Below, piece by piece: positions 1 to 64,000 of a stretch of DNA of 64,000 nt (positions are counted from its first letter, which is position 1; every line of letters begins with the position of its first letter). The notes below the pieces were generated by a model that saw only the letters and a list, made by a program, of their open reading frames with translations, searched no databases and was not told the origin of the DNA. Source of the stretch: Candidatus Gastranaerophilales bacterium. Its GTDB lineage: Bacteria > Cyanobacteriota > Vampirovibrionia > Gastranaerophilales > Gastranaerophilaceae. The DNA lies in assembly GCA_947587615.1 (NCBI GenBank), contig CANPYC010000001.1:1-64000 (forward strand). The letters are read 5' to 3'. Made by a program: the position numbers and the translations under genes.

Positions 1-239
1 TTAAAAATATTGCTCAAAAATATTCAAAAACTCCAAGTCAAATTGCTCTTAAATTTTTAGTTCAAAGAAATATTATTATAATTCCAAGAACATGCCATAA
101 AGATAGAATGATTGAAAATATTAACCTGTTTGATTTTGAATTAACATTAGAGGAAATGGAAGCATTATCAAAACTGGATAAAAATAAAACGCTTTTTTCT
201 TGGACAAATTATTGCGATAGTGCAAAGCTTAATTTTTAA
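1..239 (+). CDS. Aldo/keto reductase, C-terminal fragment
   Basis: The reading frame is open from the window edge (codons in phase with base 3) to a TAA at 237-239. The visible 78 residues include PSQIALKFLVQRN, IPRT and LTLEEMEALSKLD, the usual ending of NADPH-dependent aldo/keto reductases: a helix followed by the I-P-(G/R)-(S/T) cofactor-binding strand and a closing helix. The N-terminal barrel and catalytic Tyr/Lys/His lie outside the window, so substrate cannot be judged. Family call is fairly secure; the gene is cut only by the window edge. Confidence 0.8.
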   Translation, partial: KNIAQKYSKTPSQIALKFLVQRNIIIIPRTCHKDRMIENINLFDFELTLEEMEALSKLDKNKTLFSWTNYCDSAKLNF

Positions 240-265
240 AGACAGCAGAGCAAAAAAATAAAAAT

Positions 266-352
266 CGGAGAGGGAGGGATTTGAACCCTCGGCAGAGTTA
301 CCCCTGCACAAATTTTCGAGATTTGCACCTTAAACCACTCGGACACCCCTCC
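266..352 (-). tRNA. tRNA-Ser(CGA)
   Basis: The reverse complement folds as a class II tRNA. The acceptor GGAGGGG pairs with CCTCTCC (one G-T), with G73 as discriminator, as expected for serine. The anticodon stem CAAAT/ATTTG encloses the loop CTCGAAA, giving anticodon CGA, which reads UCG. An extended variable arm follows, and the T arm is GAGGG-TTCAAAT-CCCTC. CCA is not encoded. No integrase or attachment duplication is visible beside it. Confidence 0.95.
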
Positions 353-445
353 ATGGTTTATATATTAATTGTAGAGAATAAAATATTTTTTTCAATATAT
401 TGTAAAATTAATTTGAATTAGTAAAATTTAATTGGAGATTAATTT

Positions 446-1210
446 ATGAAAATTCATCAAATAAGAAATGCAACAATAATAATTACATATAACAACATAA
501 AATTTTTAATTGACCCTTGGCTTATGCCAAAAGACTATATGGAAGGGTTTGAAAGTGCCATAAATTCAAATATCCGCCAGCCCAGAGTTGAGCTGCCTTT
601 AAGTATTGATAAAATTGTTAACGTGGATTGCGTTATTCTAACGCACTATCACCCGGATCATATTGATAAATTTGCGCTTAAAGCTTTAAGGAAGGATGTT
701 CCTTTCTTTGTTCAAAATGAATGTGATATGAAGCTTATTTCTTCTTTTGGGTTTAGTGACGTTAGAGTTTTGGAAAGTGAAACAATTTTTAAAGGAGTTA
801 AGCTCTATAAAACAAATTGTCAGCATGGAAAAAGAGAAATTATTAAACCGATTTGTGATAAAATCGGTATGCCTTATGACGCTATGGGTGTTATATTCAG
901 CGAAAAAAGCGAAAAAACACTCTATTTAGCAGGGGATACAATTTTATGCAATGAAGTAAAATGCGCCCTTAGTGAATATAAGCCTGATATTATTATAGTA
1001 AATGCTTGCGGGGCAACTGTTTTAAACGGTGAAAGAATAATAATGAACAGGGATGATGTTAAAGAATTAGCAGATGATTATAAGGATTTAACAATAATTG
1101 CAAGCCATTTAGACACCGTAAGTCATCTAACCACAACAAGGGAAGATATTAAAAATTTGAATTTGAAAAATGTTTTAGCTCCTTTAGATAATGAAGTTAT
1201 AGAGCTTTAG
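446..1210 (+). CDS. MBL-fold metal-dependent hydrolase (UlaG/UPF0173-like)
   Basis: A 254-residue metallo-beta-lactamase-fold protein. HYHPDHID near residue 67 is the HxHxDH metal-binding motif, LAGDT near residue 163 supplies the bridging Asp, and ASHLDTVSH near residue 220 a later His. The compact length and the start MKIHQIRNATIIITYNNIKF resemble the UlaG/UPF0173 branch (lactonase or phosphodiesterase-like enzymes). The substrate cannot be inferred. GGAG lies about ten bases before the ATG. It is monocistronic: a divergently oriented tRNA precedes it and a repeat-bearing gap follows. Confidence 0.8.
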   Translation: MKIHQIRNATIIITYNNIKFLIDPWLMPKDYMEGFESAINSNIRQPRVELPLSIDKIVNVDCVILTHYHPDHIDKFALKALRKDVPFFVQNECDMKLISSFGFSDVRVLESETIFKGVKLYKTNCQHGKREIIKPICDKIGMPYDAMGVIFSEKSEKTLYLAGDTILCNEVKCALSEYKPDIIIVNACGATVLNGERIIMNRDDVKELADDYKDLTIIASHLDTVSHLTTTREDIKNLNLKNVLAPLDNEVIEL

Positions 1211-1371
1211 AAAAAAATTCTTACAAAGTTTGGCTAAAGGTAAAAAGCGTTATTTTGTTTTAACTCCCTTAAGTTATTAACGAGAGCAAGGGATGTTCAA
1301 TCGGATTAAATTTTTAAGGGATTGAATCAGCCTGTGGCAATCTTGGGAATTAGAAGGCGTACACGTTCAGA

Positions 1372-1401
1372 GGGCAGGGTAGATTTCAATCTACCCTGCC
1401 C
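1372..1401. repeat. Near-perfect palindrome, 14-bp arms
   Basis: GGGCAGGGTAGATT at 1372-1385 and AATCTACCCTGCCC at 1388-1401 are perfect inverted repeats separated by two bases. No T-run follows on either strand, so it is not a typical terminator. A diverged form (GCAGGGTAGATTTCAGTCCACC) occurs at 49565-49586, so it belongs to the same intergenic repeat family. Confidence 0.85.
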
Positions 1402-1402
1402 T

Positions 1403-1445
1403 TAAGTTAAAAACAAAAACCCGCAAGTTAGGTTTTAGGATGGTA
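1403..1445. repeat. Dispersed intergenic repeat, copy 1
   Basis: This roughly 42-bp segment (core CCCGCAAGTTAGGTTTTAG) matches 49433-49474 with only a few differences. In both places it is followed within a few tens of bases to about 200 bases by a GACTAAAGTCT palindromic core. Two copies 48 kb apart in non-coding DNA indicate a dispersed element. Confidence 0.75.
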
Positions 1446-1523
1446 GACTAAAGTCTGCCCTGCGGATATTTAATACCGTGCCAAACTTATCTTGCCGGGA
1501 CAAGTGCTTACAAACCGCATCTT

Positions 1524-4500
1524 TTAGCTTACCAGTTGTCTGATTCTATCTAAACAAGCCGTTTTAGATAAATCCCATTCTCTTTTGGTTATTCTTATAA
1601 CGCTATAACCGCAACGCTCAATTATAGCCTGTTTTTTCATATCATTATATTTTGAAGGGACTTCATCTTCAACGCCGTCTATTTCAACAACGACCTTATC
1701 AATTAAAATATCGGCGCTAACTGAACCCATCTCAACTCCCGCCTTGATTTTATCTTCTTTTTCAAGGGTCGGAAATTCCTCCAATATTTCATTAAAGACC
1801 ATAAATTCAAAATCATTTTTAAATTTATTTTTATACTCTGTTGTATTAATTCTTGTAACATACTCGAGATAATCCCTCAAAAGCCCCTGAGGAAGGTCAT
1901 TTACTTCTTTTGAGATAAAATTAATTAATTTATGTCTTGCTCTTGTAATTGCAACGTTAAAAAGATTAGGTTTTTGAGCAAATATTAAACTTTGAGAGTG
2001 AGAATTAGGCGCAAATGTCCATGATAAAAGCATTATATCTCTTTCATCCCCTTGGAAAGTATGCGCAGTACCAACATCAAGCTGATGTCTTAAAAGCGTT
2101 TCATTATCAAAAACTTTTAACATTGCTTTTTTAATTAAATCAACCTGCGCTCTAAACGGAGAAATTACACCGATTGAAGTCGGGTTTGTTATATCATCAT
2201 TAGAAATTATATCCTGAATTGTTTTGATAATTTCTTCACATTCGGGCATATTTCTTGTTGCATCATTATCAACTTTTCCCTCTTGAACAACTTTAAGTTC
2301 TACAACATGCTCCATATTTATCATTGGTTTCATAATTTTAATCTTGCCGCCGTAGAACTCATCGCTTGAAAATTGAATAATCGGCGCAGGGCTTCTAAAG
2401 TGTTCATCCAACAACACGGGAGTTGTTGAGTAATAAGCAGCTAAATCAAACATTGAATTTTCCCTAAAGCGCCACATAAGCTGATATTTATCATCAATAT
2501 TATATTGAGATAAAAAGCTTTGTTCTTTTGCTTTTTCAAGGAAGGATAAATGCGGCAATTGCTTATCATCCCCTACAATTATCGCTTTTCTTGCTCTGAA
2601 TAAAACAGGCATGCAAGAAGCTATATCACATTGTGAAGCTTCGTCAATAATTGCAACATCAAACATCCCGGGTTTTAATGGTAAAGAGTTTGAGATAGCG
2701 TAAGTTGTTGTGCACCAGCACGGAAAAGCAGCTAAAAGCGGCTTAAAATCTTCCTTTTCAAGAACTCTGGTTTGTAAATTCGCTTTCCTTGAAACTAATG
2801 ACCTTGAGTGAATCATTAATCTTCTTCTTTTTTGAGCGTCGCAGAGAATATTTTTAAGCGCTGTTCTTCTTTTATTTTTCAGAATATCAATTGCAAGCTT
2901 TTTTTGTTTAGATTTAAGAGTTTTAATTCTTCTTAAAATTTGGTGTAAATTGCCTTTTGAATTAATCTCATCAACAACGTTTCTAAGATTAGCTTCTTCT
3001 AAAGCTGAATTAAGTTCTAAAGGAAGAAGTTTTAAAATATCCCTATTTGAGACATTGTACAGGTTTAGAAGCTTTTTAATTTTCTCGTAGTCAAAAAACA
3101 GCTTAATTCTGTCAAAAAATGTTTTTTTATACTTTTCTTCAAGTTCTTCAATTGTATTAAATATTTTTTTAACTTCCAAAAGTTGATAAAATTGAATTTT
3201 ATCAACAATTAAATTCATCTTAGGCAGAGTATCTTTAATTGAATTATATTCTTCAAAAATTTCACTATATTTTTTCTCAAGCGCTAAAATCGATAAAGCA
3301 CTATCTTCAAGCCTTTTAATATCTCTTAAAAGCTCTCTCATATCGTCAGTATCGGCTGTCATATTATCGTCAAAACCCGAGTTGAGTTCAACCTTGTTTG
3401 ACAATAACTCTTGAAGCTCTAAATTAAGCTGTTTTTGATAGTTTGCTCTACCTGCCCTTAAAGCCAAATAAGGTGCATTAAGTTCGTTTAACCTTTGCGC
3501 TACAACGTCAACCGCTTTATCCATTCTGCTTGCAACAAGAACAGACTTGCCCTGTGCAATAAGATGAGCAACAACATTAACTATTGTTTGGCTTTTACCG
3601 GTTCCCGGGGGGCCGTATACCGATAAAAAGTCATTTTCTTCAATTTTTTTGATTACTTCTTCCTGTGAATCGGATAAGCTCAAAGGGGTTATGGGGAAAA
3701 AGTTTTTAGCCTCCCTATTTTCAATTTTTAATTCATTAACTGTTGTTGAGTCAATAAATTCCTGATTTATAACGTTTAATACCGTTTCTCTGATTACTCC
3801 TTGCGGCTGGTCTGCTATTTGCATAAGCTCATGCAAAACCCCCGCCGTAACAGTCGGTCTTGTTGTCAGAATAACGGCTTGAATTTGCTCAAGAGAAAGC
3901 GTTTCAAGCTTATTGTTTGTTGTTGTGATTTGAGCGCTTTCTAAAGCGTCAAAATCATAATTTCCGTTTTCAATATCAATAAAAACGCTGTCCCTGTTAT
4001 AAAAATCGTTGTCGTTTTGTTTGTTTTCACTCTCAATTGTTTTATTTAAGCTTATTTCAATATCAGGCACAAGCGATTTTAGCGTTGTTAAAAAAATGTT
4101 CAATTCATCCTGTTTTAAAGGCAGCGTCGGAACTACATCCAATAATCCCGATAACATCGCATCCGTTTCCTGCTCATCTTCTCTTTGAATTAGCTGCGCA
4201 ATTGCACCTGTATTGAGAGATAGAACATCTTCTTGAATTGTAAGCTGAATATTCACCCCGACACGCTCAAGCTTTGCGGGTGCATATAAAAGAGGGGTTA
4301 AAAATTCGTTATTTTTTCTTGATTTTCCGTTTTTCCCGACAAGAAACAAAAACCCGTAAATTAAATACTTTTCTTTTTGGTTCATATCAGCTTGAATCAT
4401 AAGCTCTGTTAAATGGCTGTCTGCGCCGTCTAAAAGTAAGGGGGAATCAAAAGAAGAAAATATCTTCTCGCTTCCTTCCAAAAAGACCCATTTATTTTCC

Positions 4501-4634
4501 TTATCCCCTTTTAAATTTCTAAACGTTGAAGATTTAACTTCTTCTCTAACACAATCATGCAAATAGTTGCAGATTTTTTTAACAAAGCTGCCTTTGAAAG
4601 CTGTCTTGATGGCATTTGGAACGGTTTGTAACAT
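1524..4634 (-). CDS. SF1 DNA/RNA helicase with C-terminal PD-(D/E)XK-like domain
   Basis: A 1036-residue protein. A long N-terminal region (1-310) without obvious motifs is followed by an SF1 AAA_11/AAA_12-type helicase core. Walker A GPPGTGKSQT is at 341-350, followed by motif Ia ASRMDKAVDVV, a coiled-coil insertion at about 440-620, Walker B IIDEASQCD, motif III VGDDKQLP, and motifs V/VI GTAHTFQGDERD and AITRAR. The last 80 residues (SADILIDK, VVVEIDG, YSVIRITKREW) look like the MTES_1575/DUF3320 Vsr-like nuclease fold that caps DUF4011-type helicases. A GAGGA ribosome site precedes the ATG. Likely a nucleic-acid processing enzyme; a defence role is possible but no recognised defence partner is adjacent. 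Confidence 0.8.
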   Translation of the reverse strand: MLQTVPNAIKTAFKGSFVKKICNYLHDCVREEVKSSTFRNLKGDKENKWVFLEGSEKIFSSFDSPLLLDGADSHLTELMIQADMNQKEKYLIYGFLFLVGKNGKSRKNNEFLTPLLYAPAKLERVGVNIQLTIQEDVLSLNTGAIAQLIQREDEQETDAMLSGLLDVVPTLPLKQDELNIFLTTLKSLVPDIEISLNKTIESENKQNDNDFYNRDSVFIDIENGNYDFDALESAQITTTNNKLETLSLEQIQAVILTTRPTVTAGVLHELMQIADQPQGVIRETVLNVINQEFIDSTTVNELKIENREAKNFFPITPLSLSDSQEEVIKKIEENDFLSVYGPPGTGKSQTIVNVVAHLIAQGKSVLVASRMDKAVDVVAQRLNELNAPYLALRAGRANYQKQLNLELQELLSNKVELNSGFDDNMTADTDDMRELLRDIKRLEDSALSILALEKKYSEIFEEYNSIKDTLPKMNLIVDKIQFYQLLEVKKIFNTIEELEEKYKKTFFDRIKLFFDYEKIKKLLNLYNVSNRDILKLLPLELNSALEEANLRNVVDEINSKGNLHQILRRIKTLKSKQKKLAIDILKNKRRTALKNILCDAQKRRRLMIHSRSLVSRKANLQTRVLEKEDFKPLLAAFPCWCTTTYAISNSLPLKPGMFDVAIIDEASQCDIASCMPVLFRARKAIIVGDDKQLPHLSFLEKAKEQSFLSQYNIDDKYQLMWRFRENSMFDLAAYYSTTPVLLDEHFRSPAPIIQFSSDEFYGGKIKIMKPMINMEHVVELKVVQEGKVDNDATRNMPECEEIIKTIQDIISNDDITNPTSIGVISPFRAQVDLIKKAMLKVFDNETLLRHQLDVGTAHTFQGDERDIMLLSWTFAPNSHSQSLIFAQKPNLFNVAITRARHKLINFISKEVNDLPQGLLRDYLEYVTRINTTEYKNKFKNDFEFMVFNEILEEFPTLEKEDKIKAGVEMGSVSADILIDKVVVEIDGVEDEVPSKYNDMKKQAIIERCGYSVIRITKREWDLSKTACLDRIRQLVS

Positions 4635-4667
4635 AAAAATTCCTCTATATATAAATCAGTAGATTTA

Positions 4668-5489
4668 TTATAGCATTATATAGTTGGAAATTTCAAAGCC
4701 TGTTTGTTGAATTAAACTTTTAAGAGTATCATTTTTTGTTATTTCAAACTCTTTCGTGTGTGAATTTTTTCTGTCATCATTATACAAACAGGGATGAATA
4801 AGGGCTTCTAATACACAATCTTTTTTAATTTTTTTCAAACCTTCGAGAATTGTTTTATCGCTCATCATGCCTGTATAGCTTACACCCAATAAAAAGTCAT
4901 TTGTTTTTAAATTATATTTTTTTGCTACATCCTTATTATCCAAAGAAAAATAATTAAGAAGAAGAACTTTTATTAAATTTATGGGATTATATCTTTTGCC
5001 TTTGACAAAATATGGAATTTCAAGCTGTGTTCTAATTTGCTTTATATTGTATTCGCTTGCAAGACGGGCGGTAATTTTAAAAATATTAGGAATTGAATGA
5101 ATGTGAACGTGTGAATCAATATGTGTTAATTTAATATCTTCTCTTGCTAATTCTATTTGTGATCTGAATTCCTGTTCAACTTGAGATAAAAACTCTTTTT
5201 TGTTTGAATTTAATAAAATTGAAAGATATGAGTTATTAAAATCTCCGTTTTGATTTGTTAATAAATTTAAGTTTGTATTTAGAGCTCTACCTTCGGTTAA
5301 ATTAAGGTGAATGCCCACACCAAGCTTTCTGTTGGGTAAAATTACCCTTTTGAGTGCATCTTGGTAGCAGGGCATATTTACCATTACCGAGGTACTTTTT
5401 AATAAACCAAACTTATATCCTTCTAAAATTGCGCTGTTATGATATTCGCTTTTTGCTAAATCATCAGCATTTAAAATAAATTTTTTCAT
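4668..5489 (-). CDS. YdjC/ChbG/HpnK-family carbohydrate deacetylase
   Basis: 273 residues starting MKKFILNADDLAKSEYHNSA. The NADD motif at residues 7-10 and THIDSHVHIHSIPNI near 122 supply the Asp and His metal ligands of the YdjC family (chitooligosaccharide/hopanoid-type deacetylases), and EALIHPC near 228 matches the late conserved His. GAGG precedes the ATG. Its divergent neighbour is a GT2 glycosyltransferase of the lipid-linked sugar type. The two could serve the same glycolipid or polysaccharide pathway, which is inference from position only. Confidence 0.82.
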   Translation of the reverse strand: MKKFILNADDLAKSEYHNSAILEGYKFGLLKSTSVMVNMPCYQDALKRVILPNRKLGVGIHLNLTEGRALNTNLNLLTNQNGDFNNSYLSILLNSNKKEFLSQVEQEFRSQIELAREDIKLTHIDSHVHIHSIPNIFKITARLASEYNIKQIRTQLEIPYFVKGKRYNPINLIKVLLLNYFSLDNKDVAKKYNLKTNDFLLGVSYTGMMSDKTILEGLKKIKKDCVLEALIHPCLYNDDRKNSHTKEFEITKNDTLKSLIQQTGFEISNYIML

Positions 5490-5552
5490 TCAATCCTCTA
5501 TAAAAATTTTATCATAAAATTTTTTGCATTAATTATATTTCTTGTGTTAGTA

Positions 5553-5558
5553 TATAAT
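5553..5558 (+). promoter_or_regulatory. Candidate -10 box before the GT2 gene
   Basis: TATAAT sits 18 bases before the ATG at 5576, with a strong GGAGGAG ribosome site between them. No good -35 at standard spacing is seen, so this is only a candidate. Confidence 0.35.
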
Positions 5559-5575
5559 CTGTAAATGGAGGAGAT

Positions 5576-6535
5576 ATGGCAAAAGATACCAGGCTGGCTA
5601 TTGTTATTCCATGCTTTAATGAAGCAAAATTAATTCAATCTACAACGGACAGACTACTTGAAGTATTAACCGATTTAGAGAAAAAAGAAAAAATATATAA
5701 CAACAGTTATCTTTTGCTTATTGATGACGGTTCAAGCGATGAAACATGGCTTGAAATCGCTAAAGCAATTGCAAGAAATCCTTATAAAATTAAAGGGATT
5801 AAATTTTCTGCCAACTTCGGAAATCAAAAAGCCCTTTTAGCAGGCATGCTAAAAGCAAAAGAAATCGGTTGCAGCGCTGTTGTAACAATTGACGCTGACC
5901 TGCAACAGGATGAAACCAAAATTGAAGAATTTATTAATAAGTATGACGAAGGTTATAAAATTGTTTTTGGAATTAGAAACGACAGAAAAACAGACGGCTT
6001 TTTTAAAAAAATTACCGCACTAATGTTTTACAAGCTAATGAGTTTAAACGGAATAAAAATTCCAAAAAATCATTCCGATTACAGACTTGTATCAAAAGAA
6101 GTAATCGATATTTTAGAGCAATTCAAAGAAAGCGAACTGTTTTTAAGAAGCTTTTTCCATGAAATCGGCTTTAGTAAAACCTCTGTTAATTTTGACGTAA
6201 AACCAAGAAAAGTAGGTAAATCAAAATTCAGTGTGTTTTCCCTTTTGGCACTTGCTGCTAACGGCATAACTTCATATAGCGTAGTACCTCTAAAGGCAAT
6301 TTTTGTACTCGGTTTATTAAGTATGATTTTTGGTCTTGTTACCGGACTTGGTGCGGTTATAGCAAAGCTCTTCTATCATAACTCTACGGTAGGATGGCTT
6401 GAAGCCGTGATAATAACCTCCTTCTTTGGAGGCTTGCAGGTATTCTGCGTTGGTATTGTTGCAGAATATTTAGGGCAAATTTTTATCGAAGTAAAAAGAC
6501 GTCCGAGATATTTAATCGAAGAAGAGATAAAATAG
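5576..6535 (+). CDS. GT2 glycosyltransferase, DPM/GtrB type
   Basis: 319 residues. The catalytic domain begins LAIVIPCFNEAKLI, with LIDDGSSDET near residue 50, NFGNQKALLAGM near 82 and the metal-binding TIDADLQQDE near 104. Two C-terminal hydrophobic segments (about 235-265 and 275-300) anchor it in the membrane, ending in RRPRYLIEEE. This layout is that of dolichyl-phosphate-mannose synthase/GtrB-like enzymes that load a sugar onto a polyprenyl phosphate. The ribosome site GGAGGAG lies close before the ATG. The sugar is unknown. Confidence 0.88.
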   Translation: MAKDTRLAIVIPCFNEAKLIQSTTDRLLEVLTDLEKKEKIYNNSYLLLIDDGSSDETWLEIAKAIARNPYKIKGIKFSANFGNQKALLAGMLKAKEIGCSAVVTIDADLQQDETKIEEFINKYDEGYKIVFGIRNDRKTDGFFKKITALMFYKLMSLNGIKIPKNHSDYRLVSKEVIDILEQFKESELFLRSFFHEIGFSKTSVNFDVKPRKVGKSKFSVFSLLALAANGITSYSVVPLKAIFVLGLLSMIFGLVTGLGAVIAKLFYHNSTVGWLEAVIITSFFGGLQVFCVGIVAEYLGQIFIEVKRRPRYLIEEEIK

Positions 6536-6541
6536 TTAATG

Positions 6542-7336
6542 TTATATATCAACAACCCCATAATTAACGGAATTTAAATCGTTAATTACAAGATACTTTT
6601 CTTTGTCTATTTCAAAATCAATATTTTTATCTCTTAAAAAATACGTTGGACCAGAGCCTGACATCTGTAAATCTAAAGATGACAGATATTTAAGCTCTTC
6701 ATACTTTCCGCTTTTTAAAAGCGCAAATTCAAGATCATTTCTCATATTCGATTCAATATTAAGCTTATCAAATTCTTCATAAGCTTCTTTGGCTGAAATT
6801 TTAAGATTTTTCGGTTTAACAAGGGATAATTTGAAATTATAAAAAGGCATCTCAACCATATTTTCACCTCTACCGGTACAGAGCTTTGTCCCTCCGATTA
6901 AGCAAAAGTTAATATCCGACCCTAATTCATAAGCCAACTCGTGAAGCTCGTTTATACCTAAAGGATAATCAAGGAGTTTATTTAAGCCAAACAAAACTCC
7001 CGCAGCGTCGGTTGAGCCGCCTGCAAGACCTGCACAAATCGGAATATTTTTTTCTATATATATTTTAAGTGAATAATTTTTTTTAAGTGCACTAAAAAAT
7101 TTTTTAGCTGCCTTGTAGCATAAATTTGTTTCATCATAAGCCAATTCTTTACTTGAGCCACTTAATTTAATTTCACTTCCGCTATTTTCATCATCCAATT
7201 TAAGGGTTATATAATCAAACAAAGATATTGTCTGCATTATGCTTTTTATGTTGTGATAACCCGTTTTAGGGTCTTTTGGATAAACTCTTAAATCAAGGTT
7301 TATTTTTGCAGGGCATTTTAATTTCATTTGCTTCAT
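6542..7336 (-). CDS. ispE: 4-diphosphocytidyl-2-C-methyl-D-erythritol kinase
   Basis: 264 residues of the GHMP kinase family. CPAKINLDLRV is the N-terminal substrate motif, PICAGLAGGSTDAAG near residue 92 is the ATP-binding glycine loop, and MSGSGPTYF near 230 is the C-terminal GHMP motif. It phosphorylates CDP-methylerythritol in the MEP isoprenoid pathway. The ATG directly follows the rsmA stop (TGAATG), so the two are probably translationally coupled. A second Met at residue 4 is an alternative start. Confidence 0.95.
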   Translation of the reverse strand: MKQMKLKCPAKINLDLRVYPKDPKTGYHNIKSIMQTISLFDYITLKLDDENSGSEIKLSGSSKELAYDETNLCYKAAKKFFSALKKNYSLKIYIEKNIPICAGLAGGSTDAAGVLFGLNKLLDYPLGINELHELAYELGSDINFCLIGGTKLCTGRGENMVEMPFYNFKLSLVKPKNLKISAKEAYEEFDKLNIESNMRNDLEFALLKSGKYEELKYLSSLDLQMSGSGPTYFLRDKNIDFEIDKEKYLVINDLNSVNYGVVDI

Positions 7337-8179
7337 TCAGTTAAATTCCTCTAATGCTTTTGATAATTCTTGAATTTGTTTAATTGAAAGATTCTCTGCT
7401 CTTTTATTTTTATCAAGGTTTATTTTGTTAAGTGTGGCTTCAACTTCAATAAAACCTGCATTTTGAAGAGAATTTTTAATATTTTTTCTTCTCTGGTTAA
7501 ATAGCGCTTTTGTTGTTCTTCTTAAAAGTCTTGTAATTTCAACCCTTGATTTATCATTCACCTTAAACCTTACAATTGCGCTATCAACCTTGGGCATTGG
7601 TTCAAAACATTTTTTTGGAACTTCTTTTATAATTTCAACATCACAATACATTTGAGATAAAATTGAGAGCATTCCGTATTCTTTATTTTTAGAATTTTCG
7701 CTTGCGACAATTCTTTTTGCAACTTCCAATTGCACCATTAAAATAATTTCACTTATTCTTGAGCGGTTTTTGTGATTGACTTCATCAATTTCACCAAGCA
7801 AATGAACCAAAATAGGGCTTGTAATGTAGTAGGGAATATTTGCAATTATTTTAATTTTTTTATCTTCAAAAGGAAGCTCATCTATATTTGTTTTTAGAAT
7901 ATCTTTTTCAAAAAGATGAAAATTATTATATTTTGATAAATTTTTATTAAGAATACTAATCGCTTCTTTATCTATTTCAAGAGCTACAACTTTTTTTGCT
8001 TTTTGAATGAGCTGTTCGGTTACAAAACCGAGTCCTGCTCCGATTTCTAAAATTTCATCATCATCTTTAGCGCAATTTGCAATAAAATCAATAATTTCTG
8101 AATTTGTTAAAAAATTTTGCCCTAAGGTTTTTTTAGCTTTAAATTTTTTTGCTCTTAAAATATAGTTTAAATTATTCAT
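7337..8179 (-). CDS. rsmA: 16S rRNA (adenine-1518/1519-N6)-dimethyltransferase
   Basis: 280 residues. KKTLGQNFLTNSEII at the N-terminus, the SAM-binding EIGAGLGFVTEQL near residue 45 and the catalytic NIPYYITSPIL near 114 identify KsgA/RsmA, which dimethylates two adjacent adenines of the 16S 3' end. Length is normal. It is the first gene of a two-gene unit with ispE. The upstream divergent gene is gshA; the 69-bp gap is A/T-rich with no strong ribosome site. Confidence 0.95.
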   Translation of the reverse strand: MNNLNYILRAKKFKAKKTLGQNFLTNSEIIDFIANCAKDDDEILEIGAGLGFVTEQLIQKAKKVVALEIDKEAISILNKNLSKYNNFHLFEKDILKTNIDELPFEDKKIKIIANIPYYITSPILVHLLGEIDEVNHKNRSRISEIILMVQLEVAKRIVASENSKNKEYGMLSILSQMYCDVEIIKEVPKKCFEPMPKVDSAIVRFKVNDKSRVEITRLLRRTTKALFNQRRKNIKNSLQNAGFIEVEATLNKINLDKNKRAENLSIKQIQELSKALEEFN

Positions 8180-8254
8180 AATTTTATTTTACCATTAAAA
8201 GAATTAGCCATAAGGTATAACTTGCTAAATTATTATTTATGTTAAGATTTGAAT

Positions 8255-9607
8255 ATGCAAACCGTAATTAATCAACAAAAAGAAATAAAAGAAAAAGAAA
8301 TCTTTTTAAAAAAGCTTGAAATATCAGATATAGAGAAGTTTTATCTTAATAAAAATCAAACAGATTTATTTGGTTTAGAGTATGAAAGATTAAGCCTTGA
8401 TAAAAACACTCTTCAAAATGTTCCTTATTCAAAAATGGAAAAAATTTTACAAAACTTTGCTTCAATAATGAATTGGGAAATTATTAAAGATGATAAAACA
8501 ATAATATCAATTAATTCAAATAACGGTACTTCAATTTCTTTAGAACCGGGTTGTCAGCTTGAAGTTAGCATTGCACCAAAGAAAAATATTTTAGACATTG
8601 ACCTTGAATTAACAAAAATAATCAATCTTTTAGATAACATCTCAAAAGTTTATGATGTAATGTTTTTAGGTTACGGAATAAGCCCTGTTTCTTGTGTTGA
8701 TGAAATTGAAATACTTGATAAAAAACGCTATAAGATAATGAATGATTATCTTCCGTATTGCAAAAAAGGCGAATTTGCACCCAAGATGATGAGACAAAGT
8801 GCGGGTATTCAAATAAATATTGATTATAAAAATTCAAAAGACGCTTTTTTAAAACTAAAATTTTTAAATTTAATCATGCCCTTTATGACAGGATTATGTT
8901 CAAACAGTCCCTTGGAAAATAATACTTTAACATCCCACAGATCTTTAAGAGCAAATGCTTGGATTTATACGGGGCAAGAGCGGTGTAATCTTTTTTATAA
9001 AGAGATATTTAATCAAAAACTTTTTAAATATAAAAACTTTTTTAAAAATTATATTGAAAAAGTTTTGGATGTTCCAATGGTCTATATTACAAGAAACGGA
9101 GAAAATATAGCACTTAGAGGCGGGATAACTTTTTCAAAATTTCTAAAAGAAGGCTATAAGGGCTATTTTGCAACAATAGAGGATTATATTCTTCATCAGA
9201 GCTTGTGTTTTCCTGACGTTCGATTAAAAAATTATATTGAAATAAGAAACCATGACTCAAACAATCCTAAGATAGCATTAGCGCTTGCCGCTTTTTATAA
9301 AGGTTTATTGAGTGAAAATATTGAAAAATTGCTTAAAAATTTTTCATATCTCAAGCTTAAAGATGTTGAAAAATATAATCTTTCAGCAATTGATTTCGGA
9401 TTAGATTTTAAGGTTAATTCAAAGCTTGACGGCTGGGGGGTTGTTTTAAAACTTTTTAATATTTCAAGAAAAAACCTTACTTCAAAAGAAAGAATATATT
9501 TAGAGCCAATTTTACAAATTTTAAAAGAAAGAAAAACAAAAGCCGATATAATTATTGACTACGGAATTAAAGACGCAAAAAATCTTGTGGAATTTTTGGA
9601 AGGATAA
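8255..9607 (+). CDS. gshA: Glutamate-cysteine ligase, GCS2/plant-cyanobacterial type
   Basis: About 450 residues. GLEYERL near residue 40 and EPGCQLEVSIAP near 95 are the substrate-binding strands, and ATIEDYILHQSLCFPDVRLKNYIEIR in the middle is characteristic of the class found in plants, alphaproteobacteria and cyanobacteria (listed here as overlapping motifs DYILHQSLCFPDVRL and NYIEIR). It makes gamma-glutamylcysteine, the first step of glutathione synthesis. The frame opens with TTG at 8249, but ATG at 8255 is preferred. No gshB is visible in the window. Confidence 0.85.
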   Translation: MQTVINQQKEIKEKEIFLKKLEISDIEKFYLNKNQTDLFGLEYERLSLDKNTLQNVPYSKMEKILQNFASIMNWEIIKDDKTIISINSNNGTSISLEPGCQLEVSIAPKKNILDIDLELTKIINLLDNISKVYDVMFLGYGISPVSCVDEIEILDKKRYKIMNDYLPYCKKGEFAPKMMRQSAGIQINIDYKNSKDAFLKLKFLNLIMPFMTGLCSNSPLENNTLTSHRSLRANAWIYTGQERCNLFYKEIFNQKLFKYKNFFKNYIEKVLDVPMVYITRNGENIALRGGITFSKFLKEGYKGYFATIEDYILHQSLCFPDVRLKNYIEIRNHDSNNPKIALALAAFYKGLLSENIEKLLKNFSYLKLKDVEKYNLSAIDFGLDFKVNSKLDGWGVVLKLFNISRKNLTSKERIYLEPILQILKERKTKADIIIDYGIKDAKNLVEFLEG

Positions 9608-9662
9608 ATATTACAATTTTTTTAAAAATTGCCAAAGCGTATAGCTCTGATACAATTTTATT

Positions 9663-11708
9663 ATGACAAAAATATTTTTATTGCTAAATCAGGATGAGTC
9701 AGAAAATACTCTGAAGCCGATTTTAGAAAAAAACAGTTTTGAAACAATGTGCTCAGTTGATGAAATTGATGATATTTTGGTGCAAATTCATAATTTCATG
9801 CCTGATATTATTCTAATTGATAACGATTTTAATAATTGCGAATATGTAATAAGGCAGATAAAATCAAATACAAAAAATCAAAATATTCAATTTATTCTGC
9901 TTCTAAACAACGATAAAAAAACAGGGTTTATGAATTTGGTTGACGGCTTAATAGTTAAACCAATCAGCGAAGATATTTTAATTTCAACCTTAAATTCACA
10001 TTTAAAAATTAAAAAATCACTTGATAGGCTCTATGAAAACAATAAAGAGCTATCAAGAAGTTTGTATCAACTGAATGTTCTATATAATACAAGCTCGCAG
10101 TTTGCAGGCACTCTTAATACTTCAAAACTGTATGACATTATGATTGAGGCAATGGAAAAAACTCTAAGCTTTGATATATCAAGTGTTTTAGTATATACTT
10201 CATCAAAAAATGCAATATTTAAACTGAATACCATCCACACACCCGCTCAAAATCTCATTGACGCACTTAAAATCCGCTCAATTTTAAACTATAAAAACGT
10301 TATTGAAAATTCTTCAATTCAAATCGGCGAATTTAGCGATATTGAAGTAATACAAAAAGTTAAACAAGCTCGCTCAAATAAAATATACGGAATTGAATCC
10401 ATTAACTTTGACTCTTTGTTTGCTCCGATAAAAGTAGGGGAGGACTTTTTTGGTGTTGTTGAGTTGTTTCGATCAACCCCTTTTTGCTCTGAAGATGTCA
10501 CTTGTTTTCAAGCCATTACTCATCAGGTAGCACTTCCACTCAGAAGCGCAAAACTTTATGAAGAAATATCAATCACTAATAAAAAACTTGAAAAACTTGA
10601 AAAGTTGAAATCTGAATTTGTTTCAATAGTTTCCCATGAATTAAGAACACCGCTTACACCAATTAACAATTCTTTAGAAATTGTTTTATCGGGACAAGCT
10701 GGTGTAATATCTAAAGATGCTCAAAATTTTATACTTATGGCAAAAAGAAATATTCAAAGATTATCGGGAATTATTGAAGATTTACTCGACTTATCCAGAA
10801 TACAAGCGGGAAAGTTGGATTTCAAATATAAAATCGTTGATATAGCACCTTCTGTTGAGCTTTTACAAAAAACATTTTTACAGGTTGCAAGCGAGAAAAA
10901 TATTAAAATTAATTTGGATATTGAAGAAAAACTCCCTGAAATTTATGCTGATACAAGAAGAATTGAACAAATTCTTACAAACCTTGTATCTAATTCAATT
11001 AAATTTACTCCTCAGGATGGTACAATAAAAGTAAGTGCTCACACGGTTGACGCAGATGAAATCAACTTCAGTGATTTAATTATGCCCTATATTAAACCAA
11101 ACGGAAAATATATTAAAATAACGGTTGAAGATACGGGGATAGGTATTAAAAAAGAAGATATTCCAAAGATTTTTGATAAATTTTCTCAAATCGAAAGCAG
11201 CTTAAACAGAAACGCATGCGGGGTCGGGCTTGGTTTAACAATTACAAAACAACTTGTCGATTCTCACTTAGGAGCAATTTGGGTTGAAAGCGAGGAAGCA
11301 CAAGGGTCTAAGTTTAATGTTATTTTACCTTTGGTTGATAAAATTAAAATGTTTGAGATGGATTTATCAAGAATACTTATAAATAACGAAGATACAGGAA
11401 TAATCAGACTTGAAGCAAACAAGGATTTAAATTTAATTAATTCTCTTAAAGAAAACAAATTGTTAAATTTATCGAGGTTGTCAAAAGAAATTGAAATCGA
11501 AGAAGACGGGAAAATAATTTATTACACTTTCATTCCAAAGATTACTTCAAGCTCTTTTGAAGCTTTAATCAGTACAATTAAAGAATACTGTTCAAAAATA
11601 AAGAAAAACGAATATGATATAATATTATCAAAAGCACATTCTAAAAATGACGGGGTGGACGCTTGCGATATTATTAAAATTTTAAATATAAGCAAGGAAA
11701 ATATATGA
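9663..11708 (+). CDS. Hybrid sensor histidine kinase (REC-like, GAF, HisKA, HATPase)
   Basis: 681 residues. The N-terminal 115 resemble a degenerate receiver (IFLLLNQDESENT, IILIDND) lacking the usual acidic pair and ending in a poor Lys motif (VKPISED). A GAF-like domain covers about 140-300, then a coiled linker, HisKA with SHELRTPLTP near 324 (phosphorylated His), and HATPase_c with LVSNSIKFTPQDG and VEDTGIGIKKED. A C-terminal extension of about 120 residues has no recognised fold. There is no membrane segment, so a cytoplasmic sensor is likely. The stop overlaps the start of the response regulator by four bases (ATGA). Confidence 0.88.
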   Translation: MTKIFLLLNQDESENTLKPILEKNSFETMCSVDEIDDILVQIHNFMPDIILIDNDFNNCEYVIRQIKSNTKNQNIQFILLLNNDKKTGFMNLVDGLIVKPISEDILISTLNSHLKIKKSLDRLYENNKELSRSLYQLNVLYNTSSQFAGTLNTSKLYDIMIEAMEKTLSFDISSVLVYTSSKNAIFKLNTIHTPAQNLIDALKIRSILNYKNVIENSSIQIGEFSDIEVIQKVKQARSNKIYGIESINFDSLFAPIKVGEDFFGVVELFRSTPFCSEDVTCFQAITHQVALPLRSAKLYEEISITNKKLEKLEKLKSEFVSIVSHELRTPLTPINNSLEIVLSGQAGVISKDAQNFILMAKRNIQRLSGIIEDLLDLSRIQAGKLDFKYKIVDIAPSVELLQKTFLQVASEKNIKINLDIEEKLPEIYADTRRIEQILTNLVSNSIKFTPQDGTIKVSAHTVDADEINFSDLIMPYIKPNGKYIKITVEDTGIGIKKEDIPKIFDKFSQIESSLNRNACGVGLGLTITKQLVDSHLGAIWVESEEAQGSKFNVILPLVDKIKMFEMDLSRILINNEDTGIIRLEANKDLNLINSLKENKLLNLSRLSKEIEIEEDGKIIYYTFIPKITSSSFEALISTIKEYCSKIKKNEYDIILSKAHSKNDGVDACDIIKILNISKENI

Positions 11709-12067
11709 AAAAGATTTTAATAGTTGATGATGAAAAAGATATAGTTGAAACTCTCTCTTTTATGCTTAAAGCTAAAGGGTTTGACTGCATTTGCGCCTAT
11801 GACGGCGAGAGCGGATTAAATCTTGCAAAAAGCTCTAATCCCGACTTGGTTATATTGGATGTCATGATGCCAAAAATCAACGGATATAAAATTTGCAGGC
11901 TTTTAAAGTTTGACAATAAATATAAAAATATTCCGATAATTATGATAACTGCAAGAAGTCAGGATGAAGACAAAATCATAGGCGAAGAAACGGGAGCGGA
12001 TGAATACATAACAAAGCCTTTTGAATTTAGCGACGTTTTGGAAAAAATACAAAAATACTTAGGCTAA
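11705..12067 (+). CDS. Single-domain response regulator
   Basis: 120 residues: only a CheY-like receiver. KILIVDDEKDIVETL gives the acidic pair, LVILDVMMPK the phosphoacceptor Asp near residue 53, MITAR the Thr switch and EYITKPFEF the Lys. There is no DNA-binding output domain, so it probably acts by protein contact. It is translationally coupled to the upstream histidine kinase and 12 bases from the downstream PilB/GspE-like protein, suggesting the pair controls that ATPase-like partner. Confidence 0.92.
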   Translation: MKKILIVDDEKDIVETLSFMLKAKGFDCICAYDGESGLNLAKSSNPDLVILDVMMPKINGYKICRLLKFDNKYKNIPIIMITARSQDEDKIIGEETGADEYITKPFEFSDVLEKIQKYLG

Positions 12068-12079
12068 AAGGTAGTTAAA

Positions 12080-13477
12080 ATGGACTTATTGAACGATAAC
12101 AGCGCACTTGATAATAAAACGATTGATAAATTAAAGTATGACCTCGTAAGAGACGGACTTGTTACTTATGATGATATCGAGCATGCTCAAGAGCTTGCAA
12201 TTGCTCAAAATACAAATATCGGGCAGGTTTTAATCAATACCCAAATGATTAGAGAAGATGTTTTAATGAAGTTTCTTGAAGAAAAACTTCACACCCCGAG
12301 TGTTGATTTGGAAAATTATTCAATCGATAAAAAATGTCTTGATTATGTTACTTATAAAGACGCTCTAAGGTTTAAGATACTGCCTCTTTTTATAATTGAA
12401 GATACTCTAACCGTTGCAATGGCTGATCCTATGGATTTATTTTCAATTGATAAAATAATGCAGATAACATCTAAAAATATTGACCCTGTAATAGCTTCAG
12501 AAAAAAGCATTCTGAAAAAAATTAATGAATATTATGATGTTAAATCAAAAGTTGAAGATATTAATCTTGATAAATCAAAAAATTATAAATGGCAAGAAGA
12601 GCTTCATAACGACGATTTATCGGAAGTTCATATACAAGCGCTCTTTAGAGCAATTCTAAAACAGGCAATAAGCCAGGATGTCCATGAATTATATTTTGAA
12701 AACGACTCGCAGGGTCTTTCGGTTAATTTTAAAAAACCCGATAAAATTATTCAAACAGGAACAATTCCAAGCCTTTTAACAAGCTCTTTTATTCAATCTT
12801 TAAAACTTTTATCAAATCTTGACCCTAATGTTTTTGAAATTCCTCAGTTGGGTAAACTTGTTTTTACTGTTGATAATCAGGAACTAACGGCAAGTGTCAG
12901 CGCTTTTCCTACGATAAACGGAGAGAGAATACTTGTTAAAATATATCATCCCCCGATACCGATTGAAAAATTAAACATTTCTCAAGATAGAATTGAATTA
13001 ATTAAAAAATCTCTTGAAATTCCGGGGGTTATATTAATCTGCGGCGCTTCTTTATCAGGTAAAACACATTTAATCTATTCAATTTTATCAAATTTAATTT
13101 CAAAATCCAAAAACGTTATGACGCTTGAATCAATTGCAAAATATCGCCTAAAAAACGTTGCACAGTGCGAATTAAATGAAAATATAGGTTTTAATTTAGA
13201 TAAGGCAATGAGATTTATTGAATTTCAATCGCCTGATATTATCTACTTTGAAGGTATAACAACAAAAGAAGGCTTGGACTTTTTTACTTCTTTAACTTTA
13301 AAAAATAAAGCGCTTATAACCGAGTTTATGGCAGAAAATATGGACGATTTAAGAAGAAAATTTGAATTTAGCGAATTTACAATGTTTAAATCGGTTATAA
13401 GCTGTTTAATTTTTATTCATAACAAAGACAGTATCGAAGTATTTGATAAAAAAGATTTAGAAAAATATTTATTTTAG
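12080..13477 (+). CDS. PilB/GspE-like ATPase, degenerate
   Basis: 465 residues. Residues 1-150 match the T2SSE/MshEN N-terminal domain (LVTYDDIEHAQELA, IGQVLINTQMI, LPLFIIEDTLTVAMADP). The C-terminal half is the secretion ATPase fold: VSAFPTINGERILVKIY, then Walker A GASLSGKT near 321. The normal GE(I/M)RD Walker B segment after PDII is replaced by YFEGITT, no tetracysteine zinc site is seen, and key Asp-box Arg residues are missing. It may bind nucleotide but hydrolyse poorly, acting as a regulator of type IV pilus-like machinery. Coupled to a two-component pair upstream. Confidence 0.75.
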   Translation: MDLLNDNSALDNKTIDKLKYDLVRDGLVTYDDIEHAQELAIAQNTNIGQVLINTQMIREDVLMKFLEEKLHTPSVDLENYSIDKKCLDYVTYKDALRFKILPLFIIEDTLTVAMADPMDLFSIDKIMQITSKNIDPVIASEKSILKKINEYYDVKSKVEDINLDKSKNYKWQEELHNDDLSEVHIQALFRAILKQAISQDVHELYFENDSQGLSVNFKKPDKIIQTGTIPSLLTSSFIQSLKLLSNLDPNVFEIPQLGKLVFTVDNQELTASVSAFPTINGERILVKIYHPPIPIEKLNISQDRIELIKKSLEIPGVILICGASLSGKTHLIYSILSNLISKSKNVMTLESIAKYRLKNVAQCELNENIGFNLDKAMRFIEFQSPDIIYFEGITTKEGLDFFTSLTLKNKALITEFMAENMDDLRRKFEFSEFTMFKSVISCLIFIHNKDSIEVFDKKDLEKYLF

Positions 13478-13589
13478 TTTTTACTTCAAGAAAAAAACAA
13501 AAAAAAGAAAATATATTTTAAAAAAAGGGCAATTTCTTATCTTGATTGGTTTTATATAAGAGCCATACATTATAAGAAAGGATAGTTTT

Positions 13590-13844
13590 ATGAACCCCGT
13601 ATCATTTGGAAGTGTTTTTAAGATTACAAACCCTGCAAGCCCCGCTAAAGCAAGAGTATTAAACGATGTTGTTGACGGTTGCGAAGAAAAGGGATACTGC
13701 GTTTATGACACGTTCATAAAAAGCGACAACGGCTGTAAGGTTATTACAACAATTGAAGCACCTGATGAAGCCAATGAAAGCTTAGGCGAATTTCTTCTTA
13801 GAACGGGTATAGGTTTTAGCGTTAAACCAAAAACAGATTATTAA
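13590..13844 (+). CDS. Small hypothetical protein with NPVSFGSVFKI leader
   Basis: 84 residues, not recognised. It begins MNPVSFGSVFKITNP, fitting the short N-terminal (I/V/L)(S/N)F(G/K) motif seen in several other proteins here. The rest is a mixed alpha/beta small domain with three Cys residues and no membrane segment. GAAAGGA precedes the ATG by six bases, and codon use looks genuine. Its stop abuts the convergent SGNH hydrolase gene. Confidence 0.65.
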   Translation: MNPVSFGSVFKITNPASPAKARVLNDVVDGCEEKGYCVYDTFIKSDNGCKVITTIEAPDEANESLGEFLLRTGIGFSVKPKTDY

Positions 13845-14444
13845 TCAAACAAATATCGGTATTAAACATTGCGCAATTTTAAGATGTGATTCTTTGTCGT
13901 AATGTATTCCATCAATATCCGAGGTTCTGACATTACTGTTTAAATCAATATATTTACAGCCTAAATCAATTGAAACTGTTTCAAAAACATTTATAAGTTT
14001 TTGTGCCGTTTCAATTGATTTTTGATTAAATGAAGCGCTTTTTAATACTCTGCTCGTTGTTTGAGGAGGCGAAAGCACATAAATTTCAACATCTTTTGAA
14101 CATTTTAGAGCTAAAGTTAAAAAATTAAAAATACCTTCTCTTATTTGCTCTTTGGTAATATCAAATTGTATTTTTGTATCATTTATTCCTATTTGAAAAA
14201 TTACAATATCAATATCATCCGTTAAATATTTAGAAAGAATTTTTAGTCCGAAAGCTTCATCCGGTATTCTTTCGCTAAAGCATGTTCTTCCGCTGTAACC
14301 TTGCTCAATTACCGTATATTTATTTGTTTTTTCAAGAGCCTGTTTAAATATTCCGCTCCATCTTGTGTTTATATCAAACCTGCTGCCAATTCCGGGAATA
14401 AAGCCGTAAGTATTGCTATCTCCAAAACATAATATTTTTTTCAT
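13845..14444 (-). CDS. SGNH/GDSL-family hydrolase
   Basis: 199 residues. ILCFGDSNTYGFIPG at residues 4-18 is block I with the catalytic Ser, the RTCF region near 60 holds the oxyanion Gly, IFQIGINDTK near 84 is the GxND block and IDGIHYDKESHLKIA near 178 gives the Asp/His pair. It is probably an esterase or acyl/sugar-ester hydrolase. No signal peptide is visible, so it is likely cytoplasmic. It converges on the small gene ending at 13844 with no spacer. Confidence 0.88.
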   Translation of the reverse strand: MKKILCFGDSNTYGFIPGIGSRFDINTRWSGIFKQALEKTNKYTVIEQGYSGRTCFSERIPDEAFGLKILSKYLTDDIDIVIFQIGINDTKIQFDITKEQIREGIFNFLTLALKCSKDVEIYVLSPPQTTSRVLKSASFNQKSIETAQKLINVFETVSIDLGCKYIDLNSNVRTSDIDGIHYDKESHLKIAQCLIPIFV

Positions 14445-14522
14445 ATTTTTTCCTTTTTTTTATTATAGCATTAATTTTTTTTGTTTTATAATAATAAATG
14501 CGCATATTGTTGTGAGGTTAAA

Positions 14523-16802
14523 ATGAAAATCAACTGTTTGGGGTTATCTAATCCCATATACAATAATCAGCCCTGCTTTAAAAATAAATGGGAAGAGCAT
14601 AAGAGCTGGGGAGCCGTAATTAACCCGAAAACTCAAACGGGAAGTTTTAAAACATTTGTCTTTCCCGACACAAGATACGTATTTGCCAATATCTACTTAC
14701 CTGACGGAAGTATAAAAAGTTACAGATTAAACAACTCGGGCGAAGGAATATTTGAGCTGAAAGACGCTGTTCCTAAAGAAGAAATGAAGCCCGACTATGA
14801 GTATAATTTTACCCTTCATAGAGCAGACGGCAGCGTTGTATCCGTCAAAGACCCTTATTCTTTTAAACAAGAGGGGGTTTATGACAAGTCTGTAATTTAT
14901 GACCACAACAGTTTTATCTGGCATGATAAAAACTGGTATAAATTTGACAAAGCAAGAATTTCAAGGCTGGCGGATAATGAAAACGGCTTAACATCTTTAA
15001 AAAACGCCAAAATCTGCGAAATTCATATCGGAACGCTGAGCAAAGAAGGAGATTTTAAATCTGCAAAAGAATATGTTTCAAAATTAAAAGAACTTGGTTT
15101 TAACGCAGTTGAAATTATGCCTCTTGAGTCAACCTATTCTTTTAACTGGGGGTATGATGGAGCAGATAAATTTGCCGTTTCCAAACACTTAGGCGGAAAC
15201 AACGGTTTAAAAGATTTTGTTGATTGGTGTCATAAAAACAGTATGAATGTCATTATGGATATGGTTCCCAATCATTTAGGGGTTGATATGGCTTCACTGC
15301 ATAACACAGGGCCTTATACCAGCGGGAATACTCCATGGGGTGCGGGTTTTAATTACGAAGGCGACAATTCAAAATATGTCAGAGATTTTATTGTTAATGC
15401 AGCCTTGAATTGGGTTGACAATTATCACTGCGACGGTATTCGCTTTGATATGACAAAATTTATGAACTCTGATGCTACTATGCAGCAAATTGCGGCTGAG
15501 CTTCACTATCATAAACCCGATGTATTTTTAATTGCAGAGGACGCAAGAAGCAATGTTTCAACTTGGGAGGACAGCTACTGGTTTGACGGAAATGAAATCC
15601 ATGATAAAAGAATAATTAATCCCTTATTTTCAAAAGAATTTGAAGAAAATATGGACGAACAATCACACCTTGAAACAATCGAAAAGATAAGAAATAATCA
15701 AATGAGCTTAGCAAAACTCGGTTTTGACAGCGAGTGGGATTTTAATTATTTCCATACGCTGAATGAAGCTCTATATGGTAATATTAATCTTGATTATCTT
15801 GAAAAAACAAGCTACTGTGCTCAAGACAAGGTTAAATATGTTATGAGCCATGATGAAATCGGAAACAATGACGGAACAAGATTGTTATGTAAAATGCTTG
15901 TACCTGAGCTGAATTTGGCAAATAATTTAAAATTAACCGATGAAGACTTAAAAAGGGTTGAAAAAAGAGCTGCTCTTACGGAGCAATCCTTTGAAAGTCA
16001 GGCAAGGATTGTTTTTAACCAAAAAATTCAACTTGTTGCGCAGGATATTCTCATGCTTTATCAAACGGGTAAACTGGATAAATATAAAAACAATAAAAAA
16101 GAGTTGGTTAATGAAGTCTTAGCCCCTTTAGGAATTAAGGAAAATACATATATTGACTATGATAAAATTGAGCAGGCATACAAAACAAGTTTTGCTAAAA
16201 ATAAGCTCGCTCAAGCCTTTACTTTTACAATCCCCGGGGCTAAGATGGTCTTTCAGGGGGATGAAAAGAGCGATTTAACGCCTTTTAGGTTTTTCAGAAA
16301 ATTTCACTCAATAGATGACGGGGATAATTTATACATCGAAAAAGGCTACGATACGGGGTTTGACGCTTTTCAGATGTCAAAATTAGGTAATATTAACTAT
16401 TCAAATAAAGCAGATAACTACAACAAAAGTTTTGGCGATTTAATGAAAAATTTAATTTCAATTAACGATAATTCTAAAGCGCTTCAAGACGGCTTTTTGC
16501 AATATGACGGAACAAGAAAACATTATTCTGATAATGTAATAGCGCTAAATTCCAAAGATGAAAAAGCAAACAGTGAAATATTTACCGTTTCAAACTTTTC
16601 TCCCATCTGCCACAGCGGCGAAAACAAAATAAAAATCAATTTTCCAAAAGGCAAGTGGGTTGAAATTCTGAACACGGACAGCAAAAAATATCAAGGTGAA
16701 GGTAACATCAACAACAAAACCGTTGAAACGGACGGAAATGAAGATATAGAAATCAATTTAGCAGGTTATAGCGTTTCAATATTCAAAAAGATTGCACAAT
16801 AA
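14523..16802 (+). CDS. GH13 alpha-glucan enzyme (GlgB/TreZ-like)
   Basis: 759 residues from the ATG at 14523, chosen because GTGAGG lies just before it; the frame extends 14 codons further upstream. An N-terminal beta domain of CBM48 type (about 20-130) precedes the TIM barrel: EIHIGTLSKEGDF, GFNAVEIMP, NWGYDG, MDMVPNHLG, the nucleophile Asp in GIRFDM near 306, the acid Glu in LIAEDA near 338, and SHDEIGN near 443. The match is best to branching enzyme and malto-oligosyltrehalose trehalohydrolase types. A cytoplasmic role in glycogen or trehalose metabolism is likely; exact activity is undecided. Confidence 0.8.
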   Translation: MKINCLGLSNPIYNNQPCFKNKWEEHKSWGAVINPKTQTGSFKTFVFPDTRYVFANIYLPDGSIKSYRLNNSGEGIFELKDAVPKEEMKPDYEYNFTLHRADGSVVSVKDPYSFKQEGVYDKSVIYDHNSFIWHDKNWYKFDKARISRLADNENGLTSLKNAKICEIHIGTLSKEGDFKSAKEYVSKLKELGFNAVEIMPLESTYSFNWGYDGADKFAVSKHLGGNNGLKDFVDWCHKNSMNVIMDMVPNHLGVDMASLHNTGPYTSGNTPWGAGFNYEGDNSKYVRDFIVNAALNWVDNYHCDGIRFDMTKFMNSDATMQQIAAELHYHKPDVFLIAEDARSNVSTWEDSYWFDGNEIHDKRIINPLFSKEFEENMDEQSHLETIEKIRNNQMSLAKLGFDSEWDFNYFHTLNEALYGNINLDYLEKTSYCAQDKVKYVMSHDEIGNNDGTRLLCKMLVPELNLANNLKLTDEDLKRVEKRAALTEQSFESQARIVFNQKIQLVAQDILMLYQTGKLDKYKNNKKELVNEVLAPLGIKENTYIDYDKIEQAYKTSFAKNKLAQAFTFTIPGAKMVFQGDEKSDLTPFRFFRKFHSIDDGDNLYIEKGYDTGFDAFQMSKLGNINYSNKADNYNKSFGDLMKNLISINDNSKALQDGFLQYDGTRKHYSDNVIALNSKDEKANSEIFTVSNFSPICHSGENKIKINFPKGKWVEILNTDSKKYQGEGNINNKTVETDGNEDIEINLAGYSVSIFKKIAQ

Positions 16803-16847
16803 GGAAAAATATTATATATTAAAAAAGTAGTTTAGAGGATTATAAAT

Positions 16848-17450
16848 ATGAAAAAAAATTTTTCTAAAACACTGATTATTGCTTGCGCTTTTGCCTTAAT
16901 TGGCGCAAATTTTGCTCAAGCGGAAGAAAAACCGACAACATACCCGCAAAACACTCAACAAGGAATAATGAAACCTACAACCTTTAAATATATCGGGGAA
17001 GCTCCCACGGGTAAAAAAACACACGCCAAAGGTAATAAGCCGACAAGAATTGAAGATAAGCTAAATTTATCAGAAGAACAAAAAGCGCAAATTCAAAAAA
17101 ATAAAGAAGAATATAAACAAAAAGCACAACCGATTAAAGAACAAATAAAAACAAAACACCAAGAGCTTAAAAAGCTGAAAACAAAACAAAACCCAAGCAA
17201 TTCAGATAAACAAAAAATTGAAAAGCTTCAAGGTGAAATAAAAGAATTAAATCTTCAGATGAGAGATTTAGTTGTAGAAAACCAAAACAATTTTGAAGCT
17301 GTTTTAAATGAAAATCAAAAACAAACGCTTGAAAAAATGAGAAAACAACAAGCAAAACAAATGCAAAAAAGAAAAAAGGCATTTGAAAAAAAGAAAAAAC
17401 AAGCTCAAAAACAAAAAGCAAAAGTCCAAAATCAAAATCAAAATAATTAA
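16848..17450 (+). CDS. Secreted LTXXQ/Spy-like, Lys/Gln-rich protein
   Basis: 200 residues. A Sec signal peptide (MKKNFSKTLIIACAFALIGANFAQA) leads to a Pro/Thr-rich linker and then a long helical region with LNLSEEQKAQIQ, the LTxxQ-type motif of CpxP/Spy proteins, repeated imperfectly as LNENQKQTLEKM. The final 35 residues are almost only Lys, Gln, Ala and Asn. Periplasmic chaperone-like or envelope-stress function is possible, but the extreme basic tail is not typical of Spy. GAGG precedes the ATG; an intrinsic terminator follows. Confidence 0.7.
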   Translation: MKKNFSKTLIIACAFALIGANFAQAEEKPTTYPQNTQQGIMKPTTFKYIGEAPTGKKTHAKGNKPTRIEDKLNLSEEQKAQIQKNKEEYKQKAQPIKEQIKTKHQELKKLKTKQNPSNSDKQKIEKLQGEIKELNLQMRDLVVENQNNFEAVLNENQKQTLEKMRKQQAKQMQKRKKAFEKKKKQAQKQKAKVQNQNQNN

Positions 17451-17454
17451 TAAA

Positions 17455-17492
17455 AAAATGTCGGGTATAAATCTTATTAAACCCGACATTTT
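17455..17492. terminator. Bidirectional intrinsic terminator
   Basis: AAAATGTCGGGT (17455-17466) pairs with ACCCGACATTTT (17481-17492), with A-runs and T-runs on both sides. It lies between convergent genes, the LTXXQ-like protein and the UvrD-type helicase, and can serve both. Confidence 0.9.
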
Positions 17493-17501
17493 TATTTAAT
17501 T

Positions 17502-20500
17502 TTAATCTTTAAAAAGAGGGCATATATCACCCTTATAAGGGCAATATTCACAAGCTCTGTCGCTTGGTTTCGGGTTGAAGTTGTGTTCTTTAATACCGTT
17601 TATCGCATTTTTATATTTTTCAATAACTTCATCTGTTGCATTTTTGTCATATTTAATTGAACAAGGAGTTTTATAATTTTCTAAAAATATAAAATCAGTT
17701 CTTTCAACAGTTCTTTTCTTTTCGTCCGACAGCTCAAGAAAATATTTATATAAGCCCATTTGCATATAATAATTTTCATACTTGGTATCAAAAGCTATTT
17801 CTTCCTCTTTTTTAGGAACACCTGTTTTATAGTCATAGATTATAAATTTGCCGTCTTTAATATCTATTCTGTCAATTTTTCCTTTGAACTTAACTCCTTC
17901 AAAATCCGCTATTATTGTTTTTTCGCTTGCGTAAATATTTTCTGTCGGAGTTTGAATGAAATGCTTAAAATATTCATTGAGCATTTTTTCGCCTTTTTGA
18001 AGCAAATGTTCTCTTGTTTTAGCACCGCCTGAAACAGGCAGTTTTTCAAGCTTCTTTTTAAAAGCTTCAACAAAAGGATGGGGGGTGTCATAATATTTTT
18101 TATTCTCAAGAGCATACTTTGTTAATGCTTCGCAAGCATAATGAATTGCGCTTCCAAAGCTAAGAGCGTTTGATGTTTCATACAATGAACCGATTTTAAG
18201 AATTTGATTATAGAAAAACAATCTCGGACATTTAATATAGTCGTTAATAAAGCTTGGAGAAAAATAGCAATCTTTTAAAATTGAATCTGTTCTGTTTTTA
18301 AAATCTCTTTTATAGTCGTACTCTTTAACGGCCCAAAATTTAACCCAATTGTATATTTTTTCGGTATTTTTATTCTTGTTCTCAATTGTATTTATTTCGA
18401 TTAAATCTTTTGGAATTTTATCAAGCCTTAATAACGAGCTATAACCCGACGAACCCGATTCATCAACATAGGATAATCTTAGAGTATGCTTTGCTCTTGT
18501 CATACCGACATAAAGCTTGTTAATTTTATCTGCCGTCTTAAAAGTTTTCCATTCATCAGGCTCTTTTTCATCCTCCTTAGATAAAGGAATTGAAGGTTTA
18601 ATAATAGGCTGTGAATTTGACTCCCATTTGCTTTTTTGTAAAGAAGGCATATACACATACTCGTACTCTAAACCTTTTGAGCTTTGATAAGTAGTTAGCT
18701 GAATTGCATTCATTCCCGTTTCTTGTTCAATTCTTATTGCAACATTATCATTAAGCGCCATATCTAAGTATTCAATAAATTCTTCAAGAGTAACTTTTTT
18801 ATATTGTTTTGAAAAATTATCAACTTCTTCAAAAAAGCGCTTTAAGCCTTGAATATTTTCAAGTCTGTTTGTTTCAAAATTAAAAAAGAAATCTGTAATT
18901 CCGCTTCTTGCCGCTGCTTGAAGGACAATATTTTTAACGGTTTCTCCTTGCAGAATTGAATTTTTTAAATCATTATAAGTATCAAGAAAACGAATTAACT
19001 CGAACGATTTTTCATTTATATTTTGCATTGTTTCTATAAATGTTTTATCTATGGAAGTTCTTTCATAAAGCTTCATGTATGTTTTAGGGTCAATATTAAA
19101 AGGAGGCATTAATAAAAGTTTAAATAATTTATCGCCGTATAATTCGGGGTTGGATAATGTTTGAATATAGTAAAGCAATACAATTACAGACTTTATTTCA
19201 AAAATACTTTTTCCGTTTTTAAGCTGAGCGGGAATATTTCTGTTTTTTAAAAGCTGCGCTATTACCTCAAGTTCGTTATGGTTAGTTGCAAGAATTGCAA
19301 TTTTAGAGTAGTCTTTGTTGTTATCATTGTCAGTCGGACAATCGAGAGAATTAATTAAATTATCAATTTCGTTTACTATATCTCCATACTGTTCATCATA
19401 ACTTGAATAGATGTTAAATCTTACTTTTTTGTCTTTTGTTATAATTTTTGGATTTTTTGCACTTAAATAACGCTCAATCGGCAAATGCAAGGGGTTGTTG
19501 TCCGCAATTATTCTTGCAACATCCAAAATCGTCTGAGTTGAGCGCCAATTTTCTTTAAAGATTATCGGCTTTTTAATCTCGGGATATTTCTTTAAAAAAG
19601 CTTCAATGCTATCTAATCTTGCACCTTGAGCGGCATTCACAATTTGCTCATCATCACCTACAACAAAGATATTTCCGTTTTTTGAATTATCAACAAGATG
19701 AAAAATTAATTCATTTTGAGATTTATTCGTATCTTGATACTCGTCAACTATAATATAATCATACTTACTTGCAATCTCTTTTGTAAATGTTTGGCTTTGC
19801 TCAAACTTTTCAAGAATAAAGTTTATCATATCATCATAATCAATATAGTTTGAAAGCTCCATTTTCTTTTTGTATAATTCAAAAAAGCGATAAAGTTCGT
19901 ATACTTTTTCAATTTTTTCTTTAATTTCTAAGATATCTTTTTCATAATTTTTTCTTTTGCTTGGTTTATTATCTCTTTCAAATTCCAAAGCATCAATAGC
20001 TTTTTGCCATTGCGAATCAGACATTATGTTTTTTTCAAGAATTTTTCTATCAGTTATTCTGTAATGTTTAAGCTGTCCTATTCCTTTTTTAATTGAATCA
20101 AGAATACTATACGGGTCAGCCTTTTTGCTTATGTAATATTTTACATCTTTGATTTCATCAATACATTCTTTTAAAAGAGCAATTTCAATCGTTTCGGGAA
20201 TTACATCAAAGTTTTCGCTCAAAGAGAACTCTTCAAAGTTTTCTTGAATAATTTTGTTGCAAAAACTATGGAATGTATAAATTTCAACGCTGCAATCTTC
20301 ATCTAAATTTTCTATTACACGTTTTTTCATCTCTGTTGCACCCGCAACGGAATAGGTTAAACAAAGAATCCTCTCGGGGTTTATCCCCTTGTTAATCATC
20401 GCTTGAAGCCTTCTTATAACCGTGTGGGTTTTACCTGTTCCGGGCCCCGCTAATACAAGATATTTACCTTCAAGGTTGTTAACACACTCAAGCTGTTCTT

Positions 20501-20531
20501 TATTCAAAGTGTCATCAAGCGCAACAGTCAT
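17502..20531 (-). CDS. UvrD/PcrA-type helicase with RecB-like nuclease domain
   Basis: 1009 residues. Walker A AGPGTGKTHT is at 28-37, followed by CLTYSVAGATEM, Walker B IIVDEYQDTN near 280, VVGDDEQI, ENWRS, TYQSSKGLEYEYV and VGMTRAKHTLRL. The C-terminal 280 residues are a PD-(D/E)XK nuclease: CPRLFFYNQ, IDRIDIKDG and YDYKTG. They end in CEYCPYKGDIC, so four Cys positions could hold a 4Fe-4S cluster as in AddB/Cas4-like nucleases. It resembles AddA/RecB-type enzymes in one chain and probably acts in double-strand break repair. No AddB partner is adjacent. Confidence 0.88.
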   Translation of the reverse strand: MTVALDDTLNKEQLECVNNLEGKYLVLAGPGTGKTHTVIRRLQAMINKGINPERILCLTYSVAGATEMKKRVIENLDEDCSVEIYTFHSFCNKIIQENFEEFSLSENFDVIPETIEIALLKECIDEIKDVKYYISKKADPYSILDSIKKGIGQLKHYRITDRKILEKNIMSDSQWQKAIDALEFERDNKPSKRKNYEKDILEIKEKIEKVYELYRFFELYKKKMELSNYIDYDDMINFILEKFEQSQTFTKEIASKYDYIIVDEYQDTNKSQNELIFHLVDNSKNGNIFVVGDDEQIVNAAQGARLDSIEAFLKKYPEIKKPIIFKENWRSTQTILDVARIIADNNPLHLPIERYLSAKNPKIITKDKKVRFNIYSSYDEQYGDIVNEIDNLINSLDCPTDNDNNKDYSKIAILATNHNELEVIAQLLKNRNIPAQLKNGKSIFEIKSVIVLLYYIQTLSNPELYGDKLFKLLLMPPFNIDPKTYMKLYERTSIDKTFIETMQNINEKSFELIRFLDTYNDLKNSILQGETVKNIVLQAAARSGITDFFFNFETNRLENIQGLKRFFEEVDNFSKQYKKVTLEEFIEYLDMALNDNVAIRIEQETGMNAIQLTTYQSSKGLEYEYVYMPSLQKSKWESNSQPIIKPSIPLSKEDEKEPDEWKTFKTADKINKLYVGMTRAKHTLRLSYVDESGSSGYSSLLRLDKIPKDLIEINTIENKNKNTEKIYNWVKFWAVKEYDYKRDFKNRTDSILKDCYFSPSFINDYIKCPRLFFYNQILKIGSLYETSNALSFGSAIHYACEALTKYALENKKYYDTPHPFVEAFKKKLEKLPVSGGAKTREHLLQKGEKMLNEYFKHFIQTPTENIYASEKTIIADFEGVKFKGKIDRIDIKDGKFIIYDYKTGVPKKEEEIAFDTKYENYYMQMGLYKYFLELSDEKKRTVERTDFIFLENYKTPCSIKYDKNATDEVIEKYKNAINGIKEHNFNPKPSDRACEYCPYKGDICPLFKD

Positions 20532-20617
20532 AATTTTCCCCTTGGTCTTATTACATTACAAAATAATAAAAATTATATCACAAAACAGCCTGCTTCAACA
20601 AAAGCTGTTATATATAA

Positions 20618-21283
20618 TTATTCAAGATTAACATTCTTAAACGTTTCTAATATTTCTTTTTTATCGGGATTGTTTAATCTTGGAATTACTCCCAAAATAT
20701 CAACATCGGAAAATTCCCTCAATTCTTTGATAAAATTTTGCTCTGATAGGGTTGTTTTTTGAGCCATAGAATTAATAATAACTCCTTTAACTTTAATATT
20801 GTTAATTTTAGCGCATTCCAACGTCATTAAAAGATGATTCAACCTTCCCAGTTTTGGTGTTGTTACAACTATTGTTTCAATATCAAGCGCTTTAATAATA
20901 TCTGAAAACTTAGCGTGTTTATACGCAGGGCAATAAATTCCCCCCGCCCCTTCAACAATTGTAAAATCAAATTTTGAAGAAAATATTGTAAAATCATCTT
21001 TAATTTTATTGATATCAACTTCAATATTATTAATTAACGCTGCAAGATGGGGTGAGATTTCTCCTTCAAACAAATATGAATATTTTGAAGGAATGTTCGA
21101 GTATTTCTTTAATTCCTCTAAATCCGGAGCGGCAATTGCGCCGTTTTTCTTATAAGCACCGCTTTGAAGTGGTTTAAAATATCCGACCTTATAGTTGAGC
21201 GCTTCTAATTTTAAGCATAACCCTACACTTACAAAAGTTTTGCCGATATCTGTATCGGTACCTGTTATAAAAATCTTTTTCAT
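20618..21283 (-). CDS. bioD: Dethiobiotin synthetase
   Basis: 221 residues from the ATG at 21283; a TTG at 21292 would add three residues (MIY). KKIFITGTDTDIGKTFVSV contains the P-loop, KPLQSG near 40 binds diaminopelargonate, and IVEGAGGIYCP near 110 is the conserved Mg/substrate loop. It closes the ureido ring in biotin synthesis. It stands alone, without bioA, bioB or bioF nearby. A terminator separates it from the upstream long coiled-coil gene. Confidence 0.92.
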   Translation of the reverse strand: MKKIFITGTDTDIGKTFVSVGLCLKLEALNYKVGYFKPLQSGAYKKNGAIAAPDLEELKKYSNIPSKYSYLFEGEISPHLAALINNIEVDINKIKDDFTIFSSKFDFTIVEGAGGIYCPAYKHAKFSDIIKALDIETIVVTTPKLGRLNHLLMTLECAKINNIKVKGVIINSMAQKTTLSEQNFIKELREFSDVDILGVIPRLNNPDKKEILETFKNVNLE

Positions 21284-21303
21284 ATAAATCAATTATACAA
21301 TAA

Positions 21304-21329
21304 AAAACCTGCTAATTTTAGCAGGTTTT
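21304..21329 (-). terminator. Intrinsic terminator after the 931-residue gene
   Basis: AAAACCTGCTA (21304-21314) pairs with TAGCAGGTTTT (21319-21329) around a 4-base loop. On the minus strand it is followed by a T-run, as expected just downstream of the gene ending at 21335. Confidence 0.88.
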
Positions 21330-21334
21330 ATTTA

Positions 21335-24130
21335 TTATTTTTGATATTTCTTTAATAGCTCGTTTGCTAAATCTTCGCCTGATTTATCTTTCATATAATC
21401 AGGGTCTTTTTGTTGCAGCTCGCACAACTGCGCAAGTGCGTCAACAACTTCTGAACCTTTATTTGCTTCATTAAATACTTTATTGAATGCGTTATATATT
21501 TCTTTTGTTCTTTTATCGTCGAGCTTTAGTTCTGCTGTTTTTATTTCAAGTCCGCTATTAGGGTTCTTTTCTTTTAATTCTTTAACTATTTCATCATTGC
21601 TTTTACCTTCTTTTAGCATGTTTACAATATCACTTGATTTAGCCGCAACTCCAGATTTTAAGCATTCAACCAAAATAGACCAAGCTTGATTATTTATCTG
21701 CGAAGAATCATTTGCATTATTTTCTTCTTCAACCATTTTTTGATAATTTTCAACGATTTGTTCGGCATCAAGGCTTGCGTCTGAAGCATACATACCTTTT
21801 GCTTGCTCCATATCAATTTCAATACCTTTTTGCGAAGCAATCTGCGCAATTTCTTTCTGCATATTACTCCATCCTTGAAGATTATTAACAAATGAAGCAG
21901 CTCTATTCTGAGCTCTTACAAGCTGAGCATTATCTTCATCGCTGATATTATCCATTGTATTTGAATAAATAGTTTTTACTTCTTCCACTGCGGCGGCAGA
22001 GTTAGCTAAAACATTTAAATCAGTTTCAACATCATTATATTTATTTGCAAAATTATCAAATTCATTATAACTTTCATCCATTACTTCTTGAACTTTGTCT
22101 TCGCTTAAAGATATTGAAAAATTCTTATTATAAGAAGCACCGTAAACAGCGTCCATGAAGTTTTGCGTATCATCTTTTCTTGAAGCCGTAACATCTTTAC
22201 CGTTAATTTTGAATGTAAAGCTGTCTGAAAAGATTTCGGAATTATTGGCATCAAATTTGCCCGTTGAATTATTTACTTTCTTGTCAAGTCCATCCAGATT
22301 AATTTCTTCAATACCCATTGCAGCGGCATTTGTTAAATCATACTGAATATTTGTTGTTTCTTCTCTGACAAAATTGGACTTATCCTTCTTAGTCGAAGCG
22401 TTATCTTTATAATTTAAGCCTAATACTTTTAAAGCTTTTAATTCATCACCGCTAAGTTTATTATCGCCATCTTTATCCAGAGTTTTTAAATCATCAAGCC
22501 AGCTTTGAGAACCTGCTCCGACAAATTCACCTTTATCAAACTTATTGTTTGAATCTCTGTCAACAATAAAAGCATATTCTTGATTTTTATCTCCAAGATT
22601 GAAGGTTAAAGGATCGGTTCTTTTTGTTTCACCTTCAGAGTTATCATTGCTTCGAGACATTTCCACACCCGAAGGTTTAACACCCCAAATTTTTTCAATC
22701 TTATCAGCTAAATTTTTATACATATTGGCAGTTTCGCTGTCTCCTGCGGGAGTAATCGTATATGTAGGGTTTTTACCCTGTTTTGAAACATCATAATTAA
22801 TTCCCGAGTTTTTAAATAAAGCGTTATCAGAGCCAAACAAAGCATACATAGCTTCTTTAAACGTAAATTTAGGTTCTTGAGTTCCGAGTTTATCTAAAAT
22901 ATTTTCATAATTATTTGCTAATGATTTAATTTGTTTATTTGATGATATTGTGTTACCTGCTTCTTTATCCCAAGTGTTCAGCTTGCCTTGATATGTAGGA
23001 TTGCTAAAGAAATCAGCTACTTTATCATAAGTTTTAGCAGCATTTCTTGTTCCGTCATGGGCAGCGTGTCCTTTTGGAATACTAAGCGTTCCGTCTTTTG
23101 TAAGTTTAATTTGCGTACCTTTGAAGTTATCAGCAAAAAATTGTTTAAGTTCATCACCCGATAAACCAAGTGAAGATAAATCGTTTAATAAGCCTTTTTC
23201 AATTGCTGTTTGTAATTTTGTAACGGATTTGTTATCGGTGCTGCATAAATAGTATGATTTGTCACCCTTTTTCAACTCACCCTTAGCGTCTGTTGAATAA
23301 TATTCGCCGTATTTTTCTTTCAAATCATCCAAAGTAGGCTTACTTGAGCCTTCTTTGTAGCTTGTATTTGTAGGAAGAACATTAATTTTCGGGTTTTCTG
23401 TTATGTTGCTTATTATATCCGTTTTTTCCAAAGAATAAACAGGAATATTTGTGTCGTAGTCGGAATTTGTGTAATTTGTTTCCGTACTTCCCGCTTGATT
23501 AAGTGTTTTTTTGATTAATTCATAAGTAGATTTTGTTGCACCATATCTGTTTTGAAGTGCATTTTTTTGCTCAATCCACTTTGTAGCGTCATCAACAAGA
23601 GAAGAAACATCGCTCTGTTTATCTTCAAGTTGTTTGATTAAAGCGTCAATAACACCTGAATCGGCACCGATTTTTTTAATTCTGTTTGCAATTTCTGCTG
23701 AAATTCTATCTTTACCTATTTGACCTCTTTCATACATGTCAAAAGTATCATCAACGGCTTCTTTTACCTTTTTCTTGTGGTCTTGTTCAAGTTGAATTGT
23801 CTTGTTTTGAATACTTGTAATTAAAGATGTAATTTCATTAGATTTTTCTTTTATTTTTTGCGAGTTTTCGCTCATTTCTTCTTCTAAAACAGCCATCTTT
23901 GCTTCAAAACGTTCAACTTTGTCTTCAAGTACTTCTTTTCTTGATTCAAGAGACTTTCTTTGAGAAGCTGTAATGTTATTGTCTGCAACAACGGTAAAAA
24001 TTTTCTTTATTTCGGATTGTTGCTGCGACTTTTGAGAATTGTACAGGTTATCAAGCCAAGAATCTTGCATGATTGTTTGGCTGAATTTTTTCATTAAATC
24101 ATTGTTAGATGTTGTTAAATCATTACCCAT
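21335..24130 (-). CDS. Large coiled-coil protein with EF-hand-like pair, unknown
   Basis: 931 residues, not recognised, with no signal peptide or membrane segment. Residues about 45-130 and 165-230 are strongly coiled-coil. The middle carries two Asp loops resembling an EF-hand/dockerin pair: VDRDSNNKFDKGEF and LDKDGDNKLSGDEL, about 25 residues apart near 515-555. The rest is Asn/Asp/Lys-rich and helical. It opens a minus-strand set of lineage-type proteins (with those at 25063, 25676 and 26673). A structural or exported calcium-binding role is possible. Upstream AAAGGGAC provides a ribosome site. Confidence 0.75.
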   Translation of the reverse strand: MGNDLTTSNNDLMKKFSQTIMQDSWLDNLYNSQKSQQQSEIKKIFTVVADNNITASQRKSLESRKEVLEDKVERFEAKMAVLEEEMSENSQKIKEKSNEITSLITSIQNKTIQLEQDHKKKVKEAVDDTFDMYERGQIGKDRISAEIANRIKKIGADSGVIDALIKQLEDKQSDVSSLVDDATKWIEQKNALQNRYGATKSTYELIKKTLNQAGSTETNYTNSDYDTNIPVYSLEKTDIISNITENPKINVLPTNTSYKEGSSKPTLDDLKEKYGEYYSTDAKGELKKGDKSYYLCSTDNKSVTKLQTAIEKGLLNDLSSLGLSGDELKQFFADNFKGTQIKLTKDGTLSIPKGHAAHDGTRNAAKTYDKVADFFSNPTYQGKLNTWDKEAGNTISSNKQIKSLANNYENILDKLGTQEPKFTFKEAMYALFGSDNALFKNSGINYDVSKQGKNPTYTITPAGDSETANMYKNLADKIEKIWGVKPSGVEMSRSNDNSEGETKRTDPLTFNLGDKNQEYAFIVDRDSNNKFDKGEFVGAGSQSWLDDLKTLDKDGDNKLSGDELKALKVLGLNYKDNASTKKDKSNFVREETTNIQYDLTNAAAMGIEEINLDGLDKKVNNSTGKFDANNSEIFSDSFTFKINGKDVTASRKDDTQNFMDAVYGASYNKNFSISLSEDKVQEVMDESYNEFDNFANKYNDVETDLNVLANSAAAVEEVKTIYSNTMDNISDEDNAQLVRAQNRAASFVNNLQGWSNMQKEIAQIASQKGIEIDMEQAKGMYASDASLDAEQIVENYQKMVEEENNANDSSQINNQAWSILVECLKSGVAAKSSDIVNMLKEGKSNDEIVKELKEKNPNSGLEIKTAELKLDDKRTKEIYNAFNKVFNEANKGSEVVDALAQLCELQQKDPDYMKDKSGEDLANELLKKYQK

Positions 24131-24614
24131 ATTCCATCGTCCCTTTCAGAAAAAGCAACTGTCTATATTAATATTTATCGGAATTTTTGCGATAAACTTT
24201 ATACTTTGTTAACAAATGTTTACATATAAATTTAAAAAACGGGCTTATGCTAACCCTGTAAGCAAAGGTATTTTAAGGATATGTTATTATAAGAGCAAAA
24301 GAGAATAAAAGAATTAAAACAAAAGAAAAAAAGGGCAGCCTCTTGTAATCTTACCGCACGGATACTCATTCCAAGTCCCAAGATTACTACGGACATATAT
24401 TCCATAGCAAAACCAATTAACCCCTCATACTGCACCCTTGCAATAACGAGTAGAGAGGTAATACGCTATGACATAGCAAAAAGGTGGTACGCAATAGCAG
24501 ACGGGAAGTTAACTTTGGTTTGGCATTAAAAATTCTTCCCTGCGCTTGATAATTCTTTTTATTATCAATATAATATAAAAAATCACAAATAAAACAGCAT
24601 AAAAAGGCAAATAT
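24131..24614. other. Intergenic region, no gene seen
   Basis: 484 bp without a credible gene. CAGCCTCTTGTAATCTTACCG at 24336-24356 resembles the CAGCCTGTG(G)CAATCTT segments at 1329 and 49484, suggesting a third, more degraded copy of the dispersed intergenic element. Divergent promoters for the flanking genes should also be here, but none stands out. Confidence 0.5.
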
Positions 24615-25031
24615 ATGGACTTAATTAAAAGAAACAAAGAACTCATAAAAAAATTTGAAACCATGATAAACACTGCCGACATAAACCTTTCAAAAGAACT
24701 TATCGACGACAATGCCGCTTTTTACACTCCCGTTAGCGATAAGCCTCTTTATGGCGGAAGCGGATATTTATCTGTTGTTAATTTAATGAGAAAAAGTTTT
24801 TCGGATATTCAATGGCATATTAAAGATTTAGTAGCGGATGAGTCCAAAGTTGCCGTTACTTGGGAGTTAACAGGGACGCATGACGGCGAATTTATGAACA
24901 TACAACCGACTTATAAAAAAATTTCCGTTTGTGTTATGAATTTTTATTATTTCAACAATGCGGGTAAAATTACAAACGACGTTGCAGCCGTTGGGTTAAT
25001 AGGTGTTCTTAAAGGCATAGGAGCTCTTTAG
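24615..25031 (+). CDS. SnoaL-like / NTF2-fold protein
   Basis: 138 residues. The pattern (N-terminal helices, then FYTPVSDKPLYGGSGYLSVV, a Phe-Pro-Asp-like FSDIQWHIKDLVAD, VAVTWELTGTHDGEF and a closing strand pair with GKITND) matches SnoaL-like polyketide-cyclase/ester-cyclase members of the NTF2 fold. The function of such stand-alone copies is usually unknown; no polyketide genes are near. It is separated from both neighbours, which are on the other strand. Confidence 0.72.
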   Translation: MDLIKRNKELIKKFETMINTADINLSKELIDDNAAFYTPVSDKPLYGGSGYLSVVNLMRKSFSDIQWHIKDLVADESKVAVTWELTGTHDGEFMNIQPTYKKISVCVMNFYYFNNAGKITNDVAAVGLIGVLKGIGAL

Positions 25032-25062
25032 TAACCTTTTATAAACTTTTATAAGCTTTAAT

Positions 25063-25581
25063 TTAATCGTAAATTATAGTTACACCCGTTTTACCGCTTG
25101 CACCGCCGATATCCTTATGAAATCTCCCGCTTTGATAATACATTTCATCACCCTGCGGAGATGAAAACAAGTCCGTATCACAAGTAGGCGAGCTCGAATT
25201 TTGTTTTATGTTTTGATTATACGGGCTAATTCCCATTTGATTGTAGACATCTTGAGGGTCTATAGGAGTGGAATAACCTGTCAAAGTGCCGCCTTTATCG
25301 TTATTCCAAGTGAGAAAATTTCCGTAATATCTTCTCCTTATTCTATTAAGCATTTTAACTTTTTGCAATCTTTCCAAGCGCTCAAGATTGCTTGAATTTA
25401 GCCTTCTGTATTGATATTGATTGTAATAGCGCCCGTAAGGATTATATACGGGTCTATATATCGAGCTTCCATGAAGCGTCGAAGGATAGTAGTAAGTACG
25501 TGTTGTGGTATATGCTAAAGTGTCGCTTGATATACCGAGAAATGATAAAAATAACCCTAAAATAATTAAATAACTTTTCAT
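25063..25581 (-). CDS. Secreted Tyr-rich hypothetical protein
   Basis: 172 residues. An N-terminal signal peptide (hydrophobic SYLIILGLFLSFLGISS, cleavage probably after DTLA) is followed by a Tyr/Arg/Ser-rich segment (residues 25-65 with YYYPS, YRPVYNPYGRYYNQYQYRR) and a domain with WNNDKGGTLTGYSTPIDP. Not recognised. The C-terminus ends GGASGKTGVTIIYD. An envelope or surface location is likely. It lies among other lineage-type minus-strand genes. Confidence 0.65.
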   Translation of the reverse strand: MKSYLIILGLFLSFLGISSDTLAYTTTRTYYYPSTLHGSSIYRPVYNPYGRYYNQYQYRRLNSSNLERLERLQKVKMLNRIRRRYYGNFLTWNNDKGGTLTGYSTPIDPQDVYNQMGISPYNQNIKQNSSSPTCDTDLFSSPQGDEMYYQSGRFHKDIGGASGKTGVTIIYD

Positions 25582-25675
25582 ATTAGAAAAGATATTTAAA
25601 ATTTAACTTTTTTTCATTACCGTATCGGCTCGTATAATAAGGCTATTTTACAACAAATTAAAGCAAAAAAGTTTA

Positions 25676-26491
25676 TTATTTAATTTCATCAACAAGCTTT
25701 GAATCAGATTCCATATCGGATTTTAAGGTTTGTCTTACGATATTTGCTTGCGTATCAAGCATTTTACAAACCGTTTCAATATTTCTTACTTTATCTTCCA
25801 AAATTACATCCGCATTATTTGTAATATTTCCGGTAATGTTTTGATATGCGGATAGTGCAGCTGAACCGGTTCCCTGCATTAAATTACCCGCAACAATTGC
25901 ACCAAGACCAAATGAGCCCGCATAAGGAGCAATTGATTGCAATATTCCGCCCCAGCCTGATAATAAACCTGCCAGGGGAAGAACAATATTTTGACCAAAT
26001 CCAAACCCTGATGTTCCGCCCGCAGCATAAGAAGCAGAGTTAATTGCCGCAATTCCCGCAGCAGGAATTGCAAACCCCGTAGGAACACCCGCAGCACCGC
26101 CCGTCAAAGTTCCATCCAAAAGACTCAGCTCAACACCCGCAGCGCCCGAAGGAAAGCCCGTAAAGCTTGATAAACCCGAAACGCCAAAAGCGTTTGTACC
26201 CGAATCAAGGTAAGATTTAGCCGCATAATTAGGCGACCAATAAGAGGTACCCGGAATATTCATCATACTTTGTCCGCCTAAAACAGGCATAAAAGCAGAA
26301 GGGGCAAAAAGATTTGCCAATTGCCACAAAAAACCGCCTGCGCTGCCAAAACCCGAGCCTGTTGAAGTTGAACCCGAGATGGTTAAATCTCTTAATCTGT
26401 CATAGGTTTCATACAACTCAGCTTTAGCGCTTGAACTTGCAGCACCATATTTATTAGCAATTGTAAGGGGATGATCATTTTTATAAGACAT
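25676..26491 (-). CDS. Gly/Ala-rich hydrophobic protein, unknown
   Basis: 271 residues, not recognised. Residues 1-35 are a polar helix, residues 40-220 are strikingly Gly/Ala/Ser-rich with short hydrophobic stretches (GFGSAGGFLWQLANLF, LPLAGLLSGWGGIL, GSFGLGAIVAGNL), and the last 50 are a charged helix (VILEDKVRNIETVCKMLD). There is no classic signal peptide. A polar-hydrophobic-polar layout of this kind occurs in translocator or membrane-inserting proteins, but this is only a resemblance. GAGGTATATATG gives a usable ribosome site. Confidence 0.6.
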   Translation of the reverse strand: MSYKNDHPLTIANKYGAASSSAKAELYETYDRLRDLTISGSTSTGSGFGSAGGFLWQLANLFAPSAFMPVLGGQSMMNIPGTSYWSPNYAAKSYLDSGTNAFGVSGLSSFTGFPSGAAGVELSLLDGTLTGGAAGVPTGFAIPAAGIAAINSASYAAGGTSGFGFGQNIVLPLAGLLSGWGGILQSIAPYAGSFGLGAIVAGNLMQGTGSAALSAYQNITGNITNNADVILEDKVRNIETVCKMLDTQANIVRQTLKSDMESDSKLVDEIK

Positions 26492-26635
26492 ATATACCTC
26501 AATATCAGTTTACTTAATTATCAAAACTAAATCCATAATATATTTTATTGATTTTTATTGATTGAAATAAAAATCAATAATTTATTAATGATATTTTTTT
26601 AAATGTCAAAATTAAAAACAAAAAGCAAAATAAAA

Positions 26636-26661
26636 AGCCGTCTTATGGAGGATAGACGGCT
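26636..26661 (-). terminator. Intrinsic terminator after the MGMAASQAR gene
   Basis: AGCCGTCT (26636-26643) pairs with AGACGGCT (26654-26661). On the minus strand it is followed by TTTTTATTTTG and lies 12 bases past the stop at 26673. Confidence 0.85.
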
Positions 26662-26672
26662 TATTATATAAG

Positions 26673-27794
26673 TTAAGCAAATACTTTAAATGTCTTGTCT
26701 ACGTTATCATCAATTACTTTTGATACTGAATCCATTTCTGTTGAAATTGCCTGTTGTTCAGTATTCAATTGTTGTAATCTTAATTCAAGCTGCTGGTCTT
26801 CTTTTTGTATAATTTCCGTTTGAGCATTGATTTTAGCAATTTCTTGGTCATACAAGCCTTTTCTGTAATTATAATCCAGCATTGCCGCATCATAAGCGTC
26901 TTCATCTTTTGTTGTTGTTGTGTTAACGGAGAATGTTTTACCTTTTAAGTGAGCAGGGCAGCTGTCGTTATTATCGGAAATTTGAATAGAGCTTATTCTT
27001 CCCGTGTCAGATTTTTCAATTGCCGCTCTAACATCTGTTCTTTGTTCTTTAGTGTACATATTTTCACTAAATAAATTTACCATTTCATTATCGGTAACAC
27101 CGTTCAACATTTCATCAAGTGTTGCTTTTGTAAAGAAATGATTTTTTCCTGAACTGTCTTGATAGAAGTATATTTCAGGATCTTTTCCATCTTCGCTGCC
27201 GTCTTTTAAATCAGCTTCACAAGTTGTATAACCCGTAATCTTATTAGCCTCTTGGGGATCAACTTTATAAATTTGATTTACTACGGCACTAAATGCTTTT
27301 GTTTTATCTGCGTTTTCCGTAAAAGGATCTGTCTTATCTTTAATATATGTTAATTTTGCAGAGCTATATTCACCATCTCTTATTGTAATTATTGTAGTTG
27401 CAGCAGACTCACTATTAGCCTGTTCGAGAGTGTTACCTTTGTCATCTTTTGAGACAACCGAGTAAAGAGAATATGTTTCAGCTAAACTTTGACTATATTC
27501 AACATCGGTACTAAGTGTAACCGTATAGCTTCCGTCATGGGTATTTTTCATGTTTACAATTTTAAAATCACCCGCATTATTATTTGCAGAATCTTCAAGA
27601 GTATAAGTTGTTTGAGTGTAATCAGAGGGAGAAGGAGGAGTTGGAACTTCCAAATCCATCATCTGTTGATATAAGTTAGCACTTTCATTAGCCAATGCCG
27701 TTCTTTGTTGGTTTATTTGTTGACCTTGATATTCAACGTTACTTTTTCTGGCGGTTAAACCTAAAAACCTTGCCTGACTTGCTGCCATACCCAT
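26673..27794 (-). CDS. MGMAASQAR-type protein with variable centre, unknown
   Basis: 373 residues. The N-terminus reads MGMAASQARFLGLTARKSNV, then a helical EYQGQQINQQRTALANESAN. A long beta/low-complexity central part follows (about 50-300), and the chain ends in a coiled coil (about 315-373) closing VIDDNVDKTFKVFA. I know this N-terminal signature as recurrent in Gastranaerophilales-type proteins, but no function. Conserved helical ends around a variable middle are reminiscent of flagellin/hook-like or filament subunits, which is inference. A terminator follows; the gene is the first transcribed of the minus-strand lineage-specific set. Confidence 0.7.
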   Translation of the reverse strand: MGMAASQARFLGLTARKSNVEYQGQQINQQRTALANESANLYQQMMDLEVPTPPSPSDYTQTTYTLEDSANNNAGDFKIVNMKNTHDGSYTVTLSTDVEYSQSLAETYSLYSVVSKDDKGNTLEQANSESAATTIITIRDGEYSSAKLTYIKDKTDPFTENADKTKAFSAVVNQIYKVDPQEANKITGYTTCEADLKDGSEDGKDPEIYFYQDSSGKNHFFTKATLDEMLNGVTDNEMVNLFSENMYTKEQRTDVRAAIEKSDTGRISSIQISDNNDSCPAHLKGKTFSVNTTTTKDEDAYDAAMLDYNYRKGLYDQEIAKINAQTEIIQKEDQQLELRLQQLNTEQQAISTEMDSVSKVIDDNVDKTFKVFA

Positions 27795-27945
27795 AAGTGC
27801 TACTGAGCCTCCATTGTTTATTTATTTATTTAATTTATATTTGCTTACATTTACATTTACGGGTTATATTTAATGAAACTTTAATACAAATGAAGTATTT
27901 TTTACAAAAGTTTACAAATTGTTTAAAATGTTATATAATTAAAAA

Positions 27946-28704
27946 ATGGCAACAGAACAGCAAAAATATGGAAATATTCACTCGATTGAATCATGCGGAA
28001 CAGTAGACGGTCCCGGCATTCGCTTTGTAGTATTTTTACAAGGCTGTCCGATGAGATGTCTTTACTGTCACAACCCCGATACTTGGGATTATAACGTTAA
28101 TAAAAAAATGACGGTTGATGAAATTCTTGCTAAGTATGATACCGTAAAAGAATTTCTAAAAAACGGCGGCTTAACCGTAACAGGCGGTGAACCTTTAGTT
28201 CAAATAGATTTTGTATCAGAGCTTTTTAAAAAGGCGAAAGCAAAAAATATTCATACCGTTCTTGATACATCAGGGATTTTATTTAACAAAAACAACCCCT
28301 TAAAGATGAATGAATTAATTAAAAATACCAATATTGTTATGTTGGATATTAAACACATAGACCCGATTGAACACAACAAACTTACGGGTCATCCGATTGA
28401 ACCTGTTTTAGATTTTGCAAAATATTTATCAAACAAAAAAGTTCCTGTTTGGATAAGACACGTTGTAGTCCCGGGAATTACCTATAATAAAACATATTTA
28501 ACAAAATTAGGCGAATTTCTTGCAACTCTAAACAATATCCAAGCGCTTGATGTCTTGCCGTATCATAACATGGGAATAGTTAAGTATGATAATTTAGGTA
28601 AGGAATACCCATTGAGAAACACTCCTCCTCTAACTAAAGCGCAGGCGATGGAAGCAAGAAACACAATTTTAGATGCCATGAGAAAAGCAAAAGCTTCAAT
28701 GTAG
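27946..28704 (+). CDS. pflA: Pyruvate formate-lyase activating enzyme
   Basis: 252 residues. HSIESCGTVDGPGIR near residue 12 and GCPMRCLYCHNPDTW (CxxxCxxC, ligating the radical-SAM 4Fe-4S cluster) are diagnostic, followed by GGLTVTGGEP and LDIKHIDP. It installs the glycyl radical on pyruvate formate-lyase, so the organism probably ferments pyruvate to formate and acetyl-CoA. No pflB is in the window. The start lacks a clear ribosome site. A palindromic terminator follows. Confidence 0.93.
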   Translation: MATEQQKYGNIHSIESCGTVDGPGIRFVVFLQGCPMRCLYCHNPDTWDYNVNKKMTVDEILAKYDTVKEFLKNGGLTVTGGEPLVQIDFVSELFKKAKAKNIHTVLDTSGILFNKNNPLKMNELIKNTNIVMLDIKHIDPIEHNKLTGHPIEPVLDFAKYLSNKKVPVWIRHVVVPGITYNKTYLTKLGEFLATLNNIQALDVLPYHNMGIVKYDNLGKEYPLRNTPPLTKAQAMEARNTILDAMRKAKASM

Positions 28705-28744
28705 GAGATTAAAAAAATAATTAATTATAAATTTAAATAATATT

Positions 28745-28772
28745 AAAGCCTCTCAAATATTTGAGAGGCTTT
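28745..28772. terminator. Palindromic terminator between pflA and pckA
   Basis: A perfect 28-base palindrome (AAAGCCTCTCAAAT and its reverse complement) lies between convergent pflA and the PEP carboxykinase gene. T-runs beyond the stem are short, so strength is uncertain. Confidence 0.65.
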
Positions 28773-28793
28773 AAACTTGAGCTAACTTTCAAA

Positions 28794-30449
28794 CTATACG
28801 TTTGCAGTTTCCGTTTGCTTGATAACATTTTGTAATGCTTCAAGAGCGTCAGCAGGAAGTTTATCAATGCCTGCTTTTTCTGTTTCTCTTGATTGAATAA
28901 AGTTAATTCTATCTTGCATACGTGCTTTGAATTGTTGAGCATATTCTTGATTTTTGAATGACGCATCAAAACCTTCAATGTCCATAATTTCGATATCGGA
29001 GAAGTTTTCCCATTTATGGAAGTTTGCGGTTTTTGAAACAATTGCTTCAATGATACCCAAAGTGTGGCAGGGTTTAACTTTTGTTCCCATAAATTCACCC
29101 GTATTTAAGATATAGCAATCAACGCCATCTTCAATCAATTGTTTAAATCTTGTATAGTCTGTTGCAAGAGGATAAACTCTGAACGGATTTGCATAAGGTT
29201 CAACAACAAGAGCATTAGGATCAACTCCTTTTGCTAATCTTTCAGCGCTTGAGCGTTTTGTAGCGAGTGTTGCACCCATAGCAGAACCTAAAGAAGCGCC
29301 TGATAATTTTAATACAGGAGGAATAGTAGGATCTTTCATCAACCAGAAGATTGCGTTAATCGGTTGATCAATTCTATCTACTCTGTTCGGTGACCAAAGT
29401 TTTGATTTAACGGCACGACCGTTACCGTTTCTGATATCTTCCGTTACGGAAACAAGTTTACCGTCAGCTGTTGCAATAACACCGTTGTTTTGTTGAGTTA
29501 AGATATATTTATTGTCATCACAGCCTATCGGATAATCTGCGGTTTTATCAAAGTAAGCAGGTTCAAGAGCAATTGTATATTTATCATGAACATTGATAAT
29601 AAATGCGTCATCATGAAGAACCGTGATATCATACTTTCCGCCGTGTTTAGCATGAGTAATTGTAGATTTACCCGAACCTGATAAACCGAATACTGCAACT
29701 TGGAATGAACCGTTGTCTAAGTTATAGCGTTTCATACCGCCATGGCAAGAAGCATAACCGTTTCTTGCCGCAGCGCCCCAAGCAAGAGTAAGAGTACCTT
29801 TTTTGTGTTCACCAAAGTATCTCATACCTAAAATGCAAGCGCAATTGTGTTCGGGGTCAAAGAATGTTAAACCGTATGGGAAATCGGGGTGTGACCAATC
29901 AGGATCAGAGAATACATAGATATCACCTTCGTTGATTAGACGAGATTCACCATACATTTTAGCGTATTGCTCGTTAATATATTGGAAGTTTAACATCCAA
30001 GAATACATAACGTTTTCAAAGCCTGCAGGGATTAATAAATGAGCTTTAATCATAAAGTCTTTGTCAAGACCTACAACGGCTTCTGTTCTATACATTAATT
30101 TATCACGTGTAGCATAAATTGCTTCTCTGATTATAGGAAGCAAATAAGCCATATCGCAATTAGGTTCGCCAACGATTTTTCTTGCTGCGGCACATCTGCC
30201 AACAACCGTACCATCATTGAATAATAATTGATTAGCACCTTTAGGTAAACCGATTTTTTCGGGTTCATAAACGGGCATGCCTGTTAATTCAACCGTACCT
30301 GCGGAATCTTTAGCTAATTTATAAGCTTCCGATACGGATTTAACTTCTTCAACATTATTGCCGAAGAATGGTGCCGTAATAGTCGCACGAGCAGCGGACA
30401 TCATCTTTTTTAATTCGTCGGAATTAGTAAAATACTCTACTGTTGACAT
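28794..30449 (-). CDS. pckA: Phosphoenolpyruvate carboxykinase (ATP)
   Basis: 551 residues from the ATG at 30449, chosen because AAGGAG lies eight bases before it; the frame continues nine codons upstream. FGLSGSGKSTITHAKHGG near 267 is the kinase-1 loop, VLHDDAFIINVHD the kinase-2/metal region, EPAYFDKT and SGASLGSAM later conserved blocks. It interconverts oxaloacetate and PEP with ATP/ADP, either for gluconeogenesis or, in fermenters, as an ATP-yielding anaplerotic step. Slightly longer than the 520-540 residues common in the family. Confidence 0.9.
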   Translation of the reverse strand: MSTVEYFTNSDELKKMMSAARATITAPFFGNNVEEVKSVSEAYKLAKDSAGTVELTGMPVYEPEKIGLPKGANQLLFNDGTVVGRCAAARKIVGEPNCDMAYLLPIIREAIYATRDKLMYRTEAVVGLDKDFMIKAHLLIPAGFENVMYSWMLNFQYINEQYAKMYGESRLINEGDIYVFSDPDWSHPDFPYGLTFFDPEHNCACILGMRYFGEHKKGTLTLAWGAAARNGYASCHGGMKRYNLDNGSFQVAVFGLSGSGKSTITHAKHGGKYDITVLHDDAFIINVHDKYTIALEPAYFDKTADYPIGCDDNKYILTQQNNGVIATADGKLVSVTEDIRNGNGRAVKSKLWSPNRVDRIDQPINAIFWLMKDPTIPPVLKLSGASLGSAMGATLATKRSSAERLAKGVDPNALVVEPYANPFRVYPLATDYTRFKQLIEDGVDCYILNTGEFMGTKVKPCHTLGIIEAIVSKTANFHKWENFSDIEIMDIEGFDASFKNQEYAQQFKARMQDRINFIQSRETEKAGIDKLPADALEALQNVIKQTETANV

Positions 30450-30575
30450 AAATTTACTCCTTTTTAAGTCATACATTTATCAATGTTAATTTTATATCAA
30501 AAAAACGCACGTTACAAGTGTTTAAAATACGTTTAATTAATTAATTTTTTGTGTTAAGATAATTATATTGTATAG

Positions 30576-31856
<1,281 letters not shown>

Positions 31857-31877
31857 AAAAGTTTATTTGAATAAATC

Positions 31878-31919
31878 AAAATTGCTTCAAAATTTAATTT
31901 AAAACTTTGAAGCAATTTT
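31878..31919. terminator. Bidirectional intrinsic terminator
   Basis: AAAATTGCTTCAAA (31878-31891) pairs with TTTGAAGCAATTTT (31906-31919), followed by more T on the plus strand. It lies between ahcY and the convergent hisH. Confidence 0.85.
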
Positions 31920-31920
31920 T

Positions 31921-32523
31921 TTACGGTTTTACTTGCCCGAGCCATTTTTTAAAAAACTCAATTCCTGCTTGTGCGCTTTTTTCGGGGTGAAATTGAACGG
32001 CAATTAAATTATCTTTTTGAATTGATGAACAAAATTCAATTTCATAGTTTGTTGTTGATGAAATAATGTTTTCATCAACAGGCGCTACATAATAAGAATT
32101 AACAAAATAAAAATAATCATCACTTAAATATGAATTATTTTTTGTTGTTTTAATTTTATTCCAGCCGATTTGAGGGATTTTTCCTTTTTGAAATTTTTTA
32201 ACTTCACCTTTTATTATCCCAAGCCCTTCAGTGTTTGGCGCTTCTTCGCTTTTTTCAAAAAGAATTTGAAGTCCTAAGCATATTCCTAAAAAATCGGTTT
32301 TATTTTCAATTGCTTGTTTAATTGTATCAATAAGACCCGATTTTTTAAGGTTAAATATAGCCTGCTCAAAATGCCCTTGCCCGGGGAATATCAATTTATC
32401 GGCACTTAGAATATCTTCTTTTTTGTTTGATAAAATATAGCTATAGTTAAGCGCTTCAATCATATTACCTAGGCTTTTTACGTTTCCTGAGCCGTAGTCT
32501 ATAATTACAATTTTATTTTTCAA
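31921..32523 (-). CDS. hisH: Imidazole glycerol phosphate synthase, glutaminase subunit
   Basis: 200 residues. IVIIDYGSGNVKSL at the N-terminus, the nucleophile Cys in FLGICLGLQILFE near 80, GWNKI, and FHPEKSAQAG near 180 (catalytic His/Glu) identify HisH. It supplies ammonia to HisF in histidine synthesis. The gene overlaps the upstream aminotransferase by 11 bases, so it is translated from the same message. hisF is not adjacent, so the histidine genes are scattered or at least not clustered here. Confidence 0.93.
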   Translation of the reverse strand: MKNKIVIIDYGSGNVKSLGNMIEALNYSYILSNKKEDILSADKLIFPGQGHFEQAIFNLKKSGLIDTIKQAIENKTDFLGICLGLQILFEKSEEAPNTEGLGIIKGEVKKFQKGKIPQIGWNKIKTTKNNSYLSDDYFYFVNSYYVAPVDENIISSTTNYEIEFCSSIQKDNLIAVQFHPEKSAQAGIEFFKKWLGQVKP

Positions 32524-33772
32524 AATAAAATCTATCCTCCCTCATCCTTCTTATGATTTCATCTAAATCATTATCAGACGCTACAACGCTTAATCTTACA
32601 TAGCACTTAGCTTCTTCATTAATACCATCAAATGCGGTTCCCGGGACTATAACAATACCCGATGTTTCAAGCAGGTCTTTAGCGAATTCTTCACAATCTT
32701 TATATCTTTTTGGAATTTCAAGCCATAGATAAAACGTTGCTTTAGGTGCTTCAATATTGTATCCTAAGGATTTTAAACCTTGTGTAAATTTTTCTATTTT
32801 ATTTTTAAATTTTATATTTTGTTCATCAATATATTTCTGTCCTTCAGGGCTTTCAAGTAAATCAGCTCCTGCGTATTGAAGGACTTTAAATATACCTGTG
32901 TCAACGGTACCTTTTGAGCGGGATAACATTGTAATAATTGTTGAATTGCCGCAAGCCCAACCTAAGCGCCAGCCTGTCATGGCATAAGATTTTGAAAAAC
33001 TGTACATCTCAACGCAGCAATCCATTGCACCTTTGCATTCAAGAGCAGAATGCGGTTTATAGCTTTCATCATAATACATTTCACAATAGGCATTATCGGA
33101 TATTAGAATAATATTATGTTTGTTGCAAAAATCAACGCAATGCTGTAAATATTCTAATGTACAGGTGCAACCCAAGGGGTTATTGGGATAGTTTATTATT
33201 AAAGCTTTAATTTTTTTAGGGTCGTTACCTTCTTTTATGTATTTTTCTAAAACTTCATTCAAATCGGGCTGAAAGTTGTTTTCTTTTGAAAGCTTAATTC
33301 CATAAGCCCTTGCTTGATTTACTTTTATCATTTGAGAGTATGAAGCATACCCTGGTGTGGGTATTAAGATGACATCCTGTTCTTTTTCGTTAACGTTCGG
33401 GTTAATAATTGCTCTTAAAAGATTTGATAAACCTTCTTTAGAACCGATTAGAGAGAATATTTCAGATTTAGGATTAAGCTCAACACTGAACCTTTCTTTC
33501 ATTCTTTTTGCAACAGCTTCAAGAAACTTAGCTTCACCTTTTGGAGTTGAATAAGTGTGAAGCGAGTCAACATTCATATATTCAATTGCTTTTTGTTTAA
33601 CAAAATCACTCACGGGTTCAACCGGTGCTCCCATTGAAAGGGCTATCGGAGCTCTGTTTTTTTCTTTAAGCATTGGGGTAAGCTCAATTTGTCGAGCTTT
33701 AATTTCAAACATGATATAGTTTTTCATGGTTTTTATTTGGTTATTGAAGTTGTTATTAAGTTCTTTATTCAT
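32513..33772 (-). CDS. Class I/II PLP aminotransferase (DapL/AspC-like)
   Basis: 419 residues. IALSMGAPVEPV, YSTPKGEAKFLEAVA, the substrate/PLP block NYPNNPLGCTCTLEYL, ISDNAYCEMYYDE and the Schiff-base Lys in SFSKSYAMTGWRLGW (near 260) define a fold type I aminotransferase. The closest kind is LL-diaminopimelate or alanine/aspartate aminotransferase. Being fused by overlap to hisH, it could alternatively serve as the histidinol-phosphate aminotransferase, but the motifs fit DapL-like enzymes better. The 20-residue Asn-rich front may be untranslated; Met16 and Met21 are alternative starts. Confidence 0.82.
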   Translation of the reverse strand: MNKELNNNFNNQIKTMKNYIMFEIKARQIELTPMLKEKNRAPIALSMGAPVEPVSDFVKQKAIEYMNVDSLHTYSTPKGEAKFLEAVAKRMKERFSVELNPKSEIFSLIGSKEGLSNLLRAIINPNVNEKEQDVILIPTPGYASYSQMIKVNQARAYGIKLSKENNFQPDLNEVLEKYIKEGNDPKKIKALIINYPNNPLGCTCTLEYLQHCVDFCNKHNIILISDNAYCEMYYDESYKPHSALECKGAMDCCVEMYSFSKSYAMTGWRLGWACGNSTIITMLSRSKGTVDTGIFKVLQYAGADLLESPEGQKYIDEQNIKFKNKIEKFTQGLKSLGYNIEAPKATFYLWLEIPKRYKDCEEFAKDLLETSGIVIVPGTAFDGINEEAKCYVRLSVVASDNDLDEIIRRMREDRFYFEK

Positions 33773-33924
33773 ATTTTATTTAGTTCCTTATTTAATATTT
33801 TATTTGCGGGCGCCTCAATTAAATTTAAAAGTCCGAGTTTTATTATACTACACAAGTACTTAAAAATTAAGTAAATTAATTTTACTTTTATTTAAAATAA
33901 CTTTAAAAAAACAGAAAAATGAGG

Positions 33925-33930
33925 TATAAT
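33925..33930 (+). promoter_or_regulatory. Candidate -10 box before hpf
   Basis: A consensus TATAAT precedes hpf by about 48 bases. The presumed -35 about 17 bases further up is poor. Candidate only. Confidence 0.4.
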
Positions 33931-33977
33931 ATATAAATGCGAGATGGAGATTATCTGCGCTAGAAACGGAGAAAACT

Positions 33978-34325
33978 ATGCATATTCACGTTAATGGACG
34001 TAACATTGAAATCACGGATGCCATTAAAGCTTACGTCAAAGAAAAAGCAGGGAAAGTTGCAGCTCATTATGAACAAATAGACGCAATTGACGCTGTTTTA
34101 TCGGTCATTAAAAACCCCTCCGTTAATGACTCTCATATTGCAGAAATTAACTGTAAAATTGGCGGCGAAACAATTAGAGTAGAAGAACGTGCCGAAAATA
34201 TGTACGCTTCAATCGACCTTGTTTGCGACAAACTGGAACGTCAAGTGAGAAAATTTAAAGAAAAAGGATTGTTGAAATCTAAGGGCGGTGTTGAATCAAT
34301 CAGAACTACGGAAGTAGAGGTTTAA
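33978..34325 (+). CDS. hpf: Ribosome hibernation promoting factor, short form
   Basis: 115 residues: MHIHVNGRNIEITDAIKAYV is the start of the HPF/YfiA beta-alpha-beta-beta-beta-alpha domain, ending with a basic helix. It binds the 30S decoding region in stationary phase. It is about the length of the short HPF/YfiA class and lacks the C-terminal dimerisation domain of the long form found in most Firmicutes and cyanobacteria (LrtA). ACGGAG precedes the ATG by eight bases; a terminator follows. Confidence 0.93.
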   Translation: MHIHVNGRNIEITDAIKAYVKEKAGKVAAHYEQIDAIDAVLSVIKNPSVNDSHIAEINCKIGGETIRVEERAENMYASIDLVCDKLERQVRKFKEKGLLKSKGGVESIRTTEVEV

Positions 34326-34352
34326 TTTTACCGGATTAAACCATACCGACAA

Positions 34353-34382
34353 AAAAATGCTTCACTTTGTGAAGCATTTTTT
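34353..34382 (+). terminator. Intrinsic terminator after hpf
   Basis: AAAAATGCTTCAC pairs with GTGAAGCATTTTT around a short TTT loop, with a T-run on the plus strand about 30 bases past the hpf stop. Confidence 0.92.
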
Positions 34383-34478
34383 ATTAAGTAATATTAATTT
34401 TTCTTTTACATTTTATTTTATTTAAATTATACTAAAAAATATAACAGTATAACAATTTAAATAAAAGGAAATTAAAAA

Positions 34479-34748
34479 ATGTCAATCAATTTAAAAAACA
34501 AACAAGAAATTATTAAAAAATTCGGTAAAACCGAAAAAGACTCAGGAAACATTGAAGTTCAAATTGCAATGTTATCTCAAAAAATTACCGAACTAACAGA
34601 ACATCTTAAAACAAACAAAAAAGACTTTCAGGCAAAACGTGGTCTTTTGGTAATGGTTGGAAGAAGAAAAGGCATGCTCACATATTTAAAAAATGCAGAC
34701 CTTGAAAAATATAGAGCATTAATTAAAGAATTAAACATCAGAGGATAA
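34479..34748 (+). CDS. rpsO: 30S ribosomal protein S15
   Basis: 89 residues, full length. IIKKFGKTEKDSGNIEVQIAM, ITELTEHLKTNKKD and GRRKGMLTYLKN are the S15 signature positions. It binds the central domain of 16S rRNA early in 30S assembly. AAAGGAA lies eleven bases before the ATG. It is flanked by terminators on both sides, so it is probably transcribed alone; the frequent partner pnp is not next to it. Confidence 0.97.
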   Translation: MSINLKNKQEIIKKFGKTEKDSGNIEVQIAMLSQKITELTEHLKTNKKDFQAKRGLLVMVGRRKGMLTYLKNADLEKYRALIKELNIRG

Positions 34749-34770
34749 TTTTAAAGATTAATAATTTCCT

Positions 34771-34804
34771 AAAATGCTACAAGAGTTATACCTTGTAGCA
34801 TTTT
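34771..34804 (+). terminator. Intrinsic terminator after rpsO
   Basis: AAAATGCTACAAG (34771-34783) pairs with CTTGTAGCATTTT (34792-34804), followed by ATTTTTT. It lies 22 bases past rpsO and is symmetric enough to serve the convergent minus-strand gene as well. Confidence 0.9.
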
Positions 34805-34842
34805 ATTTTTTATAGAGAGTACTGATTTAATTTATATTTTTT

Positions 34843-35730
34843 TTACTTTTTATCTTTATAAAAATCTATCAACTGTCCGATAGCAACAACATCCTTGAAA
34901 AAGTCGGAAAATTGTTCAAAGGCTTGAGGCTTATCTTTTAAAACAGGGTACATATCAAATAATTGTTTTTTATTCTTAAATGCAATTAACAAATCGCCCT
35001 TGCAAAAAGCGGCAGCTACAAAAGGCAAATTAAAACTCTTAGCTAAAACCTCCAGTTGTTCAATAAAACCTTCCTGAATATGTGCTCTTGCAACGTTTGA
35101 ATCTTCAGAATATACATGATACTTTTTATCAACTCCAAACTCATCAGCATTAATCGGTCTTAAAGTCGGACGAGTTGCCGCAAAGTTAGCGTTATCAAGT
35201 CGAATAACCGTATGAACATCAGAATTTGTATTAAGTTTTATTCTGATTATTAACCCTTCAAAAATAGTTATTTTATTTTTAAAGTTGCATTCAATAGCTT
35301 CCCAGTCAATGCTGTTATGAGTTCCAAAAAAAGTATTAAATATTGTTGCATTTTCAAAATAGTTAACAAGACAAGCCCTTTTGATTAACATTTTTTCAGG
35401 ATATTTACCCCATCTCCAAGCAACAGCGTCAAGGGTTTTGACATAATTTTGCATTATTTCATCTCTTGCTTTTTCTTTAAAAACGTTTAAAAGTTTATAA
35501 GAAGCAAAAGCAAATATTACTGCCAGCGCAAGAGAAACAGCTTTAACAATATTATCTTTATAAAAAGCCAGCACCAAAAGAGCAACAAGTGCCAATGCAC
35601 ACATAATTATAAGAATAATATTAACTGTTTTTCTTTTTTTCTTAACTTGCGACACAACAGGTAAAAAATTTTTTGTGTACTTTTCAATAAAATCGTTTTT
35701 TAACTCCGTAAAATTTAACTCGTGCGACAT
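34843..35730 (-). CDS. DUF3137-type membrane protein, paralogue 2
   Basis: 295 residues from the ATG at 35730, chosen for GGAAAG five bases before it; another ATG lies four codons upstream. Two adjacent hydrophobic segments near 40-80 are followed by a soluble domain with VNYFENATIFNTFFGTHNSI and ITIFEGLIIRIKLN. The (F)xGxxxxxxxx strand pattern after a double membrane segment matches DUF3137 proteins, often found next to lemA. It is a diverged paralogue of the gene at 35951. Function unknown. Confidence 0.75.
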   Translation of the reverse strand: MSHELNFTELKNDFIEKYTKNFLPVVSQVKKKRKTVNIILIIMCALALVALLVLAFYKDNIVKAVSLALAVIFAFASYKLLNVFKEKARDEIMQNYVKTLDAVAWRWGKYPEKMLIKRACLVNYFENATIFNTFFGTHNSIDWEAIECNFKNKITIFEGLIIRIKLNTNSDVHTVIRLDNANFAATRPTLRPINADEFGVDKKYHVYSEDSNVARAHIQEGFIEQLEVLAKSFNLPFVAAAFCKGDLLIAFKNKKQLFDMYPVLKDKPQAFEQFSDFFKDVVAIGQLIDFYKDKK

Positions 35731-35882
35731 AATTCTTTCCATCCGTATATTATGGTACTACTTTTATAATTTTATCGCACTTTTTATATTTTTTTCAGCA
35801 ATATTGTACTAAAATCATACATATAATTTATATATATCTAAGTATTAATAAATTCAATTCTTAGTGTCAAATATTAATAAAT

Positions 35883-35910
35883 GACATTCTTGTTATATAA
35901 CAAGAATGTC
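35883..35910. repeat. Perfect 28-base palindrome
   Basis: GACATTCTTGTTAT is immediately followed by its reverse complement ATAACAAGAATGTC. It lies between the two DUF3137 genes. On the minus strand it follows the first paralogue, but no strong T-run follows, so it may be a weak terminator or a protein-binding site. Confidence 0.8.
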
Positions 35911-35950
35911 TTAATGGTTTAATTTAATAATAAAATAGGTAAATTTAAAT

Positions 35951-36898
35951 TTATTTTTCATCAGGAGGGGGTAAGATTACCCAAGGTCCAAGATTAACAT
36001 TATCTTTAAAATAATCAATTAATTTATAAACAGTGATGAAATCATCAAGAAGTATAAAAAATCCGTTATCGTCAATCAAAGACTTGTTTAGCTCATTAAC
36101 GGGGAATAAGTGCTGTTGAGTTTCAAGTACAAGGAAAAAATCATCCTTACAGAATGCGCAAGAATAAATCTTTGCGCTGAATGCTTTTGAAACGGTTTTT
36201 AAGAAAGTTGTTAATTCGGTATTAATCAAGTGTTTTGCGACATATACATCATTAGTATAAACACTTGATTTTTCTTCAAAGTTTACATTATCTATTGATA
36301 TTCTTTTTAAATCATAGGTAAAAGGAGTATTAATTAAGTTGTTTTTATAAACAACCGTATGAGAATCAATTTTTTTATAAAGTTTAAGTCTTATTATTAC
36401 ACCTTGAAAAATTGTTTCTTTTTTATTTACGGTATTTATAAAAGCACCTTCAAACAGCTCAAACTTGGTATCTCCTCTGCTGCCGTAAAACACCGAGTCG
36501 AGTTTTGCCATGGAATATTGTTTTCCAAAAACCCTTGCGGAAGCAAAAAGATTTTTATTTTTATAATCTCCCGTTTCATAGGTTAAATTTTCAACACATT
36601 GACAAATTAAAGGCATAAGCCCTTTTTTTAAATCTTTATTATACTTTGTTTTAATATTTAAAGTAATACCATAACCAACAGCGCCAACAATAGCTGCTGC
36701 AACAAGCATTAAAATCGGGGGTTTACCTTTTAATAAAACAAGTACTACAATTGCAGCTATAACACTTAGCGCAATTGCGACATACCAGGTTATAAGAGCT
36801 ATTTTTCTTTTTTCTTCATAATTTTTTAAAAACGGAACAAGTATTTTTGTATAATTTTGTAAAAATTCTTTTCTTAATTGTGATGAACTCTTTTCCAT
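35951..36898 (-). CDS. DUF3137-type membrane protein, paralogue 1
   Basis: 315 residues. The opening SSSQLRKEFLQNYTKILVPFLKNYEEKRK parallels the other paralogue (shown here as LRKEFLQNYTKILVPF). Two hydrophobic segments at about 32-55 and 60-80 follow, then the soluble region with ASARVFGKQYSMAKLDSVFYG and IFQGVIIRLKLYKK. Its place after lemA and a 60-residue gene indicates a lemA-linked operon of unknown membrane function. The C-terminus ends in Pro-rich ILPPPDEK. Confidence 0.78.
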   Translation of the reverse strand: MEKSSSQLRKEFLQNYTKILVPFLKNYEEKRKIALITWYVAIALSVIAAIVVLVLLKGKPPILMLVAAAIVGAVGYGITLNIKTKYNKDLKKGLMPLICQCVENLTYETGDYKNKNLFASARVFGKQYSMAKLDSVFYGSRGDTKFELFEGAFINTVNKKETIFQGVIIRLKLYKKIDSHTVVYKNNLINTPFTYDLKRISIDNVNFEEKSSVYTNDVYVAKHLINTELTTFLKTVSKAFSAKIYSCAFCKDDFFLVLETQQHLFPVNELNKSLIDDNGFFILLDDFITVYKLIDYFKDNVNLGPWVILPPPDEK

Positions 36899-36935
36899 AA
36901 TACACTCAATCTAACACATTAATTTACTTAAAACT

Positions 36936-37118
36936 TCATACAATAAATGTATCTTGAGCATTAACATCTTCATTGAATTTAGTATAACTTATTTGAACAA
37001 AATTATTTGTGCCGTAAAACGAAGATACTTCATTATAAAAATAAAGATAATTTTGAACTTCGTCAATAATTTTATCGGCTAAAAATAAATTCGTATTGTA
37101 TTCAAAACAAAAACTCAT
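36936..37118 (-). CDS. Small protein between lemA and the DUF3137 gene
   Basis: 60 residues (MSFCFEYNTNLFLADKIIDE...). Not recognised. TTGAGG lies six bases before the ATG, the gene starts 14 bases after the lemA stop and ends about 40 bases before the next gene, all on one strand, which together support a real operon member. It is amphipathic, without a signal peptide or membrane segment. Confidence 0.6.
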   Translation of the reverse strand: MSFCFEYNTNLFLADKIIDEVQNYLYFYNEVSSFYGTNNFVQISYTKFNEDVNAQDTFIV

Positions 37119-37132
37119 AAAACCTCAACAAT

Positions 37133-37705
37133 TTATTTCATATAATCCGCAGCATTAATCGGCTTTGTTTCCGATGCGTCAATTTGAAAAAATTCCTGTT
37201 TAGCTATTCCAATCATCCCTGCAATCATTGAAGAAGGGAATATTTCAACACGATTATTTAATTCTAAAACCGCAGAGTTGTAAAATCTTCTTGCTGCAGC
37301 AACATGTTCTTCAACTTCATTATAGGTTTGCATAGCTGAAACCATAGTAGCGTCCGACTTTAATTGAGGATAATTTTCAACAGCCACCATAATTTGTGAC
37401 ATTTTACTTCTGATTTCTTTATCAAGCTCAAACTTCTTAGCGGAATTTTCTATATTATCACCAAGATTGTTAGAGGCAGTTCTTAGTTTTGTAATTTCTT
37501 CCATTATACCTCTTTCATGCTCCATAAACTTATTTGCAATTTGTAAAATATTCGGAATAAGCTCGTATCTTTTCTTGAGCTGAACAGAAATCCCCGAATA
37601 AGCTTCTTTAGCTTTATTTTTAGATTTTATCAAAGCAACATACAAAGAATAGAAATAGCACAAAAATATAAATACTACAAAACATGAAGCTAAAATCGCA
37701 GTCAT
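37133..37705 (-). CDS. lemA: LemA family protein
   Basis: 190 residues from the ATG at 37705, chosen because GGAAGGGG lies just before it; TTG at 37726 would add seven residues. One N-terminal membrane segment (TAILASCFVVFIFLCYFYSL) leads to a helical bundle with KEAYSGISVQLKKRYELIPN and RFYNSAVLELNNRVEIFPS, the LemA signature. The family is widespread and its cellular role is unsettled. It heads an operon with a small gene and one or two DUF3137 genes. Confidence 0.92.
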   Translation of the reverse strand: MTAILASCFVVFIFLCYFYSLYVALIKSKNKAKEAYSGISVQLKKRYELIPNILQIANKFMEHERGIMEEITKLRTASNNLGDNIENSAKKFELDKEIRSKMSQIMVAVENYPQLKSDATMVSAMQTYNEVEEHVAAARRFYNSAVLELNNRVEIFPSSMIAGMIGIAKQEFFQIDASETKPINAADYMK

Positions 37706-37805
37706 AAAAACCCCTTCCAAGTACAACTATTTATTATTATGATATCATTTTTTTATGAATTTACTTCATACAATAATTGTATAGAAAGTATTTATTTTAT
37801 TATAA

Positions 37806-39344
37806 TTAATTGCCTGCTTTTTTCTCATCAAAAACTTTAATTAAATTGAATTTGTGACAATATTCAATCAAATCATCTTTAATTTCAGGCGCTAGGATAT
37901 AAAGAGCAATAATATTAGGTACGCACATTGCAATCATCATGGCATCCGTTATTTCAACAATTGATTTAACGTTCATAACAGAACCTATTACAATAAATAT
38001 GCAATAAATTAAATTAAACGTTAAGGCTCTTTTTTTACCTTCGCCGAATAAAAACGTCCATGCCTTTTGTCCATAGTACGCCCAAGAAATTAAAGTTGAA
38101 AGAGCGAATAATATTGCAATTAAAGATAAGATATAAGGGAAAAAGGGTATTACCGATTGAAATGCGTTTGAAGCAAGCTCAATTCCCGATATCTCCTTAC
38201 CTGCATGGGTACAAGCACCTGAAAAAACTATTGCAAATGAAGTAAATAAGCATAAAACTCCCGTTAAAAAGGTTTCTAATAAAGCAACAAAACCTTGAGA
38301 AACAGGTTCTTTTGTTTGAGCGGTAGCGTAAACTATTGCTGCCGCACCTGTTCCTGCTTCATTAGATTGAACGGAGCGCCTCAACCCTATTATTATTGTC
38401 CCAAAAACCCCGCCTGCAACGGCTGTCGGGTGAAAGGCTTCTCTTAAAATTAAAGCAAGAGCGCTCGGGATATTTACAATATTAGCTAGTATTACAATTA
38501 ATCCTGAAATAATATACATAGCGCACATTGTAGGTACTAAAACGGTTGTAATTTTTGCTATACTCTTAATTCCGCCAACAGTAACAAGACCGACAAGAAT
38601 TGCAACAAACAAACCGAAAATCCAGGCGCAACCGTGTAAAAAGCTATGCTCACCCCCTGTTATAAAAAGAATTTGATGAGTCGATTGGTTAATTTGTATC
38701 ATATTTCCGCCCGTAATACCACCGCCTATACAAAGCAGGGCGAATATTACAGACAAGGGTTGACCCAGCCATCTTAATTTTTTTCTTGTTAAACCATGGG
38801 CGATATAGTGCATTGGCCCGCCTGAAATCGAACCGTCTTCGTTAAATCTTCTATATTTAACAGCTAAAGTTGCTTCAACAAATTTAATCGACATCCCTAA
38901 AAGCGCACCTGCAAAAATCCAAAATGCAGCCCCCGGGCCTCCGATTGAAATTGATATTGCAACACCTGCGATACTTCCTATCCCGATTGTACCCGATAAA
39001 GCAGTTGCTAAAGCTTGCAGGGATGATACTTCACCGCTTCCCGAGTGATGGTGCATAGGTTTTATTATATTATCAATAGCATGCTTAAAGCCCCAAATAC
39101 ATATTCCTCTAAAGTATATTGTAAAGAATATTCCCGCAAATAAAATCCAAAAGATTATTAAAGGAACTTTTGTTCCAAAAAAGCTAATCGGAACAAAGAT
39201 AATTTTTGCAATAAAATCAGATATCGGTGCAATATTTTTATCAATAAAAGCGTCAACATTAAATGCAAATGCACTCTGTGTTAATAATTGCATTGATAAA
39301 AAAAGTGCAAATATAATACTCAAAAAACCTGATATCCTTTTCAT
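37806..39344 (-). CDS. AGCS-family alanine/glycine:cation symporter
   Basis: 512 residues with about eleven hydrophobic segments. GSGEVSSLQALATALSGTIG, GPGAAFWIFAGALLGM, and the sodium/amino-acid motif SNEAGTGAAAIVYATAQT identify the AGCS family. An N-terminal signal-like segment (MKRISGFLSIIFALFLSMQL) precedes the first conserved block. It likely imports alanine or glycine with sodium across the cytoplasmic membrane. Single gene, divergent from a secreted phosphoesterase-like gene. Confidence 0.93.
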   Translation of the reverse strand: MKRISGFLSIIFALFLSMQLLTQSAFAFNVDAFIDKNIAPISDFIAKIIFVPISFFGTKVPLIIFWILFAGIFFTIYFRGICIWGFKHAIDNIIKPMHHHSGSGEVSSLQALATALSGTIGIGSIAGVAISISIGGPGAAFWIFAGALLGMSIKFVEATLAVKYRRFNEDGSISGGPMHYIAHGLTRKKLRWLGQPLSVIFALLCIGGGITGGNMIQINQSTHQILFITGGEHSFLHGCAWIFGLFVAILVGLVTVGGIKSIAKITTVLVPTMCAMYIISGLIVILANIVNIPSALALILREAFHPTAVAGGVFGTIIIGLRRSVQSNEAGTGAAAIVYATAQTKEPVSQGFVALLETFLTGVLCLFTSFAIVFSGACTHAGKEISGIELASNAFQSVIPFFPYILSLIAILFALSTLISWAYYGQKAWTFLFGEGKKRALTFNLIYCIFIVIGSVMNVKSIVEITDAMMIAMCVPNIIALYILAPEIKDDLIEYCHKFNLIKVFDEKKAGN

Positions 39345-39492
39345 ACTTCAAACCCTTTCTTTTATACGGGGCAGAATTAATCTTAACAGGAATATTAAAA
39401 AATTACTATTTAAAATCCGAACATTTTAACATTTTGTAAATTAGTTACATTTTAAATTTATTTAAAAAAATTTTTATATTATTCTATAAACT

Positions 39493-40260
39493 ATGAAAAG
39501 GTTATTTTTAGTATTATGTTTCTTGGCTTTATTTTGTAGCGCCGCATTTGCTAAAGAGGTTAAATTTATTCATATAACGGATATTAACCTTAATACAAAT
39601 AATGCCTACAAGCTTCAAGAAACAATTAAAGAGATAAATTCTTATCCTGATATTGATTTTGTTGTTTTTGGCGGGAATAACATCTCAAAAACAAATATAG
39701 ATAATCTTAATACTTTTTTATATCTCCTTAAAAAAGTTAAGAAAAAATCAATTGTTTTATTGGGCTCATCCGACGTTTTAGCAAGCAGCGGAATTGATAA
39801 GAAATATTACTTAAAAAGAGTTAAAAGAGCGCTATTTTTGCGCCACAGCTCAAAAACAAACTATGTATTTGAAAAAAACGATATAATTTTTGTTGTAATG
39901 GATGGAGTTAAGCAATATTTTCAATCATCCAACGGCTACTACAATAAAAATGAGCTGAATTGGCTTGATAAAACCTTAACTAAATATGAAGGTAAAAATG
40001 TTGTAATTTTGCAGCATTTCCCAATTACTCAAACAAATTCAAATTGGATTCAAACAGCTAAGGTTGAAAATTATCTTGAGGTTTTATCAAAGCATAATAA
40101 TGTAAAAGTAATAGTTTCAGGGCATTACGGACAAAACGCTCAAAGCGATATAAATAATATAAAAAATATAATTACGCAAAGTTACTCAAAAGAAGGCGCT
40201 TATAATATTATCCAGCTTGATTTTGATGATAACTTTATAGGGACATATCTTGTAAAATAA
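39493..40260 (+). CDS. Secreted calcineurin-like phosphoesterase, degenerate
   Basis: 255 residues. Signal peptide MKRLFLVLCFLALFCSAAFA with cleavage after AFA. The metallophosphoesterase layout is traceable but metal ligands are eroded: FIHITDIN replaces DxH with only the first Asp kept, FGGNN replaces GD, LGSSDV replaces GNHD, while LQHFP and SGHYGQ keep two His positions. It is probably catalytically weak or inactive, or uses a reduced metal site. Envelope or extracellular location. It ends just before a convergent GT2 gene. Confidence 0.72.
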   Translation: MKRLFLVLCFLALFCSAAFAKEVKFIHITDINLNTNNAYKLQETIKEINSYPDIDFVVFGGNNISKTNIDNLNTFLYLLKKVKKKSIVLLGSSDVLASSGIDKKYYLKRVKRALFLRHSSKTNYVFEKNDIIFVVMDGVKQYFQSSNGYYNKNELNWLDKTLTKYEGKNVVILQHFPITQTNSNWIQTAKVENYLEVLSKHNNVKVIVSGHYGQNAQSDINNIKNIITQSYSKEGAYNIIQLDFDDNFIGTYLVK

Positions 40261-40273
40261 CCCTTATATTTAA

Positions 40274-41215
40274 TTATTTTCCATACTTTTCAATCTTGAT
40301 TTCATACTCAATTCCTTCTAAAAGCTTTCTGTTGATTGAGAATAAATCCCCTATAATTGCGCAAAGAAAACAAAAGAAGGATAAAATTAAAATAATTGCA
40401 CAAAGAATTAGAGATTGGATATGCCCAAAACCGTTATGATTAAAATAAAAATACAAAAACCTAAAACCTATCAATAAACCTATAAGCAATAGGCAAAAAG
40501 CGCTAATTAGAAAAAATTTTGCAGGTTTATAAATTATAAAAAATCTTAGAATTGTTTTTGCCTGTTTAAAAATATATTCAAAATTATTTTTAAATAATTT
40601 TGATTTTCTTTTTTTCTGTTCATTTACTTCAATATCAATGTTTTCAACGATTAATTTTTTTTCTCTTAATTGAATAATACTCTCAATTGTATAACTGAAT
40701 GAATTAAAAATATTTAAATTTAACAAAGCTTCTCGATTGTACGCTCGAAAACCGCTCGGGGCATCTTTAACGTCCGTATCCGTAATTGTTCTTACGACAA
40801 AAGAGCCGAAGTATTGCATTATTTTTTTAAAAAGAGAAAATGTTTTGATTTTTTTAATATCCCTTGCCCCGATAACAACATCCGCTTTATTTAACAATAT
40901 CGGCTGAATTAATTTTTCAATATCGCTTGCTTTATATTGGTTATCTCCGTCTAAATTAACAAGAATATCTGCCTTGTTTAAAAGCGCATATTTAACTCCC
41001 GAATTAAAAGCATTGGATAGTCCTTTATTTTTCTTAATTTTAATTAAATCAACTCCAAATTCAAGCGCTATATTTGATGTTTTATCACTTGAGCCATCAT
41101 CTATAACAACAACTTTAATTATATCAACTCCCCTAACAGATGCGGGAATTGATTTTAAAACCTCTGAAATACACTCTCCTTCATTAAAACAAGGGATTTG
41201 AACAACCAATTTCAT
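40274..41215 (-). CDS. GT2 glycosyltransferase with C-terminal membrane segments
   Basis: 313 residues. VVQIPCFNEGECISEVL, VIDDGSSDKTS, KNKGLSNAFNSGV and VNLDGDNQYKASD (metal-binding DxD region) define the GT2 domain; VKDAPSGFRAYNREA near 155 supports a polyprenyl-phosphate-type acceptor. Two hydrophobic segments lie at about 225-250 and 263-290. It probably attaches a sugar to an undecaprenyl carrier or works in surface glycan synthesis. No ribosome site is obvious before the ATG. Confidence 0.87.
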   Translation of the reverse strand: MKLVVQIPCFNEGECISEVLKSIPASVRGVDIIKVVVIDDGSSDKTSNIALEFGVDLIKIKKNKGLSNAFNSGVKYALLNKADILVNLDGDNQYKASDIEKLIQPILLNKADVVIGARDIKKIKTFSLFKKIMQYFGSFVVRTITDTDVKDAPSGFRAYNREALLNLNIFNSFSYTIESIIQLREKKLIVENIDIEVNEQKKRKSKLFKNNFEYIFKQAKTILRFFIIYKPAKFFLISAFCLLLIGLLIGFRFLYFYFNHNGFGHIQSLILCAIILILSFFCFLCAIIGDLFSINRKLLEGIEYEIKIEKYGK

Positions 41216-41381
41216 ATCAGTTATTATACAACAAACGAATGAAATTTAAAAAATTTTGTTTAAGAAAAATTTTTGGTGGTACGATTACTAAAGCGTAAAT
41301 AAAGCAAACTCAAACAAAGCAAATATAAATAAAGTAAACAATATACACACCATATAACTTTATTGTCATCCTTATTAGAGC

Positions 41382-41411
41382 CTATTGTATTAAATACAAT
41401 AGCTTTTTTTT
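41382..41411 (+). terminator. Orphan intrinsic terminator upstream of the repeat cluster
   Basis: CTATTGTAT (41382-41390) pairs with ATACAATAG (41394-41402) around TAA, followed by CTTTTTTTT. The neighbouring gene upstream is on the other strand, so on the plus strand this would end only an unrecognised transcript. Confidence 0.75.
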
Positions 41412-41531
41412 GACAAAAAATATTATTTTTGCGTTTTTTAAATATGCTAAAGAAAATGTATAAATTTTAAAAATCAAAAGCATACAAATAATCTAACTTT
41501 TAGCGCAAATTAAAATATTCAGCCCCACCTT

Positions 41532-41565
41532 TTACAAGGCTCTTTTTAACTTAACAGCCTTGTAA
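41532..41565 (+). promoter_or_regulatory. Hairpin in the leader of the first repeat gene
   Basis: TTACAAGGCT (41532-41541) and AGCCTTGTAA (41556-41565) form a perfect 10-bp stem with a 14-base loop, 45 bases before the ATG at 41611. No T-run follows, so it may be an RNA structure or an operator controlling the repeat genes. Confidence 0.6.
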
Positions 41566-41610
41566 TAATACATAAAACAACAAAAGATAAGGAAAATTAT
41601 AAAACAAACT

Positions 41611-42702
41611 ATGAAAATAAATAATATCAATAATTTTGCTAATTACAACAATTACAATATTCAAAATAAAACCCCCGATTTACAACAATCAAACCCAAAC
41701 AACAAACAGTATCAACTTTTAGCAAACCGGGGCTTCTTTTCGTCAATAAAACTAAGTTTTGCAAGGTATAAAATGCCTGTTTATGTAATAAACGAAAATC
41801 GTGAATGTAAAAAATTCGCTTCACAAAAAGAAGCAGCAGACTATATCGGTTGTGATTTTACAAGCATTTCACAAGTATTAAGAGGACATAATAAAACAAT
41901 AAAAGGTTATGCGGTTTTAAAGGCAGATGAAGTCGAAAAAACGGATGAAAATAACAGTACAATTATAGATGAAGAAAAAATAGAAAATGTTATAAAAAGC
42001 ATAAAAAGAAGTGTTTATGTAATTCAAAAAAACGGTGAGTACAGAAAATTTGACACACCCAAACAAGCAGCAGCCTACTTAGGCTGCGGCACGGGAAGCA
42101 TAAAAAAAGCGGTTGATTACCCGCACTATTTAATAAAAGGCTCTGCTGTTATCAACTCGGATGAAGTTGAAAAAACGGATAAAAACAATCAAACCGTTGT
42201 TGATAGAAAAAAAATAAAAACAATTGCAAAAAATATAGATAACAGCGTCTATGTTTTTGACAGACACGGAAGATATAAAAAATTTGCTTCAAGAAGCGAA
42301 GCAGCGCAATTTATAGGCTGTAAAAGAAATGCACTGAATCAAATTTTAAGTTCAAGAACAAAAAGCATAAAAGGATATGGAATAATAAGAGCCGTTGATA
42401 TTGAAATTGACGACGAAAACAATACAACTAAAATTGATTTAGAAAAATTAAAAGCCCTTGCAAGAGATATAAACAGGGCTCTATACATAATTAAAGACGG
42501 AAAATATCAAAGATTTGACTCACAAACGCAAGCTGCTAAAAACCATGTACTTAGCGAATCAAGTATTTCAAATTTATTAAACGGAAAAGTTAAAACCGTT
42601 TTAGGTTATAGGGCTGTAAGAGCAAAGGACGTTGAATTTTTGGATGAAGAAGGCAGAGTTGTTTTGGATGATAAAAAGTTTAAAGAAATTTTAGAGAGTT
42701 AG
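41611..42702 (+). CDS. NUMOD1-like tandem-repeat protein A (4 modules)
   Basis: 363 residues. An Asn/Gln-rich leader (1-54, ending FSSIKLSFARYK) is followed by four modules at 55-133, 134-211, 212-289 and 290-363. Each reads (V/I)Y(V/I)I-(D/N)-x-x-G-x-YKKF-x-S-xx-EAA-xx-(I/L)GC, then a variable stretch, then I-xx-VL-xG, KTIKGY-x-(V/I)-(I/L)-(K/R)A-x-(D/E)-(V/I)E and a linker helix (D-xx-KI-xxI). The front half matches the NUMOD1/IENR1 helix-turn-helix found beside GIY-YIG and HNH homing nucleases, but no nuclease domain is present. Likely DNA binding by inference. B starts three bases after its stop. Confidence 0.8.
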   Translation: MKINNINNFANYNNYNIQNKTPDLQQSNPNNKQYQLLANRGFFSSIKLSFARYKMPVYVINENRECKKFASQKEAADYIGCDFTSISQVLRGHNKTIKGYAVLKADEVEKTDENNSTIIDEEKIENVIKSIKRSVYVIQKNGEYRKFDTPKQAAAYLGCGTGSIKKAVDYPHYLIKGSAVINSDEVEKTDKNNQTVVDRKKIKTIAKNIDNSVYVFDRHGRYKKFASRSEAAQFIGCKRNALNQILSSRTKSIKGYGIIRAVDIEIDDENNTTKIDLEKLKALARDINRALYIIKDGKYQRFDSQTQAAKNHVLSESSISNLLNGKVKTVLGYRAVRAKDVEFLDEEGRVVLDDKKFKEILES

Positions 42703-42705
42703 ACA

Positions 42706-43542
42706 ATGAAAATAAACGGCATTATTAACAATTTTATAAGATATAACAATCCATCCAAACAAAAAACAATTAAAACAAATAACAATAAAAATTCAAAAGA
42801 ATTAATAAATTTTACAAGAAACAAAATCCCTGTTTATGTTATTGATAAAAACGGAGATTATAAAAGATATAATTCCGAAACCGAAGCAGCAGCCGCAATT
42901 GGAGTAACAATGAATTCTGTTTCATCGGTACTTAGCTATAAGTCGATAAAAACAAAAGGTTTTAGTATAGAAAAAGCAACAAAACTTGAAAAGAAAAATA
43001 AAGACGGTTCAATTACTCTTGATACAAATAAAATAAAAGAAATTGCAAAAAATATTAACGATAGTATTTATGTTGTTGATAAAAAAGGGAATTATAAAAA
43101 ATTTTCTTCAAGAAAAGAGGCGATGGAGGCTATCGGTTGCAGTTATGGCGCCATTACCCATATATTAAGAGGAAACTATGGTGCAAAAACAATAAAAGGT
43201 TATAGCGTTATTGAAGCAAGAGAGCTTGAAACTAAAGATAAAAAAGGCAATATAACAGTTAATAAAGAAAAAATTAAAGAACTTATTAAAAACCTGAACA
43301 AAGGTTATTATACAATAGCTCCGGATGGAAAATATCAAAAATATTCTTCTCAAGTTGAATTGGCACAAAGCTTTGGAGTTAATCAAAGTCTTGTTTGTCA
43401 AGTTTTAAACGGCAGAATTAAAACCCTAAAAGGTTATAGAATAATAAGAGCATCTGACATTGAAACTTTTGATAAAAATAACAATCTTATTATAGACAAT
43501 AAAAAACTGAATAAAATTCTAAAAATAACCTATAAAGGATAA
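42706..43542 (+). CDS. NUMOD1-like tandem-repeat protein B (3 modules)
   Basis: 278 residues. A basic, Asn-rich leader (1-40, with ELINFTRNK) precedes modules at 41-119, 120-199 and 200-278. Module 2 is closest to consensus (YVVDKKGNYKKFSSRKEA, IGCSYGAITHIL, KTIKGYSVIEA). The variable four residues after the I-G-C/V are TMNS, SYGA and NQSL. The ATG comes three bases after the stop of A with no ribosome site, so translation is probably coupled. No catalytic motif. Probable DNA binder by analogy with NUMOD1; function otherwise unknown. Confidence 0.78.
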   Translation: MKINGIINNFIRYNNPSKQKTIKTNNNKNSKELINFTRNKIPVYVIDKNGDYKRYNSETEAAAAIGVTMNSVSSVLSYKSIKTKGFSIEKATKLEKKNKDGSITLDTNKIKEIAKNINDSIYVVDKKGNYKKFSSRKEAMEAIGCSYGAITHILRGNYGAKTIKGYSVIEARELETKDKKGNITVNKEKIKELIKNLNKGYYTIAPDGKYQKYSSQVELAQSFGVNQSLVCQVLNGRIKTLKGYRIIRASDIETFDKNNNLIIDNKKLNKILKITYKG

Positions 43543-43546
43543 AGGA

Positions 43547-44680
43547 ATGAATATACAAAATATTTTTAATTTATACAACTGCAACAGATATTCTAATAAA
43601 TTTCAACTTAATTTCAAAAGATTAAAAAAACCCGTCTATGTTATTGATGAAAACGAGGATTATAAAAAATTTAACTCTGAAGCGGAAGCTGCGCAATATA
43701 TGAATGTTTATGCGTCATATTTCAGCACATTACTAAGCGGACAAAGAAGAACATTAAAAAATTATGCTTTTGCAAAAGCCTCGGAAGTTGAAAAATATGA
43801 CAAAAATTCTACACCGGTTGTTGATAAAAAACAAATTAAAGAATTTGCAAATTTAATAAAAAAGAAAAATTCAAAAGCTCAATCATCTCTAAACGAAAGT
43901 GCCACAAAAGAAACAACGCCAAATCACGCAACAGGGCAAAATTCAACCCCGCAGGGAATTTATGCAATAAAATCAAACGGACAATACCAAAAATTTGCTT
44001 CAGTGGAAGAAATTGAAAAAATTTTAGGTTTCAAAAAAGAATCCGTTAATTTAGTTTTGTATAAGGATTTAAAAGCAATATTTGATTACACTTTCACAAG
44101 AGCAAGCGAGGTTGAAACAGAAAACAAAGAAGGTAAATTTTTAGCTGACGAAGTAAAAATTGATAACTTTGCTCAATCAACTTTTAGTAAAAATATTTAT
44201 ATTATTGATAAAAAAGGAAATTATAAAAAATTTGACTCACAAGCAGACGCAGCAAAATTTTTAGATTGCTCAAGAGAAATGGTTAGAAGAGCACTGCATA
44301 ACAAAGTAAGAGCAAAAGGCTATTTAGTTGTTAAGGCAAGCGATGTAGAAACTAAGCTTGTAAATAGCGGGAAAGTTGTTGACAGAACAAAAATTACAAA
44401 AATATTAAGAGATAATATTTTAAAAGAACTGAATAAAAATTATTATATTATTTATAAAAACGGAAAATATGAAAAGTTTACTTCGCAAGCACAAATGGCA
44501 GCTGCTCTAAATTGTTCTCAGACCCGTGTTTTTGCGCTCATTAACAAAGGAGGGATTAGCAAACAAAAAGAATTTGCCATTCTAAAAGCTTCAGAAATAG
44601 AACGTATCAAAGAAAACTATGAAACAGAAATTGATAAAAAGGCTATTGAAAACATTATAAAAATCTTACAGAAAAATTAA
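43547..44680 (+). CDS. NUMOD1-like tandem-repeat protein C (4 modules)
   Basis: 377 residues. A short leader (1-28, with FQLNFKRLKK) precedes modules at 29-106, 137-215, 216-297 and 298-377. A 30-residue Ser/Thr/Asn-rich linker separates modules 1 and 2 (107-136), the only such insertion in the set. Variable residues at the presumed recognition position are YASY, KKES, SREM and SQTR. AAAGGA, overlapping the stop of B, serves as ribosome site; the gene starts four bases after B. A, B and C form one operon. Confidence 0.78.
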   Translation: MNIQNIFNLYNCNRYSNKFQLNFKRLKKPVYVIDENEDYKKFNSEAEAAQYMNVYASYFSTLLSGQRRTLKNYAFAKASEVEKYDKNSTPVVDKKQIKEFANLIKKKNSKAQSSLNESATKETTPNHATGQNSTPQGIYAIKSNGQYQKFASVEEIEKILGFKKESVNLVLYKDLKAIFDYTFTRASEVETENKEGKFLADEVKIDNFAQSTFSKNIYIIDKKGNYKKFDSQADAAKFLDCSREMVRRALHNKVRAKGYLVVKASDVETKLVNSGKVVDRTKITKILRDNILKELNKNYYIIYKNGKYEKFTSQAQMAAALNCSQTRVFALINKGGISKQKEFAILKASEIERIKENYETEIDKKAIENIIKILQKN

Positions 44681-44729
44681 ATTCAAAAAATCTTATGATA
44701 AATTTTTATTTCAGGAGCTTTTTAAAAAT

Positions 44730-46595
44730 ATGAAAATCAATTTTTTAAATTTTTACAATATCAAAAATCAATTAAATAATAATCAAAAAACGACTTTGTC
44801 TTCCGTAAAAAATTTTAATATTACGCTTCAAAAGTCTAATGATAGCTTTACGCTTCAAAATCTTAATTTTAGAAGCAGAAAGTTTGATAAAACAAACTCT
44901 AAACAAACAATTTCTCAAACCGATAAATCAAAAGAACAGACTAATAACGGGGTATATATTGCCTATCAAAACAGAAGCTTCAAGCGTTTTAATTCAATGT
45001 ATGAAGCAATGGATTATACTGACGTATGCAGAAAAGAAAAAGGTTTAAACAACCCTATTATTATAAAAGCAAAATTTGTTGAAAGTGTAAATTCTAAAGG
45101 AGATTTGATTGTTGATAGAGAAAAATTGATGGAAATTATAGACAATCAAAGATTAAAAAACGCATTTTTTTTATTTGATAAAAACGGAGTATGCAAATAT
45201 TTTTTAAGCAGGGAAAAACTTGAAGAATATATATTAAAACGTCAACAAGAAGAACAGTTCAAATTAGGTATTGATTTTATTTTTGAAAAGGGTGCAAAAG
45301 TTCCTTTTAAAAGCAGTGACGGAAAAATAAGTATAAAAAAAGAATACCGTGAAAAAATTTTAAACATATTAAATAAATCTTCTAATCCAAAAAGCAGTAC
45401 TTCTTTAGATAATAGAATTTATATGATTAGAAAAGATATGACTTTTGAAGTGTTTAATTCAACTAACGAAGCTGCAATTGCTCTTAATATAAATGAAAAC
45501 AATATAAAAAGAAGCCTTCGGGGAATATGCAGCCCTAAGATAAATGCGGCTTTTGTTTATGCTTGTGATGTTGAATATAAAGACGAAAACGGAGTTTCGC
45601 ACCCCGATTTAGATAAAATTGACAGATTGTCCAAAGGGGTTGATGACAGAAGCTTTTATCTGATTGCTAAACTCGGATTTTTTAAAAAATTTGAAAACAT
45701 AAAAGAAGCTGCTTTATTTTTAAATATAGACCCAATCAATGTTTTAAGAGCCTTAAGCGGCGCTACGCACTCAACTAAAGGTTATATTATAAAAGAAGCA
45801 AACGAGGTTGAAAAAGTAGTAAAAAGAGGTGTTGTTGAAGTTGACACAGATAAAATTCTTGAATACGCAAAAGAAATTGACAACGATTATTGCGTAATTT
45901 CAGATGATAGAGATTTTCAAATTTTTACACGTCTTATAGACGCAAAGAAATATAAACAAGAAAAACTTTCACAAAACAAAAAAGCTCAGGTTGTTCCCGC
46001 TTCATTACTTAAAACACTAACACAAGAAGGAGAAATTGTTTTTGATACTAAAAAAATTGAAGAATATTTAAAAAATTCAACTGATGCAATATATGTAATT
46101 GATTATAAGGGGGCATATAAAAAATTTCCGTCAATAAAAGAAGCAGCTTTATATATAGGCTGCAAGGAAAGTTACATACAAGATATACTAAACGGTAAAA
46201 CTTTATCCTTAAAAGGTTTTACAGTAGCTCCCGCTTATATACCCGAATATTACAAAGAAGATAAAACGCTATCTGTCAACAGAGAATTGATAGAAAGATA
46301 TAGAGAAAAAATAGACAAAAGTTTATATGTAATAAAAGAAGATGGGAGCTATAAAAAAGTTAACTCGCCCAAAGAAGCAGCGCAATTTATAGGTTGTCAA
46401 ACGCAAAACGTTCGCTCCCTTCTGAGAAACGAACGACTTACAACAAGCAGCGCATCAATAATAAACGCAAGATTTGTTGAAAGAATTGATGAAAAAGGTA
46501 ATATAACGATTGATAAAAGCGCCATAGATGAACGTATTAAAGAAATGATTAGCGCAAAAGAAAGAAAATCAAAGTTTCTTAAAAAACCAAAATGA
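44730..46595 (+). CDS. NUMOD1-like tandem-repeat protein D (7 modules)
   Basis: 621 residues, the longest of the set. A 73-residue leader (MKINFLNFYNIKNQL, later QNLNFRSRKF) precedes modules at 74-144, 145-228, 229-306, 307-385, 386-452, 453-530 and 531-621. Modules 1, 2 and 5 are eroded: they keep the opening strand and closing helix but lose the EAA-xx-IGC helix-turn-helix. Modules 6 and 7 are near consensus. The C-terminus is a basic tail (KERKSKFLKKPK). AGGAG precedes the ATG by twelve bases, a long spacing. Mixed intact and decaying modules suggest duplication and drift. Confidence 0.78.
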   Translation: MKINFLNFYNIKNQLNNNQKTTLSSVKNFNITLQKSNDSFTLQNLNFRSRKFDKTNSKQTISQTDKSKEQTNNGVYIAYQNRSFKRFNSMYEAMDYTDVCRKEKGLNNPIIIKAKFVESVNSKGDLIVDREKLMEIIDNQRLKNAFFLFDKNGVCKYFLSREKLEEYILKRQQEEQFKLGIDFIFEKGAKVPFKSSDGKISIKKEYREKILNILNKSSNPKSSTSLDNRIYMIRKDMTFEVFNSTNEAAIALNINENNIKRSLRGICSPKINAAFVYACDVEYKDENGVSHPDLDKIDRLSKGVDDRSFYLIAKLGFFKKFENIKEAALFLNIDPINVLRALSGATHSTKGYIIKEANEVEKVVKRGVVEVDTDKILEYAKEIDNDYCVISDDRDFQIFTRLIDAKKYKQEKLSQNKKAQVVPASLLKTLTQEGEIVFDTKKIEEYLKNSTDAIYVIDYKGAYKKFPSIKEAALYIGCKESYIQDILNGKTLSLKGFTVAPAYIPEYYKEDKTLSVNRELIERYREKIDKSLYVIKEDGSYKKVNSPKEAAQFIGCQTQNVRSLLRNERLTTSSASIINARFVERIDEKGNITIDKSAIDERIKEMISAKERKSKFLKKPK

Positions 46596-46687
46596 TAAAT
46601 TATCAAAAATATTCTTTAGGAGTTTTTTAAAAATATAAAATAAAAACACAAATTAAAACCACAAAACCAAAGGAAATTAAAACAAAT

Positions 46688-48028
46688 ATGAAAATAAACA
46701 GCATTATCAATTTTAGCAAAATATATAACAGTAATATTCAAACACTTCAAACAAAAAGCAAAAAAGAACAAGATAATAACAATAACAATAAAATCGGCTT
46801 GGATAGCCTAAAGGGAAATCTTTTTTCTTCAATAAAGCTGAGTTTTAAAAGTAAACCAAAAGTCCCCGTATATGTCATCGACAAAGACGGTTCTTGTAAA
46901 AAATTCGCTTCTCAAAAAGAAGCGGCAGCTCATCTTGACAGTTACAGCTCGGATGTCAGTCAGGCAGCAAGAAAAGGTTATACCATAAAAGGCAAATCAA
47001 TAGTTAAAGCAAGCGAAATTGAACAAATTGATAAAGATGGGAATATTGTTGTTGATAAAGATAAAATAAAGGAAATTATAAAAAACTCCGATAAAAGACT
47101 ATACGCAATAAAATATAACGGAGAATATAAAGAATGCTCTTCTCAAAAAGAAGCAAGAGAATTTATAGGCTGCGATAAAAGTAATTTAAGAGCTTTGATA
47201 TACGGCACAATCAACACTCTAAACGGTTATACGGTTATAAAAGCATCGGAAGCGGAAACTCTTGACGACAAGGGAGAAACGGTTATAGACGTTGAAAAAA
47301 TTGAAAAAATTGCTCGAAACATAGATAAGAGAATATATATCATATCAAAAGAAGGCGTATACAGGCAATGTTCCAATCAATCCGAAGCAGCGCAAATTAT
47401 AGGAACGGATCCAAGCAATGTTTCAGCTGTGTTAAACAATAGATCACGCACAATCAAAGGCTTTTTTGTAATAAAAGCAAGCGATATCGAAACAAAAGAC
47501 AAAGAAGGCAGAATTGTTACGGATGAAAAAAAGCTTAGCGAAATTATGAAAAATTTAGATAAAAATATATATGTTTTTAATCAATACGGCGAATATAAGA
47601 AATTTGCTTCAAGAAAAGAAGCAGCGCAATTCATAGGCTGTAATATTTGCAGTATAGGACAGGTATTAAACGGATCGGCTAAAACAATTAACGGCTACAG
47701 CATTGTTAGAGCAAGCGAAGTTGAAGAAAGAAATCAAGCAGGAACAATTAAAGTTGATGAAGAAAAAATCAAAGAACTTTCAAAAAAAATTAACAGAGGC
47801 GTTTATGTAATATCGCAAGACGGAACATATAAAAAATATTCAACCCCAAAGGAAACTTCAAGGGCTTTAAATATATCTGCAAAAAGCATTATAAACGTTT
47901 TAGCACACAAGGCAAAAACAACGGGCGGTTTTAGAATGGTTAGAGCAGCAGATATTGAAACATTGGATAACAACGGTAATGTTGCTGTTGATGAAGAAAA
48001 ATTGAGAGAAATTTTAAGCAAAAGATAA
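46688..48028 (+). CDS. NUMOD1-like tandem-repeat protein E (5 modules)
   Basis: 446 residues. The leader (1-58) has a run of Asn and ends FSSIKLSFKSKPK, nearly the same as protein A. Modules lie at 59-136, 137-214, 215-292, 293-370 (each exactly 78) and 371-446. Variable tetrapeptides after the I-G-C position: YSSD, DKSN, DPSN, NICS, SAKS, on a strongly conserved framework. This is the most regular protein of the six and the best model for the module. The untranslated leader (AAAGGAAATTAAAACAAAT) resembles that of A. No nuclease motif. Confidence 0.8.
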   Translation: MKINSIINFSKIYNSNIQTLQTKSKKEQDNNNNNKIGLDSLKGNLFSSIKLSFKSKPKVPVYVIDKDGSCKKFASQKEAAAHLDSYSSDVSQAARKGYTIKGKSIVKASEIEQIDKDGNIVVDKDKIKEIIKNSDKRLYAIKYNGEYKECSSQKEAREFIGCDKSNLRALIYGTINTLNGYTVIKASEAETLDDKGETVIDVEKIEKIARNIDKRIYIISKEGVYRQCSNQSEAAQIIGTDPSNVSAVLNNRSRTIKGFFVIKASDIETKDKEGRIVTDEKKLSEIMKNLDKNIYVFNQYGEYKKFASRKEAAQFIGCNICSIGQVLNGSAKTINGYSIVRASEVEERNQAGTIKVDEEKIKELSKKINRGVYVISQDGTYKKYSTPKETSRALNISAKSIINVLAHKAKTTGGFRMVRAADIETLDNNGNVAVDEEKLREILSKR

Positions 48029-48119
48029 TTTTTAGAAGTTTTAAACATAATGCGAGGTTAGCTTCAAATTTTAAATTCTGCCTCGCTTTAAATCTCTATA
48101 CTACCGAAGAATAAAACAA

Positions 48120-49058
48120 ATGAAAATATATTCCTTTAAAAATCAAAATTTTCTTTTAAATTCAAGAAAAATTAACAATAATAAATTGCAAAATATTACC
48201 AATTATAAAGAGGACAAAGTAAAATATTGCAATATGTCCTTAGTATATTTTCAAAATATAAGCTTTGGCATAAAATCTATGCCAATTTGCGCTTATAAAG
48301 AAGATGGAACATATAAAATATTTACAAGTATTTGCGAAGCTGCAAAAGAGCTTGGTTGTAAGCAGCCGAATATTTCAATAGCTTTAAAGAAAGGCTATAA
48401 AGTAAAAGATTACAGAATAATCGAGCTTAATAAAGTATCTTACGAGGATGAAAACGGTTTAAAGATAGATGAAAATAAAATTTTAGAATTATCAAAAAAA
48501 TTTGAAAAAAACGAAGTTTATATAATAAACAAAGACGGCGAATGTAAAAGTTATAAGAGTATAGCAGGCGCAAAACGATGTATAAAAAATGTTGATATTT
48601 ATAAAATATTAAACGCAAAAACACATATCGGCAACATTACCGCAGCAAAGCCCCATGAGGTTATATCATACAATAATCAAGGTAATAAAACGATTGACAA
48701 TAATAAACTTAATAAAATTTTAAAAAGGTTCAGCTATAACCCTAACGGAATTTATGTCATATTTCAAGACGGAAGCTGTAAAAAATATAAAAATCAAACA
48801 GAAGCTGCAAAAGCCATGAATGTAACACATCAATGCATAAGCAATGCTTTGAGCAGTAAAAAAGATAAACAAAAAAGGGTGAAAAAATGTTTGCTTTTAA
48901 AAGCAAGTGATATTGAGAGAATTGATAAAAACGGCGATATTGAACTTAATATTGATTTAATTGCAAAAAAGCTTGAAAAATATTCAATGGTGTTTAGGGA
49001 AGATGTTTTTGAAAATTTAGCAAAAGAATTAAACGGAAAACACATGGGGTTATGTTGA
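48120..49058 (+). CDS. NUMOD1-like tandem-repeat protein F (3 modules)
   Basis: 312 residues. Leader 1-53 ends FQNISFGIKSM. Modules lie at 54-131, 132-209 and 210-312. Module 2 has a shortened, eroded helix-turn-helix (AGAKRCIKNVDIYKIL); modules 1 and 3 keep EAAKELGCKQPNIS and EAAKAMNVTHQCIS. A 20-residue C-terminal extension follows the last module and ends HMGLC. It is the most diverged member and closes the cluster. No ribosome site is clear; GAAGAATAAAACAAATG resembles the leaders of A and E. Confidence 0.75.
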   Translation: MKIYSFKNQNFLLNSRKINNNKLQNITNYKEDKVKYCNMSLVYFQNISFGIKSMPICAYKEDGTYKIFTSICEAAKELGCKQPNISIALKKGYKVKDYRIIELNKVSYEDENGLKIDENKILELSKKFEKNEVYIINKDGECKSYKSIAGAKRCIKNVDIYKILNAKTHIGNITAAKPHEVISYNNQGNKTIDNNKLNKILKRFSYNPNGIYVIFQDGSCKKYKNQTEAAKAMNVTHQCISNALSSKKDKQKRVKKCLLLKASDIERIDKNGDIELNIDLIAKKLEKYSMVFREDVFENLAKELNGKHMGLC

Positions 49059-49809
49059 AAATTCGTATAATTGATTGTTTTGAGCTTTAGTTTTACTCGT
49101 GTTTAGAAACAATAAATCCTTGACAATCTTAAGACTTGAAACACGTACCCTAAACGTCATTGAAACAATACAGCCTCCATGTCAAAATTAAATAACCATA
49201 ATCAGATATACTCATAGCAATCTTGCCGAACGGTTAAGCGTTCTAAGAATATGTCATTGCAAGAACGGGTTATTTTTAAAATCCGTATGGCAGGCTTTAG
49301 TTTAGCGTTTTATTGAAGTTTAACCTTTGACAATCTTACTAAAACCCGTTTTGTCCCCGCATGTCATTAGCAAGGGAGAAGTAATTAAAAGGATGTTTAA
49401 AAGCCATAGGGTGGGTTTTCGCCACCATGCTCTAAGTTAAAATCAAAACCCGCAAGTTAGGTTTTAGAATGGTACCCTGCTATCAGCCTGTGCAATCTTA
49501 CCGAATTTCCGCTCTCCATGTCATTGCAAAAGGAATTATTGATAAAAGTATGAAAATAAAAATCCGCAGGGTAGATTTCAGTCCACCGTTTTATAAAGGT
49601 AACCCATGGTAATCTTGCTGAATATGTACATGTTTCAAATGTAACGGCAGACTAAAGTCTACCATACAGATATCGGTTTTAGTTGCTTCGCAAGCCCATC
49701 AAACATACAGGCTCACTAACATTAAGCTATTGTAAATTTTTGTTAAATATTTCTCAAGTTTAACAAAAAATGAACGATTATATTAGCAAAAAGATGAGGA
49801 TGGCGTAAA
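49059..49809. other. 750-bp non-coding tract with dispersed repeats
   Basis: No credible gene. It contains a 42-bp repeat shared with 1403-1445 (at 49433-49474), CAGCCTGTGCAATCTTACC (49484-49502), a diverged copy of the GCAGGGTAGATTTCA palindrome arm (49565-49586) and a GGCAGACTAAAGTCTACC palindrome (49647-49664). Variants of CAATCTT(G/A)CC and ATGTCATT(G)CAA recur several times. It looks like a stack of degenerate copies of one intergenic element next to the repeat-protein cluster. Confidence 0.7.
49433..49474. repeat. Dispersed intergenic repeat, copy 2
   Basis: About 42 bp nearly identical to 1403-1445, sharing the core CCCGCAAGTTAGGTTTTAG and the preceding TAAGTTAAAA. Followed, as in copy 1, by nearby CAGCCTGTG-CAATCTT and GACTAAAGTCT elements in a different order. 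Confidence 0.75.
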
Positions 49810-50724
49810 ATGACTAATGAAACAAGAAAACAAGAAAATCTATCGTGTGAAATAGAGAACGAAGCTTCAAAAATTGACAAAGAAGCAAAAGAGAATGCGC
49901 TTAAAAATATTATTGTTGAAAATATTTCAGATAAAACAAACGAAGACAATTTAAAAAACAAACCTCAAGAAAATCAATGGGAATCATCTTTAGCAATAAA
50001 AAATTACAACAAGAGTAAAATTGAAGAAAAAAGAAGACGATATAGACAGGATTGTTTTGGTTTACTTGCGAACGAACTAACGGAAGAAGATAAAGACAAC
50101 TACGAAGACACAATTTTAACCGTTAAAGCTTTTAATAAAAAGATTGTTGAAAACGAAGTTTCAAAAGGTGTTATTCAAAAACAATACGGCGACTTCATTG
50201 AAACAAGTTTAACTTTGTATGACGGCTTAACTTATAGTCAATTAACGGATGAACAAAAAAATCAGTTGGAAAAATATGAACAGATAATGAAATTAATTGA
50301 TGAGTTAAATTTAAGAGCCATAGTTACACCTATTTTTGAAATTACAAATGAAATCAGGATTCAAAAAGTTAACTCGAGCAAGGATGAAAATAAACAAGCA
50401 CAACAAGATAAAACAGACAATGAAATTAAAGAAAAAGAAAAAATAATTGAAGATAAAATCTCGACACTTCAAGAAGAAAAGCTGCAAGAAGTTGAAGAGC
50501 AGCTAAATATCGAAGCGCAAGATTTATCGGATGAGCAGGAAGAAATTAAAGAAGATGACTCAAGCAATTTAGCTCAAGATGCTATAAATAATGTTTTTGA
50601 ACAACTGAATAAAATACAGTTGCCAAGAAGCGTTGAAATTATTCAAGAAGAAGACAATGCTCAAACCGAACTTAATGAATCAAAAGAGGAAGAAGACTTG
50701 TCCGACCTTTTAAGAATTGAATAA
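49810..50724 (+). CDS. Acidic coiled-coil hypothetical protein
   Basis: 304 residues, not recognised. Very rich in Glu, Lys, Asn and Asp. A central helical part (about 65-190) includes RRRYRQDCFGLLANELTEED, and the C-terminal third is a Gln/Glu-rich coiled coil (KEKEKIIEDKISTLQEEKLQ) ending in an acidic tail. No signal peptide or membrane segment. It is preceded by the repeat tract and followed 41 bases later by mutS2 on the same strand. Ribosome site GAGGA is eleven bases before the ATG. Confidence 0.65.
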   Translation: MTNETRKQENLSCEIENEASKIDKEAKENALKNIIVENISDKTNEDNLKNKPQENQWESSLAIKNYNKSKIEEKRRRYRQDCFGLLANELTEEDKDNYEDTILTVKAFNKKIVENEVSKGVIQKQYGDFIETSLTLYDGLTYSQLTDEQKNQLEKYEQIMKLIDELNLRAIVTPIFEITNEIRIQKVNSSKDENKQAQQDKTDNEIKEKEKIIEDKISTLQEEKLQEVEEQLNIEAQDLSDEQEEIKEDDSSNLAQDAINNVFEQLNKIQLPRSVEIIQEEDNAQTELNESKEEEDLSDLLRIE

Positions 50725-50765
50725 TTTTTAAAATATATAAGCTGTTTTTCTGATAAAATTATCTT

Positions 50766-53150
50766 ATGAATAATTCACAAGATAATTTTATTGTTTCATC
50801 AAATAATTCATTATCCGAACATCACTTAGCTCTTGAATTTGATAAGGTTTTATTAAACCTCTCAAGGTATGCTAATTCAACTTTAGCTAAAAATAAGTGC
50901 TTAAATCTTGATGTGTATTCAAAAAAAGCTCAAATTGAATATGAATTGAAGCTTGTTGATGAAGCAAAAAGCATTATTGATGATAGCCAAAATTCTGTTC
51001 CTATTGATGAAATAGAAGATATTGAGCAAATATTTAAGGAACATTATTTTAACATTGATGAAATTATAAACCTTGCAAAAAATCTTCAAAGTGCAAGATT
51101 AACTAAAAATTTTATCTCTAAATTTCAAGGTATGTCAAATATCAATGAAATTATAAAAAATATTTATATAAATAAAGAATTTGAAGATGAAATTTTTCAA
51201 ACTTTTGATAATGAATTGAATGTTGTTGACTCTGCTTCAATTGAGCTTAAATCTCTAAGAGCATCACTTCGGGATAACAAAGAAAATTTAAAAAATGCGG
51301 TTAATAACCTGCTTCAAAATCATTCTTTTGTTGATAATCTTCAAGATACAATAGTTTCAACAAGAGATAATCGCCCTGTTTTTCAGGTTAAGGCAAGCTG
51401 TAAAAATAAAGTAGCGGGAATTGTTCACGATATTTCATCAACAAATTTAACCTATTTTATTGAACCTGCACAATTAATTCCTTTATCAAATAAAATCAGA
51501 CAGATTGAAATTGAAATTCAAGCTGAAATTGAGCGAATTTTAGCAAAATTATCCTCAAAATTAAAAGATATAAAAGATGAGCTAAAGAAAAATCAAGAAA
51601 TTTTAGAAAAAATCGACATAATTTTTGCAAAAGCAAAATATTCAATTCATCTTAGTGCGCAAAGTGCCGAGTTGACGGATGAAAAAATTATTGATATTCA
51701 AGCAATGCGCCATCCTCTACTTGTTGAAGTTAAAGAAGATGTTGTTGAAAACGACTTTCAGCTGGGTAAAAACTACAAGTGTCTTTTAATAACGGGCTCA
51801 AATACGGGAGGTAAAACCGTTGCCCTAAAGTGCGCAGGATTAATGGTTTTAATGACAAAAGCAGGGCTTCATATTCCTTGTTTGGGTGCTAGGATTTATC
51901 CTTTTTGCGATATATTTTGTGATATTTCAAAAGAACAAAGTTTAGAGCAGGGTTTTTCAACTTTTTCCGCTCATATTAAAAATATAGCAAATATTTTAGA
52001 TAATATTGGCTCTAATTCTTTAATTTTACTTGATGAACTGGGTTCAGGTACAGACCCAACGGAAGGCGCAAGTTTATCAAGGGCAATATTGAATTTTATT
52101 AAAGAAAAAGAAGCTTTAGCTGTTATTACAACGCACTTAGGAGAATTAAAAACTTTAAAATATAATGACAACTGGTTTGAAAATGCCACGGTTTTATTTG
52201 ACATAGCAAAACTTAAACCTTGCTATAAGCTGATTGTTGGAATGTCGGGGACATCTAACGCAATAGATATATCTTCTCAATTGGGGCTAAATCCTTCAAT
52301 AATTGAAAAAGCAAGAGAATTTTTGCTTGATAAAAATGATGATACTTCAAAATTATTTTTAGAAATTGAAAAAACAAGCGCAAATTTAATTAAAAAAGAG
52401 CAAGAAGCCCTGTCTTATCTTGATAAAACAAAATTATCAAAAGAAGAATACGATAAAAAACTTCAAGAACTCAAGCAAAACAAGAAAAAATCTCTTGAAA
52501 ACTTTAAAAAGAAATTCCAAACGCAACTGGAAGCTGCAAGAGAAGAAATAAAACAAGCGGTTGATGAAATAAGAAAAGAAAAATCTCTTAAAGTCGCAAT
52601 GCGCTCATATAACCGCTTATCAAAAATTGAAGCAAAAATCAGAGAAGAATTTTCAACAACCGATGATGAGCTTGCTCAAAAATTTGTTGATTTAAACCCT
52701 GATGAGCTAAAAATCGGTCAAAGCGTTTTGATTAAAAAGCTTGAACAGGTTGTAATACTGGATAGCCTGCCTGATAAAAAAGGTTATGTTGAAGTTAGAA
52801 TTGGTAATATTAAATCTAAAATTCATTTATCAAAGCTTGCAAAAACCGATAAAAAAGTTGCAAGTCACCTAAAAAAAGTAAATGTTTCTTTTGATAACCA
52901 TGATAATTTATTATCCCGCCTTGATTTAAGGGGTATGAGGGTATTGGAAGCAATTGAATATCTTGATGAAAAGCTTGATAAGGCAAGTTTAAGAGGTTTA
53001 AATCAAATAACAATTATCCATGGGTATGGTACGGGAGCGCTAAAACAAGCTGTCAGCGACTATTTAAAACATTCTCCTTATGTTGCAAAGTTTAGATACG
53101 GGGATGAAACAGAAGGTAGAGACGGCGTTGTTATAGTAGATTTATTATAA
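50766..53150 (+). CDS. mutS2: MutS2-family ATPase/endonuclease
   Basis: 794 residues. LEFDKVLLNLSRYANS at the N-terminus, the MutS core with ITGSNTGGKTVALK (Walker A, near 340), LLDELGSGTDPTEG (Walker B), TTHLGELK, then a long coiled coil (about 520-620) and the C-terminal Smr nuclease domain with LDLRGMRVLEAIEYLD and IIHGYGTGALKQAV. The full architecture is intact. MutS2 suppresses recombination or rescues collided ribosomes rather than mismatch repair. It sits directly downstream of the repeat-protein region and upstream of an AlkD-like gene. Confidence 0.95.
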   Translation: MNNSQDNFIVSSNNSLSEHHLALEFDKVLLNLSRYANSTLAKNKCLNLDVYSKKAQIEYELKLVDEAKSIIDDSQNSVPIDEIEDIEQIFKEHYFNIDEIINLAKNLQSARLTKNFISKFQGMSNINEIIKNIYINKEFEDEIFQTFDNELNVVDSASIELKSLRASLRDNKENLKNAVNNLLQNHSFVDNLQDTIVSTRDNRPVFQVKASCKNKVAGIVHDISSTNLTYFIEPAQLIPLSNKIRQIEIEIQAEIERILAKLSSKLKDIKDELKKNQEILEKIDIIFAKAKYSIHLSAQSAELTDEKIIDIQAMRHPLLVEVKEDVVENDFQLGKNYKCLLITGSNTGGKTVALKCAGLMVLMTKAGLHIPCLGARIYPFCDIFCDISKEQSLEQGFSTFSAHIKNIANILDNIGSNSLILLDELGSGTDPTEGASLSRAILNFIKEKEALAVITTHLGELKTLKYNDNWFENATVLFDIAKLKPCYKLIVGMSGTSNAIDISSQLGLNPSIIEKAREFLLDKNDDTSKLFLEIEKTSANLIKKEQEALSYLDKTKLSKEEYDKKLQELKQNKKKSLENFKKKFQTQLEAAREEIKQAVDEIRKEKSLKVAMRSYNRLSKIEAKIREEFSTTDDELAQKFVDLNPDELKIGQSVLIKKLEQVVILDSLPDKKGYVEVRIGNIKSKIHLSKLAKTDKKVASHLKKVNVSFDNHDNLLSRLDLRGMRVLEAIEYLDEKLDKASLRGLNQITIIHGYGTGALKQAVSDYLKHSPYVAKFRYGDETEGRDGVVIVDLL

Positions 53151-53164
53151 ATTATTGTTGAATT

Positions 53165-53196
53165 ATGATTGAAGAAGTAAATGATTGAAGAAGTTA
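53165..53196 (+). repeat. 16-bp tandem duplication at a start codon
   Basis: ATGATTGAAGAAGTAA (53165-53180) is followed at once by ATGATTGAAGAAGTTA (53181-53196), differing in one base. The first copy starts a 7-codon frame that ends at TGA 53186-53188, overlapping the real start of the AlkD-like gene in another phase. Confidence 0.85.
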
Positions 53197-53864
53197 AGCA
53201 GGAACTTTTAAATTTAAAAGATGAGAAATATAAAAAATTTTCAAGCTCTCTTTTACCTGATACAGATAATATTATAGGTATAAGACTGCCGATTTTAAGA
53301 CGTATTTCAAAAAGAATAGCTAATAGTTGTTATGAGCGGTTTTTTAATGAAAATGATGATGAGTTTTTTGAATTAACTATGCTTGAAGGAATGATAATAG
53401 GAAATTTAAATCTTGAATTTGATGAAATAAAAAAATATATTGAAAAATTTATTTTAAAAATTAATAACTGGTCAGTTTGTGATAGTTTCTGTTGTTCTTT
53501 AAAAATCGTTAAAAAGAATAAGAAAAAAGTAAAAATTTTTTTAGAAAAATATTTTAAATCAAATAAAGAATTTGAGCTTCGTTTTGCTTATGTAATTATG
53601 CTTAGCTACTTTTTTGATGATTATAATTATATGATTGAAAAAATCGCCTGCTTTAATAATGAAAAGTACTATTCTAAAATGGCTGCGGCGTGGGCATTAT
53701 CAATTGTTTTTATGAAACATTTTGATAATATTTTTAATGATATTAAAAATTTAAAAATTCATCCCTGGGTTTTAAATAAAGGTATTCAAAAAGCGCTTGA
53801 ATCATACAGACTCAATAAAGAGCAAAAAGAAAAACTACGACAAATGAAGGCTTTTTTAAATTAG
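53181..53864 (+). CDS. AlkD-like DNA alkylation repair HEAT protein
   Basis: 227 residues, all helical. IGIRLPILRRISKRIA, FELTMLEGMIIG, WSVCDSFCCSLK, RFAYVIMLSYFF and AAAWALSIVFMKHF match the HEAT-like repeats of the AlkD/DNA alkylation repair family. The WSVCDxF and AxAW positions carry the Trp and Asp residues typical of the alkyl-base pocket. It may excise or recognise alkylated purines. The gene follows mutS2 by 30 bases on the same strand. A 16-bp tandem duplication of the start creates a short overlapping upstream frame. Confidence 0.85.
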   Translation: MIEEVKQELLNLKDEKYKKFSSSLLPDTDNIIGIRLPILRRISKRIANSCYERFFNENDDEFFELTMLEGMIIGNLNLEFDEIKKYIEKFILKINNWSVCDSFCCSLKIVKKNKKKVKIFLEKYFKSNKEFELRFAYVIMLSYFFDDYNYMIEKIACFNNEKYYSKMAAAWALSIVFMKHFDNIFNDIKNLKIHPWVLNKGIQKALESYRLNKEQKEKLRQMKAFLN

Positions 53865-53929
53865 AAAAATAAGATATAATATTGATTATTTGAATTATTG
53901 GACTTTTATTTAACTTCGAGGAGAAAACA

Positions 53930-54364
53930 ATGTCTTATTATATTTTATGGGGCTCAATAGGTGTAATATTTTTAATACTTGAGATGTTTACACCGGGGCT
54001 GTTTTTTCTTAATTTTTCAATAAGTGCATTTATTTGCGCAATTTTAGCGTTATCAATTAAAGCTTTAACAATGACAAATTTGATAATTTTCTTTTGCGTT
54101 TTATCGGTTATTTTAATTTTTACCCTTCGCCCAATGCTTATCAAAAGAGGTAATAACCAAACAAAAGAACAAAGCGGAATTGAAGCAAAATACGTTGGAC
54201 AAATCGCAAAAGTTGTTGAAAATGTTGATAAAGAAAAAGGCGCTATTTCAATTTATGATGAAAGATGGCAGGCAAGAAACATTGAAGAAGGTGTAATTGA
54301 AGCAGGTTGCCAGGTTGAAATAGTCGGATACGAAAGTATAGTTATGAAAGTTAAAAAAGTATAA
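53930..54364 (+). CDS. NfeD-like membrane protein (short form)
   Basis: 144 residues. Two or three membrane segments (about 5-25, 27-45, 50-68) are followed by a C-terminal OB-fold-like domain (YVGQIAKVVENVDKEKGAIS, EVIEAGCQVEIVGYE). This is the short NfeD class, which partners SPFH proteins. GAGGAG precedes the ATG by seven bases. The SPFH gene starts 18 bases after the stop, forming the classic NfeD-stomatin pair thought to organise membrane microdomains. Confidence 0.88.
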   Translation: MSYYILWGSIGVIFLILEMFTPGLFFLNFSISAFICAILALSIKALTMTNLIIFFCVLSVILIFTLRPMLIKRGNNQTKEQSGIEAKYVGQIAKVVENVDKEKGAISIYDERWQARNIEEGVIEAGCQVEIVGYESIVMKVKKV

Positions 54365-54382
54365 AACATAAAGGAGAAAAAC

Positions 54383-55357
54383 ATGGGAATTGGCATTTTT
54401 TTAATTTTATTAATTGCTCTTGTTATCGTTTTTGCAATTAAAGGGGTAATTATTGTTCAACAAGCAGAAGTTGTTATTGTTGAAAGACTTGGTAAATATC
54501 AAAAAACTCTTAATTCAGGGTTAAATTTCATTGTTCCGATTTTGGAAGCCCCAAGAGGTGTCGCTTGGAAAGTTACTCAAAGAGGGCTTGACGGGCAAAA
54601 TTATTCATACGTTAGAGAAAAAACAAAAATTGATTTAAGAGAATCTGTTTATGATTTTCCCCGCCAAACGGTTATTACAAAAGATAACGTTTCAATAAGC
54701 ATTAACGCTTTGCTATATTTTCAAATAGTTGACGCTAAGTCCGCTGTTTATGAAATTCAAAATTTGCCCGAAGCTATTGAAAAATTAACACAAACAACCC
54801 TAAGAAACCTTGTTGGTCAGCTTGATTTAGATGAAACACTTGTTTCAAGAGATAAAATTAATGTTGAGCTTCGCTCAATCCTTGATGAAGCAACAAATAA
54901 ATGGGGTGTTAAGGTAAATCGTGTTGAATTGCAGGATATCATTCCTCCCGTTGATATTCAAACAGCCATGGAAAAACAAATGAAAGCAGAACGTGATAGA
55001 CGTGCTGCAATCTTAGAAGCTGAAGGGCTTAAAAAATCGGCAATCTTAAAAGCAGAAGGTGAAAAAGAAGCTGCAATCAATCAGGCAGAAGGTTTAAAAC
55101 AAGCGGAAATCTTAAAAGCCGAAGGTTTTGCTCAAGCAAGATTAATTGAAGCAGACGCTGAAAAACAAGCAATTCAAAGAATAACAGAAGCGTTTAATCA
55201 TCAAGGTCAGCCCGATAAATATTTAATTGCTATGAAATATCTTGAATCTCTGCAAGACATTGCAAAAGGTCAGGATAATAAAGTTGTTTACATGCCTTAT
55301 GAAGCAACGGGAATTTTATCTTCAATTGATGGCATTAAACAAATGTTAAATAAATAG
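54383..55357 (+). CDS. SPFH/stomatin-family membrane protein
   Basis: 324 residues. One N-terminal membrane segment (GIFLILLIALVIVFAIKG) precedes the SPFH domain with QQAEVVIVERLGKYQKTL, FPRQTVITKDNVSI and a coiled-coil tail of repeated ILKAEGEKEAAINQAEG units; the end MPYEATGILSSIDGIKQML is typical of the bacterial stomatin/QmcA group. It probably oligomerises in the cytoplasmic membrane and modulates a membrane protease. Paired with NfeD upstream and closed by a terminator. Confidence 0.92.
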   Translation: MGIGIFLILLIALVIVFAIKGVIIVQQAEVVIVERLGKYQKTLNSGLNFIVPILEAPRGVAWKVTQRGLDGQNYSYVREKTKIDLRESVYDFPRQTVITKDNVSISINALLYFQIVDAKSAVYEIQNLPEAIEKLTQTTLRNLVGQLDLDETLVSRDKINVELRSILDEATNKWGVKVNRVELQDIIPPVDIQTAMEKQMKAERDRRAAILEAEGLKKSAILKAEGEKEAAINQAEGLKQAEILKAEGFAQARLIEADAEKQAIQRITEAFNHQGQPDKYLIAMKYLESLQDIAKGQDNKVVYMPYEATGILSSIDGIKQMLNK

Positions 55358-55373
55358 ATTTTATCGATATCTT

Positions 55374-55405
55374 AAAACGAGCTTAGACTTATCTAAGCTC
55401 GTTTT
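55374..55405 (+). terminator. Intrinsic terminator after the SPFH gene
   Basis: AAAACGAGCTTAGA (55374-55387) pairs with TCTAAGCTCGTTTT (55392-55405), followed by more T. It lies 17 bases past the stop at 55357. Confidence 0.92.
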
Positions 55406-55493
55406 TTGTTAAGAAATATTAAAATAATATATAAAATTTATCAATTTTTTATTTAAATTTTACTTATTAAAAGAAAAAGAAAGGATAAGTTTA

Positions 55494-56165
55494 ATGGCAA
55501 CAAATCCATCTGTTAACACTAAATTCAGTGATATAAAAATTTCAGATAAATTTCCAAAATTGCAAGATGTTGTTAATAATAATTATAAGTTACCAAAAAG
55601 TGACGAATTAATCTACAATACCAATGAAGAAGGAAAAATTTCCTCGCTTGATGTTGAATTAGAGGATGGAGAAATTTTATCAATACTTTTGAGTAAAAGT
55701 TTTTCAATTGATGAAATAGAAAATAAAACAATCGATGAACTTTTTGAGGATGACAAACTTTATTCTCTTTACGCACAATACAATGACACTGAAGAATATT
55801 TAGGAAGTATAAGTAATGAGGATGGCTCATATAACTATTATATGGAAATCGAAGAAAAAAATGATGATGAAAAAACAACACACTCAGAATTATATGAGGA
55901 TAGCAAATTAACTTATGCGGAAGATGAAATAAAAAATTCAAAAGGTATAGTCTTTGATGCAATTGATGAAGATGGCGATGGAGACTATGACGCAGTTCAA
56001 AACGCTTTATATGATGATAAAAAAGAAAATATTATAGGACAGGAAATTGATTCCGATGGCGATGGGGATATTGATATCAGAGTTATAAAAGAAGATAGAA
56101 AAATTACCCAACAACAGCTTGATGAAAACGGCAAAGTATTAAAAGAGCAAACGGTTGAATTTTAA
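55494..56165 (+). CDS. Acidic protein with Asp-rich calcium-type loops
   Basis: 223 residues, not recognised. Strongly acidic. Two DxDGDGD loops near 160-190 (DEDGDGDYDAVQNAL and DSDGDGDIDIRVI) resemble calcium-binding EF-hand/thrombospondin-3-like loops. The first 60 residues include a short amphipathic leader (MATNPSVNTKFSDIKISDKF). No signal peptide is evident. AAAGGA precedes the ATG by nine bases, and a terminator follows, so it is a single-gene unit. A calcium-binding or surface role is possible. Confidence 0.7.
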   Translation: MATNPSVNTKFSDIKISDKFPKLQDVVNNNYKLPKSDELIYNTNEEGKISSLDVELEDGEILSILLSKSFSIDEIENKTIDELFEDDKLYSLYAQYNDTEEYLGSISNEDGSYNYYMEIEEKNDDEKTTHSELYEDSKLTYAEDEIKNSKGIVFDAIDEDGDGDYDAVQNALYDDKKENIIGQEIDSDGDGDIDIRVIKEDRKITQQQLDENGKVLKEQTVEF

Positions 56166-56186
56166 TTTCATATATTATATATAAAT

Positions 56187-56218
56187 AAAAGGCTTAAATT
56201 TAAACATTTAAGCCTTTT
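56187..56218. terminator. Bidirectional intrinsic terminator
   Basis: AAAAGGCTTAAAT (56187-56199) pairs with ATTTAAGCCTTTT (56206-56218), followed by T. It separates the acidic protein gene from the convergent GGGtGRT gene. Confidence 0.9.
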
Positions 56219-56244
56219 TGTATTTGTAAAATTTTATTTTTTTA

Positions 56245-57246
56245 CTATTTTGTCATGGCTTTTTGAACTGCAACAGCGCAAGCAACCGTTGCACCAACCA
56301 TTGGGTTATTACCCATACCGATAACACCCATCATTTCAACGTGAGCGGGAACTGAAGATGAGCCTGCAAATTGAGCGTCACCGTGCATTCTACCCATTGT
56401 GTCTGTCATACCGTAAGAAGCAGGGCCTGCTGCAACGTTATCGGGGTGAAGCGTTCTTCCTGTTCCGCCGCCTGAAGCTACTGAGAAATATTTTCTTCCG
56501 TTTTCAATTGCCCATTTTTTGTATGTGCCTGCGACGGGGTGTTGAAATCTTGTCGGGTTTGTTGAGTTACCCGTAATTGAAACATCAACGCCTTCTTTAA
56601 TCATTATTGCTACACCTTCTGAAACGTCATCTGCGCCGTAACATCTAACTTTTGCTCTTTCGCCATCTGAAAAAGGTGTTTCTTTTGTAATCTTCAATTC
56701 ACCCGTTTTATAGTTGTATTCCGTTTCAACGGATGTAAAACCGTTTATTCTTGAGATAATATGAGCTGCGTCTTTTCCTAAACCGTTTAAGATTACTCTT
56801 AGAGGTTCTTTTCTTACTTTATTTGCGTTTCTTGCAATGCCGATAGCGCCTTCAGCGGCTGCAAATGATTCATGACCTGCTAAAAAGCAGAAGCATTTTG
56901 TTTCTTCCCTTAAAAGCATAGCGCCTAAGTTACCGTGACCTAAACCTACTTTTCTTGTATCACCAACGGAACCGGGTACTGCAAAAGCTTGTAAACCTAT
57001 TCCTATTGCTTCAGCGGCAGCTGCGGCATCTGTGATACCTTTTTTAATAGCTATGGCACAACCAAGAGTATATGCCCAAGAAGCATTATCAAATGCAATC
57101 GGTTGAATACCTTTAACAATTTCATCAACATTTATTCCTTTAGACAAACATAATTCATTAGCTTCATCTAAAGATGAAAAACCATACTCTTTTAAAACTT
57201 TGGCTAATGAGTCTTTGCGTCTGTCTTGTCCTTCAAATTTTGCCAT
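56245..57246 (-). CDS. GGGtGRT family protein
   Basis: 333 residues. ASGGGTGRTLHPDNVAAGPA near 265 is the motif that names this family, along with Gly/Ala-rich AIGIGLQAFAVPGSVGDTRK and an ending GMGNNPMVGATVACAVAVQK. The biochemical function is not known. It follows the NifU-like scaffold gene by 33 bases on the same strand, a pairing I recall from anaerobes, suggesting work with Fe-S cluster assembly or an Fe-S-dependent process. Length is normal. It starts with AAGGAAAATAAAAAATG. Confidence 0.85.
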   Translation of the reverse strand: MAKFEGQDRRKDSLAKVLKEYGFSSLDEANELCLSKGINVDEIVKGIQPIAFDNASWAYTLGCAIAIKKGITDAAAAAEAIGIGLQAFAVPGSVGDTRKVGLGHGNLGAMLLREETKCFCFLAGHESFAAAEGAIGIARNANKVRKEPLRVILNGLGKDAAHIISRINGFTSVETEYNYKTGELKITKETPFSDGERAKVRCYGADDVSEGVAIMIKEGVDVSITGNSTNPTRFQHPVAGTYKKWAIENGRKYFSVASGGGTGRTLHPDNVAAGPASYGMTDTMGRMHGDAQFAGSSSVPAHVEMMGVIGMGNNPMVGATVACAVAVQKAMTK

Positions 57247-57279
57247 TTTTTATTTTCCTTATAACTAACTTCTTACTTA

Positions 57280-57981
57280 TTATTGTTTACGAGGGTCGAT
57301 TGTCTTAACGGCTTCATTAAATCTTCCGTAAGTACCGATATTCTTTTCATAAGCTTCTTTAGCGTCAGCGCCGTTTTTAATAGCGTCCATAACTTTGCCT
57401 AAGTTAACAAATTTATATCCTATTACTTCATCATTTTTATCTAAACCAAGTTCTAAGATATAGCCTTCTGTTAAAGAAAGATATCTTACACCTTTTTGTT
57501 TAGTAGAGTGAATTGTACCAACCATTGAGCATAAGCCTTTACCTAAGTCTTCAAGACCCGCACCAACGGGTAAACCGTTTTCAGAGAATGCCGTTTGAGT
57601 TCTTCCGTAAACGATTTGCAAGAATAATTCTCTCATTGCAACATTAATAGCGTCGCATACAAGGTCTGTGTTCAGTGCTTCTAAAATTGTTTTACCGGGT
57701 AATATTTCCCCTGCCATAGCGGCACTATGCGTCATACCCGAGCAGCCGATTGTTTCAACAAGAGCTTCTTGAATAATGCCGTCTTTAACATTGAGAGTTA
57801 ATTTGCAAGTACCTTGTTGAGGTGCGCAGCAGCCGCAACCATGCGTAAGACCTGAAATATCTTTAATTTCTTTACATTTTGTCCAAAGTCCTTCTTGAGG
57901 AATCGGAGCAGGTGAACCTTTAACACCACGAGCTACGCAGCATTTTTCTTCAATTTCTGAAGTTAGTTGAATATGAGTCAT
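57280..57981 (-). CDS. NifU/IscU-like iron-sulfur cluster scaffold protein
   Basis: 233 residues. Cys-rich: a CC pair near residue 14, GCGCCAPQQGTCKLTLNV, then the NifU-N-like core with IGCSGMTHSAAMAGE. The core is larger than IscU and has a C-terminal extension with LSLTEGYILELGLD. It likely assembles or carries Fe-S clusters. GGAGG precedes the ATG by six bases. Cotranscribed with the GGGtGRT gene. Not accompanied by a cysteine desulfurase in the window. Confidence 0.82.
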   Translation of the reverse strand: MTHIQLTSEIEEKCCVARGVKGSPAPIPQEGLWTKCKEIKDISGLTHGCGCCAPQQGTCKLTLNVKDGIIQEALVETIGCSGMTHSAAMAGEILPGKTILEALNTDLVCDAINVAMRELFLQIVYGRTQTAFSENGLPVGAGLEDLGKGLCSMVGTIHSTKQKGVRYLSLTEGYILELGLDKNDEVIGYKFVNLGKVMDAIKNGADAKEAYEKNIGTYGRFNEAVKTIDPRKQ

Positions 57982-58059
57982 TTGTCCTCCTTTATACTAT
58001 AGTTTTTTAATTCGTAAAATTGCTATATAACTAAATTTTAATATAAACAAAATTTTTTG

Positions 58060-59067
58060 TTAAAAAAAGAAATTTTTAACAACAGTTTTAATTGTATCAA
58101 GATAAAATAAACAAATTGTTGAAGCTGCAATCAATGCAGGTCCGAAAGGCATAAGACAATATTTTTTTTGACAGTTTTCAAAAGTTTCATCGCTTTCTTT
58201 TTTAGATTTTATTTCATCAAGTATACTCTTAAGGGTAAAAATTAAAGCCCCTGTAATTAAAAGGGTTAAGATTAAATGTAAAATTTTATCTAAAGCCAGA
58301 TAATTAATTAAAATTACCGAAAAAATACTTAAAATTATGATTATATATGCAATAGCGAGTTTGATTTTTTTTTCATCAAATGCTTTTTTAACTAAAATCG
58401 GAACGGCGCTGAAGGTTTGAATTAAAAAGCTTAGAGCCGTTATAACTAAAAGTCCTTTTATTCCAAAAATTGCGCCCAAACCGAGAGCAATAAGGCTGTC
58501 GCCTTCTCCAAACATTCTATAATTTGCAATTAAATAACCTAATCTTGCCATAAGCTCAAAAAATAAAAAGCCGAAAATTGCCCCTAAGATTGCCTGAACA
58601 ATTGTAACATCGCCGAGTTTTAAAAATGAATAAATAAGCCCGAATATAAGTAATATATAAGCATGGTAATCTATTATAACCGTTTCTTTAATATCTGTTG
58701 CGCTAAGCAAGATAAATATCGATAAAAATGCGCAGACAAATAAAGTTTTAAGGCTAAAGCCAAATGCAATAAAGCTGATTAAATAGAATAACCCGTTTAA
58801 AAATTCTATAATCGGATATTGAAGTGATATATGACACTTACAATATGCGCATTTTCCTCTTAAGAAAATATATGATAATAAAGGGATATTCATATACCAC
58901 TTTAATTTATTAGAGCATTTAGGGCATTTTGAACGGGTAAAAATCATGTCTTCTCCGCTCAAACCCCTTAATATTGCAACATTTAAAAAAGAACCGATAC
59001 AAAGACCAAAAATAAAGATATAAACAGCAATAAATATATATGGTACACCCATAATTAAGCTATTCAT
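58060..59067 (-). CDS. Prepilin peptidase (A24 family)
   Basis: 335 residues, polytopic. Two CxxC pairs near residues 48-51 and 72-75 (CPKCSNKLKW, CAYCKCHISL) form the zinc site of the cytoplasmic loop, and ATDIKETVIDY plus FGEGDSLIALG give the two catalytic Asp residues, the latter being the GxGD motif. It cleaves and methylates type IV prepilin-like leaders. The start overlaps the upstream sigma factor gene by eight bases. The C-terminal third (after residue 240) is longer than usual and has extra membrane segments. Confidence 0.92.
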   Translation of the reverse strand: MNSLIMGVPYIFIAVYIFIFGLCIGSFLNVAILRGLSGEDMIFTRSKCPKCSNKLKWYMNIPLLSYIFLRGKCAYCKCHISLQYPIIEFLNGLFYLISFIAFGFSLKTLFVCAFLSIFILLSATDIKETVIIDYHAYILLIFGLIYSFLKLGDVTIVQAILGAIFGFLFFELMARLGYLIANYRMFGEGDSLIALGLGAIFGIKGLLVITALSFLIQTFSAVPILVKKAFDEKKIKLAIAYIIIILSIFSVILINYLALDKILHLILTLLITGALIFTLKSILDEIKSKKESDETFENCQKKYCLMPFGPALIAASTICLFYLDTIKTVVKNFFF

Positions 59068-59854
59068 ACTGTTTTAAACCTTTTTTTGAAATTATTTCAA
59101 AGAGTTTTTGAAGTGCTTTTTTAAGTTTTCTTGATACCTGCATTTGAGAAATATTAAGTTTTTCCGATATTTCACGCTGGTTTAAACCTTCGTAATAATT
59201 CAAAACTATAAGCTGCTGCTCAACAGGTTCAAGCCTTCTTATGGCGTCATCAAGAATCATTCTGTTTTCATAGCTGTTAAATGCTTCTTTTTGGCTTTCG
59301 TCCTCAATTTTTTCAACCAAAGAAATGGAATTTTCATCCGCCCCTATGATTTGATCAATTGAAATTGTTGTTGTTCTTCTGTCTAAATTGTTACATTCTT
59401 CAACTTTTTCCTGCGGCATTTGAAGAGCTTCCGCTATGTCTTTATCTGTTGGCGTTGTGCCCAGTTTTTCCGTTAGCTCTAAAGTGAGTTTGTGAACCCT
59501 GAAAGAGAGCTCTTTTATTTCTCTCGGGGCTCTTATGATTGTTGTTTTATCTCTTAAATAATGCCTAATTTCACCTGTTATTAAGTATGTTGCGTAAGAT
59601 TTAAAGTTTTTGGATATTTCAGGGTTGTATAAATCAACAGCTTTAATTAAACCCAAAGAACCTACTTGGGTAATATCTTCCACAGGGTCGGTTGAACGTC
59701 TTGCCAGTGAGCGTGCAACCTTTTTAACAATCGGCATGCACGCAAGCACTACAAGCTCTTTTAATTTTTTCTTGGTTTTCTCATCAGTTGCAGCATGGTA
59801 CTCATCAAGCCATGCGTTAACTTCCTCTATTGATAGTGTAATATTTTCTTCCAT
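59060..59854 (-). CDS. Sigma-70 family factor, SigF/SigB-like group 3
   Basis: 264 residues. Region 2 includes VEDITQVGSLGLIKAVDLYNP and FKSYATYLITGEIRHYLRD; region 3 has ELTEKLGTTPTDKDIAEAL; region 4 has LIVLNYYEGLNQREISEKLN followed by the recognition helix ISQMQVSRKLKKAL. It lacks region 1.1, like SigB/SigF/WhiG alternative factors. In cyanobacteria the SigF class drives type IV pilus genes, and this gene overlaps a prepilin peptidase, so control of pilus functions is a reasonable inference. Confidence 0.9.
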   Translation of the reverse strand: MEENITLSIEEVNAWLDEYHAATDEKTKKKLKELVVLACMPIVKKVARSLARRSTDPVEDITQVGSLGLIKAVDLYNPEISKNFKSYATYLITGEIRHYLRDKTTIIRAPREIKELSFRVHKLTLELTEKLGTTPTDKDIAEALQMPQEKVEECNNLDRRTTTISIDQIIGADENSISLVEKIEDESQKEAFNSYENRMILDDAIRRLEPVEQQLIVLNYYEGLNQREISEKLNISQMQVSRKLKKALQKLFEIISKKGLKQYE

Positions 59855-59879
59855 TTGATTAATTTTTTACCTTAAAAAT

Positions 59880-61198
<1,319 letters not shown>

Positions 61199-62191
61199 AT
61201 GTTCTTAGTAAATAACGATACAAAAAAATTCAATCTTAATTTTAAAGCTGATTATAAAAAAAATACAGCTCCAAAAAAAGAATATAAACAAATTGAAAGC
61301 CTGCCAAATTACTCCTCTAATTGCGCTTTGATACAATTTGGCAAAAGCTGCGATGAAAAAAAGTATAGTGATTTTAAAACAAGACAATCCAAAGTTACAA
61401 AAGAAGAATTTGAGCAAATAAAAAGAAATTCACCTTCAATTTTGTTTCAAGCTTATAAAACAATTGATGAGAATAAATATAATAAATTTGATGTTATGCC
61501 TGATACAATTGCAAGATGTGCACTTGGCTTGAAAAACTTTTTGGATTTTGACACAAAAGATAATTATACGCTTTTATCAATCGGTGCAAGTCCTGATATG
61601 CTAAGCGGAGCAATGAAAGAACTGGGTTGTGACGTTGTTTTTTGTCCTGCGTCAAACGTCAGTGAGGTTTTAGGCGAGGATGAAAACTGTGAATATATAA
61701 TTCAAAGATATCCTAATTTTAAAATTATCCTTGATTATCTTAACTCTAAAGGGATAAATGCAAAAAATTATAATGATACTGATAGAAAAATTGTCCTTTT
61801 TGATTACTATTCAAGCGGAAAAACTTTAAGAATTTTTGAAAAACTTTTAAAAGAATATATGGGAATTAATCCTGAAAATATTGTAAAATATGATATTATC
61901 GACACGCTTGACATAGCAAATGCTTACAATCAGTATAAAAACAAGGAAGATTTATTATCTCCTCAAGAAAAGTATGCAATTATGAATGATTTATCAATGC
62001 AGATGACATTATCAAATACTCCTCATTTCAGCGTTATCGATAATGAAAGAAACAAAAAAGAAGGTTATATCAACCCCCTAAATAAATCATGCGAAGAAAT
62101 ATTTTACGAATTTGAAAACCATAGCGAGCCTTTAGCAAGAGCGTATTCGCTTTGTGTCTTAAATGAACTTGATAAAATGAATAAACTTTAA
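61199..62191 (+). CDS. Hypothetical protein with PRTase-like loop and (N/S)F leader
   Basis: 330 residues from the ATG at 61199, preceded by AAGGGG; the frame also opens at GTG 61193. Not recognised overall. The N-terminus (FLVNNDTKKFNLNFKADYKK) shares the short hydrophobic-Asn-Phe-basic leader of the repeat proteins. The middle is alpha/beta: TLLSIGASPDML and KIVLFDYYSSGKTLRIF, the latter like the PRPP loop of phosphoribosyltransferases (xVDDxxxTGxT) but with altered acidic residues. Function unknown; the resemblance is modest. Confidence 0.6.
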   Translation: MFLVNNDTKKFNLNFKADYKKNTAPKKEYKQIESLPNYSSNCALIQFGKSCDEKKYSDFKTRQSKVTKEEFEQIKRNSPSILFQAYKTIDENKYNKFDVMPDTIARCALGLKNFLDFDTKDNYTLLSIGASPDMLSGAMKELGCDVVFCPASNVSEVLGEDENCEYIIQRYPNFKIILDYLNSKGINAKNYNDTDRKIVLFDYYSSGKTLRIFEKLLKEYMGINPENIVKYDIIDTLDIANAYNQYKNKEDLLSPQEKYAIMNDLSMQMTLSNTPHFSVIDNERNKKEGYINPLNKSCEEIFYEFENHSEPLARAYSLCVLNELDKMNKL

Positions 62192-62198
62192 TATTAAA

Positions 62199-62222
62199 AA
62201 AAAGCCCCTTATATTATAAGGG
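62199..62222 (-). terminator. Terminator-like hairpin facing left
   Basis: GCCCCTTAT and ATAAGGGGGC form a stem with a 3-4 base loop, preceded on the plus strand by eight A. That gives a T-run only on the minus strand. Both neighbouring genes are on the plus strand, so the orientation is odd; it might end an antisense transcript or simply act as a weak plus-strand structure. Confidence 0.5.
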
Positions 62223-62388
62223 GGCAGCAATCAGAAGAGTTGAGGATTTATATTCTTAATATAATTTTTTTTCGCTTGAATTAAATTAGATTTTAAGATA
62301 ATTTTTAAGTAATCATAATTATTAAATTTGTGATAACATTAATACATTCTTGCTATATCCGCATAAATTTTTATAGAGGGAGAATATA

Positions 62389-63084
62389 ATGAGAATTGAC
62401 GGAAGAAAGAATAATGAGCTAAGACAAATAAAATTTACAAAAAACTATACAAAACATGCGCTCGGTTCTGTTTTAGCGGAATTTGGAGAAACCAAAGTTT
62501 TAGTTTGTGCTAATTTTGAAGATGCAATCCCAAAATGGATGGAGCATGACTCTCCTTTAGGCTGGTTGAGCGCTGAATACTCACTTCTGCCTTCAAGTAC
62601 ACAGGTAAGATGTCAAAGAGAAAGAACGAAAATATCAGGCAGAACTCAAGAAATTCAACGTCTTATAGGACGCTCTTTAAGAGCGTGCATTGACTTAGAA
62701 AAAATTAAAGGAAAAACTTTTATAATTGACGCTGATGTCATTCAGGCAGACGGAGGAACTCGCACCGCTTCAATTTGCGGCGCTTATGTTGCTGTTTGTG
62801 ATATGGTTAAAAGACTTTTAGATGACGGTTTAATTTCGCAAAACCCCATTCTTGAACCGATTGGTGCAATTTCAGCAGGAATTGTCAATAATGAAGTTAT
62901 GGTTGATTTATGCTACAGCGAAGATTCAAATGCTCAAGTTGATTCAAATATTGTCTTAACAAAATCGGGAAAAATTATAGAATTTCAAACAACCGCCGAA
63001 GGCTTGCCTTTTGAAAAAGGGCAGCTGGATGAAATATATTTACTTGCAAAACAATCAATTGATGAAATAATAAAAAAATATTAG
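62389..63084 (+). CDS. rph: Ribonuclease PH
   Basis: 231 residues. MRIDGRKNNELRQIKFTKNY, SAEYSLLPSSTQVR, RTQEIQRLIGRSLRAC and IQADGGTRTASICGAYVA are classic RNase PH blocks, with the phosphate-binding Arg residues of the phosphorolytic fold. It trims tRNA 3' ends using phosphate. GGGAG precedes the ATG by seven bases. Length is near the 235-240 of most homologues. A 70-base gap separates it from the next hypothetical gene. Confidence 0.95.
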   Translation: MRIDGRKNNELRQIKFTKNYTKHALGSVLAEFGETKVLVCANFEDAIPKWMEHDSPLGWLSAEYSLLPSSTQVRCQRERTKISGRTQEIQRLIGRSLRACIDLEKIKGKTFIIDADVIQADGGTRTASICGAYVAVCDMVKRLLDDGLISQNPILEPIGAISAGIVNNEVMVDLCYSEDSNAQVDSNIVLTKSGKIIEFQTTAEGLPFEKGQLDEIYLLAKQSIDEIIKKY

Positions 63085-63154
63085 CAATTTTTTATGGAAA
63101 TTTTACTTTAATAAATATATCATTAAATATTATAATATTAAAAGAAGTGTAATA

Positions 63155-63616
63155 ATGATAAACATGGGATATTTAACAAAATTGAAAAAATTTGATAAAA
63201 ACGATATTGAAGATATCTTAGAAAACTCAAAAGAAGGTAATGTAAAGTATTTAGACGAAGTTTTATCAATAAAAAACATATCTTCATTTGACGCAAGCTA
63301 TATAATGAGCAAGCTTAACTTAACTCAAGATAAAATTGAGCTGATAAAATTAAGCTTAAAAAAGTATGAATCAAGCGACGAACTCAAAGAACAAGAAACA
63401 TACAGCGACTTTTTATACGGAATAGTAAACAGTATTGAAAAAATTGAAAAACAAGACACCGATATTTTTGATGATATTTTGGGTTATAAAAGAAAAATTA
63501 ACGACATAGCTTCATTTGCAGACTTTTTAGCTTTAAATTCTTCAGGATATTTAAGCGAAAAAACACCGCAAGAAGTTAAATTCTCACCCGTTAACTGGAA
63601 AAATTCTTTTAAATAA
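63155..63616 (+). CDS. Hypothetical helical protein
   Basis: 153 residues, not recognised. It is highly helical, Lys/Glu/Asp/Ser-rich, with leucine-spaced segments (DIEDILENSKEGNVKYLDEV, KIELIKLSLKKYE). No signal peptide, membrane segment or Cys. No clear ribosome site precedes the ATG; Met4 is an alternative start. It converges on a sigma-factor gene only two bases beyond its stop. It could be a regulator of that factor, but nothing beyond position suggests so. Confidence 0.6.
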   Translation: MINMGYLTKLKKFDKNDIEDILENSKEGNVKYLDEVLSIKNISSFDASYIMSKLNLTQDKIELIKLSLKKYESSDELKEQETYSDFLYGIVNSIEKIEKQDTDIFDDILGYKRKINDIASFADFLALNSSGYLSEKTPQEVKFSPVNWKNSFK

Positions 63617-63618
63617 TC

Positions 63619-64000
63619 CTAAATAAGATCGTTTTTAATGAGTTCGGTTTTAACCTTGTCAAGACCTTGTTTGATTATTCTTGAAATTCTGCTCGGAGAA
63701 ATTGCAAATTCACTTGAGAGCTCATGAAGCTTCTTTTCTTTGAAAAATTTTGATTCTATAAGTTCACGCTCACGCCTCGGAAGTGTCATAACGGCGGTTT
63801 TAACACATGATGATAACATTGCAAATTCGCAATCTTCTTCAGGATTTTTTCTTATGTCTTTGATTTCAAAAGTCCGCTCGGAGTCGTTCATCTCGTCAGT
63901 TGAAAGAATTGTTTTATATATTGCATCTCTCAATTCGTTGTGTTCGTCTTCGCTCAAAGCTTTTGACTGTCGAACACCGTACCAGCGATATCTGTTTCTC
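63619..64000 (-). CDS. Sigma-70 family factor, C-terminal part (cut by window edge)
   Basis: The frame stays open to the window edge, where upstream residues read RYRWYGVRQSKALSEDEHNE, so the TTG at 63957 is not the true start. The visible end is sigma region 4: TLPRRERELIESKFFKEKKL and the helix-turn-helix ELSSEFAISPSRISRIIKQG. Region 2 lies outside. A second alternative sigma factor distinct from the one at 59060. An acidic, Asp/Glu-rich region lies between about 63800 and 63950. Confidence 0.82.
   Translation of the reverse strand, partial: RNRYRWYGVRQSKALSEDEHNELRDAIYKTILSTDEMNDSERTFEIKDIRKNPEEDCEFAMLSSCVKTAVMTLPRRERELIESKFFKEKKLHELSSEFAISPSRISRIIKQGLDKVKTELIKNDLI

Follow-up and report, generated by a model that had tools for sequence, protein, structure and literature searches.

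Helix-turn-helix units of the NUMOD1/I-HmuI type hold the nuclease on its target in homing endonucleases, and the known NUMOD modules serve nucleases. The 64,000-nucleotide stretch of a Candidatus Gastranaerophilales genome analyzed here (the window) raises the question of what such modules do when they appear to make up proteins of their own. An earlier note on this DNA, made from the sequence alone, described six consecutive plus-strand genes at 41611-49058 encoding 363, 278, 377, 621, 446 and 312 residues, and both the coordinates and the lengths agree with the list of open reading frames. The products consist largely of modules of about 78 residues, 3-7 in tandem per protein. The note had counted 4, 3, 4, 7, 5 and 3 of them, 26 in all; a profile built from the cluster's own modules recovered these counts, with 25 clear modules scoring 48-108 bits, but the second stretch of array protein 4 (aa 145-219) scored only 4 bits; this one is doubtful, and the total of 26 is therefore a maximum.

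The six genes share one plan, an N-terminal leader followed by modules. Array protein 1 (41611-42702, plus strand; 363 aa) provides an example of the leader (41611-41775, plus strand, aa 1-55; MKINNINN...SSIKLSFARYKM), after which four modules occupy aa 56-363. Array protein 2 (42706-43542, plus strand; 278 aa) has a leader at aa 1-41 (42706-42828) and three modules at aa 42-277, and array protein 3 (43547-44680, plus strand; 377 aa) a leader at aa 1-28 (43547-43630) and four modules at aa 29-376, with a linker at aa 107-136 inside the module region. The largest member, array protein 4 (44730-46595, plus strand; 621 aa), carries a leader at aa 1-73 (44730-44948) and six modules plus the doubtful one; its modules at aa 74 and aa 386 lack part of the recognition-helix region. 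Array protein 5 (46688-48028, plus strand; 446 aa) combines a leader at aa 1-59 (46688-46864) with five modules at aa 60-446. Array protein 6 (48120-49058, plus strand; 312 aa), the most diverged of the six, has a leader at aa 1-54 (48120-48281), three modules at aa 55-290 and a short C-terminal tail. All of the leaders lie on the plus strand. The view that each protein is almost wholly repeat therefore needs amending: tandem modules do fill most of every protein, but each also bears a disordered N-terminal leader that the note did not mention.

Because the intergenic spacing is short (3 bp between genes 1 and 2, 4 bp between genes 2 and 3, and 49-92 bp between the others), the six genes appear to form an operon-like unit. 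When operator repeats were sought at the cluster, a single inverted repeat upstream of gene 1 was found and nothing else. This repeat (TTACAAGGCTCTT / AACAGCCTTGTAA; 41532-41565, no strand assigned) lies 45 nt upstream of the first start codon, has 13-nt arms that are 92% complementary around a loop of 8 nt, and is a candidate operator or attenuator only. A surplus of terminator-like stems on the minus strand was also considered as a set of signals and judged a coding artefact, since most are intragenic and several repeat the KKF-SQKEAA coding stretch. In the own genome, of which 400 kb were also sampled as stretches, all matches to array protein 5 fall inside the 41611-49058 cluster. Elsewhere in this genome NUMOD1 matches are weak and all under the cut-off, and the three such places that were fetched contain no module array.

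The proposed resemblance of the module front to NUMOD1/IENR1 is borne out by Pfam. All six proteins exceed the cut-off for PF22083, the I-HmuI NUMOD-like family (37-88 bits versus 27), and five of the six exceed that for NUMOD1, PF07453 (27-46 bits versus 22.8), with array protein 5 just under it at 19.7 bits. The PF22083 E-values for proteins 1 to 6 are 9.8e-24, 2.1e-25, 4.4e-17, 9.8e-24, 2.5e-25 and 2e-9, and those for NUMOD1 are 9.6e-8, 6e-9, 7.6e-12 and 5.1e-6 for proteins 1, 3, 4 and 6; values reaching 2e-25 exclude a chance resemblance. The match does not extend over the whole repeat. The module is a composite of a NUMOD-type helix-turn-helix part of about 46 residues, which the module profile aligns with residues 123-169 of I-HmuI (E 1.8e-5), and a conserved part of about 30 residues beyond that alignment, which refines the earlier note's description of the module. 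This second half, residues 47-78, has conserved A50, E54, G60 and D65 and serves the array as its constant connector.

The earlier note had held that the lack of a significant NUMOD1/IENR1 hit together with a predicted fold without a helix-turn-helix would speak against this assignment. An AlphaFold2 model of modules 3-5 of array protein 5 (47330-48025, plus strand) contains one helix-turn-helix per module, in the order hairpin, helix-turn-helix, strand, short helix, hairpin, helix; the beta-hairpin and helix-turn-helix account for roughly the first 46 residues, and the remaining elements for residues 47-78. The model has a mean pLDDT of 90 and a pTM of 0.65, so that the single module is well defined, whereas its angle to the next one probably is not. 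In a full-length model of array protein 2 the modules are ordered, and the leader falls below pLDDT 50 over residues 1-36 with one gap. The best PDB match of the three-module model in Foldseek is I-HmuI (1u3e, probability 0.97), specifically its C-terminal DNA-binding portion, although the E-value is no better than 3.6e-3, and the use of a three-module chain as query keeps the TM-scores low. A Paulinella DNA-binding protein is also matched, with probability 0.92, and among viral structure models homing endonucleases dominate the matches, with E-values down to 2e-12. We regard the homology of the modules to NUMOD1/I-HmuI units as secure.

No catalytic domain accompanies these modules, as the note had observed: none was found in the six cluster proteins with Pfam, PHROGs, NCBIfam or PADLOC, and matches to models called 'HNH' or 'HEase' are confined to the non-catalytic module region. 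Defence-system models other than generic endonuclease or helix-turn-helix ones do not match the six proteins; the matches obtained are HEase over the non-catalytic part and a weak mad1 over the helix-turn-helix only. A nuclease in close homologues had been named as a finding that would count against the idea. We collected 56 array proteins with 271 modules, usually 2-9 per protein, some of them near-identical syntenic partners. All 56 were covered by the module profile, which leaves few stretches of more than 50 residues outside modules, and the 47 scanned with Pfam, from three genera of the family, contain no HNH, GIY-YIG, EDxHD or LAGLIDADG domain; 45 of these match PF22083 and 33 match NUMOD1 with E up to 1e-3. 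Rfam finds no intron or other RNA family from 38000 to 54000 in the window, and phage, plasmid and viral collections hold no relative of the arrays at BLAST level. The arrays thus lack what defines a homing endonuclease, namely a catalytic domain and residence in an intron, an intein or a free-standing mobile gene. They also lack the defining repeat of TAL effectors, with about 34 residues, paired helices and a two-residue code.

Sought in Gastranaerophilales relatives, the same architecture turned up in a second genus of the family and, within the genus itself, in 11 of the 28 genomes; the arrays are evidently dispensable, since the other 17 genomes gave no match. Across the family, 25 of 383 genomes and 5 of 41 genera contain module matches, and in a sample of the phylum the 9 genomes with matches (of 386) all belong to this family. 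A profile search of GTDB contigs with an alignment of ten modules returned 12 loci; eight of them bear titles naming Gastranaerophilales, Melainabacteria or Cyanobacteria, and the titles of the other four are unspecific. We regard the arrays as lineage-restricted; those collected come from genera of one Gastranaerophilales family. Their location and number vary between species, and their flanks are ordinary chromosomal genes. Sample names in some of the GTDB contig titles point to the gut (rabbit, goat colon).

Several relatives depart from the simple plan. The syntenic partners L105 and L106 both contain some 200 residues of disordered, lysine-rich sequence; in L105 (9604-11040) this segment lies between modules at aa 103-311, is histone-tail-like, 209 residues long, and has a pI of 10.1. 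Beside arrays there are also small proteins of 121-137 aa (L105:7110-7475, L106:14165-14578, L168:1263-1628), each with the arrays' leader and a single, very degenerate module (10-11 bits).

Where syntenic pairs could be compared, the arrays are under purifying selection: the dN/dS values are 0.14, 0.37, 0.35 and 0.22, above most flanking genes and well below 1. Modules within one protein share only about 33% identity, and nevertheless 28 of 31 find their closest counterpart at the equivalent position in the syntenic protein, so both the identity and the order of modules are kept. The modules are old, distinct and held in order, not reshuffled. Most modules in the window have their nearest relatives inside the same cluster, which suggests that the cluster probably expanded by local gene duplication. 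When modules are compared with one another, the positions of the recognition helix rank among the most variable. Rapid evolution of this helix, as expected of diversifying specificity, was looked for and not seen: between orthologues these positions are no more variable than the remainder. Variability across modules but not between orthologues fits stable, module-specific roles.

Charge is distributed unevenly within the module. The helix-turn-helix half has a mean charge of +2.4 (module values being non-independent data points), compared with -0.2 for 46-residue pieces of other proteins in the same loci, and the connector half has a mean of -1.5. The pI exceeds 8 in 48 of the 56 arrays, with an array median of 9.1 versus 7.0. 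These values, like the lysine-rich segment of L105 and L106, are consistent with DNA binding and are no proof of it. Homology, predicted fold and charge support DNA binding indirectly. DNA binding, sequence specificity, action by occupancy and a cytoplasmic location are all inferred. The variable recognition helix fits a determinant of specificity, and equally fits any exposed surface.

The persistence of similar arrays under selection in one family points to an undescribed family of probable multi-finger DNA binders. Our preferred explanation, to which we assign a probability of roughly 0.55, is that the arrays are lineage-restricted polydactyl DNA-binding proteins derived from a domesticated and amplified homing-endonuclease module. 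A helix-turn-helix of the NUMOD1/I-HmuI type would have split off from any nuclease, fused to the connector of about 30 residues, and then been amplified in tandem, usually to 2-9 copies. In every module the recognition helix and the basic loop would sit on DNA, allowing one protein to grip an extended stretch, and the bound array may act as a transcriptional or replication regulator, a nucleoid organiser or a roadblock against foreign DNA. The functions proposed in the note, a programmable array, a nucleoid protein or a decoy, are likewise hypothetical. By analogy, each array might further read a composite site module by module in colinear fashion, with species-specific targets, possibly in other cells, acquired through gene expansion; we hold this extension to be doubtful. 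If true, bacteria would possess, in these arrays, an equivalent of polydactyl zinc fingers or TAL effectors that is assembled from parts of homing endonucleases.

Two competing accounts keep the modules and change what they do. They may have been repurposed as a repeat scaffold for protein or RNA, not DNA, an idea encouraged by the connector half, conserved and acidic as in a repeat solenoid, and by the poor conservation of recognition-helix residues. Against this idea, the helix-turn-helix core, basic loop and basic net charge are all retained, and the closest solved relatives are DNA binders; we consider it rather unlikely. The arrays might instead be functionless, decaying remnants of homing endonucleases or another selfish element. 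Their patchy distribution, the degenerate stretch in array protein 4, and the G172 genome, where module matches on contig 101 (L107) lie in separate reading frames and one crosses a TAA stop, all point that way, and the change of frame and the stop suggest that this particular array has decayed. Against a general decay stand the lack of a nuclease in all 47 homologues, frames open for up to 792 aa, purifying selection in the syntenic pairs tested, conservation of leader and module order, and the lack of any intron or other RNA family in the region. The neighbours are moreover housekeeping genes, with no mobile-element family among the matches listed (25 of 94 families). Decay is thus the least probable of the accounts weighed here.

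A further alternative concerns the leader, which might be an export signal directing the arrays to bind DNA in another cell, by analogy with TAL effectors. Leaders usually start M-[KR]-[IV] or similarly and carry, just ahead of the first module, a short motif ending in [hydrophobic]-[S/T/N]-F; a loose pattern finds this motif, with its F at most 22 residues ahead of the modules, in 44 of the 54 arrays with a usable N-terminus. The conservation of this leader in most arrays and its disorder in the model of array protein 2 would suit export. Non-array proteins of these genomes with such a start have the motif within their first 72 residues in 12 of 62 cases (controls: 3.3 expected from shuffles, 1 of 54 in the following stretch). 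The leader type also occurs on a GAPDH-like protein, a DHH protein and a HAD hydrolase, and in looser form on an alpha-amylase/branching-enzyme-like protein in the window, a distribution over enzyme-like proteins that argues against a dedicated export signal. Since it recurs on unrelated proteins, metabolic enzymes included, we read it as a lineage-wide N-terminal tag, and it could be a sorting tag of the Gastranaerophilales lineage. Export is conceivable because the genome encodes flagellar-type export machinery, with two full FlhA/SctV genes, of which one belongs to a divergent FliE-FliF-FliH-FlhA locus that scores below the flagellar FlhA and FliF cut-offs and is possibly a second flagellar-type export system. 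The export genes look flagellar and not like an injectisome, though, and no VirB4 was found; on balance export seems improbable. The leader that these proteins share also poses a question of its own, that of protein sorting in this lineage.

Leaders of the form M[KR][IV] followed by [hydrophobic][S/T/N]F plus G/A/S were seen on unrelated proteins at 14523-16802 and 61199-62191 in the window and, elsewhere, at L036:17440-18003, L045:14702-15904, L103:5254-6495 and L166:8062-9774. The two full FlhA genes and one FlhA-like C-terminal part lie in L199 and L200 (contig 14) and L201 (contig 11) of the own genome.

Polydactyl C2H2 zinc-finger proteins, which are eukaryotic, combine diverged modules in a fixed order with lineage-specific expansion. 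The arrays may work in a similar way, although their fold is unrelated and they have no zinc ligands. Among the closest known systems are I-HmuI and related HNH and GIY-YIG homing endonucleases with NUMOD1/IENR1; the C-terminal helix-turn-helix of I-HmuI is homologous to roughly the first 46 residues of the module. Those enzymes carry one or a few modules beside a nuclease, whereas the arrays have usually 2-9 modules and no nuclease; in the arrays each helix-turn-helix is followed by a conserved connector of about 30 residues, a leader is present, and the setting is one of bacterial housekeeping genes. In I-HmuI-like enzymes the contacts with the target extend over as much as 30 bp (PMC3943268). 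The helix-turn-helix unit also resembles in fold sCTP-23166 of Paulinella (PDB 8b6e), one of the short chromatophore-targeted proteins, a nuclease-free expanded family whose more than 200 members bind double-stranded DNA (PMC12176269); these, however, are encoded by eukaryotic nuclear genes and imported into an organelle, and at less than 90 aa they are too short for such arrays. TAL effectors, STAR, pTERF and MOON proteins likewise consist wholly or largely of tandem DNA-reading units (PMC11417379), but their repeats are 34-residue TALE units, mTERF-like or others, with none reported as NUMOD-based, and the array module of about 78 residues with a hairpin and helix-turn-helix differs from the TAL effector repeat. 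The main text of that survey mentions neither NUMOD nor helix-turn-helix repeats, and arrays of this kind may have escaped it, since repeats reaching a protein end were dropped (PMC11417379). In keeping with the note's remark that no system of this make-up was described, we found no description of nuclease-free tandem NUMOD proteins in the open-licence literature, which was the scope of the search.

Modular DNA readers are few, comprising zinc fingers, TALE-type repeats and a handful of others. If our reading is correct, a family of diverged, ordered NUMOD-type modules alone would add to the natural sources of extended DNA recognition and show clearly how a host takes over part of a selfish element. 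The arrays offer a short list of proteins to assay for binding, from a gut lineage that genetics has hardly touched.

A 750-bp stretch without a listed gene or an Rfam match follows the cluster (49059-49809). No clean empty site was found in the relatives compared, where the genes flanking the cluster are non-adjacent because MutS2 sits there by the counterpart of the gene at 1524-4634. In the window, MutS2 (50766-53150) and this 1036-aa helicase-like gene lie 46 kb apart, whereas in six relatives fetched around MutS2 the two adjoin directly or are separated by 1-2 small genes. This arrangement is compatible with an inversion, one end of which would lie next to the array cluster.
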